NCBI RefSeq assembly: GCF_000312485.1
Contig: NZ_HE997653.1
Coordinates: forward strand, 1 to 64,000
Length of the DNA: 64,000 nt
Direction: 5' to 3'
DNA from: Yersinia massiliensis CCUG 53443
GTDB taxonomy: Bacteria > Pseudomonadota > Gammaproteobacteria > Enterobacterales > Enterobacteriaceae
Positions 1-64,000 of the stretch are shown here, piece by piece. Under the pieces are notes generated by a model, which did no database searches, had not been told where the DNA came from, and was given only the letters and a program-made list of their open reading frames with translations. The translations under genes and the position numbers were made by a program. Within the stretch, counting starts at the first letter, position 1. Every line of letters begins with the position of its first letter.

Positions 1-35
1 AAACTGACCCCTATTACACATTTACGTATGAATCC

Positions 36-638
36 TTACGCCCCCCCATCTGGGTCCGTTTTCCAAGCGGCCCCCCTAGATGTAGTCGCTATATTCAGCT
101 TCTCTATTGCAAACTGATATTCCTGCTCATTCACATGGCCATCAACGATACCTTTAAGGTTATATCGGGGCGCATCCTTCTGGATTTGTGACAAATAATC
201 CGCTGATCGGGTGATGGATTTCAGACAGCGCCGCAACACTTTACGTGACAACGGTAATTCTCGTTGTTCAATATCGTGATACAAATCCTCACGAATATGA
301 ATTTTGAATAATCGTGGCTGCTGGCCATCAAAAATATCCGGCCAATACCCCTGCATGAGACTGACTGCTTCATGGTACGGCAGTGTACGCGGCGGTTTCG
401 GTGGCCTGACGCGTTTAGGCTCGCGGACGCGAAGCTCGGGCAGGGGTTTTGGAGGAACCGGGAGTTGAACAGCAGTTTCAGTCTCAGGAGCCGTCGTTTT
501 TTTCTTCTTACGCCGGTGAGGGGTGGCTTCCACCATCATTTTCTTACGCGTTGAACGAACCGGTATCTCGCGGGTTTTATCCTGATGTTCAGGGGGGGAT
601 TGACGCTTTAGCGTTAATATTTTGCGTTCACCGCTCAT
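36..638 (-). CDS. finO: FinO fertility inhibition protein
   Basis: RNA chaperone of the FinO/ProQ family. In F-like plasmids it stabilises the antisense RNA FinP and helps it block traJ translation, which represses transfer. The 200-aa protein has a basic, Pro/Lys-rich N-terminal half. The FinO core follows from about residue 90, with the family pattern YWPDIFDG, then PLSRKVLRRCLKSITRS, then Y-L. The start at 638 is chosen because AGGAGA lies 7 nt upstream and because MSGERKILTLKR aligns with the start of F FinO (MTEQKRPVLTLKR). A start 19 codons upstream is possible but lacks this support. It sits downstream of the replicon, as in IncFII plasmids, but traX is absent. A matching FinP candidate lies at 35020-35104. 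Confidence 0.9.
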   Translation of the reverse strand: MSGERKILTLKRQSPPEHQDKTREIPVRSTRKKMMVEATPHRRKKKKTTAPETETAVQLPVPPKPLPELRVREPKRVRPPKPPRTLPYHEAVSLMQGYWPDIFDGQQPRLFKIHIREDLYHDIEQRELPLSRKVLRRCLKSITRSADYLSQIQKDAPRYNLKGIVDGHVNEQEYQFAIEKLNIATTSRGAAWKTDPDGGA

Positions 639-1386
639 CACTGTCTCCTGATATTGCCCTAGTAACACCTTGTTTTGGTTCACAGTATACCGCAATCAGC
701 ACCAATCCTCATGCACGCAGTGCATAGAAAGCGGCACACGGAAGTGACATGTTTCCCGAAATTGAACCGCTGAAGCCCGGCAACGCCGGTGTGGATCATC
801 AGAGATCTTGATAACCCTCCCGCCCTGTTGAGCCAGACAGGCTGACAAACAATGTTGTGGTGACACTGCAAATAATCCCGGTGAGCGGTCAGTGCGGCGC
901 ATAGCGACGCGCTGAGCGTGATTTCCGGGACCTTAGCGGTTGGCACGCAAAGCGTGACGAACGCTTAGGTTTGCAATAGCACGGTTCCTTTGCCCGACGT
1001 GAGTCGGGAGCTACCTATTAATCATGTCGTATTTCCTAGATGCTGGGGAGTTCATTTGCCCTGAGCAACGCGAGGGGAGCTACTTTAGAGAGCAGGCTTT
1101 AGCCGCTCGAAAAGTACTCCTCTTTTTAGAGGCTTATTTTGTTCAGGAATAACGTTCGAAATTAAGGATATTTATCAAACAGGTTACGAAGTTAATAACA
1201 TTGATTCGAAGTTAAGCGTACAGATATTCAGCACTCTCGGCATTGCGCCAATATCGCTCATGAATTCGGGGGAATAATGCAGAATGGGACGTGACCTGGC
1301 AGCTAAATACCCCCCGTTTTATACCGGCAAACCAACACAAAAACCGCGCCAGGCACGGTAAGGTTCAGAATGTGGGAATCGTGGGG
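639..1386. other. putative oriR and CIS region downstream of repA
   Basis: No credible gene is seen here. The stretch lies directly 3' of repA, where R1-type replicons carry the CIS element and oriR. Three copies of TTCGAA(A/G)TTAA or a near match occur in the same orientation at 1155-1165, 1185-1195 and 1205-1215. Small hairpins lie at 993-1008 (CCCGAC/GTCGGG) and 1119-1132 (CCTC/GAGG). No consensus DnaA box was found. The assignment as origin rests on position and on these repeats only. Confidence 0.45.
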
Positions 1387-2478
1387 CTAGATTATGCCAG
1401 CACGCTCAAGCAGCTGTCGGTAATAGGTTTCAGGGGCACTGTGTTTAAGGCCTGGCTGCTCTTTCTGTAACGCCTGTTCTTGCATCATAACGTCATGTGT
1501 CATGACCGCCCCACTGGTTGACCATTTAACATACGCCTGATAATACGGGTTTTGCCGTTGATGCTTCGCCTTGGCCAAGCTGCGGATCTTTTGCTGTGTC
1601 TCATCCAGTATCAAATCGAGTCGTTGAGACTCGTCACGTTCGAGTGTTTCCAGTCCGCGCTCCAGTACATCGACTTTGGCCTGTTTCTCTTTCGCCAGAT
1701 CAGGACTCACCACCCACCGCTTGATCTGCTTTAAGCGATTTCGCAGTGAGTGTTTGTCTGTCAAATCAATACCGATACGCTCAACACGCAACAGATGCCG
1801 TTCATATTTCTGACGCAAACTTTCCGTTAACCCGTTTTTTATCGCCCATGTCTTAAACTGGCCCAGCCAATGGCGGATCTCTTCAACGGCAATGCCTCTG
1901 GAAATGAAGAACTTCTCCGTCAGCCACAACCGCAGCGGCTTGTTCTGGCCACTGTCCGTGTCTTTACCGTGAAGCGCTATCACGTAGCCCAGCTGTTCTT
2001 GCACAGATAACGCATGCAAAGGACTGTCGTACGCTTTGCGGCCGTTATCATAAACATGCAACATCCCCATCGAGGCCGCTATTTGCTCAAACGGGGCCAT
2101 GATCTCGAACGGATAGTCACTGTCCGGGTTGTAGTCACAATTTGCCGCCAGTGCCATCGAGAGCGCCGTCAGCGCTTCACAGCTTTCCGACCGTGCGGAA
2201 ATACGCATGGGCTTTGGCAAAAAGTGCGGATCATGACGTTTGGTGTAGGGCACATAACCCTGACGGCGCAGTTCGATCAGTTCGTGATTACGGTGCCAAT
2301 TATGGCTACTGAGACGCGCAACCACTTTAGCGGCCATGCCGCGAGGCACGGTACAAGTCAGTGTAGGCGTGTAGCGCCGATGAATTTTTGATGTCCCTTT
2401 GCGCAGAGAGTTTGACTCACCACGACGGGATATATTTGATATCTCAGCAAAGTTCTGAGAAGAGGCAGTGTTAGCCAA
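1387..2478 (-). CDS. repA: IncFII/IncI-like replication initiator RepA
   Basis: Plasmid replication initiator, 363 aa, which would bind the downstream oriR. It has the gene context of R1 and IncI replicons: copB, then an antisense RNA target, then a leader peptide, then repA. Its sequence looks closer to the longer RepA/RepZ type than to the 285-aa R1 protein. The start codon is TTG (2478-2476). It overlaps the TAA stop of an 18-codon leader peptide in the arrangement TTGGCTAA, so translation is probably by coupled reinitiation. A hairpin (CCGTGC/GCACGG, 2485-2503) covers the region just upstream of the start and could hide it until the leader is read. The C-terminal third is basic and rich in Lys, Arg and Gln. 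Confidence 0.85.
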   Translation of the reverse strand: MANTASSQNFAEISNISRRGESNSLRKGTSKIHRRYTPTLTCTVPRGMAAKVVARLSSHNWHRNHELIELRRQGYVPYTKRHDPHFLPKPMRISARSESCEALTALSMALAANCDYNPDSDYPFEIMAPFEQIAASMGMLHVYDNGRKAYDSPLHALSVQEQLGYVIALHGKDTDSGQNKPLRLWLTEKFFISRGIAVEEIRHWLGQFKTWAIKNGLTESLRQKYERHLLRVERIGIDLTDKHSLRNRLKQIKRWVVSPDLAKEKQAKVDVLERGLETLERDESQRLDLILDETQQKIRSLAKAKHQRQNPYYQAYVKWSTSGAVMTHDVMMQEQALQKEQPGLKHSAPETYYRQLLERAGII

Positions 2479-2527
2479 ACCTACCCGTGCTTATGTTGCA
2501 CGGAAGGAGTTGAATTATTTTTGGCAC
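2471..2527 (-). CDS. repA leader peptide (tap/repY-like), 18 aa
   Basis: A short ORF begins with GTG at 2527, has AGGGAG 9 nt upstream, encodes 18 residues (VPKIIQLLPCNISTGRFG) and stops with a TAA that overlaps the TTG start of repA. This matches the role of tap in R1 and repY in IncI plasmids, where reading the leader is needed to open the repA start. It lies immediately downstream of the CopA target stem-loop, so antisense binding would block leader translation and thereby repA. The assignment comes from position, ribosome-binding site and overlap. Confidence 0.75.
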   Translation of the reverse strand: MPKIIQLLPCNISTGRFG

Positions 2528-2544
2528 AATTCTATACTCCCTGC

Positions 2545-2632
2545 ATAGAGCAACAGCTTCTATACAGTTTTAGTGGGCCCCGGTAACCTTTTCGCACCGC
2601 CAAGTATGAAGAAGGTTATCGGGGTTTTTGCT
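2545..2632 (+). ncRNA. copA: CopA-type antisense RNA controlling repA
   Basis: This sequence closely resembles the R1 CopA RNA. It contains TATAC, then AGTGGGCCCCGGTAA, then a long stem (2578-2590 with 2611-2624) ending in GGGGTTTTTGCTT, which is also its intrinsic terminator. A promoter is visible: -35 TTGAAT at 2510-2515, a 17-nt spacer, and -10 TATACT at 2533-2538. That places the start near 2545. The RNA is fully complementary to the repA leader, whose loop contains UUGGCG. It would set copy number and incompatibility. Confidence 0.88.
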
Positions 2633-2764
2633 TTTCAGGTTCCGGAGAATTATCTCAACGGTTCCCGTCCTTGCCACTTAGCGGCGTGGCTCACCTGAAT
2701 ATCTCAAACGATCAACAATCTAACACCGTAACTGCAAACACTCAATAAAGTTATTCCGTGACGT

Positions 2765-3016
2765 TTATTCTATTCGCTGACTTGCTGACTTGATCAATGT
2801 TTCAATCATTTCAGACTGCGTTACTCCTTCAGCCTCACATAAGCGTTGAAAACTGTTCTTTAGTGAGTTCTGGATATACACACGTATTTCTTTATGCGTT
2901 TCTTTTTTACGGGCTACCAATGCTTGCTGTCTTTCTGACGGCGACATCGGATTACCTTTACGGTAACCACGCTTCGCTTTCGATGGGGAAGTAACTGCAT
3001 CTACGATTTGTGACAT
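2765..3016 (-). CDS. copB: CopB/RepA2 transcriptional repressor of repA
   Basis: Small basic protein of 83 aa that in R1-type replicons represses the repA promoter and, with CopA, controls copy number. The N-terminus MSQIVDAVTS and the central RKGNPMSPSERQ and VARKKETHKEIRVYI segments align with IncFII CopB (MSQTENAVTSS, RKGNPLSDAEKQ). The C-terminal half looks like a ribbon-helix-helix type fold. It lies about 290 bp upstream of repA in the same direction, as expected. GAGG lies close upstream of the ATG. Confidence 0.88.
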   Translation of the reverse strand: MSQIVDAVTSPSKAKRGYRKGNPMSPSERQQALVARKKETHKEIRVYIQNSLKNSFQRLCEAEGVTQSEMIETLIKSASQRIE

Positions 3017-3162
3017 ATTTACCTCCTCAAGGATCTAAAAAGGATCGATTAGGCAAAGATTACTACAATTTCTGAACGTTGGCAGTAAATGATCGTGATC
3101 CGCTGCTCATGTTGGCGCATAAGCATTCACGGTATGCAAATCAATAAGGTTGAAAAAAAGAG

Positions 3163-3675
3163 TCAGTAGTGAGCGTTAAGTGGCACTCCCTCAGCCCATA
3201 AACGCTCAAACTCCTGCTGATAGGCCTGGCTAATGGCACGCTCACCGCGTATCACGACGACATTCTCTGCATTTCGCGTAAAGGCTGAATGCGTGTAGTT
3301 CAGGGAGCCGGTTTGCACAGTCTCACCGTCAATCAGCGCGAATTTGGAATGCTGGATCGCATAGCGACCGTTCAAACGAACCGGCACACCTTGATTGGCC
3401 AAAAACGTCACGGCACTGTAGCGTTCACGCCCTGACTGTTTATCAGCCAGAACTCGGACACTAACCCCGCGCCGCTTTGCCACCAGTAGCACTTTGGCCA
3501 CCTGTTGACTGGTAAAGGCATACGCCGCAAGGTCAATCGATACTGTTGCCTGGCTTAACGTCTTCAATACCAAGGGTTGTGCGCCACCATCCGGTGAAAA
3601 GCCCACCTGTACCTCGGTATACGCCAGTGAGGGGCAAACAAGCAAAGGCACGATGAGGGCAAAAAGTGTTTTCAT
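3163..3675 (-). CDS. secreted single-HKD phospholipase D-type nuclease (Nuc-like)
   Basis: A 170-aa protein with a clear signal peptide (about residues 1-18), followed by one phospholipase D/Nuc domain. The catalytic motif is present as HSKFALIDG followed by TGSLNYT. Single-motif proteins of this family, such as Nuc of pKM101, dimerise and cut DNA without metal. The ATG overlaps the stop of traI (TAATG), so it is coupled to the end of the tra operon, where F carries traX. A periplasmic nuclease in this place might protect the cell or process DNA during transfer. Its role is not known from sequence. Confidence 0.85.
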   Translation of the reverse strand: MKTLFALIVPLLVCPSLAYTEVQVGFSPDGGAQPLVLKTLSQATVSIDLAAYAFTSQQVAKVLLVAKRRGVSVRVLADKQSGRERYSAVTFLANQGVPVRLNGRYAIQHSKFALIDGETVQTGSLNYTHSAFTRNAENVVVIRGERAISQAYQQEFERLWAEGVPLNAHY

Positions 3676-6600
3676 TACGATTCTCCCAGGGTTTTCTCTT
3701 TGACGATCTCCCGCTCCAGCTGTTGCAACGCCTGCTGTTGCTGATGTTGTCGCTCGAGATGCGTTTCCTGCTCCGTATGCTGTTGTTGCTGTTGTGTCCC
3801 CGCCTGTTTTTCCTGTTGTATCTCGTGGGCCAGCTGTTTTTCAGCCTCCGTTGTCTGCGGGGTGAGCGTCGATTTATCGGCGTCAGGGGGCATGCCGCGT
3901 TGGCGGTCGATTTCGGCTTTTTCAGCCTGTTCGCGCGCCTGCTCTTGTGGGCTTTTCAGGCTCAGAGGGGCATCGGCGGGCGGCGGCGTGGTCGCATTGG
4001 CGGGTGATGTCACCGGGAGTCTGCCCTGTGTCGCCGCTTCAACACGGTAGGCCGGTGGCGTTTCTCCTATCTGTAAAATCACCCCACTGTCGGGGGCGGC
4101 ACGGGCGATGGCCATCGCGGTATCGACCTCTGTCGCAAGCTGCGTCTCGCCGTTCTGGCTCTTTTGCAGGACCACAAAACTGCTGCTGTCACTGCCCAGC
4201 AAGCGGCCTTTTCCCGCCAATCCTTGCAGGTAGCCGTCATCATTGAGTCCCACGGCATCGAGCCAGACGCCGCTTTGACGGCCATTGGCATCGTAAGCGG
4301 GCCAGGCCACATGCGGGGACGGGTATTTTTTGCTGCCACTGATAAACCGGGCTTCCCCCTGCTCACTCAGTCCACTGTCTCGCAGCAACGTCCGTCCCAG
4401 ACCGTTATCTGCCAGCGGCCTGGCCTGCGACCATAACCGGTTGCCCGTCTGCGTCTGGCGATCATCATCGGCGTGTAGCACATCATGCGCTGTCTTTCTG
4501 CTGCCGGTACGACTCACCGCTTCTGACCATTTCGTCAGGTCGTCGGTATACACCTGGACATGGGATTTCATCCGCGACAAGGCCACATACGCATCGCTGT
4601 GACTGGCCAGATATTTTCGCGTGCCGGTCACACCGGCCAGCACGATAACAAAGGGTTCACTGGCCCCCTGCGCCTTGTGCGCCGTGCCGGCATAGGCGTA
4701 ATCGAGATGGCGGTCAGCGGGGTCCGTTGACGGATTAATCACCCGACGTTGCCCGTTATGGGTCAACGTAATGTCCTGATTTTCCGCAATAGCACTCACC
4801 GTCCAGCGCGTATTCGCGTCACGTCCCCGCTCTTTATCGTTCTGGCTGAAGCTGACCTTATCCCCAACAGACAACTCGATGTCGCGTGATTTAAAAATGG
4901 CCACATCCCGAACACTGCTCTCAAAGGCAGATAAAAGGCGCGGTTGCCCTTCGGCATCGATAAGCGTCACCACCCCTTGCTGTTTCCCCTCGTTTCCGAC
5001 GGTCAGGGTGTAATACTCTTTATTGATAAGAACCGTTCCTCCGTTAAACGCCGCCATTCCAGCCACCGATTTCAGGGCATCGACATGGGTTTTTTCACGG
5101 TCAAACACCTCAATACTGACGGTCGCCGCCCCCAATACCCCCTGCTCTTTCAACTCATCGTGAATTCCCCTGTTCACCGCCCGTTTGTCGGTATTGGTTT
5201 GTGTCACGATAAGGGTTTGTGCCCGCGCCGCGTCGGTGCGTCCGGTGTAATCACGGACAATCGCCTCAATCACTAAGTCCCCGTTATCCGCTTTATCCTC
5301 CGAGGTTTGTTGATACTCTTCGACCGACGATGTGGGCGGGGTAACTCCGGCCTCGCGGGGAACCTGTTCTGGCGTGACAGAAGCGATGATGTGGAGTGCG
5401 GGCGTTATCTGGCGCGCAATGATGGCGTCCACAGCCGGTCGCAGTTCGGGTGACTGGCGCACAATGTCTTTCATGATGGCCACATCGAGGGTGCTGCGTT
5501 GTTGCATTAACGAGAACGGCGCACCATTTTCGACGGACAAGAGCTGTTGGGTGTCGCCGCTGAGCACCGCCCGCCCCCCGCCGCTCGCAATGCGGGTCAG
5601 GGTATCGCTCATGTCGCGGTTGCCCACCATTGAGCTTTCATCCACCAAAAAGAGCGTGCGCGAGAAATCTAACGTTTCGCCGCTTTGCATTCGCCGTTCG
5701 GTGTCCATCAAAAATGAGGCGATGGTTTGGGCCTTGACGCCGACCGACGCCATTTCACCCACTGCACGGTGTGTCGGTGCCAGACCGATAACCTCCGGGC
5801 GTTGCGCGTCAGGCAGGGTATTGAGTGCGCCCAGGACGGCCTTGAATTGGGTGGTTTTCCCCACACCGGCATAGCCCTGAATACCGATAAACTGGTCCGG
5901 ACTTTCCAGCATCAAACGACTGGCGGCCTGTTGACCGGCGGTCAATCCGGCAAACAACGTCGGGTCTGCCTCGGACATCAGGGGGGCGACACTGTTTTTA
6001 CCCGCTAAAATCGTGTGCAAAATCTGCTTTTCCATCGCATAACTGGCGGCGGTGACATACACTTGCTGGGCTTTTCCGCTCGGCGTCTCCACCGGTAACA
6101 GTTCACCGGATTGAATCTGGCGGTTGATTTCAGCGTCGACCCGTGCCGGTGTCATGGTGGGGTGCATCGGCAGGGCCTTGGCCATCACTGACAGACGGGA
6201 AAAGGTCACGTCACTGCCTTGTGTCACATTTATCGCCTGACGCACGGATTTTTCAGCCACCGACATCAGATTATCGCGCGCCTCATCCAACACGGCGGGC
6301 AACGGCTGCTTGTCAGGATTGACCTGTGACAGCGTGGGGCGATAAAGCGGTGAGCCGGACAACCGCACCTGGGCTTCGTTTTCGCTCAGGGGGGTATACA
6401 ACAAAATGCTATCACCACTGCGAGCCAGCGTGTTCAGTTGGGTGGCATTCGTATCACGCCCGGCCACCGCCGCCAGCACCACGCCCTTTTCCTGCACCTG
6501 GCTTCCCGGCGTCGTCACATAGCCGTAGGTCGCCTTGATGCCGTCATTGAGAGGGATTTTTCGTGCTTTGCCCTGATGTTCAACATGCAACGTGTCATTT

Positions 6601-8798
6601 TCAATCGCCGTTACCGTGACAGTGTCACGCGATTTTATCCCCTCTTGCTGAGTGAGCCACTGAAGCCGCTCCCCCACCGCCACGTCGATAGCGCGTGACT
6701 GATACAATCGCCATTCACTGTTAAGCTGCCCGACCGGCATCACGCGCTTGTTGCCGTCACTGTCGCGCAACACCAGTTTACGGGTCTGTTCGGCCACGGT
6801 GTCGAGGGTATAGCGCTCCAACTGACGTTTTTCGCCATCCCAGCGCTCCATCACCATCCCTTCGCGGTAACTGTCCATCTGCCGGCGACTTTTACTGTCC
6901 TGCCAGACCGGCACCAGACTTTGTACAGAGACACGCTCGGCGGTTAACTGGCCTTGCGTCTGCAAGGTGTCACGGATGGTCTGCGTCAGCAGTTGCTGTT
7001 CACGCGGGCCGGAAACCTGAGCGCTGACCGGGACGGAAGATGCCGTGAGCTCGGCATATTTTTCGGCCAAGGCGGCATAGCGCTGGCGTTTATCCCCCTG
7101 ACTGATAATGTCCACACTGACCGGCGTTTCATTAGCCGCTTTGAATCGTGCCACACCTGCGTCTTCCAGCGTCGCGAGGGCGTTACCGGTGCCTTTGCGC
7201 CCCTGCGTATCCATAAACAGAACCTGGACGCTGCTACGTTGCGCATGATCTAACAGGTGCAATGTCTCTTTCACCGACAGTTTCTCCGCACTGGCGACAA
7301 CCAATGTACTATTAGTGGGTAACTGAACACCTTCAGCCACGGCGCGACGGTCAATCACGCGCCCAGACAACGTACCGTCCTGCTCCAGAAAATCTTGCCC
7401 GGACTTGTCGGTCGCCAGTACAGTGACAATCCGCCCCTGCCCGCTGGCCATATTGATCGCGTCTATCACCCGCTCTCGCTGAACGGTCGCGCCACCACTG
7501 CCGCTGATAATCGCGAGATTTGGCATCACATCGGCAATCTTCCCCATCACGCCTTGTGGCCGCTGCTCCGGCGCACTAAACGCCACGGTACGGTTTTCAG
7601 ACTGGATACGCCCTGCCAGTTGCTGCACGCTCAGTTCATCGAGCAAATGGATAGCAGAGGTGAAAGTGCCTTTTTCACGGTCGAGGGGGATAAGTTGTTG
7701 CGACTCAATGGCCGCTTCAATGGCGTCTCTGGCCTGCTGAAAACTCCCAGCCTGAGCACGGATACCCCCCAGTGTCTTGCTCAACACCTCGGAGTAGGTA
7801 AATTGGGTTTTGTTATCACTCAGATGTGAGATGGCCTGATTGACCGCCAGTGTCATGTCGGCGGAAGGTGCAGCGGTCAGTAACGGATCGTTTTGGGTCT
7901 GTTGCTGTTGCCGTTCAACGGTTTGCTGTACAAATGTTTTGTAATCAAAACCGGCTTTGTCTGCACGTTCATGCCATTCAGTTAATAGTTCATCCTTATC
8001 TGGGGTACGCTTGACCTCGCGGGTATCAAGGGCTGCAACATCCCGTGAATGCCGTGAGGCATCTTGCCCGACAGCGTCCACGATCTCCTTGCGACGACTG
8101 GAAAACGGCTCGGTGGGTACACCGTCAATCTCCCACAATCCGTTTTTACCCGTCTCGTGCGTACTCATTCCTAACCGTTCAATGCCAGTTCGCAGTGCAT
8201 TATGGTAGATTTGACCTATCGCTATCTGAAGGGAGAAGACGGTTTCAATAAAACCGGATTTATCTACCGTGTCACTGGATAATGTCCGCCATCCCGCCTC
8301 CGTCTGTGTTGCATTCATGGTGATCACATGAGAATGGATATGGGGCTCCAGTGCCCGTGAGGTATCGTGGTTAAAAACGGCAAAAACACCATTTTCCGTT
8401 AACACGGTCTCACTGACTCCCTCCCGCATCAAACGTGAAGAAATCAATGATTCAATTTCCCCAACAGCCACCTCTACAGCACGATTGTGAGCCTCAATGA
8501 GCCGTGTATCCCCATAGAGCAGTGCCAGAACAGACACACTTTTCGGGGCAGATAACGTCAGGTCATAACCCGGACGGTGAACATTTTTACCGTTCTCCAT
8601 GCGCTCCAGACTGTCGCCGTTAGGCAAACGACCGGCTAACACTTCCGCAAACGCCACGTCCTCTACACGGCCTGATAAGCCTAAACTTTCCGCCCCTTCC
8701 CCTAACCAACGTGAATCCATCGACCCCAGGAAATAGTAGTTATCGGCATCGGTATAATATTGGGCGGCCCCTGCCGCTATCGGTGCAATACTCAGCAT
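3675..8798 (-). CDS. traI: TraI relaxase and helicase (MobF family)
   Basis: Nicks oriT, stays attached to the 5' end of the T-strand and unwinds it during transfer. It has 1707 aa, against 1756 in F. The N-terminal relaxase has two tyrosine pairs, Y14-Y15 and Y21-Y22, and a metal site HDTSR...HIHSH with His144, His155 and His157. The active helicase domain has Walker A GYAGVGKTT at about residues 974-982 and a LVDES Walker B. The vestigial helicase lies before it. The last 150 residues are Gln/Glu rich and probably form a coiled coil. The start overlaps the stop of traD (TAATG), and the stop overlaps the nuclease gene. A predicted substrate oriT is at 41503-41540. Confidence 0.97.
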   Translation of the reverse strand: MLSIAPIAAGAAQYYTDADNYYFLGSMDSRWLGEGAESLGLSGRVEDVAFAEVLAGRLPNGDSLERMENGKNVHRPGYDLTLSAPKSVSVLALLYGDTRLIEAHNRAVEVAVGEIESLISSRLMREGVSETVLTENGVFAVFNHDTSRALEPHIHSHVITMNATQTEAGWRTLSSDTVDKSGFIETVFSLQIAIGQIYHNALRTGIERLGMSTHETGKNGLWEIDGVPTEPFSSRRKEIVDAVGQDASRHSRDVAALDTREVKRTPDKDELLTEWHERADKAGFDYKTFVQQTVERQQQQTQNDPLLTAAPSADMTLAVNQAISHLSDNKTQFTYSEVLSKTLGGIRAQAGSFQQARDAIEAAIESQQLIPLDREKGTFTSAIHLLDELSVQQLAGRIQSENRTVAFSAPEQRPQGVMGKIADVMPNLAIISGSGGATVQRERVIDAINMASGQGRIVTVLATDKSGQDFLEQDGTLSGRVIDRRAVAEGVQLPTNSTLVVASAEKLSVKETLHLLDHAQRSSVQVLFMDTQGRKGTGNALATLEDAGVARFKAANETPVSVDIISQGDKRQRYAALAEKYAELTASSVPVSAQVSGPREQQLLTQTIRDTLQTQGQLTAERVSVQSLVPVWQDSKSRRQMDSYREGMVMERWDGEKRQLERYTLDTVAEQTRKLVLRDSDGNKRVMPVGQLNSEWRLYQSRAIDVAVGERLQWLTQQEGIKSRDTVTVTAIENDTLHVEHQGKARKIPLNDGIKATYGYVTTPGSQVQEKGVVLAAVAGRDTNATQLNTLARSGDSILLYTPLSENEAQVRLSGSPLYRPTLSQVNPDKQPLPAVLDEARDNLMSVAEKSVRQAINVTQGSDVTFSRLSVMAKALPMHPTMTPARVDAEINRQIQSGELLPVETPSGKAQQVYVTAASYAMEKQILHTILAGKNSVAPLMSEADPTLFAGLTAGQQAASRLMLESPDQFIGIQGYAGVGKTTQFKAVLGALNTLPDAQRPEVIGLAPTHRAVGEMASVGVKAQTIASFLMDTERRMQSGETLDFSRTLFLVDESSMVGNRDMSDTLTRIASGGGRAVLSGDTQQLLSVENGAPFSLMQQRSTLDVAIMKDIVRQSPELRPAVDAIIARQITPALHIIASVTPEQVPREAGVTPPTSSVEEYQQTSEDKADNGDLVIEAIVRDYTGRTDAARAQTLIVTQTNTDKRAVNRGIHDELKEQGVLGAATVSIEVFDREKTHVDALKSVAGMAAFNGGTVLINKEYYTLTVGNEGKQQGVVTLIDAEGQPRLLSAFESSVRDVAIFKSRDIELSVGDKVSFSQNDKERGRDANTRWTVSAIAENQDITLTHNGQRRVINPSTDPADRHLDYAYAGTAHKAQGASEPFVIVLAGVTGTRKYLASHSDAYVALSRMKSHVQVYTDDLTKWSEAVSRTGSRKTAHDVLHADDDRQTQTGNRLWSQARPLADNGLGRTLLRDSGLSEQGEARFISGSKKYPSPHVAWPAYDANGRQSGVWLDAVGLNDDGYLQGLAGKGRLLGSDSSSFVVLQKSQNGETQLATEVDTAMAIARAAPDSGVILQIGETPPAYRVEAATQGRLPVTSPANATTPPPADAPLSLKSPQEQAREQAEKAEIDRQRGMPPDADKSTLTPQTTEAEKQLAHEIQQEKQAGTQQQQQHTEQETHLERQHQQQQALQQLEREIVKEKTLGES

Positions 8799-11008
8799 TA
8801 CCAGCGGTCTCCCACTTCCGGTGAATCATCATGACGGTGAACCAGAATGTTTTTCTCGTCCGCCTGCAAGCCGTACAGCGACTGCTCGTAGGCTTCGTGC
8901 ATGTCGTGATAGCCATCGTCCCCTTCACGCACCAACTCGCCCGTCTCCTTGTCCAAATACTCAAATCCGGGGATCTCCTGCTCTCGACCGGCCGTTGAAA
9001 CGGTGGCCGATGCCACGACGGCCGCAGCGGTCGTCACGGTCTGTGTTGTATTGGTGGATGTTGGGGCGGATATTGACGGAGGATTGATGGGGGAAGCGCC
9101 AGGCTTCACCGCGGGGGTAAGGTCAGCGCCAGCCGTTGAAGTCGCCTCCCCCGTGTTTGGCGGATTATCCGTTGGAATGAGTCCGGCCCCTGCCAGTAGA
9201 CGCGTTAAACCCGGATCTTCAAGGTCGCGTTGCGCCAGCTGCTCTTCGATTTCAGCATCGAGACTGATGTCCATATTGCGAGGTAATAACGACGGGGCGC
9301 AGTCTTTGAGTTTTTCGTAACGCATGGTCATTTTAATGACCGGATACTCACCAGGTAGCGTGATGTAACAACTCAGATTGGGTAACGACTGGATATCGGA
9401 ATAGTTGACCAAATACACATCTTCTTCCGACTTGCTGAATGACACCCCATCCCGGACGGTATCGGCCCCGTAGCTGTATTGCTCGCTAAAGATTTTTGCC
9501 CGTCGCTGACCCAGTTCTTTCATGACAAATGAGGCTTCATGTTCGCTGGGCGAACGGAAGAAAAAGCGAGTGTTGATCAAATCAAACATGGCGTTGGCAT
9601 AATCCACACCATAGGTGTAATCCAGCTGGGATTTATTCTGGAAACCCAAGGTAAAGCAACCGCCAAACTTACGGGCCTGAGCCAGCACATCCGGCAATTC
9701 GGCCAATTTATGCAAGGAAATCAGCTCGTCGTAAATAAACCAGACTCGACGATTGGGATTAGGGGTCATCGACATCAGATTTTTGGCCGCTAAAGCGAGC
9801 CAGACAGACACCAGGGGTTTGACGGATTCGTGATACTCATCATGACTGGTAATGAACAAAATACCGTTGCGGCCACCATCGTTGACGCCTTTCATCCATT
9901 CCCGGATGGTAAACGGCTTTTTCCCGTTTTTTTCAATCCCTTGCAAATAGCGCAGGGCCTTAACGTAGTTGGTGAGCACGCTGCGAATGGAAATGGCGGT
10001 TTTTTCCACCTTTTCTTCCATCAAGGAGGCCGCTTCCGTACCAGATAAAAATTCGCGCAGGTCTTTGAGGTTGATGGCGAGTAAAGTACGCAACAGCTTG
10101 TTATAGCTACGCTTGGGGTCTTTGCCCATCTGATAGCCCACACCGGTATAGATGGTCCGGGCAGAGCCTTGCCAGAAGGGGTCTTCTTTGGCACTCATGG
10201 GAATAAGGGTACTGGCCATGCTGTCAAATTCAGGGATAGAGCGGCACTCACGCCATAAATCCCAGTTCTCACACCGGCTGTCCATGGCATTCAGTAACTT
10301 GTCGGTATTTTCGTTGTAATGCTTCTCGGTAAAGGTCCCCGCCTTATCATAAATAATGACCATATCGCCACGTTCACGAGCCTGTTTAATCAGCTTGTTC
10401 AGCGCATTGGTTTTACCGGTTCCCGGCGAACCCAACATGGCGATGTTCTGGACTTCACTGTCTTTTTTCAGCGGTAAATCATCAATATGGATTTCGGACG
10501 CATCATTGCGTTTACGCATCAGGCCCGCGACGGCTTTTACATCCTCCGTCAGGGCACGCCCCCCAATCAGCTCATCTTGCGCTTGTTTCTCACCGAGACG
10601 GTGCAAGAAGCGGTAGACCAGATAGGCGAGCAATAACACGATGACTGACGTCCAGAATGCGGCCAGTCCCAATTCCTGCAACACCATTTGACCGGCATAG
10701 GTCATATAAGGGTCTTTCAGGATATTTTCAGAGGTGAATTTCAGCACCATATCGTTGTAATGGATGTCATACACTGGCGGGACGCGGTACATGGCCCCTT
10801 CACTTTTATGGGTCAGATATAACCACCAGTATTTTCCCCCGTTAATGATTTCCTGATTGGGTAAGCGGAAATAGAAAATAGCGGGCATAAAAAGGATAAA
10901 GCAGAGAATAAGCCAGAAAGAGATACGTTTATTGACCTGCATAAACATACCCAGCATATAGCTGAATACCTGGCCTCCCTGAGTAATATGCTTACTGGAA
11001 GAGGTCAT
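8798..11008 (-). CDS. traD: TraD type IV coupling protein
   Basis: Inner-membrane hexameric ATPase that links the relaxosome to the transfer channel. It has 736 aa. Two N-terminal membrane helices (near residues 28-50 and 105-130) precede a nucleotide-binding domain with Walker A LGSPGTGKTN at about residues 193-202 and Walker B FIYDELISL. The C-terminal tail after about residue 590 is Pro/Thr/Ala rich and ends in an acidic stretch. In F this tail contacts TraM. It lies directly upstream of traI with a one-base overlap, the usual order. Confidence 0.96.
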   Translation of the reverse strand: MTSSSKHITQGGQVFSYMLGMFMQVNKRISFWLILCFILFMPAIFYFRLPNQEIINGGKYWWLYLTHKSEGAMYRVPPVYDIHYNDMVLKFTSENILKDPYMTYAGQMVLQELGLAAFWTSVIVLLLAYLVYRFLHRLGEKQAQDELIGGRALTEDVKAVAGLMRKRNDASEIHIDDLPLKKDSEVQNIAMLGSPGTGKTNALNKLIKQARERGDMVIIYDKAGTFTEKHYNENTDKLLNAMDSRCENWDLWRECRSIPEFDSMASTLIPMSAKEDPFWQGSARTIYTGVGYQMGKDPKRSYNKLLRTLLAINLKDLREFLSGTEAASLMEEKVEKTAISIRSVLTNYVKALRYLQGIEKNGKKPFTIREWMKGVNDGGRNGILFITSHDEYHESVKPLVSVWLALAAKNLMSMTPNPNRRVWFIYDELISLHKLAELPDVLAQARKFGGCFTLGFQNKSQLDYTYGVDYANAMFDLINTRFFFRSPSEHEASFVMKELGQRRAKIFSEQYSYGADTVRDGVSFSKSEEDVYLVNYSDIQSLPNLSCYITLPGEYPVIKMTMRYEKLKDCAPSLLPRNMDISLDAEIEEQLAQRDLEDPGLTRLLAGAGLIPTDNPPNTGEATSTAGADLTPAVKPGASPINPPSISAPTSTNTTQTVTTAAAVVASATVSTAGREQEIPGFEYLDKETGELVREGDDGYHDMHEAYEQSLYGLQADEKNILVHRHDDSPEVGDRW

Positions 11009-11053
11009 TTAATATTACCTGTCAGAAATAAAAGAATAAAATGAGGTGGAGGA

Positions 11054-11407
11054 TTATCTTATATGGCGCAAATTTCCATGGATAATACGGCATGAAAGAC
11101 CGAACATCAGACACATAGTGATATAGATAGCCACATACAATATCGCCGCGGCAAATGACGTCTTTAATATCCCGTCAAAATACGCATGAATATTAAAAAG
11201 CCCCTCATTGAAATAAACAAACGCCATCAACCAAAAGGAATAGACGGGGATGACAATGAAAATCCTTGTGGCAATATTTAAACCTGTTATGAATAACCCA
11301 ATACCGAATTTCGCGAAGGGGATTAACGGACCGATTATTTTACGGGAATAATGGTCCGTTTTTCCTGCGGGAGTCACAACACTATTTTTATCATGAGATT
11401 GACACAT
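11054..11407 (-). CDS. small membrane protein between hok and traD, function unknown
   Basis: A 117-aa protein not recognised from any family. A polar N-terminus of about 25 residues is followed by two strongly hydrophobic segments (about 28-68 and 80-104) and a basic tail. It lies 45 bp upstream of traD in the traT position, but it has no lipobox and is not TraT. Genes at this site in F-like plasmids often serve exclusion, so a role as an inner-membrane exclusion partner is possible but unproven. About 290 bp of non-coding sequence (11408-11699) separates it from hok, and I see nothing specific there. Confidence 0.6.
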   Translation of the reverse strand: MCQSHDKNSVVTPAGKTDHYSRKIIGPLIPFAKFGIGLFITGLNIATRIFIVIPVYSFWLMAFVYFNEGLFNIHAYFDGILKTSFAAAILYVAIYITMCLMFGLSCRIIHGNLRHIR

Positions 11408-11699
11408 AGAACATCCTTATAAATGAGTGTAATAGACTGAAATACAGGGATTAAGATGACGTTATGCCACTTGTTGACGTTCGCCATCATTGATGATGGT
11501 GACGGGAACAAGTCAACAAACGCAGTGCGTTAGGCGGTATAAGGTTTATTTAAATAGATGCTCGATGGAACACGACGTGCCGAATAACGGTATCTGCTTG
11601 AGTCTGGGGTGAATATTGAGGACGCGGTGCCTGAAGAACATGAATACACAACACAACCGCGCCGCGAAAATGCGGGGGAATAACTCCCCCGCACATCGG

Positions 11700-11852
11700 C
11701 TACTTCCTTACTTCGTAGGCAAGTGTTGCCAGCATCGTCACATCCCCCTGTTGAACCCGGATTTCACAGAGTGAATCCCGCACCAACAGCGTGAACACTA
11801 GGATGGTGATACACACCATCCCCAGCCCATATAGGGTGAATTTACTAAACAT
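11700..11852 (-). CDS. hok: Hok/Gef family toxin (type I TA)
   Basis: A 50-aa membrane toxin. Residues fit the Hok pattern: a single membrane helix (LGMVCITILVFTLLVRD), then SLCEIR, then a tail ending in AYEVRK. The start at 11852 has GGAGG 6 nt upstream. The reading frame stays open upstream to 12023, consistent with a mok-type in-frame leader. The 5' region folds into GCCTCG...CGAGGC with an inner GTTAAA/TTTAAC pair (about 11914-11946), typical of hok mRNAs. In F the equivalent flm genes are in the leading region. Here the module sits inside the tra region between a traS-like gene and traD. It would kill plasmid-free segregants. Confidence 0.85.
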   Translation of the reverse strand: MFSKFTLYGLGMVCITILVFTLLVRDSLCEIRVQQGDVTMLATLAYEVRK

Positions 11853-11854
11853 AC

Positions 11855-11950
11855 TTGCCTCCGAGTGAGAAAGAGGCTTACAATTGAACTGTTGAGATTC
11901 ATCGTCGGCCTCGTGGGTTAAAGGATTTAACTTGCGAGGCTTTCGTCTTT
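11855..11950 (+). ncRNA. probable sok-like antisense RNA region
   Basis: Hok toxins are controlled by a short unstable antisense RNA made from the opposite strand over the mok start and the SD region. This interval covers the hok leader and its conserved hairpin, so a Sok RNA is expected here. I could not fix its promoter or ends by eye. The call rests on family knowledge and on the leader structure. Confidence 0.4.
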
Positions 11951-12061
11951 CTGTCCCTTGCATCATGCTTGAGACAAAAAGCCTCAAGCACCGCGCCGCC
12001 ATTCTAACGATCTTTTGATGCAAATCCTACGCTTACCGACTATTCAATCGGGAATGTACAA

Positions 12062-12646
12062 CTACTTCTCGACTGTCACTGGGGCTGACGGTGAAAGTAT
12101 CTCTTTAATCTTGCCAATAACCGCAAATACACCAGGTGTAAAATATCGACCGATTGACATATTAAAAACCACACAAAAAATTATCGTGGTGGCAAAATAG
12201 GAGAAGTTAATGACGAGAAAACCCCATTCCACATAAAAGGTGAATATAGTTGCCACAATTGTATTCAGTAAAAAATAGACTTTTAGATAGCCTTTCAACT
12301 TGGTTTTTAAAAGACTTATCAATACTGAACGCTCGCGAACCTCCTTATCCAGACATAAATACATTGCCGCATTACTATAACTTGCCATTATAATTGGAAA
12401 AGAAGCAAAAGCTCCCCCTCCTATCATTAATATAATAGACTCCAATGAGCGAATACCAATATTACTGGTAGAGTGTAAAAAAAGACTCGCAACAAATAAA
12501 ACAATCTGCGTCGAATAAAAGACACCCAAAACCTTTAATGGATAGCTCATGATCTCTTTTGTTGACGGTATTTCATAGTCATAACTTCTCACCGACTCTA
12601 AAATCATATTCATATCCGACTCAATTACATTTCGAGTTATCTTCAT
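12062..12646 (-). CDS. TraS-like inner-membrane protein (candidate entry exclusion)
   Basis: A 194-aa protein with about four hydrophobic segments (near residues 35-58, 65-95, 120-140 and 143-165) and no recognisable domain. Its ATG overlaps the stop of traG by four bases (ATGA), so the two are translationally coupled. In F the gene in exactly this place is traS, which blocks entry of related plasmids by acting on the TraG of the incoming mating pair. TraS proteins diverge quickly, so position and topology are the main evidence. Sequence similarity to F TraS is not obvious. Confidence 0.55.
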   Translation of the reverse strand: MKITRNVIESDMNMILESVRSYDYEIPSTKEIMSYPLKVLGVFYSTQIVLFVASLFLHSTSNIGIRSLESIILMIGGGAFASFPIIMASYSNAAMYLCLDKEVRERSVLISLLKTKLKGYLKVYFLLNTIVATIFTFYVEWGFLVINFSYFATTIIFCVVFNMSIGRYFTPGVFAVIGKIKEILSPSAPVTVEK

Positions 12647-15555
12647 TTATCCTCTCCTTTGAGTAAGTCTTTCGTCCCCTGCTTAACTTGTTGTTTCATA
12701 TCTTCTACGGCCCTTGCTTCATCGCCATCAAAGATTAACCTGTCATTCTGGCGAATTTTTTCATTGGCAAGTGCGGTATCAAAGGCTTTCTCACTCCCCT
12801 GATGTTCTTTTTCTAACGTATTGTATTCTTTTTGAACGCCCTGTCTTGATTCTGCCACCTTTCCTTGTGTCGAATCAATCTGTTGTGCCGCATTTTGTCG
12901 CTGTTCCTGTACTGACGCGGCAATCACACCACTGTCCTGCACATCGTGACTTTTCGCTTGTTCATTAATAATGCCTTGGTTGTGGGCAAACTGAGCCTGC
13001 ATCCCCATCGGCCCTTCATCTGGCGCAGACACGCCACCCATGCCGCCCGCGGCTCGGACTTTGTTGTCCGCAAACTCCTGCTCTAACGCCGGTTTGAGTT
13101 TTTCATCCACAAACTGCTTCGCCAGTTGCTCTCGCTCCGCGCGAACCGTTGGACTGGCGGTGTCGGTCAAGAGGGCGTCGGCGTTTTGAGGCTGTTTGGT
13201 CTGGACATACCCCACAAACTCCTGTGCATAATTGCTCTGAATATTCGCACTGTTATTTTCGGCATAACTCGCCAGTTGACCGTATTCATGACTGCGATTA
13301 AGGGCATCATTATACTGACTGACCTGAGTACGCATCTCACTGAAGGTGCTGGACATTTGATTGGCGAGTGAACCCGACTCGTTCTGTGTATGACTGCCAC
13401 TGTCCGTAACCCGCTGGCTACTGATGACATCCACGGCCTCACGAATATCTTTCAGTTCCTGTGCGGAGTAGCCTTTACTGTGCGCGGTCTGGTTGGTGGT
13501 GTCCGAACTGGTGCCGTGAGACGAGCCACTGTTGCCCGTATAATCACCCTTGACATGTATTTCCCCTACTAGGCTCCCCCCTGTGGTTAATGACGCCACT
13601 TTACCCAGGATTTGACGATCCGTATCTACCTTGAGTTGACCGCTAGCTCCCATGCCTGCACTCATATTTTGACTCTTAACTAACGCCTCACGCACCGCTT
13701 CAGTCCCTGTCACATTGTTGTCACGTTGGAAGCGCGAGGTGATATTGGCCAGCTTGCTCACCGCCTGATTGAAATTACTGCCACGGCTGCTGTCGGTGCC
13801 AGAAGTGGTCGTGTCACTGTTGCCGCGCTGTTGACTCCACTGCGTCAGTTGACTCGCCCCCACACTGGCGCTCTGGTTAATGCCCTGACTCAAACTCTGC
13901 ACCTGACTCATGGTTTCACGCTGTTGGGCCTGATAGCTGCTGCTCAGACCTTTGGCGAATTGCACATCGACCGGCAGTCTGGATATGCCGCTAGAAGCGT
14001 CATACACCGTCTGACCGCTGCCCGTTCGAGTTGAGGTTGCGCCACTGGTGTGCTGGGAAGTCATTTGTCCATCACGGTGAGCAAAGTTTGTATCCCACTT
14101 TTGTCCACTCACATTATTCATCTGCATATTATTAAACGCCCAGGTGCCGTCAGTGGCATTGGAGGCGGAAGCACTGGTCGAGCTGTTGGTCGCCGTCCCC
14201 AAATAACTCCCCGCCTGAGACACCCCTTTCCACAAGCCAAACACAATGGCCCCCGCCAGGAACGGGATGGAGTTGGCCAGCCACCCTGACATGGTGGCCA
14301 CATCACTGTGCATCTGCTGAACGGAGGCCATATTGGACAGGGTAATGCTCATCCCGCTCGCTTTGCCCTTCAGGTAGAACGTCATGGCATAATTTAGGAT
14401 GGCATACAGCGGTGGCCAGGCTTGCAGATAAACCAGCGTAAAGACAAACCCTTTCAAAATGCCGACCGTCAAAGTATGGATGGAGGCCAGCAAAATCATC
14501 AGCGGGAACATGCCAATCAACATCGCCATCAGCACCGTATGCATCACCGGTAAAAAGGTCATGCTGATGCTACTGGACGCCGCCCAGCTCATGCGCATTT
14601 TGCTGTAAGACGACTCCGAGGCCATATTCACCAGACTGGCCGTATCCCCGTTGCGGGACGCCGTACCGGCAATGCCTGACCGTATAGCGCTCATGGTCAC
14701 GTTTTTACGCATGATTTCACTGGCCGATTTCCCGCCGGCGTAATAAAAGTCGTAACTCTCCCCCACCAAATTGGCGAACAACACATTGGCATCCGGTTTC
14801 TTGCCAAAAAAACGGCTCACATAATGCACCCATGTTGCGCCGCCATTGGTGGTGTCTGCCTGTAATGTCGGTTGCAGAACATTTCTGGCCAGCGCCTCAC
14901 AGGTATGAAATCCAGCTGAGGCCAGCGTGCTGCCGCGCGGCACCATCACGCCCCGTAACGGGCTGGGCTGCGAGAAAATCAGCGTGTAAGGGTCAGTTGA
15001 GTTCATCAAATCCTGCATGCTGTATTTATGGTTGAGCATCATGTCGCCAATCACACAGTTTTTGACGTACTCGCCGAACAAGTTCGCCAACTCCCCGTTT
15101 TGCAGGAAAACATCATTGGCTCGCTGAACCAGCGTCGCCCCAAACAACATGCCCGTTTTGCTGTAAGTCGCAGAATCCGGCGTGCGGAAAATCAGTTCAT
15201 ACAGCTCCGTCATGTCTGTCCCTATCGAGGTAATGAGACGCGCAGGCACGGCCAGACCAACAGGCACGTTGTCGACCACATACACACTCGCGGGGTCACT
15301 TCGGTCAATAATCTGCACCGTAGCTTTGGGAATGAGCAATAGACTGCTGACAATCACGAACACCGCAATAAACTTGATAAATTCCAGCGGGTCATGATTT
15401 CGGATGTAGGTGAAAAAAAAGACGAACGCCGCCACAAAGAGCACAATACGAAACATTGAGTCCCACGAACTCGAGCCAATCAGGGCCGCAACCCCATTAA
15501 ATGCCGCCTGAAAGTAATCCCCGGAAGCCAGCACATACACCGTTTGAACGTCCAT
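12643..15555 (-). CDS. traG: TraG mating pair stabilisation protein
   Basis: A 970-aa protein. The N-terminal half is membrane-embedded, with several hydrophobic helices at about 1-70 and 330-470, and is needed for pilus assembly. The long polar C-terminal half is rich in Ser, Gln and Asn and predicted to be coiled. In F this part acts in mating-pair stabilisation and is the target of entry exclusion. The start overlaps the traH stop by one base, and the stop overlaps the traS-like gene. Length is close to F TraG (938 aa). Confidence 0.95.
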   Translation of the reverse strand: MDVQTVYVLASGDYFQAAFNGVAALIGSSSWDSMFRIVLFVAAFVFFFTYIRNHDPLEFIKFIAVFVIVSSLLLIPKATVQIIDRSDPASVYVVDNVPVGLAVPARLITSIGTDMTELYELIFRTPDSATYSKTGMLFGATLVQRANDVFLQNGELANLFGEYVKNCVIGDMMLNHKYSMQDLMNSTDPYTLIFSQPSPLRGVMVPRGSTLASAGFHTCEALARNVLQPTLQADTTNGGATWVHYVSRFFGKKPDANVLFANLVGESYDFYYAGGKSASEIMRKNVTMSAIRSGIAGTASRNGDTASLVNMASESSYSKMRMSWAASSSISMTFLPVMHTVLMAMLIGMFPLMILLASIHTLTVGILKGFVFTLVYLQAWPPLYAILNYAMTFYLKGKASGMSITLSNMASVQQMHSDVATMSGWLANSIPFLAGAIVFGLWKGVSQAGSYLGTATNSSTSASASNATDGTWAFNNMQMNNVSGQKWDTNFAHRDGQMTSQHTSGATSTRTGSGQTVYDASSGISRLPVDVQFAKGLSSSYQAQQRETMSQVQSLSQGINQSASVGASQLTQWSQQRGNSDTTTSGTDSSRGSNFNQAVSKLANITSRFQRDNNVTGTEAVREALVKSQNMSAGMGASGQLKVDTDRQILGKVASLTTGGSLVGEIHVKGDYTGNSGSSHGTSSDTTNQTAHSKGYSAQELKDIREAVDVISSQRVTDSGSHTQNESGSLANQMSSTFSEMRTQVSQYNDALNRSHEYGQLASYAENNSANIQSNYAQEFVGYVQTKQPQNADALLTDTASPTVRAEREQLAKQFVDEKLKPALEQEFADNKVRAAGGMGGVSAPDEGPMGMQAQFAHNQGIINEQAKSHDVQDSGVIAASVQEQRQNAAQQIDSTQGKVAESRQGVQKEYNTLEKEHQGSEKAFDTALANEKIRQNDRLIFDGDEARAVEDMKQQVKQGTKDLLKGEDK

Positions 15556-16907
15556 TATTTCCCCTCGTAACCGTAGTTTTGCTGATAGCGCTCGAGCAAC
15601 TGACTCGACACCTGCTGGCGCAGATAACTCATCTGGCGGTCAAGTTCCATCAGCGCATTGGATTTCACCTGTACCGCACCCTGCAACGAATTCAGCTGAC
15701 GACCGGCGATATCCATGCTCTCTTTCAGGTTCTTGGCGGTTTCTTCGGGGAAGTTCTTGGCCGCGACCATCATCCGGGCCTGTTGCAGCACTTCTTTCAG
15801 GTACTGAAGCAAAATGTCATAGGCGACATATTCAGACAGGCTCGATAGCATGTTGGGGCCAATACCGGCCATCTGCGGATCAACAAGGTATTTCAGGATG
15901 GGAACGGAAGTGCTTTCGATAAAGCCTTTTTCGGCATCCGATAAAGGTTCATCACTGCTCAGTTTGCTATAAATACCGTCAATCAGGGTTTGAACACGCT
16001 TATCTAACCCGTTGCTGGCGCTGATGGTCATCGTTGAGAGCGTCGGGCTTAAGCATGCATCGCTGTTGCAGGCGTAGACTTTGGCCTGTCCGCCGTGCAT
16101 CAGGGCTTTAATGATGTCCTGATTATCTGCCAGTGACAGCAAGGGAATGACTTTGCCGTCATTATCAAAAATCAGGGTACCGGTGATACTCATCGCAAAC
16201 TCTTTCAGCTGCTGATTGCCACTGAACATGGCATTTTTACTCAGTGCATCCCACATCAGGTTTTTGTTGGTGACGATTTGGTCTTTGTACTGCTCCGGGG
16301 CATTGGTCAGAATGCCGCTGAGTTGCCCGCCAACCGTACAACCCTGACGTGACGCGGCCCAGTCACTGAAGATGTTGGATTCACCGGCAATATCCTGACA
16401 AATCTTCTCAGAGCCTAACTGGGTCTTGGGCCACAGTCCCCCGATAATCCCTTGTGCCGCCTGACACGAAGACATGTTCATGCTGTTCACATCGGTTGCC
16501 AGTTTTTGCACAAAGTCCTTGGCTTGCTTCATGCCAGGGACGGCGGTTTGCAATGCCAAATCAAACAAATAACCTGCCGCATTGGCCATAATCTGTTTGG
16601 CGAACCGCTCCAGTTGTTCACTGTTGATGTGGGAGAATGCGCCAAGATAGGCATCGATGCCGCCGCAACCGGCGTTAATGCTGGGAACGGTCATGGATAT
16701 CATCTGGATTTGTTTCACGTTGCTGCGCAAATACAATGAGCCACCGGTCGCATAACCTGCGGCCTGCCCTTGCCAGACCTGCGCCGCCGTGGCATTGCCC
16801 TCAAAGCCCAGCTTATTGAAGAAGTTATTGAGGTCATTATTCACATCGGCATGGAGTGGTGAGGCGATAAGGAGTAGTGAGCCAAACAAGCGTGACTTAT
16901 TCCGCAT
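15555..16907 (-). CDS. traH: TraH pilus assembly protein
   Basis: A periplasmic protein of 450 aa with signal peptide MRNKSRLFGSLLLIASPLHA. It is needed for F pilus extension and retraction with TraF, TrbB, TraW, TraU and TrbC. The family features are present: the DVNNDLNNFFNKLGF start of the mature part, CGGIDAYLGAFSHI, and a C-terminal coiled coil. The start at 16907 is preferred over one 11 codons upstream because it gives a clean signal peptide. It overlaps the previous gene by 11 bases. Confidence 0.94.
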   Translation of the reverse strand: MRNKSRLFGSLLLIASPLHADVNNDLNNFFNKLGFEGNATAAQVWQGQAAGYATGGSLYLRSNVKQIQMISMTVPSINAGCGGIDAYLGAFSHINSEQLERFAKQIMANAAGYLFDLALQTAVPGMKQAKDFVQKLATDVNSMNMSSCQAAQGIIGGLWPKTQLGSEKICQDIAGESNIFSDWAASRQGCTVGGQLSGILTNAPEQYKDQIVTNKNLMWDALSKNAMFSGNQQLKEFAMSITGTLIFDNDGKVIPLLSLADNQDIIKALMHGGQAKVYACNSDACLSPTLSTMTISASNGLDKRVQTLIDGIYSKLSSDEPLSDAEKGFIESTSVPILKYLVDPQMAGIGPNMLSSLSEYVAYDILLQYLKEVLQQARMMVAAKNFPEETAKNLKESMDIAGRQLNSLQGAVQVKSNALMELDRQMSYLRQQVSSQLLERYQQNYGYEGK

Positions 16908-17253
16908 GGGGAATGTCCTCCTGTACAGAGAGGGCTTCAATGGTTTGGGTGATTTTTCGTAAAGAGCGATAAGTGTAAATATTACTCGCCCCCAGAAAAG
17001 CGGCGGACGAAATCAACCCTACCCCCATTAATTGCAATACCAGTGAAATGATATACAGGGCATCGATAATATTCTGCGGTGTTATTTCTTTATGCTGGAC
17101 GATATCAATCCCGATGGATGTCACCATAAACGCAAGGGCAATAGAAACCATTTGTATGGCAAATACACCGCAAACATCATTTGATTTTATTAAATCCTGT
17201 TCTTTCTCTTTTAATTGCGCTAACGAAAGTGATTTCCTTTTAAAATTAAACAT
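16897..17253 (-). CDS. small membrane protein, paralogue of the next upstream gene
   Basis: A 118-aa protein of unknown function. The N-terminus MFNFKRKSLSLAQLKEKEQ strongly resembles that of the neighbour at 17313-18143 (MFTCKRKSISLEQLKENRE). Both continue with two hydrophobic segments, here at about 32-52 and 70-98. The start at 17253 is chosen from this match and from an AAAGGA about 10 nt upstream. It lies just before traH, a place that holds trbJ and trbF in F. The pair probably arose by duplication. Confidence 0.65.
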   Translation of the reverse strand: MFNFKRKSLSLAQLKEKEQDLIKSNDVCGVFAIQMVSIALAFMVTSIGIDIVQHKEITPQNIIDALYIISLVLQLMGVGLISSAAFLGASNIYTYRSLRKITQTIEALSVQEDIPHAE

Positions 17254-17312
17254 GCGAATGCGTCCTTTAATAAAATTCAAACATCAATAGGGAGAAATAA
17301 TATAAATAACGA

Positions 17313-18143
17313 TTATCCGTTGTGGATAAGTTCTGTCTTGGTGGTTTTGACAATCACTAAACCTTCTTTTTCAAGTGCGCTCAAAATAGCGTCAGCCCAG
17401 TAAGTGTTATATCCATCCTCAGTTCCCGTGGTCACAATGCGGTCTACAATATTTGGCGAAATTGTCGGGGAGAAGAGCTTCTGCCGGGCTTTAATAACTG
17501 TACAGCCCAGATGTGATTTATCCTGAGCATCCAAGTCTTCAATCTCCCAGGTCACTATCTGCTGTTGGTACTCATCAATCGTCAGGACAATAAAGCCACG
17601 AGCATGGGCTTCGTCACCAAAGGCACACATTAGAGACTCCCAATAAGTGGTATTGGCATGGCCCGCCAGCGCCGCTGCCTTATGATGCAAATCCCGTACT
17701 GAAAGAGCCCCACTCTCTTGATATTGAATATCATGAGGTTGTGTTTGCTGAGGTTCATTTGTGTTTTTTTCTTCCTGCTGACGTTTTTTTATTCTCTTAT
17801 TCAAACAATAAAATACGAGAGCAGAATACCCAATCTCAACCGAGACAATGAATACGGCAACACTCATGAGTCCAAGGCTGATAAACCCAAAAAACCATGG
17901 CATGAGATACATCACCATATTCAGAACAAACTGGGCTCTGGTGTCAAATCCATCAACGCGGGTTAATGTATCAAACAGTGTTTTTAAAACATAATCACTC
18001 ATTAAATACGTAACAAAAAAAGCCATGCCCGTAAATAAAAGCTTTGTCGGAAAATCCAAATTTATATCTAACGACTTAATCTGTTTTTCTCTATTTTCTT
18101 TCAGTTGTTCTAAAGAAATAGACTTCCGTTTACATGTAAACAT
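17313..18143 (-). CDS. membrane protein with cytoplasmic C-terminal domain, function unknown
   Basis: A 276-aa protein. It has a basic KRKS-QLKE N-terminus, two or three hydrophobic segments (about 32-55, 75-118), a charged Gln/Glu/Lys linker, and a soluble C-terminal domain from about residue 145. That domain has no family I recognise. Start ATG at 18143 has AAGGA 8 nt upstream. It is the long paralogue of the 118-aa protein downstream. It sits between trbB and traH, so a role in pilus assembly or membrane scaffolding is possible but not shown. Confidence 0.65.
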   Translation of the reverse strand: MFTCKRKSISLEQLKENREKQIKSLDINLDFPTKLLFTGMAFFVTYLMSDYVLKTLFDTLTRVDGFDTRAQFVLNMVMYLMPWFFGFISLGLMSVAVFIVSVEIGYSALVFYCLNKRIKKRQQEEKNTNEPQQTQPHDIQYQESGALSVRDLHHKAAALAGHANTTYWESLMCAFGDEAHARGFIVLTIDEYQQQIVTWEIEDLDAQDKSHLGCTVIKARQKLFSPTISPNIVDRIVTTGTEDGYNTYWADAILSALEKEGLVIVKTTKTELIHNG

Positions 18144-18272
18144 ATTTAATTCCTTTCCATGGCAATATGGAATTCATTGAGTACGATAAAAGAGGTATTT
18201 TCGGGGCGTTAATACAATAAGACTGACAACGGCATAACTAATCGTGTTCGATAGTAGTCGATTTGGGCAGCC

Positions 18273-18620
18273 TCATTTCTCCACCAGATAAATCATGGCT
18301 ACATTCCCCGCCAGTGCCGTTTTTTCCAGAAGCCCTGCGTTGGTGTCCAGTGGTAGTGTCTTTGCCAAGTGAGTTAACCAACCATCCATATATGCCAGAT
18401 GATCGAGCAACATAAGGCTGTCACGGCATGAGGTCGATGGCATCAGGCGACGCACGCGTTCGGCCATTTCCCTGCATTCAAGGATGCGTTTATAGATGCC
18501 ACTGCCATTTTTGGCAGCAGCCAGAATACACTCCAGCTCGTCGGAACGGCTGGCGAGCAATTGCTGGCAGTCTTGCAACTGGTTTTCGGTCGTCATGAAG
18601 CGTTGATGCGAGACAAACAT
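18273..18620 (-). CDS. hypothetical protein in tra operon
   Basis: A 115-aa protein with no signal peptide and no membrane segment, probably cytoplasmic and largely helical. The start at 18620 is chosen because GAGGTCAACT precedes the ATG. It contains two Cys residues (in ILECREM and STSCRDS) and a hydrophobic C-terminal end. It lies between trbB and the paralogous membrane proteins. I do not recognise the family. Confidence 0.5.
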   Translation of the reverse strand: MFVSHQRFMTTENQLQDCQQLLASRSDELECILAAAKNGSGIYKRILECREMAERVRRLMPSTSCRDSLMLLDHLAYMDGWLTHLAKTLPLDTNAGLLEKTALAGNVAMIYLVEK

Positions 18621-18751
18621 AGTTGACCTCGGGGAGGTGAATAGGGAGAAATAACAAATAGGCGAATGGACAATCAAAGGCTGCCGCATAATTAACCTAA
18701 ACCGTGTTTTTTCGGGGAATGAATCCCCCTCGGACTGACAGCGACATGACG

Positions 18752-19288
18752 CTATTGTGGTCGCTGGGCAATCACCAAGACCTCATCTAAGCGGGCCATC
18801 AGCTGCTCTGACGTCATCACCCCCTGAAACAACGGATAGGTCTGCATGGTATGCACATTCACCAAAAACGCCGTGGGGGTCGCTACCGGTAATTCCTGAA
18901 AGAAGCTCACCACCACTTCTGGGGGCGCAGGTAGCGCATTCGGGTAGCTCTCATCCCCTTGACCATCGAGCGTGTAAGGGAAAACCTTCAGTTCGGTCGA
19001 TTCACTCACCCCGCGCAACACCGGATCAAACTGTTTGCAGTAACTGCAACTTTGCTGCATAAACAGCACAATATTGAAATCATTCAGGTTGACCGATGCA
19101 CCACTGGACAGGCGTATCATCTTGGCCGCTTTAGGCGCTTTGACCGGTGACGGAATGTTTTCGATTTGGGGGGCCGTTGAGGGCGTTTTATGCGCCTCCA
19201 ATTGGGCGATTTCGTCACGCACCGACGCATGAGCGAGGCTATCACCACACAGCAGCGTCACCAATAAGCACATCATCCTTGTTTTCAC
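18752..19288 (-). CDS. trbB: TrbB thioredoxin-like disulfide isomerase
   Basis: A periplasmic protein of 178 aa with signal peptide and a thioredoxin fold. It carries the redox motif CSYC in a QQSCSYCKQFDPVL context. In F, TrbB is a disulfide isomerase acting on the Cys-rich TraN, TraU and TraH. The start is a GTG at 19288, chosen because GGGAGG lies 7-8 nt upstream and because it overlaps the stop of the previous gene in the form GTGA. The long open frame upstream of this GTG overlaps the previous gene and is not coding. Confidence 0.9.
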   Translation of the reverse strand: MKTRMMCLLVTLLCGDSLAHASVRDEIAQLEAHKTPSTAPQIENIPSPVKAPKAAKMIRLSSGASVNLNDFNIVLFMQQSCSYCKQFDPVLRGVSESTELKVFPYTLDGQGDESYPNALPAPPEVVVSFFQELPVATPTAFLVNVHTMQTYPLFQGVMTSEQLMARLDEVLVIAQRPQ

Positions 19289-19536
19289 GGTTTTTCCTCC
19301 CGATGGGCATTGACGGTCATAAAGGTTTTCCAGGCATTCATGCCCGAATAAAGCCAGCCGGCTATCACCAGTCCCGCCCCAATCACAAACAGGAACAAGG
19401 CCCCGCCCACCGATATCAGGTGCAAAGTTTCCTGTCCGGACAGCGAAAGCGTCAGTAACCGCGAGCTGATGGCCAGTTTGGCCAGAAAGTGAAACGCCAC
19501 GGCGGCACACATCAAGGCACACCCAAAAAAGAGCAT
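19285..19536 (-). CDS. TraQ-like small membrane protein
   Basis: An 83-aa protein with two hydrophobic helices (about 4-25 and 42-62) and a basic tail, directly after traF and before trbB, where F has trbA and traQ. The pattern FHFLAKLAISS, then a second helix, then NAWKTFMTV resembles TraQ (FHIVARLVYS ... DAWIARV), the chaperone that inserts pilin. This is a similarity by eye. A better ribosome-binding site lies upstream at 19563-19565, but its ATG is out of frame because of a run of five A (19558-19562). One more A would give an N-terminus MKKRKLLENV fused in frame. Confidence 0.5.
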   Translation of the reverse strand: MLFFGCALMCAAVAFHFLAKLAISSRLLTLSLSGQETLHLISVGGALFLFVIGAGLVIAGWLYSGMNAWKTFMTVNAHREEKP

Positions 19537-19575
19537 GACATTTTCGAGCAGTTTTCGTTTTTCATCGTTATTCCT

Positions 19576-20364
19576 TTAAGAGACGGGCGCGAAATCCGTC
19601 GCCACATTGAGAAATTGTTTAGAGAGGTCGTCCTGGGTCATGAAGCCATAAGCCAGCGGTTTAAATTCTTGCGTCGTGGGATTGACCAGAAACAGCGCCG
19701 GAAAATGGGTCACGCCCATATTCTTGGCCTGACCGCTATCAATACGGCTGGCTGGGAATGCGGCGCTACGCGCACCATCCACACTGATAGGGATAATGGC
19801 GACACCTTGCGCGTGAGCAAAATCGCGTACCACCGTGGCCAGCAAGTTATCCAGAGGCTCATTGCCTCGGTAGAAGAAGAACACCCCGTATTGCTGCGTC
19901 AGTGAACGAATAGCCTCCACCTGCTTGGCCTTATCCGCTGCCAGTTGGGCGGGGACGGTACTGTTGTAATGACTGTATTGCAGGTTGTAATCCAGCTCAG
20001 GATAGGACAGCAGCGCCTTTTTACCCCCTTGTCGGAATGCGCTGGCTTGGTTAGTCCAGAACTGTTGCAAACGTAGGAACTTACCCACGTTCTCCGCTGA
20101 GGGATGCAAAATGGCGGTATTAAGCTGCGTTTCAGTCAGTTTTTGCAGTAACCGCATTTGCACATTGGGGGGTAACTGAGAAAGGGGCACATCGGGGGCT
20201 TTTTCTTCCTCCTCGTCCTCTTCAGGCTGTGGTTCGTTGTACCAGTGCCAGCCTATTATCGGTTCGTCCGTATAGGTTTTGGTGGCGGTTTCAGGTTTCG
20301 TTGCCGCCAGTGCCAGTGGGCTTATCAGGCAACATAACGCCAGCGTTAACAGGGAATATCTCAT
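19576..20364 (-). CDS. traF: TraF pilus assembly protein
   Basis: A periplasmic protein of 262 aa with signal peptide (about 1-20), needed for F pilus assembly. The C-terminal half has a thioredoxin-like fold (YGVFFFYRG ... THFPALFLVNP) without a CXXC motif, as in F TraF. An acidic stretch at about residues 48-56 is notable. The start overlaps the stop of traN by one base (TAATG form), so the two are coupled. Confidence 0.94.
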   Translation of the reverse strand: MRYSLLTLALCCLISPLALAATKPETATKTYTDEPIIGWHWYNEPQPEEDEEEEKAPDVPLSQLPPNVQMRLLQKLTETQLNTAILHPSAENVGKFLRLQQFWTNQASAFRQGGKKALLSYPELDYNLQYSHYNSTVPAQLAADKAKQVEAIRSLTQQYGVFFFYRGNEPLDNLLATVVRDFAHAQGVAIIPISVDGARSAAFPASRIDSGQAKNMGVTHFPALFLVNPTTQEFKPLAYGFMTQDDLSKQFLNVATDFAPVS

Positions 20365-22211
20365 TATTGGCCCCCCGTGGATTGCTGTTGCATGCTCGCT
20401 GCAACCTGCTCTTTGACGCGCGAAATAATGTCGGCATCCACCGGTATCGTGGTGCCGTCCGTCAAATCACTGTAGAAGTTGCTGAAATCCACCTTATCAA
20501 ACAGGATACGTTGCAGCTCATCGACGGTTATTCCCCGACAGTTCGGTGACTCTGCACTGCCAAAATTAATGCCAAGTTGCCAGCCACGCCCTTGCTCCTG
20601 AATAATTTGAGCGAGTTTAGAATCAAACTGGCAGTAGCTTTTTTTCTTCTGTAGACACACACCCAGCACTTTTCTGGAACAATAGTCACCGATATACACT
20701 GTCAGCAGCCGCTCTTTGGCCTCGCCCAGCGCTTTTTCTTCACTGTCACAGTGCGCCAAACCGACACTGGCTCCCCAGCCGCTGTCTTTACAGCAGTTAC
20801 TAAAGCCGGCCGCTGCCTGACGACAGGATTTAGGGGCACCGGTAAACGCCGTCACATTGACGCCGTTCAGGGCTGCCACATCTTCCCCAGCCGCCGCCAA
20901 TGCCGCGAGTCCAGAGACAGCCTGACCAAAACTGCTCGATTTATCGTTGTTCAATAAATCACAAGCACCGTCATTGCAGACCAGTTCACCGGCGCACAAC
21001 TGCGCCTCACCGCTGATTTTGGTTTCACAGGAGAAATACACCTGCTCCTGCGTGCAGATATTACCAATAGAGGTGAGGCATTTTTGCGAGGACAATGTGC
21101 AGGCACGGTCTGCCATGTATTTACCGCAGGTGCCGTTATCGGCCACTTGGGAAAAGTAGGTGTCTTTGTACTTCCAACAGTCACTGTAAACCGGGTATTG
21201 CTTGCCCTCTACTGTGATAGTTCTGTTGCCACCGGCTTCAACACATTGGCTGGTGATCAGCACCTCTTCTGCCTTGTTAAAAGGACAACTTTCTGTCCAG
21301 ACCACTTTAGGCTTGTATTCACGACTGCCGGTGCGCACTCTCAACACAATCGTAAAGCGGCCTTGTTTGTTGTTGTAGAAATTCGTCGTGCCGCTGGGCA
21401 TTGCTGACAAAATCAGGTTGATGGGGATCTGTTGTCCGGTGGTCAGTGTGCTCACGCCGGGGGAAAACGATTTTGTGCCGTCACTCACATTCACTTCTAC
21501 CCCCAAGATCTGCATCATCATATAGGTCGAGCCATGGCCACTGTTGGTCATGGTGGCACTCAAAATAGGACCATGAACGTTGGCCGTGACAATATAGGTG
21601 GTGCGTGCGCCATCTTCACGGTTATTGCCACTGCCATAGGCATAAAAGCTCAGTTGTGTGGAATCAATGATGACATCGACATCCTTCGTACTGTCGACCC
21701 AATCACCGTCAATCACTGCGGTTCGGGTACAAGCGACTTCGATGGCCGGTGAACGGTCACACCGGTAAGTATTGATTTCAGTCTTGTTGACGTTCACCGA
21801 CTCACAGAATTCGTCCGTGCCCTTGGTGATGATGTCGGCCTTATCCTGAATTTGAAAACCGTTATCGATAAAGGGCGCATCGAGGGAAATTTGGTCATCA
21901 GGTCGGTTTAATAAAGACTCTTGCGCCACCTTTCCCACTTCGGAGGTGTTGAGCGCTTTGTTACCGGCATTGAGAATATCGGCATTCGACATCGAGGTTT
22001 CCCCACCGTAATAACCGGTTTCTGGCGGCGTAGCGGTAAATCCGGGGAAGGTATCAGGGGCGTTAAAGGCATTTAATGCCTCAGTGCCCTGTCCCTGAAT
22101 GGAGTGACCAAAATCAGCGCCCTCCTTGTATTTGTCATTGGCACCACTGGTTGTCATCATCACCAGACTGATAAGCAGGGGTAAAAAGAGGAACTTACTG
22201 TGTGGCGTCAT
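20364..22211 (-). CDS. traN: TraN outer-membrane mating pair stabilisation protein
   Basis: A large Cys-rich outer-membrane protein of 615 aa with signal peptide. F TraN contacts recipient surface structures and stabilises mating pairs. The N-terminal part after the signal carries YKEGADFG and the C-terminal part has many conserved Cys (SCRQAAAGFSNCCKDSGWG, CSRKVLGVC). The start at 22211 is supported by GGGGGAGG and by a good signal peptide. It overlaps trbC by 17 bases. The central receptor-specificity region diverges from F and would define the recipient range. Confidence 0.94.
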   Translation of the reverse strand: MTPHSKFLFLPLLISLVMMTTSGANDKYKEGADFGHSIQGQGTEALNAFNAPDTFPGFTATPPETGYYGGETSMSNADILNAGNKALNTSEVGKVAQESLLNRPDDQISLDAPFIDNGFQIQDKADIITKGTDEFCESVNVNKTEINTYRCDRSPAIEVACTRTAVIDGDWVDSTKDVDVIIDSTQLSFYAYGSGNNREDGARTTYIVTANVHGPILSATMTNSGHGSTYMMMQILGVEVNVSDGTKSFSPGVSTLTTGQQIPINLILSAMPSGTTNFYNNKQGRFTIVLRVRTGSREYKPKVVWTESCPFNKAEEVLITSQCVEAGGNRTITVEGKQYPVYSDCWKYKDTYFSQVADNGTCGKYMADRACTLSSQKCLTSIGNICTQEQVYFSCETKISGEAQLCAGELVCNDGACDLLNNDKSSSFGQAVSGLAALAAAGEDVAALNGVNVTAFTGAPKSCRQAAAGFSNCCKDSGWGASVGLAHCDSEEKALGEAKERLLTVYIGDYCSRKVLGVCLQKKKSYCQFDSKLAQIIQEQGRGWQLGINFGSAESPNCRGITVDELQRILFDKVDFSNFYSDLTDGTTIPVDADIISRVKEQVAASMQQQSTGGQ

Positions 22212-22818
22212 GCGATGCCTCCCCCAGTAATTCCCGTGCAACCTGTGGACACTCCCCCTCGCGAACAATTTGCGCCAGCGCGCTTTTGATCCGGATAGTG
22301 CCGCTGATAACATCGGATTTATCCCCGCAAATCACCACCAGAGCCGGGACATGGGTAATGTTGTAGGTGCGAAACTGGACGGGATCGATTTGGACGCCGC
22401 CGCGATTATCCTCTTTGACCAGGTTAAACACCGCGCGAGCCGTTTTGGCAAAGTCATCATCAATCAAGCCATTTAAAACCGACGGAATACCCACATCGGC
22501 GGCTTCCTGCAAAATCAGCTTGAGTCCGGCTTCGGGAATAGAAAACGACACAAAGTAGAGCGCTTTAGGCTGGGGTTTCTCCGGGCCAGAGAGCGTCTGT
22601 TGCTGCTGTTTTTTCAGTGAATTGAGCCACTGCTCATCAAACGCCCCCTGCCGAGGGGCGGTAAAGGGCAGTGAGGCCGGGGCTTTTTGTTTTTGCAGCG
22701 CATCATTTTTATCGCGCATCGATTCAATGAAAGCCTGGTTCTCTTCTTGTGTTTGTGCCAGTACCGGCATCGCGCCAATGACAACGCTAAGTAGCGAGGC
22801 GCAGAGAAGTGATTTCAA
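22195..22818 (-). CDS. trbC: TrbC pilus assembly protein (F type)
   Basis: A periplasmic protein of 207 aa with signal peptide ending near LAQ. It carries the F-type TrbC domain from about residue 85 (YFVSFSIPEAGLKLIL, then VPALVVICGD). In F it acts with TraW in pilus assembly, and the two are fused in some plasmids. It lies between traU and traN, the standard order. A short 13-base gap separates it from the traU stop. Confidence 0.93.
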   Translation of the reverse strand: MKSLLCASLLSVVIGAMPVLAQTQEENQAFIESMRDKNDALQKQKAPASLPFTAPRQGAFDEQWLNSLKKQQQQTLSGPEKPQPKALYFVSFSIPEAGLKLILQEAADVGIPSVLNGLIDDDFAKTARAVFNLVKEDNRGGVQIDPVQFRTYNITHVPALVVICGDKSDVISGTIRIKSALAQIVREGECPQVARELLGEASHDATQ

Positions 22819-22831
22819 GGGCGTGTTCCTT

Positions 22832-23809
22832 TTATAAAAAGACGCAATTACGTTTACGCCAGATGAGATAACCGAAGTTTTTGCGACTGGCGGGCGTGGT
22901 ATGACCGGCTTCCCAGCTCATGACCGTGCGGCCAAAGGGGTGACACATCCGGGCATCGGCATGCATATTGACCATCTGATAGCGGTAGCGATCTTTGGGG
23001 ATGATGGGCGACGGGTACTCAAAACACACGGCGTTATTTTGGCCGACGCTGTTCATGATCAACCCCTGCCGGTGCAGCTTGAAGGCCATGCGCTCAGAGA
23101 GCAGGATGGACGTTTGTTGCTGGCTAAATTCGTCGGAAGCAAAGCCGGTAAAGGGATACATACTGCCGTGCGCACCGGCACACCAGAACAACGCATTGAT
23201 GGGTTTCCAGCTCGCCGCCACGGCATCAGCGGCGCAGGCTGCCTGTGCAATCGGATTGCCAAACAGCAGTGCTTCCGGATTGATGATAAGAGAGAGCGTG
23301 TCGTCGTCCCACATGGGGTCCAGCTCTGAGAGATAGCCGATATCCATATCACCCGTTTGCAAACAGCCCACCGAAGTAATGATGTTCAGCCAGTAGGTGA
23401 GCGGGTATTTGTACCAGTGAACGTGATACATCGCCCCCGCTGCCGTCTTGTCACTTTGCCCGGCCATGCCGGTGCCGACTTTGCCGACATTGAGATTAAA
23501 CCCGCCCAAATTCACCATGCAGTAAGGGGAAAGGGTCACATCCGTCAGTGCAAAGGGTTCCCAGTAACCGATAGCCAGCCCCACGCGGTACAGTATGCCC
23601 ATCGGGCATATCTGGATGGGATTGGAGGGGTTTTCAGTATCCGCCGCCGGTCCCGAGGCAATCTGGATATTGCCGATACTCAGGGGGAAAATGCACTCCC
23701 AGCAGATATCGGTGATCGGGTTAACAAAGCGCCCCTCGCACATGACATCGGCGTTGGCCAGTCCGGGAAAGAGGAACAAACAGGCCATCAGCCATCGACG
23801 CCAGGCCAT
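22832..23809 (-). CDS. traU: TraU pilus assembly and DNA transfer protein
   Basis: A periplasmic Cys-rich protein of 325 aa with signal peptide (about 1-20). The family signature is plain: CEGRFVNPITDICWECIFP at the mature N-terminus and many later Cys residues. In F, TraU is needed for transfer and partly for piliation, and forms a complex with TraW and TrbC. The ATG overlaps the traW stop by one base. Confidence 0.95.
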   Translation of the reverse strand: MAWRRWLMACLFLFPGLANADVMCEGRFVNPITDICWECIFPLSIGNIQIASGPAADTENPSNPIQICPMGILYRVGLAIGYWEPFALTDVTLSPYCMVNLGGFNLNVGKVGTGMAGQSDKTAAGAMYHVHWYKYPLTYWLNIITSVGCLQTGDMDIGYLSELDPMWDDDTLSLIINPEALLFGNPIAQAACAADAVAASWKPINALFWCAGAHGSMYPFTGFASDEFSQQQTSILLSERMAFKLHRQGLIMNSVGQNNAVCFEYPSPIIPKDRYRYQMVNMHADARMCHPFGRTVMSWEAGHTTPASRKNFGYLIWRKRNCVFL

Positions 23810-24432
23810 TAGCGGTTCTCCTGCATCGGGGCGCTGATAATTTTCAGCCGTTTGTTATCCTGCGTTAAGGTCGCAGGGACATGGGTCAGACCAAAGCGGC
23901 GGGTCAGTTCACCGCCCTGATCAAAATAGATGCGAGTATTGAGTATTTCGGTGGCTGTTTTGATGTTGCCATTGACCAAAATGATCTTGTAGCTCACCGT
24001 GGATGGCTTTTGCGCTTTCATCCACGTTATCTGGCGCGGGTCGTCAGCATCGATAAAATACAACGTACTGTTGAGTGGAACGGTATCAAGTGGGTTGATT
24101 TTGTCCCCTTGACGCGCAAAAACGGTGCCTTTGGGGTCACTGAGCGTTTGACCGACGGTAAAGGTCGGGTCATACCACAGCGTATGGGATTGTGTGTCTG
24201 TGCTGAGTCCCTGCACCGCAGGTGGTCGCAGGGTGTTCTCGATGACGTTATCTTTGAAACGCTGTTGGAGTTCAGCCATTTCACCGCTTTTCTCCAGCGC
24301 CCCCAAACGTTGTTGTATCAGGTTTAAAAAACTCTGCTCCTGCACCGGATAAATATCGCCCCATTTACCTAAATCACGGGCGCTGGTGAGTAGCGGACAA
24401 CACAGAAGTGTGATGGCAATAAATAGACGCAT
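23809..24432 (-). CDS. traW: TraW pilus assembly protein
   Basis: A periplasmic protein of 207 aa needed for F pilus assembly. The start at 24432 is chosen because it gives the signal peptide MRLFIAITLLCCPLLTSA, followed by the family start RDLGKWGDIYPV. The C-terminal part has FDQGGELTRRFGLTHVPAT, typical of TraW. The upstream extension of 24 codons has no supporting features. Its ribosome-binding site is weak. It is followed by traU with a one-base overlap. Confidence 0.93.
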   Translation of the reverse strand: MRLFIAITLLCCPLLTSARDLGKWGDIYPVQEQSFLNLIQQRLGALEKSGEMAELQQRFKDNVIENTLRPPAVQGLSTDTQSHTLWYDPTFTVGQTLSDPKGTVFARQGDKINPLDTVPLNSTLYFIDADDPRQITWMKAQKPSTVSYKIILVNGNIKTATEILNTRIYFDQGGELTRRFGLTHVPATLTQDNKRLKIISAPMQENR

Positions 24433-24555
24433 GATAATTGACTCGTAATAAAGAGGGCGTTGCCATTTCAATAAAACAAATGACTTGATGACCAGAGATG
24501 TCATCAGAAAAATAAAAGATATTTTCGTCGCAAGGGTAACTCAGAGCAGTGAAGG

Positions 24556-24780
24556 CTATTTCTTACCTAACAAATGAACAATGAATAACGCCAATAAGTA
24601 CAGCCCCATAGGGGTAATAGAAACCAGGGCAACAAAACACAACATCCGCCAATACATGCTTTCGATATCGGGAGGTGCGTCATATATTAGCGGCATTAAC
24701 GATGATAGTCCTAATAGAAGTAATAACGCTAACAAGTAGAACATTGCGACTGTCGTTCGCTTAAGTTGAGTATTTTTCAT
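24556..24780 (-). CDS. small two-helix membrane protein in tra operon
   Basis: A 74-aa protein made almost wholly of two hydrophobic helices (about 12-33 and 45-70) joined by a polar loop with several acidic residues. No family is recognised. It is one of five small genes between trbI and traW that F lacks or replaces. Confidence 0.5.
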   Translation of the reverse strand: MKNTQLKRTTVAMFYLLALLLLLGLSSLMPLIYDAPPDIESMYWRMLCFVALVSITPMGLYLLALFIVHLLGKK

Positions 24781-24875
24781 TATTGATTAACCCCAACGCA
24801 AATAAAAACCATCTCAAAATATTAGACATAATTCCATCGAGAGATTAAGTGCAAAGAGAGCAAGCCAGGAAAACA

Positions 24876-25211
24876 TTAATTCAAAACAATACAGGCTAAA
24901 CTGTCATCATAATGAAATAAGTGACTGCTTTTCGTCTTATCCTGAAAATACCGAATGGTGTGTCCCGGCACGCTAATAACATGATGCATAAATATCCGAA
25001 CTTGCTCCTGTGAGAAGTCATAAAACAGTAACAAATCAACCACATCAATATCAGGTTTATCGACAGGGTAATAAAATTGGATGCCGTCTTTTCTGCCGCG
25101 CACGGACAACTCTACGAAGGTTTCTCGCCAGTGTTCATTACGGAGCAGCTTATCAGCAACAATATTCTGACGCGTCATACGCATACCCAGGTCCGTTAAT
25201 TCAGTTAACAT
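24876..25211 (-). CDS. hypothetical cytoplasmic protein in tra operon
   Basis: A 111-aa protein without signal or membrane segments, of mixed charge and aromatic-rich in the C-terminal half (HHVISVPGHTIRYFQD). No family recognised. It is separated from its neighbours by 95 and 83 bp, a looser spacing than the core tra genes, so it may have been inserted. Confidence 0.5.
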   Translation of the reverse strand: MLTELTDLGMRMTRQNIVADKLLRNEHWRETFVELSVRGRKDGIQFYYPVDKPDIDVVDLLLFYDFSQEQVRIFMHHVISVPGHTIRYFQDKTKSSHLFHYDDSLACIVLN

Positions 25212-25294
25212 CGTTAATACCTCTTAGTGTGGGTTACTTGAAAAAAATACTGAAATAATGAAAATACAGGTCATCCCCTGACACCAATATCAGG

Positions 25295-25525
25295 TTAATA
25301 CCTGATTTTACCGCCGAGAACAGTACGCTGTGTCAACTCCCACCGTTCCTGACACGTCACACAGGTTGTCACGCCGCCTAACGCTTGCCGTGCTGGCGGG
25401 ATAGATGCATTGCAGTATTGGCAAGCGCTGAGGCTGGGTACTTTCAGTGGCGCGCGAATGTTTGTCAGTGCATGATGAAGTTGGATATCGGTGTACTCTT
25501 GTGCAACGTCAGCCATATCGGGCAT
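25295..25525 (-). CDS. traR: TraR/DksA-type zinc-finger transcription regulator
   Basis: A 76-aa protein with a C4 zinc-finger: CQYC then, after 17 residues, CVTC. The N-terminal acidic helix (MPDMADVAQEYTDIQL) would enter the RNA polymerase secondary channel. F TraR (73 aa) acts like DksA plus ppGpp without needing ppGpp. The start at 25525 is supported by AAGGAGG. In F traR lies between traV and traC. Here it lies after trbI. Confidence 0.88.
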   Translation of the reverse strand: MPDMADVAQEYTDIQLHHALTNIRAPLKVPSLSACQYCNASIPPARQALGGVTTCVTCQERWELTQRTVLGGKIRY

Positions 25526-25572
25526 TAAAACCTCCTTGTAGATCAAAAAAATAAGAGAGAGATATAAAAGGT

Positions 25573-25938
25573 TTATTTCGACCAGTAATACACGCCATCA
25601 TGATATTTACGGCATTCTATCGTCATACTCTGATGAATAGCCCCCAATGAATAAGCCCTACCATCAAATAAACAGTATTCACTATGACGAAGCGTTGCAT
25701 CACGAATAATGTCAACGCTGATTGATATTTTCTCAATGAGTGCAAACAGACGTTCTTGTTGAGTACTTCCTCGTTCATTGCCTTTTAAATGCTCCCCAAC
25801 TTGTTTTAAAAATTGTCGAGGCTCTATTTTGACGGTTTCATTCATCGGCGGGGACGCTAGAAAGTCATGAGGTTGTGGAATGTTAGCCGCCGCGCAATGA
25901 GAAATAAAAACAGCAAGGCCTAATATAATGGATTTCAT
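25573..25938 (-). CDS. exported hypothetical protein in tra operon
   Basis: A 121-aa protein with signal peptide MKSIILGLAVFISHCAAA when started at 25938. The mature part has two Cys (SEYCLFDG and TIECRKYH) that may form a disulfide, and a YSLGAIHQSM stretch. A weak resemblance to small DUF1496-type periplasmic proteins was noticed but is not firm. It lies between the traR gene and a two-helix membrane protein. Confidence 0.5.
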   Translation of the reverse strand: MKSIILGLAVFISHCAAANIPQPHDFLASPPMNETVKIEPRQFLKQVGEHLKGNERGSTQQERLFALIEKISISVDIIRDATLRHSEYCLFDGRAYSLGAIHQSMTIECRKYHDGVYYWSK

Positions 25939-25977
25939 CGGATATCCTGAATGGTTTAATTTCAAATAATAAAGGAA

Positions 25978-26385
25978 TTAAATAATGATGTTCGAAATCT
26001 GATAACGCTCCCAACGCACCCAATCGAGAATAGTATCAGCATAATAGCTATGGGGATTGTCGAGGGTTTCTTGCAACCGCTGATAAGCCGCTTTGTCTAC
26101 GGGGTCATATCGTTGCAACTTTTCCCGAATATCATCCAGCCAGCTTTTGCTTTTCCAACCATATTTGAGCACCAGAATAAAAACCAGCACGGGCACTGCA
26201 TAGACATAGAGCGGGGCGGAGGAATACAACACATAGACAGCATGTATCATGATGCTACTCCAGAAGAGGTATACCGTGGCCTGAGTCATTCTCGGTGGGG
26301 TCGCACCTTCTCTGCTCATGTGAATGGTGGCTACGATATCATTCAGTTGTCTGACTTTTTGCTTTTTCATTCGCGCCGTCAGCAT
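25978..26385 (-). CDS. membrane protein of unknown function next to trbI
   Basis: A 135-aa protein. A basic N-terminus (about 30 residues) is followed by two close hydrophobic helices (about 38-75) and a soluble, helical C-terminal region. The ATG overlaps the trbI stop by one base, so it is part of the same translation unit. No family recognised. Confidence 0.55.
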   Translation of the reverse strand: MLTARMKKQKVRQLNDIVATIHMSREGATPPRMTQATVYLFWSSIMIHAVYVLYSSAPLYVYAVPVLVFILVLKYGWKSKSWLDDIREKLQRYDPVDKAAYQRLQETLDNPHSYYADTILDWVRWERYQISNIII

Positions 26386-26795
26386 TACTGCCCTCCCGCC
26401 ATACGGGTCGCGATAACCGCCTGAATATCTTCAGTGACATCTTCCGCCCCACTGACCACCGCAGAACTGACCAGGACAATGGCACGGTGATTGCGTTGGT
26501 ACTCGTCCAGACTCCCCACCAAAGCCTCGTTAAAACGGCGCGTTAAGACGTGCGTGGTTTCTTCACTCAGGGCCTTGGCGGTCATTTGGGTCATGAAATT
26601 ATCAATGGTGCCTTTCATATCAAAAGTGACGGTTTTCGGTGTCAGCCACTGATTCACCAAGAGTGTGACGCCGGTATTCAGACACAGCATACAAAATGCC
26701 ACTATGGCGACCTGTCGAAGACAGCGATTACGCCGTTTACTGCGTTTAACTTTACGGTCAGGGAGTATTTCATCAGGGGTGGTTTCAGCATTCAT
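26385..26795 (-). CDS. trbI: TrbI pilus retraction-related protein (F type)
   Basis: An inner-membrane protein of 136 aa with one N-terminal helix (about 28-50) and a periplasmic domain. The motif VTFDMKGTIDNFMTQ and the following LTRRFNEAL stretch are typical of F-type TrbI, which influences pilus outgrowth and retraction. It lies 31 bp after traC, as in F. Confidence 0.88.
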   Translation of the reverse strand: MNAETTPDEILPDRKVKRSKRRNRCLRQVAIVAFCMLCLNTGVTLLVNQWLTPKTVTFDMKGTIDNFMTQMTAKALSEETTHVLTRRFNEALVGSLDEYQRNHRAIVLVSSAVVSGAEDVTEDIQAVIATRMAGGQ

Positions 26796-26826
26796 GGATA
26801 GGACCTCCTGTTAATCATGCGATGAG

Positions 26827-29418
26827 TTAAAGGGTTTTGCCCCAGGCTTCCAATCTGGCCATTTCTTCGGGGTATTCTTTGAGTGCCAGTTGGTAAATCG
26901 TACTGTCAATGTCCATCCCCTCCCGCAGACACTGCTCACGAAATTCAAAGTCGTCGCCATTGGATGAACACATGGCCCGGCTTAGCGGGTCGAGCATCAG
27001 ACGATGGAAGGTGGACTGTCCGCCGACACGCAGCATAAAGGCACTAAAACCAGAGTGTTTGGCGGGCGGGAAATGTTCAATCAGAGCCTGTTCAAGCTGA
27101 TTGAATTGCCCCTTGTTTCTGAGGTTGTATTTCTTGAACGTGTCGATGTCCTGGCGCATGATGATTTTAAACGACGAGTTACCCCAACCGGCTTGCGCCG
27201 CGCCACTGGCTTTATCGCCGTCAAAATCCTCTATCCCCTGTGAGATGGTGATATAGGCCCCCAGATATTTACGGGCCGTTCGGTAGCCATCTTCGATGAA
27301 GGATTCCGCCCGTTTGTTGTCGTTGGACAGTAGTTTCCAGGCTTCATCAATCACGCACGCCTTGATTTCATTGCGCGGCGCAAGATACATACGCTGCTCA
27401 ACGTAGATCATCATCGAGAACATGATGGCCGCCAGCAAATCGGGCTTGTTCTGCAATTTCCCCATTTCCAAGACGGAGAATCTGACCTCATCATCCAGTG
27501 ACGGTTTCGCACTGTTGAAGTAATCGCCGTAAATCCCCCCAGTGGTGTATTTATCCAGTGAGATAACAATCTCTTCCATGCGTCCCCGCACGGTGATGGA
27601 GTCTTTGTAATCCCCTGTTTTAATCTCTTGTTTAATGTAATCCACCACATCATCAATCAGCGCCGCATTTCCCTTATTCTTCCAGACTTCGTGCACGGCT
27701 TTCAGCATGATGGCCTGATGGGTGTCATCCATATCCCCTGACGGGTTAGCTAACACAACCAGTAAGTTACGGATACTCTCTGCGGACTCGCCAATATCGA
27801 CAATGTTGGCAAACGGATTGAATCTCAATTCAGTGGCGTCCAGATAGACACCGCCCACGTTGGTGCACAATCCTTTGTATGAGTCCCCCATATCAAAGAC
27901 CCAGCACCGTCCCCCACTGTCGAGGATTTGTCGGATAATCGACTGCATCAGAAACGACTTCCCGCTGCCGGAATAACCGGCAATCGCCAGATTGTAGTTA
28001 TCGTTACCGTAGGGAGATTGTTGGTCAAACAGGTTCAGGAACGCGAGCTGGTGACGGTAAGACGGAATAGGCAGACCTTTGGCATTGCCCCGATTATCAC
28101 CGATGATGGGGAACATATTGGCCACATGAAACGCTTCAGCCCGAAGGGTCGCCCCCGTCCGTTTCAGGTCGCTCCAAAGCCCTTCTTGTGGGAGAAACGG
28201 GAAGAGACTGAGGTAGTTTCTAATCTGCATAAACGTGGGGCTAAACAGCGATAATCCATTATTACGGTAGGTATTGAGCACCGCATTTTCATTTTTCTGC
28301 GCGATAGCGTCATTATCTTCGTTAAATAACGTGATGTTGAAAAAGTAACGGGCCAGTGAGGTCTGATTTTTATTCAGGCGTTCACGAGATCCGCCCCACT
28401 CTTTATAGGCATCTTTAACGCCCGGCACCCATTTGGCAAAGGCGGAGTTGGCCTTTTTATCCAGACTGATAAACTTGGCGTTGGCCTCGTTCTGAGCCGA
28501 TTGTTGCCCCTCCACTTCGACCGTCAGCGTCATGACAAACGGGCAGGGGATACTCGATGTCGGGTCCAGCAAACGGCTGATATTGTCACCCTGCTGCCAG
28601 AGAAAGAACTTATCCGGGTTCTTCTCGAGCATAAAACTCTTGATGCGGGTCGTTTGACGCCCCGACGCCGAGGACAGGCTCTGCACGATATGGTCAGCCT
28701 GGATGTCCAGATTGATGGAACGGTCGACACACTGGATATTGATTTCTTCATAGGGGTTGTATTTAACCGAGGAGGGCGATATCTGGTCATGCCGGAAGTT
28801 GGCCATTTCGTGTACCACGGACAACAGCGCCTGCGCATCCAGCTCGCGGGAGAACAGTTGAGCGGCATTCAGCGCCTGTTGGATAGCGCTGAGTGTCTGT
28901 TGAATACCCTGAAGGGTACTCTCGTTCGGATGGCTGTGTTCTTCGGCGTAACTGACAAACAACCGGTAGTGACGCAGTGTTAAGGGATAATCTTTTTTAT
29001 TCGGCAAGCCATTCAGGGCACCACTTTCGTAATACGCCTGAGTGATAAGGTTGAATTTATCGCGCATCGGGCCTGTCCAACTGGCATCCGACAACCCGTA
29101 TGCCAGTAAATGGCTGACACATTTACTCCCCAATAGCGTAAAAGTCAGCGGGGTTTTGCGCGGTAATTTATTGCGTAGAAAGTGATCTAATGCTTCAACA
29201 ATATTTTCATTGGCCCCCACCAACGGGGCACACTCCAGTACAAAGCCCACGGTTTTATCATTGATGAATAACCCGGATTCGCGATCATACATGCGGTATT
29301 TCAACAGACTGCTGAACTGCGGATAGTCCATTTCTTCGAGTTGCTGATTGGCCTTGTTGGCCCCGTCCGGCTTACGCCAGTCGCCTAACAAACCGGAGAA
29401 CAAATTTTCAATGTTCAT
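26827..29418 (-). CDS. traC: TraC transfer ATPase (VirB4 family)
   Basis: A 863-aa cytoplasmic ATPase of the F-type secretion system that powers pilus assembly. The N-terminal TraC domain begins with SSLLKYRMYDRESGLFIND. The ATPase domain has Walker A AGYSGSGKSF near residues 480-488 and a Walker B-like region ACVIDEAWKLL. The ATG overlaps the stop of traV by four bases. Length is close to F TraC (875 aa). Confidence 0.96.
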   Translation of the reverse strand: MNIENLFSGLLGDWRKPDGANKANQQLEEMDYPQFSSLLKYRMYDRESGLFINDKTVGFVLECAPLVGANENIVEALDHFLRNKLPRKTPLTFTLLGSKCVSHLLAYGLSDASWTGPMRDKFNLITQAYYESGALNGLPNKKDYPLTLRHYRLFVSYAEEHSHPNESTLQGIQQTLSAIQQALNAAQLFSRELDAQALLSVVHEMANFRHDQISPSSVKYNPYEEINIQCVDRSINLDIQADHIVQSLSSASGRQTTRIKSFMLEKNPDKFFLWQQGDNISRLLDPTSSIPCPFVMTLTVEVEGQQSAQNEANAKFISLDKKANSAFAKWVPGVKDAYKEWGGSRERLNKNQTSLARYFFNITLFNEDNDAIAQKNENAVLNTYRNNGLSLFSPTFMQIRNYLSLFPFLPQEGLWSDLKRTGATLRAEAFHVANMFPIIGDNRGNAKGLPIPSYRHQLAFLNLFDQQSPYGNDNYNLAIAGYSGSGKSFLMQSIIRQILDSGGRCWVFDMGDSYKGLCTNVGGVYLDATELRFNPFANIVDIGESAESIRNLLVVLANPSGDMDDTHQAIMLKAVHEVWKNKGNAALIDDVVDYIKQEIKTGDYKDSITVRGRMEEIVISLDKYTTGGIYGDYFNSAKPSLDDEVRFSVLEMGKLQNKPDLLAAIMFSMMIYVEQRMYLAPRNEIKACVIDEAWKLLSNDNKRAESFIEDGYRTARKYLGAYITISQGIEDFDGDKASGAAQAGWGNSSFKIIMRQDIDTFKKYNLRNKGQFNQLEQALIEHFPPAKHSGFSAFMLRVGGQSTFHRLMLDPLSRAMCSSNGDDFEFREQCLREGMDIDSTIYQLALKEYPEEMARLEAWGKTL

Positions 29419-29978
29419 TGAGCGGCTCCTGCGCCGGCCCAGTGAGACGGCGTGACCACAAAGGACACGACGGAAGGTTGATGATAGGTGTCATGTTCAT
29501 CGACCCAGGCGGCGATCCACAGACGAGATGTCGTGGCATTTTGTCGCACAGGCGGCACCATCCCGATATCGCTGTACGTGTCCCGATACGCCGTCACGGC
29601 TTGAGGGGTAACACTCGGACGCAGTGCCGTGACGGTCGGTTTCATCTGAGCAATGGTATTTGCTTGAGCGTGAGTGGTAGCCGGAACGGTCGGGGTTTTC
29701 AGCAACGATGACGAATGAGTCGCAGGCACCGCGCGAGATGTCACTGGCGCAGGTGAAGATTGTGGGTTAACGACAGCCGGTAATGCCACCGGCGAAACCG
29801 GCTTTCCCTTGACGACCGCTGCCCCCTCTTGCTTAAAACGGGCTTTGCTGTTGGCTTGTTCCATGGTCATACACTGATCTTGTACGGTTTCGTTACAGGT
29901 AAAATCACTGTTCATCCCGACGCACCCGGTCAGTAGCAGCACACTTGCGAATAAGGGAGTCAAAAGGATGTTTTTCAT
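29415..29978 (-). CDS. traV: TraV outer-membrane lipoprotein
   Basis: A 187-aa lipoprotein with lipobox LLTGC (Cys19). TraV anchors the TraK/TraB core complex in the outer membrane (VirB7-like). Cys residues follow in DFTCNETVQDQCMT, as in F. The middle is a Pro/Ala/Thr-rich linker. The C-terminal end is well structured. The start is close to the stop of a small hypothetical gene (one-base overlap). Confidence 0.9.
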   Translation of the reverse strand: MKNILLTPLFASVLLLTGCVGMNSDFTCNETVQDQCMTMEQANSKARFKQEGAAVVKGKPVSPVALPAVVNPQSSPAPVTSRAVPATHSSSLLKTPTVPATTHAQANTIAQMKPTVTALRPSVTPQAVTAYRDTYSDIGMVPPVRQNATTSRLWIAAWVDEHDTYHQPSVVSFVVTPSHWAGAGAAQ

Positions 29979-30370
29979 TATTTTTCACTCCCGCGAGTTT
30001 TGTCTGATAGAGAGGATAATTCATCTGATACTGCGTCAGCGTTATTGCGCCTTAACCAGACACAGACGGGGCCATAGTCACTGTCATGAATGGAGGCCAT
30101 AAACCAGCCTTTGCCCACCGCCTCTGAGGGTGTCCAGTGGCTGCAATCGCCTTGGCCACTCTTTTCATAGACTTGATACATTGACTCCTCACTATCATCT
30201 TCATCGGTCATAAAGGTGTGCCAGGCACGGAGGTGATTTTTTTGCAGCCAGGCATCAAACTCACCGTCCACACCCAATTCACTGCCATTGGCCGGTGTGA
30301 AAAAATCAGGGTGAGTCCAGTAACCCAGTGTGTCGCGCTTAACCGGTACGGCTGCTATTGTGTTTTGCAT
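29978..30370 (-). CDS. hypothetical protein between traB and traV
   Basis: A 130-aa acidic protein without signal or membrane segments, so probably cytoplasmic. It is rich in Trp (seven) and Asp, with WHTFMTDEDDSEE and CVWLRRNN. No family recognised. It occupies the place of traP/trbD/trbG of F but does not resemble them. Its stop overlaps the start of traV. Confidence 0.55.
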   Translation of the reverse strand: MQNTIAAVPVKRDTLGYWTHPDFFTPANGSELGVDGEFDAWLQKNHLRAWHTFMTDEDDSEESMYQVYEKSGQGDCSHWTPSEAVGKGWFMASIHDSDYGPVCVWLRRNNADAVSDELSSLSDKTRGSEK

Positions 30371-30417
30371 GATCTGATCCCTTACAGGCAGAATAAAAAT
30401 AGGATGTCGAGCGGTGA

Positions 30418-31713
30418 CTACGGTGCCGATTTGGGAATATAGTCGCCCATATTGATGTCTCTCAGGGCATCGGCCGTAACGGTAATGCCGGTATTGGCCA
30501 CCTCTTTAGCCTGTTCTGTTGGCGTGGTTTTTTTCGGTTTATCCTCCACATACTTCAACTGGAACCCTTCCTGAAAGACCACGGTCACTTCAGCACCCGC
30601 CCCGATAGGGATCACCGGATGGTATTGCTCCGCCCGCTTGATGTAATAATCACTGAGGGTTTTACCGACCTGAGAAGCACCGCCCCCCAAGGCTCCACGG
30701 GCAACATCCGAACCGCTGGTGCTGGCCACTGCGCCCAGCCCTACCGTTTGGCTCCCCACATTGGCCACACCGTTGCCTATCCCGTCCACCGCACCGGCGG
30801 CAAACGCCCAACCAATGATCTTGCCATTACGCATGACCGGCTCGCCTTTGATGCCATTTTTACCGGCAAAAGAGACGTGTCCCTTAAAGGGGATATCGAC
30901 CGTTTTACCGTTCAGGTGGCAGGACAGGTTTTGCGTGCGGATCAACGCCCGTTCACTGGAGATATCGCCATACCCTGCTGCGGTGACCATGCAGCCTCTC
31001 GCATCATACTCACGGTCATTCGGCATGATGATTTTGCCGGTGAGCCGGAACTGCATGGGCGACGGGTCACTGCTGCCCGTGACCGACGCATTGGTGTCTG
31101 CCCCTTCAATGATGTCGGCCGTGGCAAAACTCCCTGAAGGGACATACGGCAATGTCGGCCCCGTTTCCTTGTCCGTATCATAAGAAATGGTCATGGAAGA
31201 CAGCGTATTACGCGGTTGTGGCGATATCTGGTAATTGGCAGGTGCATTGCCTGGAGGATAAAAGGCCGTTGGCGGGGGAACCGCGCCCTTGTTGGAACCA
31301 AAGTTGGGTTGAGGCATCCCCGCGGGGGAGCCGCCATCCTCACCTAATACACTCTCCAGCTGTGAACGTAATTGAAGCAGTTCATTTTCCTGTGAGACGA
31401 TTTTCTCCTGACTGCTGAGTTTCTCTTCTTCCAACTTTTTCAAGCGGGCTTCAAAACTGCTGATTTTTTTATCGGCCTGGTTCGCGGTATTTTGGATATC
31501 GGCCATCGCTTTCTGACCAATTTTTTTGTCAAAGGTGGTATCGACGACACCGGTCATATCAGGCACTGGCTCTTTGGTGGTTTTCTGCTTGACCGACTTT
31601 GGGGCCGGTTGGCTCAGGTAGTAGCCCACACCGGCAACCAGCGTTAATCCTACCCCTACCGCGAACAGCGTCAGGTTCTGTTTTCGCTTGGTGATGATAT
31701 TAATATTCGCCAT
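30418..31713 (-). CDS. traB: TraB core-complex scaffold protein
   Basis: A VirB10-type protein of 431 aa spanning inner and outer membranes. One N-terminal helix (about 13-30) is followed by a coiled-coil stretch (about 70-120), a Pro-rich linker and the conserved C-terminal TrbI/VirB10 beta domain (ARGCMVTAAGYGDISSERA, then a long Gly/Ala region). The start at 31713 has GGGGGGAG directly upstream. It lies between traK and a small hypothetical gene. Confidence 0.95.
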   Translation of the reverse strand: MANINIITKRKQNLTLFAVGVGLTLVAGVGYYLSQPAPKSVKQKTTKEPVPDMTGVVDTTFDKKIGQKAMADIQNTANQADKKISSFEARLKKLEEEKLSSQEKIVSQENELLQLRSQLESVLGEDGGSPAGMPQPNFGSNKGAVPPPTAFYPPGNAPANYQISPQPRNTLSSMTISYDTDKETGPTLPYVPSGSFATADIIEGADTNASVTGSSDPSPMQFRLTGKIIMPNDREYDARGCMVTAAGYGDISSERALIRTQNLSCHLNGKTVDIPFKGHVSFAGKNGIKGEPVMRNGKIIGWAFAAGAVDGIGNGVANVGSQTVGLGAVASTSGSDVARGALGGGASQVGKTLSDYYIKRAEQYHPVIPIGAGAEVTVVFQEGFQLKYVEDKPKKTTPTEQAKEVANTGITVTADALRDINMGDYIPKSAP

Positions 31714-31722
31714 GCTCCCCCC

Positions 31723-32466
31723 TTATCCTGCCGACATTGTGATAAAGACCGTGGCCTGGCCGGAAGGTAATAACGTGGCGGTATAGGGCGAAATCATGAC
31801 TGACCGGACTCCGGGGGCAGAGAAAAGCCGCTCAGGCAGCGCCATACCGACAGTCCCGATATTGCGCACGCGATAGCGATATACCCGCAGCTCGCCCCCC
31901 GTCCACATGGTTTCAGGTTGAGCTTGTAACACCGCTGGCAACGTCATAAACGTCGGTAATTGGGTCGCTGGGCCTTCCGTGAAATGGGGCGGGATGTCAC
32001 CACGAGAAACGGCTTTTTGGATATCCACCAATGTGGAAACATAAGGTTGTGAAGTTTCCCACTTCTGCGCCGCCGGACGTTTCACCGGACGCTGCGACAT
32101 CAAATGATAGGTTCTGCCCGCGCTTTTTTGGGGGGTTGCGACCACAGACAGGGATTGTCCCGCCTCGGTACGCAGATAAAACGTAAAGGGTTTATCCTGC
32201 AAGGTGGTTAAAACAACGCCCCCATTTTGCTGCCCTGTTTTCCCGTTACTGTTCCCTAACATGCCCTCATTGCTGTCAATGGCGACAATCCGGTCACCCG
32301 GCACAACCAGCATGTTCGGGTTCGTGTTACTCAACACCAGATTGACCTGAGCATCGGGCGTAAAAGGGATTTGCTGCGGGGCAACATTAGCCTGTGCGGC
32401 AGCACACAGGACCGTGCCACACACACTGGCGAGCAATAACTGAAGCGGGCTATTTCGTTTTTGCAT
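31723..32466 (-). CDS. traK: TraK core-complex secretin-like protein
   Basis: A periplasmic and outer-membrane protein of 247 aa, VirB9-like, forming the outer core with TraV and TraB. The signal peptide ends near AAAQA. The start at 32466 is preferred because AAGGAG lies about 8 nt upstream, while the codon two residues before is TTG. The C-terminal beta region (LRVYRYRVRNIGTVGMAL) fits the family. It overlaps traE by 17 bases. Confidence 0.93.
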   Translation of the reverse strand: MQKRNSPLQLLLASVCGTVLCAAAQANVAPQQIPFTPDAQVNLVLSNTNPNMLVVPGDRIVAIDSNEGMLGNSNGKTGQQNGGVVLTTLQDKPFTFYLRTEAGQSLSVVATPQKSAGRTYHLMSQRPVKRPAAQKWETSQPYVSTLVDIQKAVSRGDIPPHFTEGPATQLPTFMTLPAVLQAQPETMWTGGELRVYRYRVRNIGTVGMALPERLFSAPGVRSVMISPYTATLLPSGQATVFITMSAG

Positions 32467-33019
32467 CGACAATCTCCTTGAAACTGTTGAGCTGGGTCAC
32501 ACCGTTCTGATAGTGAAGTGTCAGCCGATAGCGTTTAGGTTCTGGCGGCAAGGGTTTATGGCCTAGCCAGGTCTTGAGTTCCCCTTGAATGTCAATCACG
32601 CCGGAGGCGGGATAAACCTTAAATCCAGAGGCATAAAAAGCGGAGGTCACATTATTGGTTACTATCTGGGTTTCTTCTTCTTTCAGGGTTTTGGCCATTT
32701 CCACGCGGTCTTCTGAGGCGAAAAACCTCAGCAGAGAGGTGTGTTGCGCAGCAACGTTTTCAGGGGTGACATTGAGTCGCAGGAACAAAAAGGATTCGGC
32801 GGTCGCTTGCAGATAATTACTGTCCGCATGGTTGCGTGACAGCTTAAACGGGGCATCAAACATCATGGGAATATAGGTTTCTTCCCGCGAGTCAATGAGA
32901 CGCTCTATCTGCATCCAGGCAAAGAGGTTGCCTGCAAGACTTAATCCAAGAAAAAACAGCAGAAGAATATACACCAGAGAAACAAATTTTGTGGTTGAGC
33001 GACGTGCACTCAATTCCAT
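32450..33019 (-). CDS. traE: TraE core channel protein
   Basis: An inner-membrane VirB5/8-like protein of 189 aa with a single N-terminal helix (about 12-33) and a periplasmic domain. Family markers are MELSARRSTTKFVSLVY at the start and YRLTLHYQNGVTQLNSF near the end. It is part of the transfer complex and lies between traL and traK in the F order. Confidence 0.95.
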   Translation of the reverse strand: MELSARRSTTKFVSLVYILLLFFLGLSLAGNLFAWMQIERLIDSREETYIPMMFDAPFKLSRNHADSNYLQATAESFLFLRLNVTPENVAAQHTSLLRFFASEDRVEMAKTLKEEETQIVTNNVTSAFYASGFKVYPASGVIDIQGELKTWLGHKPLPPEPKRYRLTLHYQNGVTQLNSFKEIVDAKTK

Positions 33020-33032
33020 ACCTTGTCTCCTG

Positions 33033-33344
33033 TTACTTTAACCACAAGCGGTAGCTTGAGTCGGGCAGAATTTTGTAAATCCCGTTGAATAAATAGGACG
33101 GCAGATACCAGTAACACATGTTGTACAACCAGGTAGAACCGCGTCCTTTCTTAAACCAGTTCAGCGCAAACCAGAGCACCGCGCCCATCATCATCCCAGC
33201 AAAGTGATGATTATAAATAACCCCCCAACAGAGGGGGGTTAGGGCTGCAATCGCTTCATCCAGCGGTATGCCGATGATGCGGCGTTGTTCTGAGAATGTC
33301 TGAGGAAACTGATAACGACTGTGTTTATCCTCATTCATAACCAT
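33033..33344 (-). CDS. traL: TraL pilus assembly protein
   Basis: A 103-aa inner-membrane protein (VirB3-like) of the F-type system. It has a YQFPQTFSEQRRIIGIPLDE start, two hydrophobic helices, and a WLYNMCYWYLPS C-terminal segment typical of TraL. It lies between traA and traE. A second ATG two codons downstream is equally possible. Confidence 0.93.
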   Translation of the reverse strand: MVMNEDKHSRYQFPQTFSEQRRIIGIPLDEAIAALTPLCWGVIYNHHFAGMMMGAVLWFALNWFKKGRGSTWLYNMCYWYLPSYLFNGIYKILPDSSYRLWLK

Positions 33345-33362
33345 TCATCCAGAGAACGCGAC

Positions 33363-33731
33363 TTAGGCTCCGCCACCAATCATTGAGAAGATAACTTTGG
33401 TGACCACGATGAACACAGGGATCAACAAGAACGTCGCGGGGTTATGGGTTTTGAGGTACAGCAGGAAAACCAACACCACTTCCGCAATCATGAAGTAGTA
33501 CATCATGGTGGAGTTAGTACCAAAGGTATCTTCCACGTCAGTACGTCCCGCCGCCGCCAGGTCTTCAGCGCGCGCAAAACCTTGTGCACACATCCAGACC
33601 GCCAGAGGAGCAGCGAAGTATTTCATCAATGTTTTGGCGGTTTTGTTGTTGGCTGCCGACATCAAACGAGTCAATAAACCTTTTTTAGCGGGTTTGATAT
33701 CGGTCCCGTTCATAATTGAAATTTCTGACAT
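33363..33731 (-). CDS. traA: TraA propilin
   Basis: Precursor of the conjugative pilus subunit, 122 aa. It has the long F-type leader with cleavage expected after about residue 54 (CAQGFARA/EDL). The mature pilin of about 68 aa has the F pattern DLAAAGRTDVEDTFGTNST, followed by two membrane helices and a Gly-rich end. CGGAGA precedes the ATG. The neighbour traY lies 206 bp upstream. A hairpin (GGATAT/ATATCC, 33787-33812) lies in between. Confidence 0.95.
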   Translation of the reverse strand: MSEISIMNGTDIKPAKKGLLTRLMSAANNKTAKTLMKYFAAPLAVWMCAQGFARAEDLAAAGRTDVEDTFGTNSTMMYYFMIAEVVLVFLLYLKTHNPATFLLIPVFIVVTKVIFSMIGGGA

Positions 33732-33937
33732 TTTTATCTCCGTATAAAATAATAAAAAACTTCATCGGCAGAACTATTTCCACCGTGGATATTCCTGTAA
33801 AAAGAAATATCCAGCGTGGTGATAGACAGACATGGCTACCGCACGGAAAATACTTACCCTGAATTTAGGCAAGCCTTACCCGGCTGTTATTTCGGGGAAT
33901 AACAGAATTTTATTTGCAAGAATTATCCTAAAATAAA

Positions 33938-34144
33938 TTATTCAGATTTATTATTAGGGGCAATCTCCCAGTAGTCTCCGTCAACAAAGGGGATATTCTT
34001 AAGACTATGATCGATACGTAACATGCCTTCGATGCGTTTAGACCGTCCAGACTTTAAAGCGGATTCAGTCAAAAGCTTATTAGACTCGGCGCTAAGCACG
34101 AGAAGTATAGACATTGGTTTATATTTTTTATTTTTGGCATCCAT
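33938..34144 (-). CDS. traY: TraY relaxosome and promoter-binding protein (single ribbon-helix-helix)
   Basis: A 68-aa protein with one ribbon-helix-helix unit: LLVLSAESNKLLTESALKS followed by GRSKRIEGMLRIDHSL. This matches the TraY pattern of F and R100 (LLIEASNRSGRSRSFEAVIRLKDHL). F TraY has two such units. This protein has one, like R100 TraY. It binds oriT and the tra operon promoter. It is the first gene of the operon, just before traA. Confidence 0.8.
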   Translation of the reverse strand: MDAKNKKYKPMSILLVLSAESNKLLTESALKSGRSKRIEGMLRIDHSLKNIPFVDGDYWEIAPNNKSE

Positions 34145-34260
34145 ACTAAATTTCCCTGGTGTTGGTTAAGTTACTTAAAAGTTAAATATATCTTTTCAGT
34201 GAACACTGATTGATTGTTTCATACTTTTTATTTATTAAAAAGATGTACATTGTGCACTGA

Positions 34261-35025
34261 TTAAATAAACAGTGTTTTATGTATCCTGAATACTCTAGGT
34301 TTATGAGTAAACACTACAGGGATGAATTGCCCCCAATTCAACGAAGTAGATATAAATATAAATATATCCCGATTAACTCCACTGCCTAAAGATGAGTAAA
34401 TTTTTAAAACCATATTATCGACATAACCTTTTTTTATATCTAAGTGATGCGATATTTCCTTGTGTGTATACCCCATAAGTAGAAGCCACCCAATATCCCA
34501 CTCTCGCTGGGTGAAAATATTTAGTGGATTCCTTTCTGAAAGAGAGTCAATGAAATGGTGAATTGATAGTTTTTCACCTCTTCTTATTAAAGAAAAGTTT
34601 GATATAGAATCAAGAAGATAGTGATCCACTTTAAAGTTTGATGGTTGAATGACTTTGGTGATAGTCATATTCGTTGAGAACTTTCTAATAAAAAAAACAA
34701 GAGGAGTGAAACATCTTTCCTCAATAAATTTATTTATCACTAATAATTCAATTGGATTACCACTTTCTATAACATACCTTTCATGTGCGCTTATTTCTTG
34801 CTCAAGAGAGAACATCAAAGAGAAGTTATCGCGCCCTCTCTTACCCGCTAAAGTTATGTCTATAGGTAAAGAAATTAATTTAATCCATGACTTACTGGCT
34901 GTCACATAGCATGATTCAGAATCTTTGATATACCAAGATTCCGCGCCTACCATGTGATGTAGGAAAAATTCTTCATGAAAAGCTTGTGATCTTTCATGCG
35001 GATCAATAGGATCGCGAATAGCCAT
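34261..35025 (-). CDS. traJ: TraJ-position transcription activator with LuxR-type DNA-binding domain
   Basis: A 254-aa regulator. The N-terminal two thirds look PAS-like, and the C-terminal end has a LuxR-type helix-turn-helix (FTQREWDIGWLLLMGYTHKEISHHLDIKKGYVDNMVLKIYSSL). In F, TraJ in this position activates the tra operon promoter. AGAGG and CAGG lie just upstream of the ATG. The leader is covered by a FinP-like antisense RNA (35020-35104), which supports the assignment. Local base composition is AT-richer than the tra genes downstream. Confidence 0.8.
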   Translation of the reverse strand: MAIRDPIDPHERSQAFHEEFFLHHMVGAESWYIKDSESCYVTASKSWIKLISLPIDITLAGKRGRDNFSLMFSLEQEISAHERYVIESGNPIELLVINKFIEERCFTPLVFFIRKFSTNMTITKVIQPSNFKVDHYLLDSISNFSLIRRGEKLSIHHFIDSLSERNPLNIFTQREWDIGWLLLMGYTHKEISHHLDIKKGYVDNMVLKIYSSLGSGVNRDIFIFISTSLNWGQFIPVVFTHKPRVFRIHKTLFI

Positions 35026-35104
35026 ATAACCTGCCTCTTACACTGAGGGTTGTGTGGTTAGTTCATGCAGGGAGTTAGACGCTCCTTGCATGAACGCTTC
35101 TTTT
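35020..35104 (+). ncRNA. finP: FinP-like antisense RNA to the traJ leader
   Basis: A promoter reads toward the traJ leader on the opposite strand: -35 TTGTGA (34984-34989), 17 bp, -10 TAGGAT (35007-35012). The predicted RNA of about 85 nt first covers the traJ SD and start. It then forms a weak stem with loop TGAGGGTT (near 35041-35058). Next comes a 14-bp stem with a 7-nt loop TTAGACG (35061-35095), ending in GCTTCTTTT. F-type FinP is about 79 nt with two stem-loops and 7-nt loops, the second acting as terminator. finO is present at 36-638. Confidence 0.75.
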
Positions 35105-35226
35105 AAATTGTCATGCGATAACATTAATAAATGATCTGCATATAACTCAAAATATAGCAATGTTACATTTATTCCGCAATCTTTTATTGCATTCAAAATC
35201 GTCATTATTTTGTATGAGAAAACCAT
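35038..35226 (-). CDS. small ORF upstream of traJ, uncertain
   Basis: A 62-residue ORF ending 12 bp before traJ, with AAGGAT about 10 nt before its ATG. It has no recognised domain. Its 3' part is overlapped by the FinP-like RNA on the other strand, so its codons are also antisense-RNA sequence. It could be a translated traJ leader whose reading affects traJ, or a chance frame. Confidence 0.35.
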   Translation of the reverse strand: MVFSYKIMTILNAIKDCGINVTLLYFELYADHLLMLSHDNLKEAFMQGASNSLHELTTQPSV

Positions 35227-35633
35227 TTTGACATCAAATCCTTTAGATGCAGTTATTAATTAGAAAACAAGCCCCTCCCTTCTAAACGAAGTTCAGACTC
35301 TTCTCTTTCCCTGGTTTGAATAGGCAATAGTTATCACCTAAAAAATAAGTTATTTATAAATGCTCATTTTATTGAAATAATGTTAAATTCATCACGCTAC
35401 AAAAAGCACACACGAAAAACGAATGGAATGATAAAAATCCATTCATCAGTTGACTGCATAAAAATTTTACTCACACAGAAACCCCTCCCGCTCCGAGAGA
35501 GGTTGTTTATTTGGTGCTAAAACTAACAAATTCTAAAGTTGAATGTTAAAAATCAAATAATAGGCTGGAGTATTCCAACCTATTAGACAGTGAACTCAAC
35601 ATTTATTTAGGGCGATAAAAGGTTACACTTTAA
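35227..35633. other. intergenic junction between transfer region and metabolic cassette
   Basis: No gene is seen. The stretch is AT-rich and would hold the traJ promoter. It marks the left border of the C-S lyase, antiporter and repressor cassette. No direct repeat or IS end was recognised at this border. Confidence 0.5.
35559..35584 (-). terminator. intrinsic terminator after the C-S lyase gene
   Basis: An 11-bp stem (AATAGG-TGGA with TCCA-CCTATT, one wobble pair) is followed on the minus strand by ATTTGATTTTTA. It lies about 50 bp after the stop of the lyase gene. Confidence 0.65.
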
Positions 35634-36827
35634 CTATCGCCTAGTTCTAAACTCATTCAACAGAGATAATCCCTTGATGGCCACCTCCAGATATTCACGC
35701 GGACACCCTAAGTTTAATCGGATATAACCTTTTCCCATGACACCAAAACTTTCCCCCATGGAAACAGCCATTTTGGCTTGATAGAGAAGCCTATTCTTTA
35801 ATTCATGCTGATTAATTTTCAACGCACGACAATCTAACCAGGCCAGATATGTTCCCTCAGCGTTAACCATTCGACACCATGGCGCGACAATCTCTAACTT
35901 TTGTTTAAGCCAACGGCGGTTATCTGCCAAATATATCTGTAATGCATCCAACCATTGTCCACTATATTGATAGGCCGCCGTGGCCGCCGACATCGATAAA
36001 GAATTAAAAACATCCAATCCATGGGCATTCAGTCGGTTGATAAATGCTTGACGAATAGTGGGATTGGGAATTAAAAAATTGGCGATCCTGAGTGAGGATA
36101 AACCAAATGTTTTGCTTGCTGACGTTGCGACAATAATAGAGTCATGGTATTCGTGGCCTAAATGTAATACTGACGTGTATTTTTCTCCAGGCAACGTCAA
36201 GTCAGCCCAAATTTCATCGGAAATGACGATGACCTTATACTGTTTACACAGGTCCAGTAACGGGACCAGTTCGTCACGACGCCAACATCTTCCGGTCGGG
36301 TTATGGGGATTACAGAGTATTAATAATTTGGGACTGGATGTTTTAAACACCGCCTCCAGATGGCAAAAATCAAACTGATAGCCATCGATGCTTTCCAGAA
36401 GTGGGTTTTCCACTAACACGCGATGATTCATTGTGATGACATTGGCAAATGAACCGTAGTAAGGCCCCTGAATAACAATATTATCACCGGGTTCGCTCAA
36501 CATTTGGACCAGTAAAGCCAGTCCAGGAACAACCCCCTCAATCGTGGTAAACCAATCCCGACCAATGTCGAGCTGATGTCTGCTGGTAAACCAATTCATC
36601 ACAGACTGATAGTAATCGTCATCTCGCTCACTGTAACCAAACACCCCATGCTCAACACGCGCATGCAAAGCCTGTATGACTTCATCTGGGCATTTAAAAT
36701 CAACATCTGATACCCACATTGGCAACAAATCGGTGCCATCTAACTGAAGTTTTTGGTCGATGAAGTCCCACTTCAACGATGAGGTGTTATGGCGATTGAT
36801 AACCTGATTAAAGTTAGGCTGTTTCAT
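35634..36827 (-). CDS. MalY/PatB-type PLP-dependent C-S lyase
   Basis: A fold-type I aminotransferase-like enzyme of 397 aa, close to MalY of E. coli and PatB of Bacillus. These enzymes split cystathionine and other Cys conjugates into pyruvate, ammonia and a thiol. Visible motifs are NPHNPTGR (173-180), SDEIW (203-207) and the PLP lysine K239 in TSASKTFGLSSLR. The ATG overlaps the end of the antiporter gene by 14 bases, so they form an operon. The unrelated metabolic function inside the transfer region marks it as cargo. Confidence 0.88.
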   Translation of the reverse strand: MKQPNFNQVINRHNTSSLKWDFIDQKLQLDGTDLLPMWVSDVDFKCPDEVIQALHARVEHGVFGYSERDDDYYQSVMNWFTSRHQLDIGRDWFTTIEGVVPGLALLVQMLSEPGDNIVIQGPYYGSFANVITMNHRVLVENPLLESIDGYQFDFCHLEAVFKTSSPKLLILCNPHNPTGRCWRRDELVPLLDLCKQYKVIVISDEIWADLTLPGEKYTSVLHLGHEYHDSIIVATSASKTFGLSSLRIANFLIPNPTIRQAFINRLNAHGLDVFNSLSMSAATAAYQYSGQWLDALQIYLADNRRWLKQKLEIVAPWCRMVNAEGTYLAWLDCRALKINQHELKNRLLYQAKMAVSMGESFGVMGKGYIRLNLGCPREYLEVAIKGLSLLNEFRTRR

Positions 36828-38269
36828 GCTGCACCTCTTGATGGCTGTCGACGTTCTCCGGTTTCACTTTCGCTATACCAAAACCAGTGAATCCGTATAT
36901 CAGCGCAAAAAAGACAGCGGCGTAACACTGGATGGCCCAGGGCAACAGATCTAACGTACTGACCCCCAATGTGGTCGCCATATAAATGCCGGCGGCTGTC
37001 CACGGAATTAAGGGTTCAATGACAGTTCCCGCATCTTCAACCGTTCTTGACAGGTTCTTAGTGTCTAACCCCATGCGTCGATAGGCATCTTTGAACAATT
37101 CAGCGGGAATAAGGAGGGCTAATTTTCCATCACTGGTGGCCCCAGTAACCAAGATAGTCGTCGCGACCGTTGCCGCGATAAGTTGGCCCGTAGTATGAAC
37201 TATCTTAAGCAGCCGATTGATGATAACAGTCAGTGCTCCCGTTAATGTTAATGCGCCGGCAAATGAAAAAGCGCAGAACACCAGAAGAATGGTGCTCATC
37301 ATTGAGAACATCCCACCCCGATTCAATAAGCGGGGAATATCACTGACGATCCCTGTAACGTTTTGTCCTTGAGCGGAAAACATCGACACATTAAATCCAT
37401 CCATCAAGGCTTCCAGTCCCTGATTTAAACTGAAGCCTTGCAGAGCAACCGCGATCACGATGGCTGAGACGCAACCGGCAAGCATCACCGGAATGACAGG
37501 CCATTTAGAGATAGCGCCCCGCAAGAACCAACGCGGCGGGAAAGATAAGTATCGCATTGAAATCATACAGACCTTCCAGCGCCTGTATGATTTCCGAGAC
37601 TTTTTCCGGTGTCGCAGAACTCCCGACTGAACTTGAATGGCCTGCAATGAGATACACAATGGCGGCTAAGACAAAACTGGGGAGAGTGGTATACATCAAG
37701 TGCTTGATATGACCGTAAAGCTCCGTATCAGCAACAATCGCGGCAAAATTAGTGGAATCCGACAAGGGCGAAATTTTATCGCCAAAATAGGCACCGGAAA
37801 CAACGGCTCCAGCCGCCGCCGCTAATGGCACATCCAAGCCTGCCGCGACGCCCATTAAAGCGACACCCACCGTTCCCGCAGCCCCCCATGACGTGCCTGT
37901 ACACACTGAGATAACACTGGTGATAAAAAAGGCAGTAATGAGAATGTATTGGGGGCTAATCAGTTTTAATCCCCAATAAACCATATAAGGGATAGTGCCA
38001 CTTATCATCCACGTACCGATAAGTCCCCCGACACAAACTAAAATCAGGATCACTGGCATCGCTTTAGCCAGTTTCGCCACTATCAAATCAATAATATCAT
38101 TCCAATGATACCCTTGCCAAAACGCCAAGGTAGCAGCCACCCCAGCAGATAAAAGCAGTAAAGGCTCAATACGCAAACCAAACTGACCATACCCAATCAC
38201 CAAAAGTGCCAACATTGAAATAATCGGTAGCAATGCCAGTCCCAGGCCCAAATCCTTTTTGTTGTCCAT
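36814..38269 (-). pseudogene. NhaC-family antiporter, split by a one-base frameshift
   Basis: A Na+/H+ (NhaC) family membrane carrier. The first frame (38269 to 37505) contains the N-terminal half with GTSWGAAGTVGVAL and GAYFGDKISPLSDSTN, both family signatures. The second frame (up to 37659, ending 36814) contains the C-terminal half. The break is at a run of four C (plus strand 37517-37520). Removing one base restores AGAISKW and a single protein of about 484 aa, the normal length for the family. This may be a real mutation, a phase-variable tract or a sequencing error. Such carriers are often found next to PatB-type lyases, where they may exchange amino acids or organic acids rather than only ions. 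Confidence 0.8.
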
Positions 38270-38280
38270 GTAAAGCTCCA

Positions 38281-38301
38281 GTTGAAACGTTCCGTTACAA
38301 C
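38281..38301. promoter_or_regulatory. LacI-type operator candidate upstream of nhaC
   Basis: A 21-bp imperfect palindrome, GTTG-AACG on one arm and CGTT-CAAC on the other, lies 12 bp before the nhaC start. It has the size and symmetric form of LacI-family operators. It overlaps the ribosome-binding region, so repressor bound here would block the nhaC-lyase operon. Confidence 0.55.
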
Positions 38302-38348
38302 AGGATAATTAATATATGAAGCATTGAATGTGAGCGCCGATACTGTCT

Positions 38349-38393
38349 CATGTAAACTGTTACATGGGTTTTTTACTTGTGATGCAGATCACG
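38349..38393. promoter_or_regulatory. perfect palindrome and CRP-like site between repressor and antiporter genes
   Basis: CATGTAA-ACTG-TTACATG (38349-38366) is a perfect 7-bp inverted repeat. A CRP-type site, TGTGA-TGCAGA-TCACG, is at 38378-38393. Both lie in the 133-bp gap between the repressor and the antiporter. They suggest catabolite control and a second operator or autoregulation. Confidence 0.5.
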
Positions 38394-38402
38394 TTATTTC
38401 GC

Positions 38403-39428
38403 TTAAATGGGCCGTATTTCCGCTTTTGTAACTAAAGAAAGTACAGAATTTCTCACGATAAATTCAGCGGAGAACTTATTGGCCCGCGGCGAGGTACTCC
38501 CTTTATCTTTCAATATCAGCGCAAGCGTGGCGGCTCTTTTTGCCATTCTCTCGATGGGATAATGAATTGTCGTTAAGGCGGGGTGAAGATAACGGGCTAA
38601 TGCAATATCATCAAAGCCGATTATTGACAGTTGTTCTGGTATACGAATATTTCTTTTATGGCATAAACTCATCATTCCCGCTGCCATCACATTATTAAAG
38701 GTCATGACCGCTGTAAATTCATTCTGGCTGGATAAAAGTATTTGTGCTGCAACTTCACCGCCTTCTTCATCAAAAGGCACACTGATAATCCACTCGGGGG
38801 GAACTTTAATTCCTGCACATCTCATCGCGGACAAATAACCTTCAAGTCGATGTTGTTGATCATCAATCATTAAATCAGCCGACACATAAGCGATATTCTT
38901 ATGTCCATTCTTCAGCAGGTATTTGGTGGCGTATCGAGAGGCATTAAAATTATCCAGCCACACACATTTATTTGCGATCCCCGGTAAATAACGATTAATC
39001 AAAACCAATCCTGGATTATGCGCCGCATAACGTAATATGTCCGGCTCACTCATCCGTGTAATATGAGCCACAATGGCTTCACAGCCCTGGTTAATTAAAA
39101 AATCCAATCCTGATTGTTCAATCTCAGCTTGATGTTCTCCACTGCATACCATTAACCTGCAACCGTTCTTTCGTGCCACTTCCTCGACGCCTTTTGCTAA
39201 TCGGGCGAAAAAAGGGTCTGACAGATTTCCGGTTAATAAACCCAATATACTCCCACTCCGTTTAGCCAATAGCTGTGCGGTGATATTATGTTGATAATGG
39301 ATATCGCGCATTGCCCGGTCAACACGTTCGCGAGTGCCAGGGTCCACATACGCCGTATTATTAATCACACGACTGACTGTCGCTATAGAGACCCCTGCTC
39401 GCTCTGCCACATCTTTCATTGTCGCCAT
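38403..39428 (-). CDS. LacI-family transcription repressor
   Basis: A 341-aa regulator. The N-terminal helix-turn-helix is typical (MATMKDVAERAGVSIATVSRVIN), followed by the hinge and a periplasmic-binding-protein-like sensor domain (IGFDDIALARYLHPALTTI). The ATG at 39428 is preferred over an upstream TTG because AGG lies 7 nt before it. It lies upstream of the antiporter and lyase genes in the same direction and probably controls them. The inducer is unknown. Confidence 0.9.
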   Translation of the reverse strand: MATMKDVAERAGVSIATVSRVINNTAYVDPGTRERVDRAMRDIHYQHNITAQLLAKRSGSILGLLTGNLSDPFFARLAKGVEEVARKNGCRLMVCSGEHQAEIEQSGLDFLINQGCEAIVAHITRMSEPDILRYAAHNPGLVLINRYLPGIANKCVWLDNFNASRYATKYLLKNGHKNIAYVSADLMIDDQQHRLEGYLSAMRCAGIKVPPEWIISVPFDEEGGEVAAQILLSSQNEFTAVMTFNNVMAAGMMSLCHKRNIRIPEQLSIIGFDDIALARYLHPALTTIHYPIERMAKRAATLALILKDKGSTSPRANKFSAEFIVRNSVLSLVTKAEIRPI

Positions 39429-39504
39429 AGGCAACCTGCTATTGACATGATCTCATAACAGTATTAACGATAATTTTTAAGTTTGCTCAACCATTTGTGT
39501 CCAA

Positions 39505-39720
39505 CACTAAAATCTAGAATATCAATCCATTGAATGAATGAGCATTGATATAATACGCTCCCTTCCCACTATGTTTTAAGTGAATAACAGGGTGCTATCA
39601 TCAAACCATGATACTGATTAATCTATCATGGCAATAATCAGTGATGAATAATTAACAATGGGTAATAGGTCAATCTGTAAGGGAACACCTCACCTTTGCG
39701 AGATGCCAAAAGCAATCATC
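39505..39720. repeat. imperfect direct repeat, copy A
   Basis: This stretch shares two blocks in the same order with 40309-40500. One block contains CATTGAATGA (near 39530). The other contains ACCTCACCTTTGCGAGATGCC (near 39688-39708). The segment holds no gene. It appears to be a diverged duplication of the sequence that follows traM. Confidence 0.4.
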
Positions 39721-39741
39721 ATTTTGATTTACCCTTTATAT

Positions 39742-39826
39742 GTATTAGCTCAGACTCGACCTGGCAGTTTCCGCAGACAGAATGCAATCAAATCTGACAG
39801 TCCGCTATGAGCGAGGAGCGGAATGA
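39742..39826. repeat. left arm of an inverted repeat around a 66-aa gene
   Basis: GTATTAGCTC (39742-39751) and AATCTGACAGTCCGCT (39791-39806) recur as exact reverse complements at 40260-40269 and 40205-40220. Sequence between these blocks is also partly alike. The arms enclose one small gene. Confidence 0.6.
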
Positions 39827-39859
39827 TGGCATTAATTCCCATGCTGACGAAGTAGTTGT

Positions 39860-40060
39860 CTAGAGTCTGATTTTATCTAAAATTCGCCCTAAATCATTTA
39901 ACAACGTAAAAGCGGCTTCTTTTGACGCCCCGATTCTAGTTTCAAATTCAGGTACAGAAATACCATTGCAAACTTCATTCAACGCTGAATAGAGAATTAA
40001 CAACTCATTGTTATCTAGAGATAATTCAGTCTTTTTTTTGTCAACTGATACGGCGTCCAT
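39860..40060 (-). CDS. 66-aa hypothetical protein inside an inverted repeat
   Basis: A 66-residue, acidic and helical protein with a good ribosome-binding site (GAGGTG, 5-6 nt before ATG). It has a LSLDNNELLILYSALNEV stretch and no recognised domain. It is flanked by roughly 85-bp imperfect inverted repeats, so it may be a small mobile cassette. It lies between the LacI repressor and traM. Confidence 0.55.
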   Translation of the reverse strand: MDAVSVDKKKTELSLDNNELLILYSALNEVCNGISVPEFETRIGASKEAAFTLLNDLGRILDKIRL

Positions 40061-40186
40061 TACTCACCTCAAATTATCTAACTATGCTCTGGCATGTACA
40101 TGCCTAAGAAGTTCAGCCTTATAAAACAATATTCCACATCAGTTGAGAGGTTTCAAACTCATTAGTCTAGATAAGTAGGCCGTTAA

Positions 40187-40269
40187 TGTCCGCTCCTGGC
40201 ACAGAGCGGACTGTCAGATTGGGTCTGGCTCTGCGCCATAGTTATGTCAGGTCAAATCGGAGCTAATAC
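40187..40269. repeat. right arm of the inverted repeat around the 66-aa gene
   Basis: Reverse complement of the left arm at 39742-39826. It also contains its own hairpin GTCCGCTC...GAGCGGAC (40188-40211). Confidence 0.6.
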
Positions 40270-40308
40270 ACTTTACACTAGGGTGGCGTTAGTTCTTTTT
40301 TTATTCAA

Positions 40309-40500
40309 CCAAGATATCTATACCCAATGTCAGAGTATCGACTCATTGAATGATGAAGTATTAATACCCCCAATCATTTAAACCACCTTTTATGAAAGTG
40401 ACATGGCTTTATTAGATTAATTATCTCACCTTAATTAAAGTGATTAGTTAATTACTCATTATGTCGGTGAGCACCTCGCCTTTGCAAGGTGCCAAATATA
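40309..40500. repeat. imperfect direct repeat, copy B, behind traM
   Basis: Diverged copy of 39505-39720. It contains CATTGAATGATG near 40344 and ACCTCGCCTTTGCAAGGT (40473-40490), the latter a 6-bp hairpin GCACCT/AGGTGC. No gene is seen in it. Confidence 0.4.
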
Positions 40501-40504
40501 ATGA

Positions 40505-40882
40505 TTATTCGCTTTTGGGGAAGGCTCTATTCACGATATTCGCGACATCATCTTTCATCTTCTCCACCTGTGATGAATAACTGAAACGGGAATCATCTTT
40601 AATTTCCTGTATGCTAAAGAACATGGTGAGTATTTCCTGAATGGCAACCCGACTTTTCACACACTCTTCCATCAGCATACGATTAAATATCTGTTCCGGA
40701 CTTTCACCTGCCGATTTCTTTTTCATGTTCTGCGTCACACGCAATCCTATCTCAAGGAGTTCGGCTCCCATACTGGACATATTAACCTCAGAAGAAGAAG
40801 CCCCTTCTGCTTTTCGTTCATCGACCAATTGCCTTATTCCATCCAGCGTCTTTTGTTTCATATAAATATTTTGTCTTGGCAC
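40505..40882 (-). CDS. traM: TraM relaxosome protein
   Basis: A 125-aa protein that binds oriT next to nic and contacts the C-terminal tail of TraD. The start is GTG at 40882 (GGGAG upstream), giving PRQNIYMKQKTLDGIRQLVDE. This aligns with F TraM (ARVNLYISNDAYEKINAIIE). Next come LLEIGLRV and a C-terminal end VNRAFPKSE like F (MERFFPKND). A longer upstream frame is not used. In F, traM is directly followed by traJ. Here 5.5 kb of other genes lie in between. Confidence 0.9.
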   Translation of the reverse strand: MPRQNIYMKQKTLDGIRQLVDERKAEGASSSEVNMSSMGAELLEIGLRVTQNMKKKSAGESPEQIFNRMLMEECVKSRVAIQEILTMFFSIQEIKDDSRFSYSSQVEKMKDDVANIVNRAFPKSE

Positions 40883-41540
40883 GATATATCTCTCCCATCG
40901 AATAGCCCATAGCGCACAATCCAGCACCGTAGCACATTTCAGCGATAAAAACCCCACACAATGCAGCAATTTACCCCCACACCATGCAGCCACATCAACG
41001 AATTGATTAAAATACCAGCAAATCACCCACACACCAATAAGCACCGAATTTAGATTTATCAGCACCAATTAGCCCGCTATCAAGCCATAAAGGTGTGCAA
41101 TGATATTTTATTCAGCACTGTAAAGGCACAGTTAAAGCACTCATTAAGCAACTTAAAGACACTTACTCGCACACCAAAGGTCAAATCACTCAATCTATAG
41201 CGCCGTATGAAGCAACGATTAGCACACAAACAGCCACACCCTCCCCCCCGCAAATCTGAAATCAGCCTCACTGAAACGAGCATTTAACCGCCAAATGCAG
41301 CACCAATCCACACACTTAAAGCAGCCACAAACCAGCTACATAATTTATAACTGACTGAATAATAGTCATTACACACCTAATACGCCTTATCACCATCCCT
41401 TAAAGCCACATTACAGCGCTAATTGTGGCTTTGAATTGTCAGTTCTCGTTAACATACATCAACACAACTTACGTTAACTCACTCATTTTAAAGGCAAATC
41501 AGGCAAAATGAAATTTTGCGTGGTGTGTGAGAAGTTGACT
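40883..41540. other. oriT: origin of transfer (oriT)
   Basis: The relaxase site is F-like. An inverted repeat GCAAAAT/ATTTTGC (41503-41509, 41513-41519) is followed on the plus strand by GCGTGGTGTGT. It aligns base for base with the F sequence GCGTGGGGTGT that precedes nic. Nic is thus predicted between 41528 and 41529. The T-strand is the plus strand and transfer runs rightward, so the tra genes enter last, which fits the map. AGCAC occurs eight times between 40923 and 41303, possible TraM or TraY sites. AAAGCCACA...TGTGGCTTT (41402-41432) is a further inverted repeat. No gene is seen. Confidence 0.88.
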
Positions 41541-41653
41541 TTAGAAGAGACTATTTACTCCCCGTTCTTTGGTTTGGATTTTGCAATATTCGGGGTATCC
41601 CTTTTCTGCCAAAAATGGCAGTATTCTATTATGCCTATTTTGAATGGATTCAT

Positions 41654-42103
41654 ATGATGAAGGGGTTTTGTCTACTGTTTCTTTTGCTTTCCTCGATGTC
41701 GAGTTTGGCTTCGGACTGTTTCGATAAAGCGGGACGGGATTATCATATTGATCCGGACTTATTACGGGCGATTGCATTCAGGGAGTCATCACACAGGGAC
41801 ACGGCATTAAATGTCAAATCACAGCAGGAATATGCGGTGGGGAGAATGCAGATACACTCTCAGAATTTTTCTCATCTGGCTGATTTTGGTATTACCCCAC
41901 AACACCTTTACACCGACGGTTGTCTTAATATCTATACAGGCGCGTATTATCTTGCGATTGCATTTAAACGCTGGGGCGTGAATTGGGATGCGGTGGGTGC
42001 CTATAATGCCGGATTCAAAAAAGACAACAAGCAAGATATGAAGCGACGTCAATATGCGCAGGAAGTTCATCAAATTTACATGCGCTACAAAAACAGCAAA
42101 TAA
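41654..42103 (+). CDS. gene-19/orf169-type lytic transglycosylase
   Basis: A 149-aa periplasmic enzyme (VirB1/P19 family) that opens peptidoglycan for the transfer apparatus. It has signal peptide MMKGFCLLFLLLSSMSSLAS. It has the catalytic Glu in AIAFRESSHR, then GRMQIHS and YNAGF, the usual order for SLT domains. The start at 41654 is chosen for the signal peptide. It lies right next to oriT on the leading side, as in F and R1, and is transcribed away from oriT. Confidence 0.92.
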   Translation: MMKGFCLLFLLLSSMSSLASDCFDKAGRDYHIDPDLLRAIAFRESSHRDTALNVKSQQEYAVGRMQIHSQNFSHLADFGITPQHLYTDGCLNIYTGAYYLAIAFKRWGVNWDAVGAYNAGFKKDNKQDMKRRQYAQEVHQIYMRYKNSK

Positions 42104-42124
42104 TCGCCGGACTTACTGAGTCAT

Positions 42125-42365
42125 CAAACTTATCCATATATGCACATGAAACAAAGCCAGAGAAATTTTACCCCCACCCAGGGGTAAAATGAACGCCAGC
42201 GGATTTTTGACGGGACAAGGAAAAATTCGTTGATTGTGTGTATGTGGATAAGTTTGTCTAACTTTTGGGAGCCCCTTTGGGGCGGACGGGAAATGCAAAT
42301 GGCTTTTCATTTGCATTGGGTGGGCGGGGAATAAGATATTCGCCCCTCAATGGGGAGAATATCTT
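42125..42365. repeat. cluster of perfect hairpins in the first-entering DNA
   Basis: A long-range 12-bp stem CAAACTTATCCA (42125-42136) with TGGATAAGTTTG (42245-42256) encloses ATTTTACCCC/GGGGTAAAAT (42165-42190). Then follow GCCCC/GGGGC (42271-42283), AATGCAAATG/CATTTGCATT (42292-42317) and AAGATATTC plus CCCC with GGGG plus GAATATCTT (42333-42365). TGTGGATAA (42243-42251) is a perfect DnaA box on the minus strand. No gene lies here. It may be a single-strand initiation or structural site. Confidence 0.7.
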
Positions 42366-42403
42366 ACCGGCGCTCTCGGCAAAAAAATCACCCTGATAAA
42401 ATA

Positions 42404-42438
42404 GCCTCTCTAGAAATACATAGAGAGGCCGTTTTTTT
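42404..42438 (+). terminator. intrinsic terminator behind the transglycosylase segment
   Basis: A 9-bp stem GCCTCTCTA/TAGAGAGGC with an 8-nt loop is followed by CG and eight T on the plus strand. It reaches the stop codon of the converging gene at 42438, and the reverse direction also carries TATTTTAT, so it may act both ways. Confidence 0.8.
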
Positions 42439-43307
42439 TAAACTGAACTTAACTCGGCACGCATATTATTAATTTCACCTTGCACGCCGTGATGGTGCCA
42501 AAACTCCCCATGACCGACTGACCATAATTCACCATTTTTATATCTTTCCAGTGTAATGTCCGTATTGAATCGACTTTTAAACTTCTCAATAAATAATGCA
42601 ATGGCTTTCTCCGTTAAGGCGTCACTAAATTCTCTGTCGGTAAAGACATAACGCACACCGCCATACACTTTATTAAAAGGTGACTCGTGATATTCATAAA
42701 TATCCTCCATGCCGTTGAAATACCCTTCTTTGTATTTACCAACAATACTTTTTACGGCGTCATCTGTTGGGCCATCCGTCCAACTCACATCAACACGATC
42801 ATAATGATTTTTGCGCACTGAGAACTTGACGCCAGAAAAAGCCGCTTTCAATTCTTTGCGAATATTACTCGCCACCTGAACCGCGCCATTATTTCCTTGT
42901 GTTAAGGTTGCATATTCGGGGGCGGTTTTCATATTTTCCACTGCCAGATTAAATGCCGCCTGTTGGGCTTCTTCATTTTCTCTTTTTAACAGTTCTTCCG
43001 CTAAAGCATGACGATAAATACGCACGACATCCGTTTCCGTTTTAACGTCATCATGAATTTTCCATTGTACGCCACGCAAAATACATTCGGGCAATTTCTT
43101 GGTTAATGAACCTGATTCGAACGCGATATCAAATTCAGCGTTGCCACCGCTGACCCCTACCCCACCGCCAAATAAATGAATACTGTCGGGCTTCTGCTCC
43201 CCATGAATGCCATAAACCACACCACGCCCCCGCCCATAAAGATTCGTGCTGATAACTTGCCCGACAACGATAATATTTTTACTGGCTTCATTTTTAGTCA
43301 TATTCAT
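42438..43307 (-). CDS. leading-region protein with LPD29-type domain
   Basis: A 289-aa protein. The segment from about residue 145 (VASNIRKELKAAFSGVKFSVRKNHYDRVDVSWTDGP...GKYKEGYFNGMEDIYEY) matches the large polyvalent protein-associated domain 29, found in plasmid and phage proteins and of unclear function. The N-terminal part has Gly-rich repeats and is not recognised. It is the gene nearest to oriT on the minus strand and lies just downstream of structured repeat copy 1. Early entry and this promoter type make it a candidate for a defence-countering role. Confidence 0.75.
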   Translation of the reverse strand: MNMTKNEASKNIIVVGQVISTNLYGRGRGVVYGIHGEQKPDSIHLFGGGVGVSGGNAEFDIAFESGSLTKKLPECILRGVQWKIHDDVKTETDVVRIYRHALAEELLKRENEEAQQAAFNLAVENMKTAPEYATLTQGNNGAVQVASNIRKELKAAFSGVKFSVRKNHYDRVDVSWTDGPTDDAVKSIVGKYKEGYFNGMEDIYEYHESPFNKVYGGVRYVFTDREFSDALTEKAIALFIEKFKSRFNTDITLERYKNGELWSVGHGEFWHHHGVQGEINNMRAELSSV

Positions 43308-43387
43308 GATTAGTTTCCATGTGAGTTTTTGCCTGCGCTCTCTTATTCAGGCCAATATTTTCAATATTATTGATGGGTGCCTTTCCC

Positions 43388-43850
43388 CTATCTTTTGGGA
43401 TGTTTTGGCGTGGCGGTTTTGACGTTGACGTTCTGTGTGTTCATGCTGCTTCTCCCCTCTCTGTGGTTAATCCTATCTCTCGGTCAGTTCAGTCGCGGCA
43501 AAGGGCGAAGTAGCGACAGCGATGCGCATAAAACAAGGGGCCGCTGGCGGCGTTTACCCTCCCTTGTTTTATGAACGGCGACGGTGCTACGAACAGCCCT
43601 CCGCGAGAGAGCTGGCCGAGAGATAACGCACCCGATAGTGAACAGGATGGGCACATCCGGCGCGCCGATACGGCGGGACGTCATTAGCGCCGGTGGCTTT
43701 TTACCGGCAGTGAAAGCGGCGATGGCCATGGGCCATCTGCAAGCGCAGGGTGTTGCGTCATGGGATGGAAACCCGCAGGGCAGAGACAGCATCGCTGGCT
43801 CTGTGCGTAGCATGACAGCCCGCCCGGACGCCCAAAAACACCAGACAAAA
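43388..43850 (-). promoter_or_regulatory. structured leading-region repeat, copy 1 (Frpo/ssi-like)
   Basis: First of three related segments (others at about 45950-46410 and 50316-50780). It contains a 13-bp perfect stem CATAAAACAAGGG (43527-43539) with CCCTTGTTTTATG (43561-43573), a GCCGGT/ACCGGC hairpin (43689-43708) and GATGGCC-ATG-GGCCATC (43721-43737). At its gene-facing end is an 18-codon ORF (43444-43388) starting MNTQNVNVKTA, like two real genes behind copies 2 and 3. It stops early and is a remnant. The segment lies upstream of the LPD29 gene. Confidence 0.7.
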
Positions 43851-43967
43851 CTACCGTAACCCAACAGAAGGATGTGCCGCAGCGGGCATAGTCAGATAAG
43901 GATGGAAAGAATGAGAAAGAAGCAGAGTCAGCAAGGAACAGAGAAAAGTCCCTTGTCACGCTGGACG

Positions 43968-43996
43968 TAAAACCGCCGTGGCGAAGCCACAGCGGC
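43968..43996 (-). terminator. intrinsic terminator after the methylase gene
   Basis: A stem of CCGC and GTGGC with GCCAC and GCGG, loop GAA, is followed on the minus strand by TTTTAC. It lies about 70 bp after the methylase stop. A close copy of this stem lies at 46549-46581. Confidence 0.6.
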
Positions 43997-44067
43997 GTTT
44001 AGTCCCTGCCCTTTTGCGCGGGTCGGTAGGCTGCACATTTCCGGCAGGGTTGCCCCTGCCAGTCTCC

Positions 44068-44856
44068 TTAGTGCCGTGATGGAACAAATCGCATGTACCA
44101 GAATGGGGTCAGCATGGTGCACTGGATAACTTGCGTTATTGTGTTACCCACCCGCACACAAGCTGAAATGCCCAATAGGGAAAGCTGGATGTAACACATA
44201 CGCGCCGCCACGGGATCAATGTCAGTACAAGACACTAACAGCTGTTTTTGCGGGTTAAAGCCCTTTTCCAGCATATACTTAGCCGCCGCAATCACCATGC
44301 CCCCCGCGCCACAGGTACATTCATCCATCGTGATATAGGGCGTATGTTCCAATGCTGCCAGCCGATCGCCAATCGTCAGGGCCGCCATCAGATCAGACAT
44401 ATTTGACGGGGTAAAGAATTGCCCCATATGGTCACTCCCTAGTTCTAATTCCATAAAGATACTGCCCAAAAAGTCGCACATACAGGCTTCCAATCCCATG
44501 ACAATCTGCGCGTGCAACTGTGCAAATCTGGTCAGATCTTCAGGCTTATAACGGGCAATCACCGCGAAATATTCTTCCTCCAGTTCGGGCGATTTCAAGC
44601 AAGCATTTTCAAGCGCAATCGCCGACACGGTAACAAAATCGCGGAAAACCTCGTAACGGTGATGATATCGCGCGGTTTCTTTGAAAATGTTCACAAACTC
44701 GCGCCGGTAATGGTCTACCGCTGGATACGATTGCGGAACAATGCGCGGCGGGACGTCTTTTGGCACATTCACAGGGACGACAACCGCGCTTTTGACTGTT
44801 TCTATATGCGGTGTTTCTGGCGCACTGAATAGATCATCAAATGACAATTGAGACAC
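44068..44856 (-). CDS. N-6 DNA methylase-like protein of the leading region
   Basis: A 262-aa protein related to HsdM-type methyltransferases. It has GQFFTPSNMSDLMA and the SAM-binding motif DECTCGAGGMVIAAA (motif I), then SCTDIDPVAARMCYIQ. The catalytic motif IV (NPPY/F) is not visible. The protein ends soon after CVRVGNTI. Similar short forms are common in F-like leading regions, so this seems to be their normal form rather than a truncation. It may protect incoming DNA or bind SAM for another purpose. Confidence 0.75.
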   Translation of the reverse strand: MSQLSFDDLFSAPETPHIETVKSAVVVPVNVPKDVPPRIVPQSYPAVDHYRREFVNIFKETARYHHRYEVFRDFVTVSAIALENACLKSPELEEEYFAVIARYKPEDLTRFAQLHAQIVMGLEACMCDFLGSIFMELELGSDHMGQFFTPSNMSDLMAALTIGDRLAALEHTPYITMDECTCGAGGMVIAAAKYMLEKGFNPQKQLLVSCTDIDPVAARMCYIQLSLLGISACVRVGNTITQVIQCTMLTPFWYMRFVPSRH

Positions 44857-44956
44857 GGTTATGCGTCCCCTTTATCACAGGTTTTGAGTGGTTTTTGGTG
44901 CATGATCAACTCCGATTTGGGTTGAATACCGCCCCATAAAGGGGCGGCACGATTAA

Positions 44957-45199
44957 TCAGGCATAGGCCCGTTTCAGTTCCAGCGTTCGGAGGACTTGTC
45001 CTAACTCACTGATACGCATAGCCGGAATCCTGACCGGCTGTTTTTTTAGCTGACACTTGGCAATGTGTCGGCCCCGCGCTTTACAGGTTTCGGTGATATC
45101 GTTTATCGCTATCGCCGGACGGTTGAGCCGCCGTTGTTTTTTCGGTGCCTGCTTTACAAAATCGGCGGCGGGTGTCATGATGCTCACTTCAATTTTCAT
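44957..45199 (-). CDS. small basic leading-region protein
   Basis: An 80-aa, strongly basic protein (QAPKKQRRLNRPAIAIN) with no recognised domain. It lies 100 bp upstream of the methylase gene, probably in the same transcript. A basic small protein entering early could bind nucleic acid or inhibit a defence enzyme. This is inference from position only. Confidence 0.5.
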   Translation of the reverse strand: MKIEVSIMTPAADFVKQAPKKQRRLNRPAIAINDITETCKARGRHIAKCQLKKQPVRIPAMRISELGQVLRTLELKRAYA

Positions 45200-45264
45200 G
45201 GTTTCTCTCCATGTGTGGATTGAGCGCCGGTTAAACTTTCTCAGGGCTAAACCGGCATAAAAGG

Positions 45265-45287
45265 GCAGACGAAAGTCTGCTTTTTTT
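45265..45287. terminator. bidirectional-type intrinsic terminator
   Basis: GCAGAC-GAAA-GTCTGC followed by seven T on the plus strand, and by CCTTTTAT on the minus strand. It directly follows the stop of the gene at 45286-45633. Confidence 0.65.
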
Positions 45288-45633
45288 ATTTCTGCGTCTT
45301 GCTTTCTTGGCTTTGCACCTCCTTTTCCAGTCGTTGAACAATCGCGGTATGATTCAGTGTGACCACATCACGAAACTTGAAATAGCACTCGCCCACTTTG
45401 GCGTAAATGTACGTGACGTTACCGCAATACATTTCAGCCAGTTTGAACGATTCGCTGTGTGCGTCTCCTTGCCAGTCGAGCGGGTACAGTGTGCCGATGG
45501 CGTCCATGAACTCCGTCAATGTGATCGCTTCCGGTTCGGTTTTGGCTGACACTTCCCGCGACTGCCAATAAGCCGCCTCCGCGCGGGCATCCCAGCTAAA
45601 GCGGTCAGTCGTGTCGTTTGTTGTCTGGTACAT
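45286..45633 (-). CDS. hypothetical leading-region protein
   Basis: A 115-aa protein with no signal or membrane segment. It has a mixed fold pattern with FMDAIGTLYPLDW and a charged C-terminal helix. No family recognised. It lies about 55 bp behind the gene driven by structured repeat copy 2, so it would be among the first genes read in the recipient. Confidence 0.55.
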   Translation of the reverse strand: MYQTTNDTTDRFSWDARAEAAYWQSREVSAKTEPEAITLTEFMDAIGTLYPLDWQGDAHSESFKLAEMYCGNVTYIYAKVGECYFKFRDVVTLNHTAIVQRLEKEVQSQESKTQK

Positions 45634-45687
45634 CGTGTTTCTCCTTGGTGGGGTTAACGCCAGCCAACGGCTGGCGACTGCATATCG

Positions 45688-46011
45688 CTAAATGTCTATC
45701 CCTAACGCTTTAACTTGTTTGATGAATTGCTTGTAATGGCTTGCAGATACAAGAGTGATATTTTTGTGTCTGCCGTTCGATACCCCTAATTTGCTCAATT
45801 CGTAGGCATATTCATTTTTCATTTTCTCCGGATAGGATTGACGAAATGCCTGTAACGCTTTCAGTGAATCAAATCCGTAGCATTCAAAATCGTCATAATC
45901 GGTGCCTTTCTCCCCTTCTGCCATGTTAATGCTGTACAGATTTGGCCCTTCCCCATATCTTTCGGTAGATTCAAGAGCGGCGGTTTTGACGTTGACTTTG
46001 TGTGTGTTCAT
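45688..46011 (-). CDS. hypothetical early leading-region protein (MNTxxVNVKTA type)
   Basis: A 107-aa protein started at 46011, where AGGAGA lies upstream. Its first residues MNTHKVNVKTA are shared with the 78-aa protein at 50141-50377 and with an 18-codon remnant at 43388-43444, because all three begin inside copies of the same repeat. The rest is different: acidic at first, then rich in Lys and Tyr. No domain recognised. A candidate anti-defence gene. Confidence 0.6.
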   Translation of the reverse strand: MNTHKVNVKTAALESTERYGEGPNLYSINMAEGEKGTDYDDFECYGFDSLKALQAFRQSYPEKMKNEYAYELSKLGVSNGRHKNITLVSASHYKQFIKQVKALGIDI

Positions 46012-46410
46012 CCTAGTTTTCTCCTGTTGGTGGTTAACATCTCTCGGTGAGTTCTTTCGCGGCAAAGGGCGAAGGAGCAACGGCAATAGGGGAAATACAA
46101 GGGCGCCGCTCGCGGCGTGCCATTTACCCTTGTATTTATCCTGTTGTTGGTGCTACAAACAGCCCTCCGCGAGAGAGCTGACCGCGAGATAACGCCCCGA
46201 TAGTGAACAGGATGGACACACCCGGCACGCCGATACGGCGGGACGTCATTAGCGCCAGTGGCTTCATCACTGGCAGTGAAAGCGGCGATGGCCATGGGCC
46301 ATCTGCAAGCTGGTGTTGCCCTTGCGTCATGGGATGGAAACCCGAAGGGCAGAGACAGCATCGCTGGCTCTGTGCGCAGCATGACAGCCCGCCCGGACGC
46401 CCAAAACAAC
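45950..46410 (-). promoter_or_regulatory. structured leading-region repeat, copy 2 (Frpo/ssi-like)
   Basis: Second copy of the repeat. Stem AAATACAAGGG (46093-46103) with CCCTTGTATTT (46127-46137), and inner CGCCGC/GCGGCG. The next hairpin is GCCAGTG/CACTGGC (46254-46274). Compared with copy 1 both arms have changed together, which keeps the pairing. GATGGCC-ATG-GGCCATC is unchanged. It lies upstream of, and runs into, the gene at 45688-46011. Confidence 0.72.
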
Positions 46411-46548
46411 GTTCAATCAAAGCGTGATGATGGAAAACTGACTAAAACAATGAGAAAAGAGACAAGAACGCCGAGGACAGGCAACAGACTTCACCGGCGA
46501 AGTCTTGATACCTTCTTTTGGGATTGAGTGATGACAGCATTGAATAAG

Positions 46549-46581
46549 TAAAACGGCCGCCGTGGCGAAGCCACAGCAGCC
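46549..46581 (-). terminator. intrinsic terminator behind the psi gene block
   Basis: GTGGC-GAA-GCCAC stem with further GGC-GC/GC-GCC pairs, followed on the minus strand by CGTTTTAC. It lies just behind the stop at 46589 and resembles the terminator at 43968-43996. Confidence 0.6.
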
Positions 46582-46588
46582 TTGAAAC

Positions 46589-46921
46589 TTATTGGCCGTT
46601 GAAGTATTCCGGTCTGGCGGCTAACTCACGGGCTATCAGCTCATCAGCCAAGAGTGGGGCAGCGTTCATGATCCTGCGCCGCATATTACGCTGTCGGGCT
46701 TGTGCCTTACGCTCTGGCGTCCACCGTTTTATTGGGCGAATATCAAGAAAATCAATACACACCGCATATCCGCTACTGGGAACAAACAAGTCCATGATAC
46801 TGGCGGGCGTTGGATCACCCGCAGGCACCACCTCAGACATCAATATCTTCCCTCTGGGGCTGGGAAGATGGGGCAAACACCATCGTAGGGAATAGCGCCA
46901 TTCGCCCAATTTACCGACCAT
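46589..46921 (-). CDS. hypothetical protein behind psiA
   Basis: A 110-aa protein with GGGAGG 5 nt before its ATG, overlapping the psiA stop by 11 bases. The middle is basic (IKRWTPERKAQARQRNMRRR) and the end helical. No known domain. It is the last gene of the ParB-like, psiB, psiA block. Confidence 0.6.
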   Translation of the reverse strand: MVGKLGEWRYSLRWCLPHLPSPRGKILMSEVVPAGDPTPASIMDLFVPSSGYAVCIDFLDIRPIKRWTPERKAQARQRNMRRRIMNAAPLLADELIARELAARPEYFNGQ

Positions 46922-47639
46922 GCGGCCTCCCTAATTTATTGGGTCGTATCAACGAATCCAGCCACAGCTCAACCGTGCTCCTTCCCGCCAGTTCGGCGCG
47001 GATATCGGCCAAAAGCCAGCCTAAATCCGTCGAACCATACCATGTTGCCCTGTCCATATTCACAAACCGCAGCCCCCGTGCCAGCACCATGTCAAACAAG
47101 TCATCATCATTGATGCCTCGTTTTGCTTGCCGCTCGTACCACGCCGATAACTCGCTGAGCGTGATAAATGCTAAGTCAATTTCAGCTTGCGCGACTTGTG
47201 TTTGGTAACGCCGACGTTTTTTCTGGCGCTCGCGAGTGATGTTATTGGCCTTGCGTGCCGCTTTGACGTCCCACTGGCGATATTGACGTTCACGCAAGCG
47301 ATAACGCACTTCAGGGAAAAACAGATATCCATCACTGGTTAAAAGGGGCAGTGAACACATTTCTCCTCGACTCCCAATAAGGGTATCCAGTGCCCTGATA
47401 AATTGCGCCTTTGGCGGCCCTCCCCGATTTTTGGGGTCATAATTACTGGCGGCCCTGCGCACATCCGAGGCCAATATTTTCCCTTTAGTCCCACAGAGAT
47501 AACGAAAGAGTTCGCGTGCGTAGGGATATTGGCCTAATCGCCTGCCCCGCTGTCTCTTTTCTTCTACCGCCATGATGGCTTGTATGGCGGCACGTTGGTA
47601 TGAGTTGACGGGAACCAGTGACATATTGGTTGGGATCAT
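46911..47639 (-). CDS. psiA: PsiA-like leading-region protein
   Basis: A 242-aa, highly basic protein. The start LVPVNSYQRAAIQAI, the stretch GEMCSLPLL and the Arg-rich middle (RERQKKRRR) fit PsiA of F (LIPLSAEQQAAMQAV, GEVCGLPLP). PsiA accompanies the SOS inhibitor PsiB and its own role is unclear. The start overlaps the end of psiB by four bases, as in F. Confidence 0.8.
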   Translation of the reverse strand: MIPTNMSLVPVNSYQRAAIQAIMAVEEKRQRGRRLGQYPYARELFRYLCGTKGKILASDVRRAASNYDPKNRGGPPKAQFIRALDTLIGSRGEMCSLPLLTSDGYLFFPEVRYRLRERQYRQWDVKAARKANNITRERQKKRRRYQTQVAQAEIDLAFITLSELSAWYERQAKRGINDDDLFDMVLARGLRFVNMDRATWYGSTDLGWLLADIRAELAGRSTVELWLDSLIRPNKLGRPHGR

Positions 47640-48082
47640 ACGACATGCCCTCCCAGCCGTAACGCCACCGCCAATTCATTTGGCTGCGTATATCCGGCAT
47701 GAATGTATTCAGCCAGCGTATCCAGTGCCGTTCTGATAGCATCAGGTTCAAAACAATCACTGCTGTAGAACCATGCCACTGACTCACCGCCGTTAAACCA
47801 CAGCCGCCCATACCAGTAAGGAGATCCATGGCTTGGACTGACTAACTCAATCGGGGTTGTCGGGGCCATCTTGCTATTCAGGCGTAAATGAACCGGATAT
47901 TCCCCGCCCCATTCCTGCCTAAACTCGCAATCCACACCCCAGTATTCCGGCAATGATAAACAGGCGATGATGGCACTGGACAACGTTTGACGAAAACCCT
48001 CGCCCCGTTCGCGGTACTGCTCAAAATCGGTCGAGGTAAAGGCTTGCAGCTTCAATAATGTGAATTTTTCTTCTTGGGTCAT
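47636..48082 (-). CDS. psiB: PsiB SOS inhibition protein
   Basis: A 148-aa protein. PsiB binds RecA and prevents SOS induction while single-stranded DNA enters the recipient. The match to F PsiB lies in EYWGVDCEFRQEWGGEYPVHLR (F: [21 protein letters not shown]) and in the C-terminal part ending LRLGGHVV (F: LMAEGGQV). The start at 48082 is preferred, and the ribosome-binding site is weak. It follows the ParB-like gene. Confidence 0.85.
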   Translation of the reverse strand: MTQEEKFTLLKLQAFTSTDFEQYRERGEGFRQTLSSAIIACLSLPEYWGVDCEFRQEWGGEYPVHLRLNSKMAPTTPIELVSPSHGSPYWYGRLWFNGGESVAWFYSSDCFEPDAIRTALDTLAEYIHAGYTQPNELAVALRLGGHVV

Positions 48083-48116
48083 GATGTTATGCCGCCCTTT
48101 CGGGCGACATCTCCGA

Positions 48117-50081
48117 TTAGGCAGCGGCTGAATCATCAGTGGAAGAGAGCGAAACGGTTTCATCCAGCGGGAGCAAACATTCCGGCACCCAGCGAGTTTG
48201 TGCTATTTCAACCGCCGTTAAATGGGCTGCATCACCCTTTTTCATTTTGAGCACAGAGGCGGCTTGCGGCGCTTTCCCAATGGCGGTTAATGCTTGGCTC
48301 ATTTGCTCTTTGCTGATACGCCCAAAATAGTTTTCTTGGGTCGGTTGCCACCAGTCACGCAGTTCGAAAGCTAACGCGTTTTCGACCGATACCAGCTCAT
48401 TGCCGATTTTGCCGCCCGAATTCGCATGACACCCTACCGCATCCAGTGACTGACCGACACAATAGGCCAGCAGTGCGATCACTTCGGCTTGATCCCATGT
48501 CAGCAACCACGAAAAATCCAGTTGCCAGTCTTCGGGTAAACGGGCCTCCCATTGGTTATGCAGATTCTCCAGTACGCGATGGGCTTCCCCTTCTTCCGAT
48601 GCGGGAGCATTGCTCAATAACGTGTGCCGTTTAATTTCCAGACGGGTTTTTAGAACGGAACTGGAATACTCCGCAAAGAACACTTTGAGGGCCATTGAGT
48701 GAGTATGTAGTGCTAATGCCACCGCTGGATTTTGTACCAGTGCCGCCATGACCGCTAATGTCCGTTCGGAGGACAAGCTGGAGATCAATGCTGACGACAA
48801 CCCTTTTTCTTTTTGGGTCGCTGGGATAGGCGTAATATTGTCTTGCTGTTGCTCACTTGATACTGCTGTTTCGCGTAGAATAACCCCACGCTGGAAGGTC
48901 AAATCGCCACTATCAAACGATACCACTACCCCGCTTTGTGTTTTCTGCTCTGCCGTCCATCCACGAATTGAAGCAGCAGATTCAACGTCTTCAATCTGTT
49001 GCTGAATGTCATTTTCATCATCGTAGGTTTCAGTGGCTTCCAGCGCCGCCGTCAAGGTGTCAATGTGGGATTGCTCCGATTCGGTATAGACTGGCGTGGG
49101 GTCTGACACTAACTTATATTGACGCGCATCCTCGCCCCAATGACCGATAGGGTCCATTTGGTGAGCGCACCATGACCAGCCTTCACATTCCTGAATAGCC
49201 ACCGCGATAGCGTCCAACTTTTCAAGTGTCAGACGATCAAGTAAGGCGCGGTCAATCCAGCCCTCGTCTTCATCACTGAATAAGTCGGTACGGACAACAG
49301 CCCCCGCAGCCGCCAGTTCGTCACTCCCGACAAAAGCAAACTTCTTGTTATTTTTGATGCTGACTTCCTGCTCGGTGATCAAGTTTCGCAGTTGGTAATT
49401 CTGTGGTGATCTACCGAATACTTGTTGTGCCTGTTCCCATACACCCACCTGTCGTTCCTGACTGTCTTCCAGTGCCAGAATTTGACACTTTTCGAGGGTG
49501 ATTTCGTCTTTTGCCAGTGCCTCTAACAAAGCAGGGGCCAGATGGGCGAGTTTCAGACCACGTTGTACATGACGTGAGCTATAGCCCAGCAAGTCACCAA
49601 TTTGAGCCGGTGTTTTCCCCTCGTCTGCCAGTGTCCTAAAGCCGACAATCTGCTCGGCGGGGTGCATCTCTTTACGTTCACCGTTTTCTGTCATGGAGGC
49701 GGCAACCGCCAGTTCTTGCGGTACACGTTTAACGGCAACCGGTGTATCAGGCTGATATTCCCCACGTTCAACCAACATATTGAGCGCAGCCAAACGACGG
49801 CCCCCTGCGGCAACGCCAATCAGACCGCTATCAAGATCGTGAGCCACCAAGTTTTGCAACAACCCCATAGACACAATGGTGTTAGCAAGGCTGGTGATGC
49901 TCTCAACAGAATAGGGAATAAGGCGCACATTCAGTGGCGATTTGACCAGACGGGACAACGGAACATACTCTATGGCCGTCTGTTCCAGCACCTGAGCCAA
50001 TGCCTGTGCGTCATGTGCGGCCGCTGGCACTTTACGGGTGGATTTCTTGACTGATTTTGCTTTAGACTCTGTAACTGACAT
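48117..50081 (-). CDS. leading-region ParB/Spo0J-family protein
   Basis: A 654-aa protein with an N-terminal ParB domain. Motifs are YVPLSRLVKSPLNVR, then GVAAGGRRLAAL, EMHPAEQIVGFRTLADEG, and a helix-turn-helix AQIGDLLGYSSRHVQRGLKLA. The long C-terminal part resembles other leading-region ParB-like proteins and has no known fold. It has no ParA partner beside it, so it is not the partition protein. The true par genes are at 53058-54094. AGAGG lies upstream of the start at 50081. Confidence 0.85.
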   Translation of the reverse strand: MSVTESKAKSVKKSTRKVPAAAHDAQALAQVLEQTAIEYVPLSRLVKSPLNVRLIPYSVESITSLANTIVSMGLLQNLVAHDLDSGLIGVAAGGRRLAALNMLVERGEYQPDTPVAVKRVPQELAVAASMTENGERKEMHPAEQIVGFRTLADEGKTPAQIGDLLGYSSRHVQRGLKLAHLAPALLEALAKDEITLEKCQILALEDSQERQVGVWEQAQQVFGRSPQNYQLRNLITEQEVSIKNNKKFAFVGSDELAAAGAVVRTDLFSDEDEGWIDRALLDRLTLEKLDAIAVAIQECEGWSWCAHQMDPIGHWGEDARQYKLVSDPTPVYTESEQSHIDTLTAALEATETYDDENDIQQQIEDVESAASIRGWTAEQKTQSGVVVSFDSGDLTFQRGVILRETAVSSEQQQDNITPIPATQKEKGLSSALISSLSSERTLAVMAALVQNPAVALALHTHSMALKVFFAEYSSSVLKTRLEIKRHTLLSNAPASEEGEAHRVLENLHNQWEARLPEDWQLDFSWLLTWDQAEVIALLAYCVGQSLDAVGCHANSGGKIGNELVSVENALAFELRDWWQPTQENYFGRISKEQMSQALTAIGKAPQAASVLKMKKGDAAHLTAVEIAQTRWVPECLLPLDETVSLSSTDDSAAA

Positions 50082-50140
50082 GGTTAATACCTCTGCGGTT
50101 TTGATTTGTGTCTGCCGGACGTTCTCGCGTCCGGCACCTA

Positions 50141-50377
50141 TTACTGCTTTTTGAAACTGCTGAAAAAACCCGATAGCCAATAATGGATAACATCCTTAAA
50201 ACCAAACGGCTCTCCATAATGGATGTGTGCTTCTTCTGCCATCGCGACCTCTCCAATCGCATCCTCTAACGCCTGACGTAATACGCCCCGTGTTTTAGCG
50301 TGATTGTTTTGCCCTTCCCCATATCTTTTGGGATGTTTTGGCGTGGCGGTTTTGACGTTGACGTTCTGTGTGTTCAT
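50141..50377 (-). CDS. small leading-region protein (MNTxxVNVKTA type)
   Basis: A 78-aa protein. It begins MNTQNVNVKTATPKHPKR like the remnant in repeat copy 1, then continues with HAKTRGVLRQALEDAIGEVAMAEE and an aromatic C-terminus (YWLSGFFSSFKKQ). No family recognised. It is the first gene behind structured repeat copy 3 and upstream of the ParB-like gene. Confidence 0.6.
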   Translation of the reverse strand: MNTQNVNVKTATPKHPKRYGEGQNNHAKTRGVLRQALEDAIGEVAMAEEAHIHYGEPFGFKDVIHYWLSGFFSSFKKQ

Positions 50378-50780
50378 GCTGCTTCTCCCCTCTCAGTGCT
50401 TAATCCTATCTCTCGGTCAGTTCAGTCGCGGCAAAGGGCGAGGTAGCAACGACGGCAGGGGAAATACAAGGGCGACGCTTGCGGCGTGCCATTTACCCTT
50501 GTATTTATCCTGGTGTGGGTGCTACAAGCAGCCCTCCGCGAAAGAGCTTACCGGGGGATAGCGGACTGAGTGCCAGACGAGCATGAACACACCCGACACA
50601 GCGGAACGGTGTGGCGTCATTAGCGCCGGTGGCTTTTTACCGGCAGTAAAAGCGGCGATGGCCATGGGCCATCTGCAAGCCGGTGTTGCCCTTGCGTCAT
50701 GGGATGGAAACCCGCAGGGCAGAGACAGCATCGCTGGCTCTGTGCGCAGCATGACAAGCCCGCCCGGACGGCCAAATATC
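50316..50780 (-). promoter_or_regulatory. structured leading-region repeat, copy 3 (Frpo/ssi-like)
   Basis: Third copy. Stem AAATACAAGGG (50462-50472) with CCCTTGTATTT (50496-50506), GCCGGT/ACCGGC hairpin, then GATGGCC-ATG-GGCCATC. It then continues with the same block as the other copies (GATGGAAACCCGCAGGGC, AGCATCGCTGGCTCTGTG). It precedes the 78-aa gene, the ParB-like gene, psiB and psiA. Confidence 0.72.
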
Positions 50781-50914
50781 CTTTTTTCCTCCACAGAGTT
50801 ACCCACCGATTCTGTGGATAAGACCAAAGGAAACTATTTCCAACCGCAAAACAGGACACTAGAAAAAAGACGACACTGCCTACTTGCAACCCCAGAATAT
50901 TCCGACCAGTATAA

Positions 50915-50930
50915 CTGTATATAATTACAG
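50915..50930. promoter_or_regulatory. LexA (SOS) box of umuDC
   Basis: CTG-TATATAATTA-CAG, in the frame AACTG...CAGTT, is a near-perfect LexA operator with the 10-bp spacer. It lies 16 bp before the umuD start, so the operon is expected to be SOS induced. Confidence 0.9.
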
Positions 50931-50946
50931 TTAAATTAGGTTGGCT

Positions 50947-51366
50947 ATGAAAGTAGAAATCATTGCAGCGCAAACAGGATCTCACCTTCAGATCCCACTT
51001 TTTGGCGAAATGTGCCTGGCTGGGTATCCCTCCCCAGCCTCCGACTACATAGAAAAAACATTAGATTTAAATGACTTATGCATTCGTCATCCCAGCGCCA
51101 CCTACTTTGTACGGGCTGAAGGTGAATCCATGACGGAAGCGGGCATTCTTTCTGGGGATCTGCTGGTTGTAGATAAAGCGGTGAAACCGGCACATGGCGA
51201 TATTGTGATCGCCGCCATCGATGGCGAATTCACGGTTAAGAGGCTGAGTCTTCATCCCCGGCTCAGCCTTCAACCCATGAATCCCGCTTACAGCCCAATC
51301 TATGTTGACCCCGATGATCTGGACATTTTTGGCGTTGTTATGCACGCCATTCATACCTTTAAGTGA
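50947..51366 (+). CDS. umuD: UmuD-type SOS mutagenesis protein
   Basis: A 139-aa S24-family protein that cleaves itself after RecA activation and then forms polymerase V with UmuC. The cleavage site is Ala25-Gly26 in CLAGYPSP (Cys-Gly in E. coli). The catalytic residues are Ser61 (GESM) and Lys98 (TVKRL). The ATG at 50947 gives the E. coli length. A TTG two codons upstream is less likely. The stop lies 7 bp before umuC. Confidence 0.95.
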
Positions 51367-51373
51367 GGTGCGT

Positions 51374-52630
51374 ATGTTCCTGCTCTGCGACATTAATTCT
51401 ATGTACCCCAGTGTGGAACAACTCTTCAGGCCTGACCTTAAGGGGAAACCGGTTATCTGTCTGAGTAATAATGACGGGAATTGCGTCTTGGCCAATAAAG
51501 AAGCCAAGCAACTGGGGATTAAACGAGGAGCGCCCTACTTTCAGATAAAAGCGCTGATAGAACGTCACCAGGTCACTTGTTTTAGCTCAAATTATTCGCT
51601 GTACGGAGATCTCAGTGCCAGAACCATGGTTATTTTGGAATCGATGGCCGCATCGATGATGGTTTATAGCATCGATGAAGCATTTTTGAGGATTGATGGT
51701 ATCGAACATTGTGAACCGCTGGCCAGTTACGGGAAGCGCGTGCGAGATACCGTATTTCAACAAACCGGCTTATTGTCCGGGATCGGCATTGGCCAGACTC
51801 TGACTCTGGCCAAACTCGCCAACCACGGTGCGAAAAAATGGCCTGCTACCGGCGGTGTTGTTGACTTGTCAGACAGAGAGAGGCAACGCAAGCTGATGGC
51901 GCTTTTACTGGTCGAGGACGTCTGGGGCATTGGTCGCCAGCTGAGTATCAAACTCAAGACGATGGGCATAGAAACGGCGTTGCAGCTGGCTGACGCCAAC
52001 CTTCAGCTGATAAAAAAAACATTGGGTGTTGTCGTTGAGCGAACCGTGAGGGAGCTTAATGGCACACCCTGTATTTCCATCGATGCACTCCCCGCTAAAC
52101 AGCAAATCATATGCAGCCGGAGTTTTGGGGAACGTATCACAACCTTACAGGATATGCGCCAGGCGGTGTGCCAGTACGCGGAGCGAGCGGCGGAAAAACT
52201 GCGGCAGGAACGGCAATATTGCCGTTATATCAGTGTTTTTATTCGTACCAGTCCGTATTCGAATGAACCGTTTTACAGCAACAATGCCAATCATCGATTA
52301 ATGCTGGCCACCCAGGACACACGAGATATTGTGGCAGCCTCGATGAGCGCACTGGAGCAAATTTGGCGTGATGGGTATCGATACCAAAAAGCAGGGATAA
52401 TCCTGAATGATTTTTGTAGCCGCCCTGGTCAGATAGATATGTTTGACGAAACACCGCCAAGAGCCAACAGTGAGCAGTTGATGAAAGTTATCGACCGCAT
52501 AAACCGAGAAGGGATAGGAAAGGTGTGGTTTGCGGGGCAAGGAATAGATAAAGGTTGGAAGATGAAACGGGAAATGCTTTCTCCTGCATACACGACTAAT
52601 TGGAATGAAATTCCGACGGCTAAGATTTAA
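51374..52630 (+). CDS. umuC: UmuC-type Y-family DNA polymerase V subunit
   Basis: Translesion polymerase of 418 aa. Metal-binding residues are visible: Asp6 in LLCDINSMYPSVEQ and Asp101-Glu102 in VYSIDEAF. The little-finger domain and the C-terminal UmuC extension with a beta-clamp-like QIDMFD motif are present. GAGGTG overlaps the umuD stop, so the two are coupled. Plasmid copies of this pair (impAB, mucAB) protect against DNA damage. Confidence 0.95.
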   Translation: MFLLCDINSMYPSVEQLFRPDLKGKPVICLSNNDGNCVLANKEAKQLGIKRGAPYFQIKALIERHQVTCFSSNYSLYGDLSARTMVILESMAASMMVYSIDEAFLRIDGIEHCEPLASYGKRVRDTVFQQTGLLSGIGIGQTLTLAKLANHGAKKWPATGGVVDLSDRERQRKLMALLLVEDVWGIGRQLSIKLKTMGIETALQLADANLQLIKKTLGVVVERTVRELNGTPCISIDALPAKQQIICSRSFGERITTLQDMRQAVCQYAERAAEKLRQERQYCRYISVFIRTSPYSNEPFYSNNANHRLMLATQDTRDIVAASMSALEQIWRDGYRYQKAGIILNDFCSRPGQIDMFDETPPRANSEQLMKVIDRINREGIGKVWFAGQGIDKGWKMKREMLSPAYTTNWNEIPTAKI

Positions 52631-52757
52631 GGCTCTGGTATTCGTTGTACATCCATAGAATAGGCGAATATAAATGACGCCCTCCCCTTCCCCCGACATA
52701 AAAAAATAAAATCATATATATCATAGTTATATTGTAAATTAAAATACAACTCGTTAA

Positions 52758-53034
52758 GAATTCATATTGGAACCAACAAAGGTACCATTAAAGAATTCCT
52801 ATAGGAATTCACATCCAACACCGAAAAAGTACCATTATGGAATCCCTTCATGAATTCAATGATGAATTCTTTTATGAATTTAATTTGAATTCATCATTGA
52901 ATTCATTCAGGTTACAAGAAAGAAAACCATAAAGAATCCATTACAGAATTCAATAAAGGATTCTTAATTGAATTCCGAAAAGAATTATGTCAGAATTCTC
53001 AAATGGAACTCTTTTGGAATTCAAAAAGGAATTC
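52758..53034. repeat. array of twelve GAATTC palindromes, candidate parS centromere
   Basis: Exact GAATTC occurs at 52758, 52793, 52805, 52852, 52864, 52887, 52899, 52946, 52970, 52993, 53017 and 53029. One-mismatch forms (GGATTC, GAACTC, GAATCC, GAATTT) lie between them. Spacings cluster near 12, 23-24, 35 and 47 bp, roughly whole helical turns. The array ends 24 bp before the ParA gene and holds no gene. Position and periodicity fit a centromere bound by a ribbon-helix-helix partner protein, which may also regulate the par promoter. The whole stretch 52631-53057 is AT-rich and non-coding. Confidence 0.7.
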
Positions 53035-53057
53035 TAAATTAACGAGAGGACGTAAGT

Positions 53058-53765
53058 ATGCCTGTTATTGTTTTCGTATCACCGAAGGGGGGGGCAGGGA
53101 AAACTACATCAGCTTTAGCATTAGCTATGCAGATCGCACGTCGCGTTCCCGTCACCGTTATTGATGCCGACCCGAACCACCCTATTAAAACCTGGTCAGA
53201 GGGAGGAGATACTCCACAAAACATGACCATTATCTCAGACGTTACGGATAAAACGATCGGTGAGACTATCGCTGAGGCCGCGACAAAAACACCTTTCGTA
53301 ATCGTCGACCTAGAGGGAACAGCAGCGACCATAGTTGCATATGCGATTGCAGAATCAGACTTTGTAGTCGTACCTACACAAGGCTCGCAACTGGACGCCG
53401 AACAGGCTAGCAGAGCCTTTGGGTTAATCAGGGCTCATGAACGTGGTATTCAGAAGCATAAACCTGATTACAAACTACCTTACGCTGTTTTGTTCACACG
53501 TACGTCGGCCGCAATCCAGAGCCGGGATACAAGACATATCCGTAAAAGCTTTAAAGCCGGGGGAATTCCTTTCTTTGAGACAGAGTTAAATGAACGGGCC
53601 GCTTTCAAAGCGATGTTTTCATACCGCCAACCTCTTGAAACCCTTCCCCGTGACGAAGTTTCAAATGTAGATAAAGCAATTGAAAATGCAGAGGCCTTCA
53701 CTCGAGAAGTGATAGCAAGAATTACCTCAGATGCATCACAGCAACAAGACAAGGTTACATTATGA
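53058..53765 (+). CDS. parA: ParA/VirC1-family partition ATPase
   Basis: A 235-aa deviant Walker ATPase with SPKGGAGKTTSALALA (Walker A), VIDADPNHP (A') and FVIVDLEGTAA (Walker B). The length and the C-terminal region (FFETELNERAAFKAMF) place it in the VirC1-like group of short ParA proteins that lack an N-terminal DNA-binding domain. GAGAGGA precedes the ATG. It overlaps the partner gene by four bases (ATGA). Confidence 0.9.
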   Translation: MPVIVFVSPKGGAGKTTSALALAMQIARRVPVTVIDADPNHPIKTWSEGGDTPQNMTIISDVTDKTIGETIAEAATKTPFVIVDLEGTAATIVAYAIAESDFVVVPTQGSQLDAEQASRAFGLIRAHERGIQKHKPDYKLPYAVLFTRTSAAIQSRDTRHIRKSFKAGGIPFFETELNERAAFKAMFSYRQPLETLPRDEVSNVDKAIENAEAFTREVIARITSDASQQQDKVTL

Positions 53766-54094
53766 GTCGTGTAGATCCATTGGATAGCTTGAAGAATTTC
53801 GAGCCTAAATCAGCAGCCGAGCAGAAACCAAGGCAAAGCAACGCAGAAATTGAGGAGCTAGCCAACGAACACGGTTTTGTCAGCCGCCAGTCAACACCAC
53901 CAACGCCCCCAGTCGAACGCTCAAAGCGGAGATTTAAAACCGGACGCAATATACAAATCAACATTAAGGGTGAGCAAGAGACCAAAGACGAGTTGTACCG
54001 CATCGCTGATATTATTGATGAGCCATTAGGCGAAACTCTCAAGCGAGCATTAGCGGCTTTGAAACGAGAACTTGAAAGAGGGAAGAGTACATAA
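53762..54094 (+). CDS. small ParB-type centromere-binding partner
   Basis: A 110-aa protein. The N-terminal half is polar and Pro-rich, probably flexible. The C-terminal half (NIQINIKGEQETKDELYRIADIIDEPLGETLKRALAALKREL) looks like a ribbon-helix-helix unit. Such small proteins partner short ParA ATPases, bind the repeats upstream and stimulate the ATPase. Coupled to parA by overlap. Confidence 0.75.
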   Translation: MSRVDPLDSLKNFEPKSAAEQKPRQSNAEIEELANEHGFVSRQSTPPTPPVERSKRRFKTGRNIQINIKGEQETKDELYRIADIIDEPLGETLKRALAALKRELERGKST

Positions 54095-54131
54095 ATTAGC
54101 TCATACATAATATGCCGGGTGTTACACCGAC

Positions 54132-55100
54132 TTATTGCCAACAACCGGCACAATCATCCCATCCCAAGCCCGTTTGGTCATTGGTAAGTAGGCAGTCAAT
54201 GACCAGACAGTTACGGACATCCGCTATCATATTAATTTCACTGAACAAATACTCTACCTGCTCTTTCATCTGCTCATCGTTTTCGGCGGTCAATGGCATC
54301 CGATATTCATTCCCCCCTAGCGATTGGCCGTCAAATTCAGCCTCAATGAACCAGTCTATCAACTCTCGAGTCTTTTTCTTCCCTCGGGTAAATTTGCTGC
54401 CATTCTCTATCGACACAAACAGCGTCATGGAAAGTGGGGCAGGAGCGTCCGTTATCTGGAGGAGGGGACTAACTTTGTTCTGTCTTTCAGCATATTTGAT
54501 GGCACTGCTGATAGTGCTCCGACTACAACCAATGGTTTTTTGAACCTGGCTCCAGGAACTACCACTCAACAACAATCGATTGATGGCATCATAACGAGCC
54601 TTGTTAATCTGGCGTCCCCGATATTTCCCTGCCGCTTTTGCTTTTATGATCCCCTGTTGCTGGCGTTCCCGACGTTGCTCATAATCACGACGAGCAATTG
54701 CGGCCAGCATATCGAGCAACATATCATTGATGGCCGCAAACATTCGGTTATCAAATTCATTAGACTTCGGGGAAAGATGCTGCCAGGTCGTAGGGACATT
54801 TACAGCCACAACCCAGACGCCCCGCTGACGAATAATCGCCTTCAATTTTTCCCATTCATCCCCTTTGAGACGAGACAGACGATCAACATCCTCAATCAGT
54901 AATACATCACCAGCGCGGCTGTCATTGAGCAAACGAAAAAGCTCAGGGCGGTCAAGGTGTGCCCCTGATTCATTCTCAGCATAATAGTTGCAGATGACAA
55001 CATTATGCTCATGAGCAAAACGGTCAAGCATGTCGCGAGCACGTTGCGCATCCTGTTCACTGGTCGAGGCCCGCAGGTAAGCACGAACAAACATTGTCAT
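54132..55100 (-). CDS. serine recombinase (resolvase) with long C-terminal extension
   Basis: A 322-aa site-specific recombinase. The N-terminal catalytic domain has FVRAYLRASTSEQDA with the active Ser, then LIEDVDRLSRLKGDEW and a YEQRRERQQQGI stretch. A helix-turn-helix (SWSQVQKTIGCSRSTISSAI) follows. About 110 further residues have no known domain. It probably resolves plasmid multimers or inverts DNA. It faces the par genes. Confidence 0.88.
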   Translation of the reverse strand: MTMFVRAYLRASTSEQDAQRARDMLDRFAHEHNVVICNYYAENESGAHLDRPELFRLLNDSRAGDVLLIEDVDRLSRLKGDEWEKLKAIIRQRGVWVVAVNVPTTWQHLSPKSNEFDNRMFAAINDMLLDMLAAIARRDYEQRRERQQQGIIKAKAAGKYRGRQINKARYDAINRLLLSGSSWSQVQKTIGCSRSTISSAIKYAERQNKVSPLLQITDAPAPLSMTLFVSIENGSKFTRGKKKTRELIDWFIEAEFDGQSLGGNEYRMPLTAENDEQMKEQVEYLFSEINMIADVRNCLVIDCLLTNDQTGLGWDDCAGCWQ

Positions 55101-55410
55101 GGTACTGTTTGAGTCCTTTTGTGATACCAGTCTGATTAGGGTTGGTATTATAGGTTAATACAGTACCGGATTACACTAGTTCGGTATAGGGATACTTAAA
55201 TAGGACCTCTATCACGGGAGTGAAAGCGGCTGAACGTAAAGAAGCGTTCTATTAATGAATTTTTCGAAATATTAAAGTTACAGACAGGAATATCCTTCTC
55301 ATATGAGCAATGACCGGCGGCGACGCCTGGCAGGCTTATCTAAAATGACGGTAATCCATGTTTGCAAATACTTAAGACTTAGCCAGTGGCCGAAACGACC
55401 ACCAAGCGGA
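55101..55410. promoter_or_regulatory. non-coding stretch, possible res site
   Basis: No gene. Just upstream of the recombinase start, GGTACTG (55098-55104) and CAGTACC (55161-55167) form an inverted pair with GGTATTA and TTAATAC motifs between them. This is the usual place for a resolvase recombination site. The remainder up to 55410 shows nothing specific. Confidence 0.35.
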
Positions 55411-55986
55411 CTAAATTAGAGAGCGAAATTTACTCAGTTCTTTTACTGTTTGTGGTAAACCCTGACGAAGTAGGGTATCAAGATACTCATCAACCGATTT
55501 CGGTGGTTTTGTCATAATGCGGCGCTGCTTGTTTACGGCTGACAGTACAAGCGCCTGATTCAAATCGAACAAATCAGTAATAAAATCATCTGGATGTATC
55601 GCTTCAATAAAAAAATTATCCAAATATGTCTGCGGAAAATCTTTCAAATTGAACGTAACGATGATTTCAGCATTGCTGAAAATGGCTGTGGCCACAACAT
55701 GTCTGTCGTCAACATCAGGAAGTTCGATGCTGCCAACAAGCGGTTCGAAGCCTATAACCATTGCATCAGGTAAGGCCTGATTCATTAGCTCCCCGGTTCG
55801 TTTGATTTGGTCAGGTTTTAAGTCTGGTCTGTTCTTAATCAAATTTCGCTGCCATTCGTCCTCAATAATGGTCGACCATTTAGGCTGATACAGTCCGGTT
55901 AGCCCCAGGTGCATCAATAAATCCCGTAGTAAGGATGGGTAGAGAACGCAAGCATCTAAGACTACGGGATAAGGTGAGTGAGTCAT
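55411..55986 (-). CDS. PIN-domain toxin
   Basis: A 191-aa PIN-fold RNase candidate. Acidic residues expected at the active site are seen in VVLDACVLYP (Asp), the acidic stretch EDEWQR, and LPDVDDRHVVATAIF (Asp). VTFNLKDFP is typical of the family. The ATG overlaps the stop of the partner gene upstream by one base. It probably forms a toxin-antitoxin pair with it. Confidence 0.8.
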   Translation of the reverse strand: MTHSPYPVVLDACVLYPSLLRDLLMHLGLTGLYQPKWSTIIEDEWQRNLIKNRPDLKPDQIKRTGELMNQALPDAMVIGFEPLVGSIELPDVDDRHVVATAIFSNAEIIVTFNLKDFPQTYLDNFFIEAIHPDDFITDLFDLNQALVLSAVNKQRRIMTKPPKSVDEYLDTLLRQGLPQTVKELSKFRSLI

Positions 55987-56447
55987 CAGTAAAATCCAAG
56001 CTCCTGGCTATGGTCTGCCAATTCCAGCATTGCTCTGCTGCTTTCATTATCTCGCTGATCTTTATATCTCATCAAATCGGCGAAAAGTACGCGGCGATGG
56101 CGACCTGTTTTGTGGAAAGGTAGCTTCCCGTTCTCCAAGAGTTTCACCATATGAGGGCGCGAAACATTCAGAATATTGGCAGCTTCCTGCGTTGTTAATT
56201 CAGCATGTACAGGAACAACCTGAACCGCGTTTCCAACAGCCAACTCTCCCAGAATAGACATAAGCAAAGTCAATGACGATGTTGGAAGCTCAATCTGGTG
56301 AGTGTTGTTATCTGCATCCTGAATCGAAATTTTTTGTGTTTCCATTTTAGTGGAGAGGTAGGCAGCAAGCTCCCTTTGTCCACGTACAGCTGCCTCAATC
56401 TCCCCTTGAGCTGGAAGGCTCAGGCTATCAAGAATTGAGTTTGTCAT
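55986..56447 (-). CDS. excisionase-type helix-turn-helix antitoxin
   Basis: A 153-aa protein when started at 56447. The core TTQEAANILNVSRPHMVKLLENGKLPFHKTGRHRRV is an excisionase/MerR-like helix-turn-helix. The N-terminal part contains a helical region that may bind the toxin. A start 22 codons upstream is possible. It lies directly before the PIN toxin. Confidence 0.8.
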   Translation of the reverse strand: MTNSILDSLSLPAQGEIEAAVRGQRELAAYLSTKMETQKISIQDADNNTHQIELPTSSLTLLMSILGELAVGNAVQVVPVHAELTTQEAANILNVSRPHMVKLLENGKLPFHKTGRHRRVLFADLMRYKDQRDNESSRAMLELADHSQELGFY

Positions 56448-56588
56448 TTTAGTATCCAATTTAAAGGTTTCAGTTTTGAGTTTCAGTTTCAATCTTAAGA
56501 AGCTGTCATGCACAGATTAGTCGAAATAAACGAAAAACGCAATAAACGAAATGACACTTAGGTGTGATAGGCTAGGCGTAAGAATTCG

Positions 56589-57398
56589 GGTTCTGTCGCA
56601 TTAAGACATCATCAGGTAACATGCTGTTTTTTTAAAGATGTTGCCTACCCATGCCTCTGATCCGAAACGCCTTCAAACGCTTGCATTACCCCGTTGATAT
56701 CATCGTACAATGTGTTCGCTGGTATCTGGCTTATGCCCTGAGCCTGCGAAATATCGAAGAAATGATGGCTGAACGCGGTATTGCTGTTGACCATTCCACG
56801 CTTCATCGTTGGGTTATTCGCCTGGTGCCCTTGTTAGACAAGGCCTTCCGCCGGCATAAACGCTCTGTGGGCAGTCGATGGCGCATGGATGAAACCTATA
56901 TCAAAATCAAAGGGCAGTGGAGATATCTCTATCGCGCGGTGGATACTGCAGGCCAGACCATCGATTTCCTGTTGACGGCCAAACGGGATGCGGCAGCGGC
57001 GTTGCGCTTCTTCCGCAAGGCCATCCGGTACCACAATGAACCTGAAGTGGTCACTATCGATAAAAGTGGAGCCAATACAGCAGCGCTGGCGACGCTTAAT
57101 GCCGATAAAGCCGAAGATGAAACTATCACTATCAGGCAGAGCAAATATTTGAATAATCTGATTGAGCAGGACCATCGAAATATAAAGCGGCGAACCCGAC
57201 TGATGACGGGATTTAAATCATTTCGCCGGGCGCAGACGATACTGGCAGGCATTGAATTAATTCATATGATACGCAAAGGGCAATATCGACACCTGCAAAG
57301 TGAGGGACTGTCAGCCGCGGAACAATTCTATTTGCTAGCAGCCTAAATAACCGACAACGCAACTTTTGCTAACTGAGCTACGCTAACGCGACAGAACC
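56589..57398 (+). mobile_element. IS6-family insertion sequence, copy 1
   Basis: 810 bp with terminal repeats GGTTCTGTCGC (left, 56589) and GCGACAGAACC (right, ending 57398). It carries one transposase gene. No target duplication is visible. The right end abuts a fragment of an older related element (57399-57585), so it inserted into or recombined with that copy. Confidence 0.92.
56651..57346 (+). CDS. IS6-family DDE transposase (copy 1)
   Basis: A 231-aa transposase, intact. DDE residues lie in RWRMDETYIKI (D), VTIDKSGAN (D) and YLNNLIEQDHRNIKRR (E), with the conserved K/R after the Glu. The N-terminal ERGIAVDHSTLHRWV helix-turn-helix is typical. IS6 elements move by replicative cointegration and often bring plasmids together. 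Confidence 0.95.
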   Translation: MPLIRNAFKRLHYPVDIIVQCVRWYLAYALSLRNIEEMMAERGIAVDHSTLHRWVIRLVPLLDKAFRRHKRSVGSRWRMDETYIKIKGQWRYLYRAVDTAGQTIDFLLTAKRDAAAALRFFRKAIRYHNEPEVVTIDKSGANTAALATLNADKAEDETITIRQSKYLNNLIEQDHRNIKRRTRLMTGFKSFRRAQTILAGIELIHMIRKGQYRHLQSEGLSAAEQFYLLAA

Positions 57399-57585
57399 TT
57401 CAAATCGTTTCGACGGGCACAGACGATACTGACGGGCATTGAGTTAGTGCACATGATACGTAAAGGACAGTGCCATTATCCTCAAAGTGAGGGACTGTCA
57501 CCTGCACAACAATTCTATCTGCTGGCTGCCTAAATAACCGGCAACGCAACTTTTACTGACTGACCTACGCTAATGCGACAGAACC
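57399..57585 (+). mobile_element. 3' remnant of a related IS6-family element
   Basis: The sequence encodes only the last part of a transposase (FKSFRRAQTI, HMIRKGQ, LSPAQQFYLLAA then stop) and ends with the terminal repeat GCGACAGAACC at 57585. It differs from copy 1 at many positions, so it is a separate older element. Confidence 0.85.
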
Positions 57586-57689
57586 AAGATGTCTCCCTTA
57601 AGTTGTTATGCATCATGTTGACTTATAAGAACGATGGGAGGTTATGAGTGTTCATCGTAATGCTATTTTTTACAACAAACCTAAGCCTA

Positions 57690-57770
57690 GGGATTTAAGG
57701 CTGTTTTCTCATTCCTACCTTTCTTTTCTTTCCGGATCCTTTTCGGTTTTTGCGTTAAGGCCCCGACTAG
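57690..57770. repeat. direct repeat left of ccdAB
   Basis: GGGATTTAAGGCTGTTTTC..., then CGGATCCTTTTCGGTTTTTGCG and GGCCCCGA, is matched with some changes at 58380-58465 behind ccdB. The start of the repeat corresponds to the last codons and stop of ccdB in the right copy, so the left copy looks like the tail of another ccdB. Confidence 0.55.
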
Positions 57771-57826
57771 AGAGTGATAAAAATATGCGCTATAGTTGTG
57801 CGCATAACCTTTGGCTGGAGTTCGTG

Positions 57827-58072
57827 ATGAGAACGAATACTGCAAGTAAAAAACGTAATACAAACGTGTACTTAAACGCTGATTTAATTGAGCAGGCCAA
57901 AGAGCTTGACCTGAATCTGTCGGCAACGCTGAATCAAGCACTTGAGTTGGCCGTTAAGGAACGTCAGCGGGAACGCTGGCTGACAGATAATCGTGCTGGT
58001 CTTGAAGCATTAAATAGCTTTGTGGAAGAAAATGGCCTTTTCTCAGACGATAATGAATTTGGGGTATTGTAA
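57827..58072 (+). CDS. ccdA: CcdA antitoxin
   Basis: An 81-aa antitoxin. The N-terminal ribbon-helix-helix (NTNVYLNADLIEQAKELDLNLSATLNQAL) binds the operator. The C-terminal part (RERWLTDNRAGLEALNSFVEENGLFSD) is the CcdB-binding tail. The start at 57827 has CTGGAG 7 nt upstream. It overlaps ccdB by one base (TAATG). Confidence 0.95.
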   Translation: MRTNTASKKRNTNVYLNADLIEQAKELDLNLSATLNQALELAVKERQRERWLTDNRAGLEALNSFVEENGLFSDDNEFGVL

Positions 58073-58389
58073 TGGCGCAATTTTCCGTCTATAAAAATAC
58101 GGCCAGAAATAAGCATGTATACCCCTATTTCATTGACATTCAATCCGATTTTCTAAGCCATCTCAGTACTAGGCTCGTCATTCCTTTGGCCCGTAAACAA
58201 CCAACAAATTCACAAGTGAAGCTGTTGTCACCTGTCTTAACAATAGATGGCGTAGACTATGTGATCATGACCAGTTTACTGACGACCACGGATGTTAAAA
58301 ACCTCAGTTCAGATAACTTGGTTATGGATGCAGACCATTTACGTGATGAATTGGTGGCGGCGATTGATTTCTTGATCTTGGGGATTTAA
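58072..58389 (+). CDS. ccdB: CcdB gyrase-poison toxin
   Basis: A 105-aa toxin of the CcdB family (QFSVYKNT start, VVIPL-like core RLVIPLAR). F CcdB ends Trp-Gly-Ile, and these three residues are needed to poison gyrase. Here the end is ILGI, so Trp is replaced by Leu. The toxin may have weak or altered activity, although other CcdB relatives also vary here. It is followed by a repeat of the sequence upstream of ccdA. Confidence 0.93.
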   Translation: MAQFSVYKNTARNKHVYPYFIDIQSDFLSHLSTRLVIPLARKQPTNSQVKLLSPVLTIDGVDYVIMTSLLTTTDVKNLSSDNLVMDADHLRDELVAAIDFLILGI

Positions 58390-58465
58390 GGCCGTCTCCT
58401 CATTAATGCCTGCCTGTCTTTCCCTTTGGGATCTTTTTCGGTTTTAGCGGTAAAGCCCCGAATTC
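58380..58465. repeat. direct repeat right of ccdAB
   Basis: Second copy of the repeat at 57690-57770. It starts with the ccdB stop region and continues with GGATCTTTTTCGGTTTTAGCGG and AAGCCCCGA. Confidence 0.55.
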
Positions 58466-58777
58466 AACTGACCTTGTCCCCTTTTTCTGTGGATAAGGCT
58501 ATACCTTGTGTATTTTACGTCACCTTCATACACTATGTTGTGCCGAAAGGCACCGGGTCACGGTATGACGGGCGTCTGTCGTGGCCCTTTCTTATTTTCT
58601 TTATTCGGTATTTAATCCATTATAAGAAAATAACCGAATGATCCCGGGTCCGATCGGGGAATTATTACGCTCGGCTGAGCGTGACTTTTACGGCACAATA
58701 AGGATGAGCCTAGGTAATAGTGAGGGCGATTTGTCACATGAAGGGTCATCAACCCAACGATCGCGGAGATTGAAATC
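58466..58777. other. non-coding stretch before the ResD-type recombinase gene
   Basis: No credible gene. A 10-bp inverted repeat TTATTTTCTT (58592-58601) with AAGAAAATAA (58624-58633) flanks TTCGGTATTTAATCC. Recombination sites of ResD-type enzymes (rfsF in F) lie close to the recombinase and ccd genes, so this could be one. Confidence 0.35.
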
Positions 58778-59584
58778 TTGAACCTTATCCCCCTTAATAC
58801 TGAAAACTTTTCGCGTAGCGCGATCGGCAGCTATTTTGATTGGCAAGGGGCGACCGAACTGCGCAACATGGCGCTCCGGGCCAATCTTGGCACGCCGGCA
58901 TATCTGTTAGCCCCGGAAGTGTCAGTGCTGCTCGGATATTTTGCCGACTTGCATCAACGGTTGTTGATGGAAACGCTGTGGAACACCGGGGCGCGTATTA
59001 ATGAAGCGCTGGCCATGACGCCGGCTGACATTGAACTCGATGGCGGGCGTCCTTTTATTGTGCTACGGACACTCAAACAGCGCCGACGCAAACCAGGTCG
59101 CCCGACGAAAGTGGAGCAAACTCAGGGATTTGACCGGGCGATCCCTTTATCGGACCAAAGCTATACATTGCGCTTACGGGAATATCTGGCCACCTTCAAG
59201 CCCAAAAGGCACGAGCCGTTGTGGCCGATCACCGATGACACCGCTCGCAACTGGTTAACGCGTGCGGTCGACAATGCCAAACGTGACGGGCTTGTGTTTC
59301 GGGTTGATCCAGTGACCACCAAAACGTTTCGACACAGCTATGCGATGCACCTGATCCAGCACAGTGTGCCCTTGAAAGTGGTCCAGGCATTTATGGGCCA
59401 TAAAGAACTAAAGAGTACAGAAGTGTATACCAAAGTCTTCACCCTTGAGGTAGGACAACAGTTTGGGGTGAAATTTAGTATGCCCGCAGAAGATGCACGA
59501 CGGTTGATCATGACGATTCCAACGAGCAGTGACCGTGAGTTTAGGCCTATCCCCACCGATGTTCGCAAGGATAATGGCAAGTAA
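58778..59584 (+). CDS. resD: ResD-type tyrosine recombinase
   Basis: A 268-aa site-specific recombinase like F ResD (D protein), which resolves multimers at rfsF. Catalytic residues appear as GARINEAL (Arg), TFRHSYAMHLI (His, Arg), MGHKELKSTEVYTKV (His and Tyr). The start is TTG with GGAG about 10 nt upstream. ccdA, ccdB and resD follow each other in F too, but here 388 bp separate ccdB and resD. Confidence 0.9.
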   Translation: MNLIPLNTENFSRSAIGSYFDWQGATELRNMALRANLGTPAYLLAPEVSVLLGYFADLHQRLLMETLWNTGARINEALAMTPADIELDGGRPFIVLRTLKQRRRKPGRPTKVEQTQGFDRAIPLSDQSYTLRLREYLATFKPKRHEPLWPITDDTARNWLTRAVDNAKRDGLVFRVDPVTTKTFRHSYAMHLIQHSVPLKVVQAFMGHKELKSTEVYTKVFTLEVGQQFGVKFSMPAEDARRLIMTIPTSSDREFRPIPTDVRKDNGK

Positions 59585-59608
59585 AAACTGTTACTTATTA
59601 ATTAATAG

Positions 59609-60419
59609 GGTTCTGTCGCATTAGTGATATGAAGTTGGCAAAAGTTGCGTTGTCGGTTATTTAGGCTGCTAGCAAATAGAACTGTTCCGCGGCTGACAAT
59701 CTCTCACTTTGCAGGTGTCGATATTGCCCTTTTCGTATCATGTGGAGCAGTTCGATGCCGGCTAGGATTGTCTGGGCCCGTCGAAACGATTTGAATCCTA
59801 ACATCGGGCGTATGCGGCGTTTAATATTCCGGTGATCTTGTTCAACCAAATTATTCAGATACTTGTTCTGCCTGACAGTCATGGTTTCTTCTTCTGGTTT
59901 GTCGGCGTTGAGTGTCGTCAGCGCTGCCGTGTTGGCACCACTTTTATCGATAGTGACCATTTCAGGTTCGCCGTGATGACGAATGGCCTTGCGAAAGAAG
60001 CGCAATGCAGCTGCAGTGTCCCGTTTGGCGGTCAGTAGGAAATCGATTGTCTGGCCTACAGTATCCACCGCGCGATAGAGATATTTCCACTGCCCTTTGA
60101 TTTTGATATAGGTTTCATCCATGCGCCATCGACTGCCCACAGAGCGTTTATGTCGGCGGAAGGCCTTGTCCAACACGGGCACCAGGCGAATAACCCAACG
60201 ATGAAGCGTGGAATGGTCAACAGCAATACCGCGTTCAGCCATCATCTCTTCGATATTTCGCAGGCTCAGGGCATAAGCCAGATACCAGCGAACACATTGT
60301 ACGATGATATCAACGGGGTAATGCAAGCGTTTGAAGGCGTTTCGGATCAGAGGCATGGGTAGGCAACATCTTTAAAAAAAACAGCATGTTACCTGATGAT
60401 GTCTTAATGCGACAGACCC
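59609..60419 (-). mobile_element. IS6-family insertion sequence, copy 2
   Basis: 811 bp, inverted relative to copy 1. Left repeat GGTTCTGTCGCA at 59609, right end GACAGACCC at 60419 with one mismatch. The transposase differs from copy 1 at several residues. With copy 1 it encloses ccdAB and resD in opposite orientation. Confidence 0.9.
59661..60356 (-). CDS. IS6-family DDE transposase (copy 2)
   Basis: A 231-aa intact transposase with the same DDE pattern (RMDETYIKI, VTIDKSGAN, YLNNLVEQDHRNIKRR). Compared with copy 1 it has changes such as RIRPMLGFKSF and ELLHMIRKGQ. The enzyme may serve both copies. Confidence 0.95.
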   Translation of the reverse strand: MPLIRNAFKRLHYPVDIIVQCVRWYLAYALSLRNIEEMMAERGIAVDHSTLHRWVIRLVPVLDKAFRRHKRSVGSRWRMDETYIKIKGQWKYLYRAVDTVGQTIDFLLTAKRDTAAALRFFRKAIRHHGEPEMVTIDKSGANTAALTTLNADKPEEETMTVRQNKYLNNLVEQDHRNIKRRIRPMLGFKSFRRAQTILAGIELLHMIRKGQYRHLQSERLSAAEQFYLLAA

Positions 60420-60477
60420 CTTCAAACCCCTAATAACCCCTAAAAAGGAGCCCTTGTGGATCATTTTTAACAATCAC

Positions 60478-60527
60478 CTTACCAAAAGCCCTTAACGTGA
60501 ATTTTCGTTCCACTGAGCATCAGCCCC
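60478..60527 (+). other. ColE1/pMB1-like replicon flank fragment
   Basis: ACCAAAAGCCCTTAACGTGA, then TTTTCGTTCCACTGAGC and TCAG-CCCC, closely match the sequence that precedes the RNA II promoter in pMB1-type plasmids. The similarity stops at CCCC. It lies 60 bp from the right end of IS copy 2, so it is likely the scar of a fused small plasmid. A 12-bp stem GGTATCAGTACA/TGTACTGATACC with TTTTAT follows at 60541-60577. Confidence 0.6.
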
Positions 60528-60574
60528 CTAATACGTCGGGGTATCAGTACATTGTGATGATGTACTGATACCTT

Positions 60575-61000
60575 TTATAAGGTTTTGTCACCAACCAGTT
60601 TGGCAAGCTCATTTTGAGCGGCTTCAGAAAAAAAGTGGCTGCGATCACGATAAATTGAATGATTACTTTGAACTGCATAATCTACGCGAGTGATTAAAAA
60701 ATCAGGAATGGCAATACTGACTCGTTGTTGTTTACCTTTGAATGATGATAAGTCAATGTCTATAATGAACCATGTATTATAAGTCGCATACTCAGGATAT
60801 GAAGCATAAGCGAGAAAACCAGCATCCTTAATATTTTCAATGGAAAAATCATGAGTATTCAAATTAGACTCAATAGTCAATAGAATGAACTCTCTGATAA
60901 TGGTTAATATATTCTCTTTATCTTCAGTTACTCTAATTGAGTGACCAGCATATAAAGCTGGAATAATAATTTTATACATATCATCTGTATTTTTGTGCAT
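60575..61000 (-). CDS. orphan HicB-like antitoxin
   Basis: A 141-aa protein. The N-terminal [24 protein letters not shown] is a degenerate HicB domain. The C-terminal [22 protein letters not shown]...[16 protein letters not shown] is the ribbon-helix-helix tail of HicB proteins. No HicA toxin is beside it. The start may be at 61000 or at 60979, and neither has a strong SD. The upstream side is cut by an IS remnant, which may have removed hicA. Confidence 0.65.
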
Positions 61001-61069
61001 TTCTAAACCAACAGAAAACAACATACACACATCCAAATAGCCACATAAAATTAGGGAGTAAAGAAAATC

Positions 61070-61206
61070 CACATGATACGAAAAGGGCGATATCAACATT
61101 CTCAAAGTGAGGGATTGTCACCGGCGGAACAATCCTATTTGCTGGCTGCCTAAATAATCGATAACGCAATCTTTGCAAACCTCATACTACTTATGCAACA
61201 GAGCCC
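61070..61206 (+). mobile_element. 3' remnant of an IS6-family element
   Basis: Encodes the tail of a transposase ([21 protein letters not shown], then YLLAA and stop) and ends with a degenerate terminal repeat (TGCAACAGAGCCC). It separates the HicB-like gene from the DUF1120 genes. Confidence 0.8.
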
Positions 61207-61222
61207 CTACCCTGGTACTTTA

Positions 61223-61858
61223 CTAGACCGAAAATGCAAAAATAATCGTCGCCGAGCCATCAATATTTACGTCTTCAGTAACAGAACCATTCATTGTTGA
61301 GGTTCCCGCTAATCTTGGTATAACTGTCATATTTATCCCAAACGATTTGCCAGACGTAGCGATAGCAGCATTATTTGAAAAGATATAAGGATCATATGAC
61401 GGAGCCATATAGAAACTGTCCCCAGCTAGTTTTCCTGGCGCGTACATAAAAGTCTTTTTACCATCAACTGTAGGGGTATCTACTAAAACGGTATAATAAC
61501 CAATCTTACCCGTTCCATTAATGAACCCTAACCCATAATTTATTGTGGATGATGTATCACTCCTTGAAGCCGTACGGTTATCAATAGCTCTATAGCTTAA
61601 ATATGTTGGTGAGTCACAGTTCACTATCCAAGTCTTGCTCATTGTAGGCAATGAGGTGATAGTTGTTCCCGGTTTCACTTGCACCGCTGATATTCTACCT
61701 AAATCATAAACCCCATTATCAGGTGCGGTAATGTTACAAATTGGAACACCTAACTTCCCTTTAACTTTTAATTCAGCAGTAGGTGGTGCGGCGTGTGCTG
61801 CTGCCATGCCCAAAACCAAAGAAGATAAAACGCTCAGGCCAATCAGTTGCTTTTTCAT
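61223..61858 (-). CDS. DUF1120 fimbrial-type secreted protein, copy 1
   Basis: A 211-aa protein with signal peptide MKKQLIGLSVLSSLVLGMAAAHA. The mature part is a beta-rich DUF1120 domain with two Cys (PICNITAP and VNCDSPT), typical of fimbria-like surface proteins (beta-fimbriae type). Its signal peptide and first mature residues are almost the same as in copy 2, while the rest has diverged strongly. No chaperone or usher gene is seen. Confidence 0.8.
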   Translation of the reverse strand: MKKQLIGLSVLSSLVLGMAAAHAAPPTAELKVKGKLGVPICNITAPDNGVYDLGRISAVQVKPGTTITSLPTMSKTWIVNCDSPTYLSYRAIDNRTASRSDTSSTINYGLGFINGTGKIGYYTVLVDTPTVDGKKTFMYAPGKLAGDSFYMAPSYDPYIFSNNAAIATSGKSFGINMTVIPRLAGTSTMNGSVTEDVNIDGSATIIFAFSV

Positions 61859-62341
61859 GTGTAAGATATCCAAAATTAAAATGTAGGGTTAATTGATGAA
61901 TGGTCTGTCAGCATGTGATGTCATCTCTATTTTGAGTTTCATTAAAACATGATGTAAATCAATTTATTTTGTTGGGGTGATTAAACAATAATCAGGCATG
62001 GACGTATATCAGAACAGAAGTGGACTTGATGTCAGAATATTCCTACTGAATTTCTATCTTATTAAATTCATTATTATCAATACGTTAATCTTTAAATTAA
62101 TGCTCAAAAACAATCATTTTTGAAGGATCCAAGTGATGAAAATAAGCGGGAGATGGGTACCTGTTTGTCCTTCTGTCATCGCGAGTCAGCTACCCTTGAT
62201 ATTAGCGAGGAATTCACGCCGATGAGCATTGGTGTATTCTCCTTTATTTGTGAAAACAAACTGGCGTTATCAATAAAACAAAAAATAAGGGCCGAAATAA
62301 TATTCCGGCCCTTTTTCACTATTAATTTGTCTTCGCGGTAA
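61859..62341. other. duplicated promoter region between the two DUF1120 genes
   Basis: No gene. About 200 bp upstream of copy 1 (61860-62070) are nearly the same as upstream of copy 2 (62982-63190), so promoter and 5' coding region were duplicated together. The right part holds the terminator of copy 2. Confidence 0.7.
62287..62313 (-). terminator. intrinsic terminator of DUF1120 copy 2
   Basis: AAGGGCCG/CGGCCCTT stem followed on the minus strand by ATTTTTTG. It lies about 30 bp behind the stop at 62342. Confidence 0.8.
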
Positions 62342-62980
62342 TTAAATCCCGAAAGCGAAGTTCATGGTCATAGAACCGTCAAGCTCGGCATCGTCAGTGA
62401 TGGGGCCATTCATGGTGGTGGTGCCAGCCAACATTGGGCTCACTGTGATATCCGCCACAAACACTTTACCGGTGCTCTGGGTGTTAGCCGCTGATGACCA
62501 ACCGGTGCGTAAGCCTGTGGTCAAGCTAGCGGTTGTTGCTGCTGCAAACGTTGATGTTGCAGAAGAGAACAAGTTAGACGATTTGCCGTCTACAGTGCCG
62601 TTCTTAATCAGTGCAGTGTAGTAACCGATTTTGCCGGTCGTGTTCACGTTACCCAGGCCGAAGTTAGTGGTGGCAGCAACACTGGCAGATGCCGCACGGT
62701 TATCAACAGGCATGAAGTTCAGATAAGTATCAGCATCACAGGTCACCGTCCAGGTTTTCGTCATTGGGGTCAGCGCAGTCGTGGCCGTCCCTGATTTGAC
62801 TAAAGATGAAGACAATTTACCGAAATCATAAACACCTTCATCTGGAGAAGCGACGGTGCAGCTTGGAACAGTCAGTGTACCGATAACTTTCAATTCAGCT
62901 GTCGGTGGTGCGGCGTGTGCTGCAGTCATGCCCAAAACCAAAGAAGATAAAACGCTCAGACCAATCAGTTGCTTTTTCAT
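62342..62980 (-). CDS. DUF1120 fimbrial-type secreted protein, copy 2
   Basis: A 212-aa protein, paralogue of 61223-61858, with the same signal peptide except one residue (GMTAAHA). The mature part has VPSCTVASPDEGVYDFGKL and VTCDADTYLNF, with the paired Cys, and ends MNFAFGI like its relative (IFAFSV). Rich in Thr, Ser and Ala. A surface or fimbrial role is inferred from the family. Confidence 0.82.
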   Translation of the reverse strand: MKKQLIGLSVLSSLVLGMTAAHAAPPTAELKVIGTLTVPSCTVASPDEGVYDFGKLSSSLVKSGTATTALTPMTKTWTVTCDADTYLNFMPVDNRAASASVAATTNFGLGNVNTTGKIGYYTALIKNGTVDGKSSNLFSSATSTFAAATTASLTTGLRTGWSSAANTQSTGKVFVADITVSPMLAGTTTMNGPITDDAELDGSMTMNFAFGI

Positions 62981-63242
62981 GTGTAAAATATCCAAAATTA
63001 AAATGTAGGGTTAATTGATGAATGGTCTGTCAGCATGTGATGTCGTCTCTATTTTGAGTTTCACCAAAACATGATATAGATCAATGTATTTCGTTGGAGT
63101 GATTAAACAATAAACAGATGTGGGCGTATATCGGAATGGAAGCGGACTTAATGTGAGAATATTCCTACTGAGTTTTTATTTCATAAAAAATAGAATTATC
63201 AATAAACTATAATTTCATCAAATGCTCGCGGGTATCATTTTG

Positions 63243-63495
63243 GGCTCTGTTGCAAAAATCTTGAGGTGATAAACTGAAAGCCCCCATTTGCTGACGGAGC
63301 TGCACATGAACGTATTCAAAGGCCGGCATTTTCAGAGAAACATCATCCTGTGGGCGGTTCGCTGGTACTGCAAATACAGCATTAGCTACCGTGAACTGCA
63401 GGAGATGCGGCACTGTTGCAAAGTTCGCGATGAGCTAACCTTTTGTCTGATTGAAAGGCCTTACATTTCAAAAGCTCGGCACTGTTGCAAATAGC
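63243..63495. mobile_element. nested fragments of IS26-like (IS6-family) elements
   Basis: Three IS26-type ends lie in a row. GGCTCTGTTGCAAA (63243) starts a left end with the transposase N-terminus (63306-63408, MNVFKGRHFQRNIILWAVRW). This is cut by a right end in inverted form starting GGCACTGTTGCAAAG (63409). A third end, GGCACTGTTGCAAATAG, starts at 63478. The transposase is only about 34 codons long. Confidence 0.82.
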
Positions 63496-63623
63496 CGGTG
63501 ATGGTAGATGGTTGTATAGACTTTTTGTATGCTTATCATACGTCAGTGTGGTTAATGCAGTAGTGTAATAACATTTACTCATTTGTGAAATAAACCGCTG
63601 TTAGTGTAACTCAAGGAGGAGTA

Positions 63624-63776
63624 GTGAAAGGGTATGTCATTCCTACAGTTTTAGTCGTTGTAAGTTTAGTGAGTTTTTCGTTTGTAGCCGTGAGTGTGTT
63701 CGACCTATTGGGAGAAGGGTTGTATATCGGTGGGATATGTATTGATAATATTAGTATTTACCACAATCACTGCTAG
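63624..63776 (+). CDS. 50-aa membrane peptide of unknown function
   Basis: A small gene with a strong ribosome-binding site (AAGGAGGAG) before a GTG start. The product MKGYVIPTVLVVVSLVSFSF... has one hydrophobic helix (about 4-28), then FDLLGEGLYIGGICIDNISI and the end YHNHC. No similarity is recognised. It could be a type I toxin, a small stress protein or a secreted signal peptide. It lies between IS26-type remnants and IS copy 3. Confidence 0.6.
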   Translation: MKGYVIPTVLVVVSLVSFSFVAVSVFDLLGEGLYIGGICIDNISIYHNHC

Positions 63777-63826
63777 CTAGCAAAGGAGTAAGTGAGCAAT
63801 CTGAAAACCGAGACATCTGTTTATCC

Positions 63827-64000
63827 GGTTCTGTCGCATTAAGACATCATCAGGTAACATGCTGTTTTTTTAAAGATGTTGCCTACCCATGCCTCTGATC
63901 CGAAACGCCTTCAAACGCTTGCATTACCCCGTTGATATCATCGTACAATGTGTTCGCTGGTATCTGGCTTATGCCCTGAGCCTGCGCAATTTGGAAGAAA
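63827..64000 (+). mobile_element. IS6-family insertion sequence, copy 3 (cut by window end)
   Basis: The left terminal repeat GGTTCTGTCGCATTAAGAC and the following bases match copy 1 almost exactly. The element runs off the window. Confidence 0.9.
63889..64000 (+). CDS. IS6-family transposase, N-terminal part (copy 3)
   Basis: The first 37 codons (MPLIRNAFKRLHYPVDIIVQ and on) are the same as copy 1 up to LRN, then LEE instead of IEE. The gene continues beyond the window. Confidence 0.9.
   Translation, partial: MPLIRNAFKRLHYPVDIIVQCVRWYLAYALSLRNLEE

Follow-up and report, generated by a model that had tools for sequence, protein, structure and literature searches.

Three repeated units in the leading region of an F-like Yersinia plasmid are candidate single-stranded promoters that carry a shared translation start

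Introduction

The closest described relatives of the locus analysed here are the Frpo elements of the F plasmid (Frpo1 and Frpo2) and the ssi repeats of ColIb-P9, both of which have been studied experimentally. In F, the loss of Frpo1 or of ygeA cut conjugation, whereas the loss of Frpo2 or of ssb did not, as given in the part of the source available to us (PMC9849209). The accessible text of Samuel et al. 2024 (PMC11541004) reports 13,089 Frpo-homologous promoters across 6,006 elements, together with candidate Frpo-like promoters in an island of Serratia marcescens. The repetition of Frpo promoters in leading regions has thus been published before; what is added here is the ribosome site and ATG found with the units, and the leader that they share.

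Results

Three repeat units in the leading region

The window (the whole stretch of 64,000 nucleotides from Yersinia massiliensis CCUG 53443 that was analysed) contains three units of about 460 bp by repeat analysis, which confirms the three repeated segments of about 450 bp described in the initial annotation:

43380..43836, + strand (T-strand orientation): unit copy 1, from repeat families D1-D9 and a model match; precedes a gene for an LPD29/LPD30-domain protein
45941..46405, + strand: unit copy 2, from repeats and genome search; precedes a gene for a YgeA homologue and three further genes
50307..50776, + strand: unit copy 3, from repeats and genome search; precedes a 78-aa ORF and genes for ParB-like, PsiB and PsiA proteins

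Copies 1 and 3 share 90% identity over 160 nt; for copies 2 and 3 the identity is 88% in a stretch of 156 nt and 97% in a further 118 nt. A whole-genome search (E <= 0.001) returned these three places, and a covariance model run on the 124-kb plasmid record NZ_CP054046.1 gave three matches on this strand, all in the leading region, with weaker mirror matches on the opposite strand. Rfam at gathering thresholds gave no family for the units; its only hits, sok and CopA, fall in other parts of the window.

The units lie in the leading region, with traM, a transglycosylase gene and the order of the leading genes as in F. The position of oriT, between 41068 and 41615, comes from synteny alone, and by the same analogy with F the + strand is the transferred strand, which enters the recipient first. 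Each unit lies upstream of leading genes whose reading direction makes the T-strand the template.

Homology to Frpo and ssi

All three copies match both F copies by sequence, and covariance models also show the homology. With blastn, in a three-locus database, the E values range from 2e-17 to 3e-4, the second part of copy 1 giving 82% over 90 nt (E 2e-17). Model R2, whose 21 rows include neither F nor ColIb-P9 sequence, matches F Frpo1 at 1.5e-7 and F Frpo2 at 0.004, as well as two ColIb-P9 copies (6e-5 and 0.002), in each case at the expected place and strand. The third ColIb-P9 copy is not detected by R2, and the suggested kinship with ssi holds for two of the three copies by this model; it holds for all three (8.6e-17, 2.2e-16 and 6.4e-11, expected strand) by model R1, which includes F rows and no ColIb-P9 rows. 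Homology, position and strand together support the reading of these repeats as putative single-strand promoters, and it is very likely that they belong to the same wide class as the Frpo promoters in the available account of PMC11541004.

Folding and covariation

The + strand of each unit is predicted to fold into a long imperfect hairpin followed by several smaller ones:

43473..43626, + strand: long promoter hairpin of copy 1 (fold of 43460-43850, z -5.9; covariation; covariance-model match)
43627..43836, + strand: second part of copy 1, a set of smaller hairpins in common with F Frpo (blastn and covariation)
46037..46192, + strand: long promoter hairpin of copy 2 (fold of 46025-46410, z -6.4; covariance-model match)
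46193..46405, + strand: second part of copy 2, smaller hairpins (F match and covariation)
50406..50561, + strand: long promoter hairpin of copy 3 (fold of 50393-50780, z -5.3; covariance-model match)
50562..50776, + strand: second part of copy 3, smaller hairpins (F match and covariation)

Folding of the + strand, proposed earlier as a check, gave stable hairpins in all three copies (z -5.9, -6.4 and -5.3), and none of 100 shuffles was as good for any of them. The minus strand of copy 3, the one minus strand folded, also beats its shuffles (0 of 100), less strongly (z -3.0). The large stem is present as first described, CATAAAACAAGGG/CCCTTGTTTTATG in copy 1 and AAATACAAGGG/CCCTTGTATTT in copies 2 and 3, and so is the second hairpin, GCCGGT/ACCGGC in copies 1 and 3 and GCCAGTG/CACTGGC in copy 2.

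That both arms change together is anecdotal with three copies and solid with 11 sequences (the three copies and eight relatives), where it exceeds shuffled and slid controls. In the long hairpin, 94.1% of cells are paired compared with 87.7% after shuffling and 33 cells are doubly changed compared with 11.2, and neither score was reached in 500 shuffles. For the second part, 12 sequences including F give 37 doubly changed cells against 9.1 (0 of 500 shuffles). One of the five covariation measures, further pair types, is not clearly above the controls, which reach it in 35 of 500 and 118 of 500 shuffles. Four alignments were used: A1 comprises 11 of the 25 aligned copies, those with a short tip, and leaves out L032; A2 combines 24 of the 25 (all except L032) with two rows from F; A3 contains no F rows and 21 of the 25 (without L025, L032, L047 and L050); A4 holds 12 sequences picked by eye (3 from the window, 2 from F, 7 relatives). 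Five weak model places (G620:C1, G620:C12:104343, G107:C53, G647:C55 and G104:C2) were left out.

Candidate -35 and -10 elements

In the right arm of each long hairpin we propose the following elements:

43564..43593, + strand: copy 1, -35 TTGTTT, 18-nt spacer, extended -10 TGC-TACGAA, a weak consensus
46130..46159, + strand: copy 2, -35 TTGTAT, 18-nt spacer, extended -10 TGC-TACAAA
50499..50528, + strand: copy 3, -35 TTGTAT, 18-nt spacer, extended -10 TGC-TACAAG

Mispairing adjoins the extended -10 (TGCTACnnn), and the -35/-10 match to the consensus is weak. The motif TGnTA occurs in the right half of 56 of the 91 hairpins tested (letter shuffles, 21%); in these 56 the best -35 matches TTGACA at three of six positions in 46 and at fewer in 8. 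TGnTA is absent from the right half of the F and ColIb-P9 rows, so that one common -10 could not be mapped, and a -10 common to F and these units was not found.

In 9 of 11 rows the TG belonging to the extended -10 is missing from the left arm. Copies 2 and 3 of the window have it, copy 3 carrying TGCTAC on both arms, and may therefore hold a weak leftward promoter in duplex DNA. A simple sigma-70 scan of the region gave no minus-strand consensus site near any unit; it gave six sites, compared with 8.7 in shuffles, and one minus-strand site falls within the methylase-like gene. The leader described below was also considered as the -35 of a rightward promoter: its + strand reads TTGACG, but by eye no -10-like hexamer lies 16-18 nt away.

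These observations bear on whether the units could be ordinary double-stranded regulatory or recombination repeats, with folding as a by-product. Inverted repeats do also occur in double-stranded DNA, and in a duplex the elements of the right arm would point to the right. Nevertheless, the homology to experimentally studied elements of F and ColIb-P9, the long-range pairing with compensatory changes and the lack of a minus-strand sigma-70-like site near the units in the scan make this explanation very improbable.

Gene blocks behind the units

Each unit is followed by genes on the minus strand and then by a terminator-like hairpin. The later genes of block 2 together span 44068..45633 and those of block 3 span 46589..50081, both on the minus strand:

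42438..43307, - strand: block 1, LPD29/LPD30-domain protein (Pfam)
42403..42430, - strand: terminator-like hairpin after block 1 (terminator scan; fold z -5.5)
45688..46011, - strand: block 2 first gene, leader and YgeA homologue, 107 aa (35% identity to F YgeA)
45286-45633, - strand: block 2, small protein (annotation of NZ_CP054046.1)
44957-45193, - strand: block 2, small protein (annotation of NZ_CP054046.1)
44068-44856, - strand: block 2, N-6 DNA methylase-like protein (Pfam, PHROGs)
43973..43999, - strand: terminator-like hairpin after block 2 (direct repeat D13; RNA fold z -6.8; short T tail)
50141..50377, - strand: block 3 first gene, leader and 78-aa protein (ORF and leader analysis)
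48117-50081, - strand: block 3, ParB-like (Pfam; 47% identity to the F ParB-like protein)
47636-48082, - strand: block 3, PsiB (Pfam; 27% identity to F PsiB)
46911-47639, - strand: block 3, PsiA (Pfam)
46589-46921, - strand: block 3 last gene (gene ends throughout block 3 from the NZ_CP054046.1 annotation)
46555..46581, - strand: terminator-like hairpin after block 3 (terminator scan; fold z -5.5)

The identity of the block 2 homologue to F YgeA extends over the whole length (pairwise E 1e-18), and neither this protein nor the 78-aa protein that opens block 3 gave a PHROGs or NCBIfam match. The terminator scan listed 16 sites, without the hairpin after block 2 among them; shuffles gave 10.2 (sd 3.3). 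The gene order is that of F, Frpo1-ygeA for block 2 and ParB-like-psiB-psiA for block 3. The initial annotation had proposed that each repeat starts a block of early genes, and this fits the position and strand of the units, the F-like gene order and the terminator-like hairpins.

The same arrangement helps to judge whether the units are mainly ssi sites that prime the complementary strand, with gene expression secondary. Frpo of F is reportedly both a promoter and a source of primers (work attributed to Masai and Arai in 1997), and promoter function leaves unexplained the second part of the unit, with its conserved small hairpins in common with F. However, the succession of unit, ribosome site, ATG, block and terminator-like hairpin, three times over, is a gene-expression layout, and a priming site needs neither a repeat before each block nor in-frame joining. 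A mainly priming role is thus unlikely. The two roles are not mutually exclusive.

A shared N-terminal leader

The unit extends through a ribosome site and an ATG into about 18-20 codons of a common N-terminal leader, which in copy 1 stands alone:

43388..43444, - strand: copy 1 leader as a stand-alone 18-codon ORF (MNTQNVNVKTATPKHPKR, stop; ORF and leader analysis)

We examined 101 copies (131 places reduced to 103 distinct sequences, minus two with too little downstream sequence), which are related and do not represent independent events. The 15-mer AACGTCAAAACCGCC lies downstream, within 3 mismatches, in 88 of them. In 67 the leader has an in-frame ATG, and in 61 of these 67 it continues in frame into a longer ORF, the ORFs falling into 18 groups without blastp similarity. 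In the remainder the 15-mer is missing (13 of 101) or present without an in-frame ATG (21 of 101, including both F copies). Controls for the 15-mer gave 0 of 101 for the reverse complement, 4 of 99 for the other side of the hairpin and 10 of 2020 for shuffles.

The leader frame is open 35 codons on in 61 of 67 copies and the other two frames in 10 each, which argues for translation and against a pure DNA element. A pure protein signal was considered as well: among 31 distinct leaders, with 28 multi-base variants set aside, there are 12 synonymous and 17 non-synonymous single-base variants out of 31 and 91 possible, only a mild excess of synonymous change. A V-K/R-T-A pattern served to choose the 41 rows behind these leaders, so that the constancy of V, T and A is a selection artefact and only third bases are informative; outside this selection AAA often reads AAC (K to N). 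The third bases of GTC and ACC are constant in 31 of 31 leaders, although other bases would be silent. The constraint on the leader thus seems to act at least partly at the nucleotide level.

The leader might instead be a passive, functionless remnant, the first codons of an ancestral gene (perhaps ygeA) hitchhiking on units spread by homologous recombination. Leader DNA is near-identical between many copies, as after recent exchange, F keeps the same DNA before ssb and ygeA without the ATG and with another frame through it, and the copy 1 leader is the short ORF given above. Against this, DNA identity between groups reaches 0.93 in the 15-mer, drops to 0.6-0.8 in the 20 nt that follow and is then at chance level, and the 15-mer is still matched by the 21 copies that have no in-frame ATG; both figures come from copies selected by their 15-mer match and overstate its constancy. 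We consider a remnant to be close to an even call, leaning slightly against it. More tentatively, AACGTCAAAACCGCC may be a conserved element that doubles as first codons and has a function of its own on the entering strand or its RNA, being retained both in translated copies and, as in F, in a frame that lacks an ATG. The unit would then be a plug-in expression cassette of hairpin promoter, 5' leader, ribosome site, start codon and this element, a proposal that we would sooner doubt than assert. Such an element might act in translation start in a naive cell, in the hand-over of an RNA primer or as a joint for capturing early genes.

An older leader-SSB fusion in F was considered and rejected, the leader frame entering ssb in 4 copies and meeting a stop first in 8 others located ahead of ssb. 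A literature search returned no account of the shared leader, and none for five NVKTA-type strings, in the portions of the sources that it covered.

Discussion

Our analysis makes it highly probable that the units are single-stranded DNA promoters of the Frpo/ssi type on an F-like conjugative plasmid, and also ready-made start cassettes, as judged from sequence. As the + strand enters the recipient, each unit would fold, and RNA polymerase would bind the hairpin as a duplex, with the right arm as non-template and the left arm as template. It would open the -10 region, already partly mispaired, and transcribe leftward off the hairpin base into the early-gene block, up to the terminator; copying of the strand would then remove the hairpins and end the burst. 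Polymerase binding, the -35/-10 assignment, the timing and the shut-off are what we infer. In F, reporters of leading genes fail to rise once Frpo1 or Frpo2 has been removed, in the available part of PMC9849209.

The unit would also bring a ribosome site, an ATG and about 18-20 leader codons to any gene joined in frame, so that such genes would gain promoter, translation start and leader at once. If the cassette proposal is true, a single N-terminus would be common to early proteins that otherwise differ greatly. The leader provides a simple sequence tag for early genes, an ORF starting M[NH]T[QH]NV(NV)[KN]TA behind such a hairpin, and an ORF tagged in this way can well be proposed as an early gene of the leading region, no matter what the remainder looks like. 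This raises the question of early-gene capture, and of why a translated nucleotide element persists across proteins without visible similarity. The F-like plasmid of an environmental Yersinia species gains three candidate early-expression units in a block layout comparable to F, with a YgeA homologue identified behind one of them.

Like Frpo1 and Frpo2 of F, the units have homologous sequence on the same strand and at the same place relative to the transfer genes, with a long hairpin and smaller ones repeated ahead of early genes. Copy 2 is the counterpart of Frpo1-ygeA and copy 3 that of the F psiB/psiA block, whereas the hairpin tip and the -35/-10 letters differ. In contrast to F, copy 3 is not followed by ssb, and a Pfam search gave no SSB gene in the plasmid record; the host SSB could serve such a plasmid. 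The leader DNA ahead of ssb and ygeA in F lacks the ATG of the leader, and another frame, from an upstream ATG, reads through it; the start of F YgeA, MSTRNIHVNTA, resembles the leader. The ssi repeats of ColIb-P9 likewise number three in the leading region, but they are more distant than F, as R2 matches only two of them, and they lack the leader 15-mer (within 3 mismatches). For the wide class described by Samuel et al. 2024 (PMC11541004), the available part of the account names neither a shared start codon nor an N-terminal leader; the present units carry both.

Three repeats in the plasmid leading region

The three repeated segments proposed in the initial annotation proved to be real repeats, and the repeat analysis delimits them as follows:

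43380-43836, folding strand +, copy 1
45941-46405, folding strand +, copy 2
50307-50776, folding strand +, copy 3

No fourth unit was found at E ≤ 0.001 in a search of the whole 5.05-Mb genome. The 124-kb Yersinia massiliensis plasmid NZ_CP054046.1 contains an exact match to a 501-bp stretch that includes copy 3, and gene ends compared between the window and this record differ by a constant offset of 30,299. On the plasmid record a covariance model of the unit matches at three places, on the same strand as the units; the weaker matches at those same places on the opposite strand are expected of hairpins. The public record annotates two short hypothetical proteins within copies 1 and 2 (43647-43859, +; 46136-46330, -); both overlap the repeats and are unlikely to be true genes.

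The tra genes of the window read leftward, and the order tra genes, traM, transglycosylase gene is that of F:

3675-8798, TraI, matching MobF relaxases
40505-41068, traM
41615-42103, +, transglycosylase gene

Because of this F-like gene order, oriT would lie between the end of traM (41068) and the start of the transglycosylase gene (41615), a placement by synteny and not by sequence. The leading region is to the right of this location, with genes that point leftward; the + strand should be the one that enters the recipient first. The geometry of F is alike, with the leading genes on one strand and the model's Frpo hairpin hits on the other. PLSDB types NZ_CP054046.1 as relaxase MOBC and mating apparatus MPF_T, at odds with the MobF match of TraI and with the annotated F-type tra genes. 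Rfam matches were obtained for sok antitoxin RNA (11841-11993, -) and a CopA-like antisense RNA (2545-2633, +).

Fold and covariation

When the + strand of each unit is folded, it forms one long imperfect hairpin (~155 nt) and several short ones, a fold better than 100 out of 100 shuffles for every copy. For copy 3 the - strand likewise outdoes its shuffles, though by a smaller margin (z = -3.0 vs -5.3 for the + strand). The earlier observation that both stem arms change together extends beyond the three copies. Among 11 sequences, 94.1% of the cells of the long hairpin are paired, falling to 36-49% when partners are slid by 1-3 columns, and 33 cells are doubly changed against 11.2 in shuffles (reached by 0/500). 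The second part, alignable to F, has 93.8% paired cells and 37 doubly changed against 9.1 (0/500). The measure of further pair types is near the shuffle level, its observed value being reached by 35/500 shuffles for the long hairpin and by 118/500 for the second part.

A candidate promoter in the hairpin

If the polymerase exits at the hairpin base in the direction of the genes, its template would be the left arm, and the right arm would be the non-template strand. The right arm would then carry a -35 element (TTGTTT in copy 1, TTGTAT in copies 2 and 3), an 18-nt spacer and an extended -10 element (TGC-TACGAA, TGC-TACAAA and TGC-TACAAG in copies 1, 2 and 3, respectively). In each copy the proposed -35 is perfectly paired; mismatches face the latter half of the proposed -10 and the few bases that follow it. 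The extended -10 TG is absent from the left-arm complement in 9 of 11 rows, which would suit a promoter better in the hairpin than in duplex; this argument fails for copies 2 and 3, the two exceptions, because their left arms keep TG (copy 3 has TGCTAC on both arms). Among 91 hairpins scanned, TGnTA occurs in the right half of 56, compared with 21% in letter shuffles, and is not found in the F and ColIb-P9 rows; 46 of the 56 reach just 3/6 at -35, so that the consensus is weak overall.

Several relatives (among L008, L016-L019 and L022) have an extra A/T-rich stem at the hairpin tip, AAAAACTTTTTGC...GCAAAAAGTTTTTG, as does F (L005) with AAAATTTTTT; it is possibly an UP element. Comparison with these tips showed no such stem in the three window copies.

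Gene blocks behind the units

Each unit, as had been suggested, heads a block of genes in the same direction, followed by a terminator-like hairpin:

Block 3, -, behind copy 3: 78-aa ORF, ParB-like protein, PsiB, PsiA, small ORF
46581-46555, -, terminator-like hairpin ending block 3
Block 2, -, behind copy 2: 107-aa YgeA homologue, two small ORFs, N-6 methylase-like protein
43999-43973, -, terminator-like hairpin ending block 2, not listed by the terminator scan
Block 1, -, behind copy 1: LPD29/LPD30 protein
42430-42403, -, terminator-like hairpin ending block 1

The terminator scan gave 16 sites in total, not far above shuffles (10.2, s.d. 3.3), and it is position and fold that argue for these candidate terminators. 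The ParB-like protein is 47% and PsiB 27% identical to their F counterparts, and the first protein of block 2 is 35% identical to F YgeA (pairwise E = 1e-18), whose gene lies behind Frpo1 in F. A Pfam search of NZ_CP054046.1 turned up no SSB gene, a difference from F. In F, conjugation was reported to fall from 92.6% in the wild type to 3.9% when ygeA was lost (PMC9849209).

Just right of copy 3, umuDC-like genes (50941-52630) diverge from block 3, with a single intergenic region common to these SOS genes and the early block. In front of the umuDC-like genes, at 50915-50930, is the box CTGTATATAATTACAG, which we take to resemble a LexA box.

A shared leader at the gene-side end of the unit

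Read on the - strand, each unit carries at its left end a ribosome site, an ATG and a common leader of ~18-20 codons, which reads MNTQNVNVKTATPKHPKR(YGEG) in copy 3 and MNTHKVNVKTAALESTERYGEG in copy 2, and is a stand-alone 18-codon ORF in copy 1. The same leader precedes differing proteins in relatives. We surveyed 131 places, 103 of them distinct and 101 with enough sequence. The 15-mer AACGTCAAAACCGCC, within 3 mismatches and 36-82 nt past the hairpin, is present in 88/101, compared with 0/101 when that stretch is reverse-complemented, 4/99 on the hairpin's other side and 10/2020 in shuffles; it was not found in 13/101, including the three ColIb-P9 copies. An in-frame ATG within 12 codons accompanies the 15-mer in 67 of the 88 and is missing from 21, including both F copies. 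In 61 of the 67 the leader is the start of a longer ORF, with 35 or more residues after it, and six are short or stand-alone; each of the other two frames stays open in 10 of the 67. Stripped of the leader, the 61 longer ORFs sort into 18 groups (sizes 14, 13, 9, 4 and 4, then four pairs and nine singletons) that blastp does not connect at E = 1e-3, a level at which groups may still be remotely related. Between-group DNA identity is 0.93 at the 15-mer, which was selected for, then 0.6-0.8, and from ~48 nt 0.25-0.28, the chance level. With E allowed to rise to 1, a search with the leader by itself matches 374 plasmid records, 311 of them typed conjugative; at so permissive a cut-off some could be chance.

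Signs of both peptide and nucleotide constraint are present. The leader conserves its frame and its start, and YgeA of F has the N-terminus MSTRNIHVNTA, a diverged version of the leader residues. GTC and ACC show no third-base variation across 31 distinct leaders, where silent changes were available, and the adjoining codon changes residue freely. In F, AACGTCAAAACCGC is retained ahead of both ssb and ygeA in a frame that lacks an ATG, and an upstream ATG opens a different frame through it. The leader may be a functional DNA or RNA element that this lineage reads as codons, or, a possibility we place slightly ahead, it may reflect recent exchange without function. In F (L005, 10572-11183) and three relatives (L109, L116 and L125) the ATG-less frame runs stop-free into ssb, which may be chance because a stop intervenes in eight other copies preceding ssb.

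No description of a start cassette with a common N-terminal leader was found in the open literature searched, and this is the part worth following.

Relationship to F Frpo and ColIb-P9 ssi

The initial annotation named the right family. Both F copies, which are 89% identical to each other over 559 bp and sit just upstream of ssb and ygeA, are matched by all three window copies (short-word blastn, best E = 2e-17). The covariance model R1, built from 26 rows that include two from F but none from ColIb-P9, recovers all three ColIb-P9 copies (E = 8.6e-17, 2.2e-16 and 6.4e-11; the tool itself describes such model E-values as rough). R2, with 21 rows from which both F and ColIb-P9 are absent, was applied to segments of F, of ColIb-P9 and of the window; it recovers F Frpo1 (1.5e-7), Frpo2 (0.004) and two ColIb-P9 copies (6e-5, 0.002), and misses the third in the ColIb-P9 stretch. 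By blastn, copy 3 matches 1,762 of 72,556 plasmid records at E = 1e-5, and in 561 of these the match spans 80% of the query or more; by R1, copies are present in 53 of 392 genomes of the family. Frpo elements have been described as widespread in leading regions (PMC11541004) and as present in 74% of PsiB plasmids (PMC12826799). As putative promoters, the units are further members of this known and already surveyed kind.
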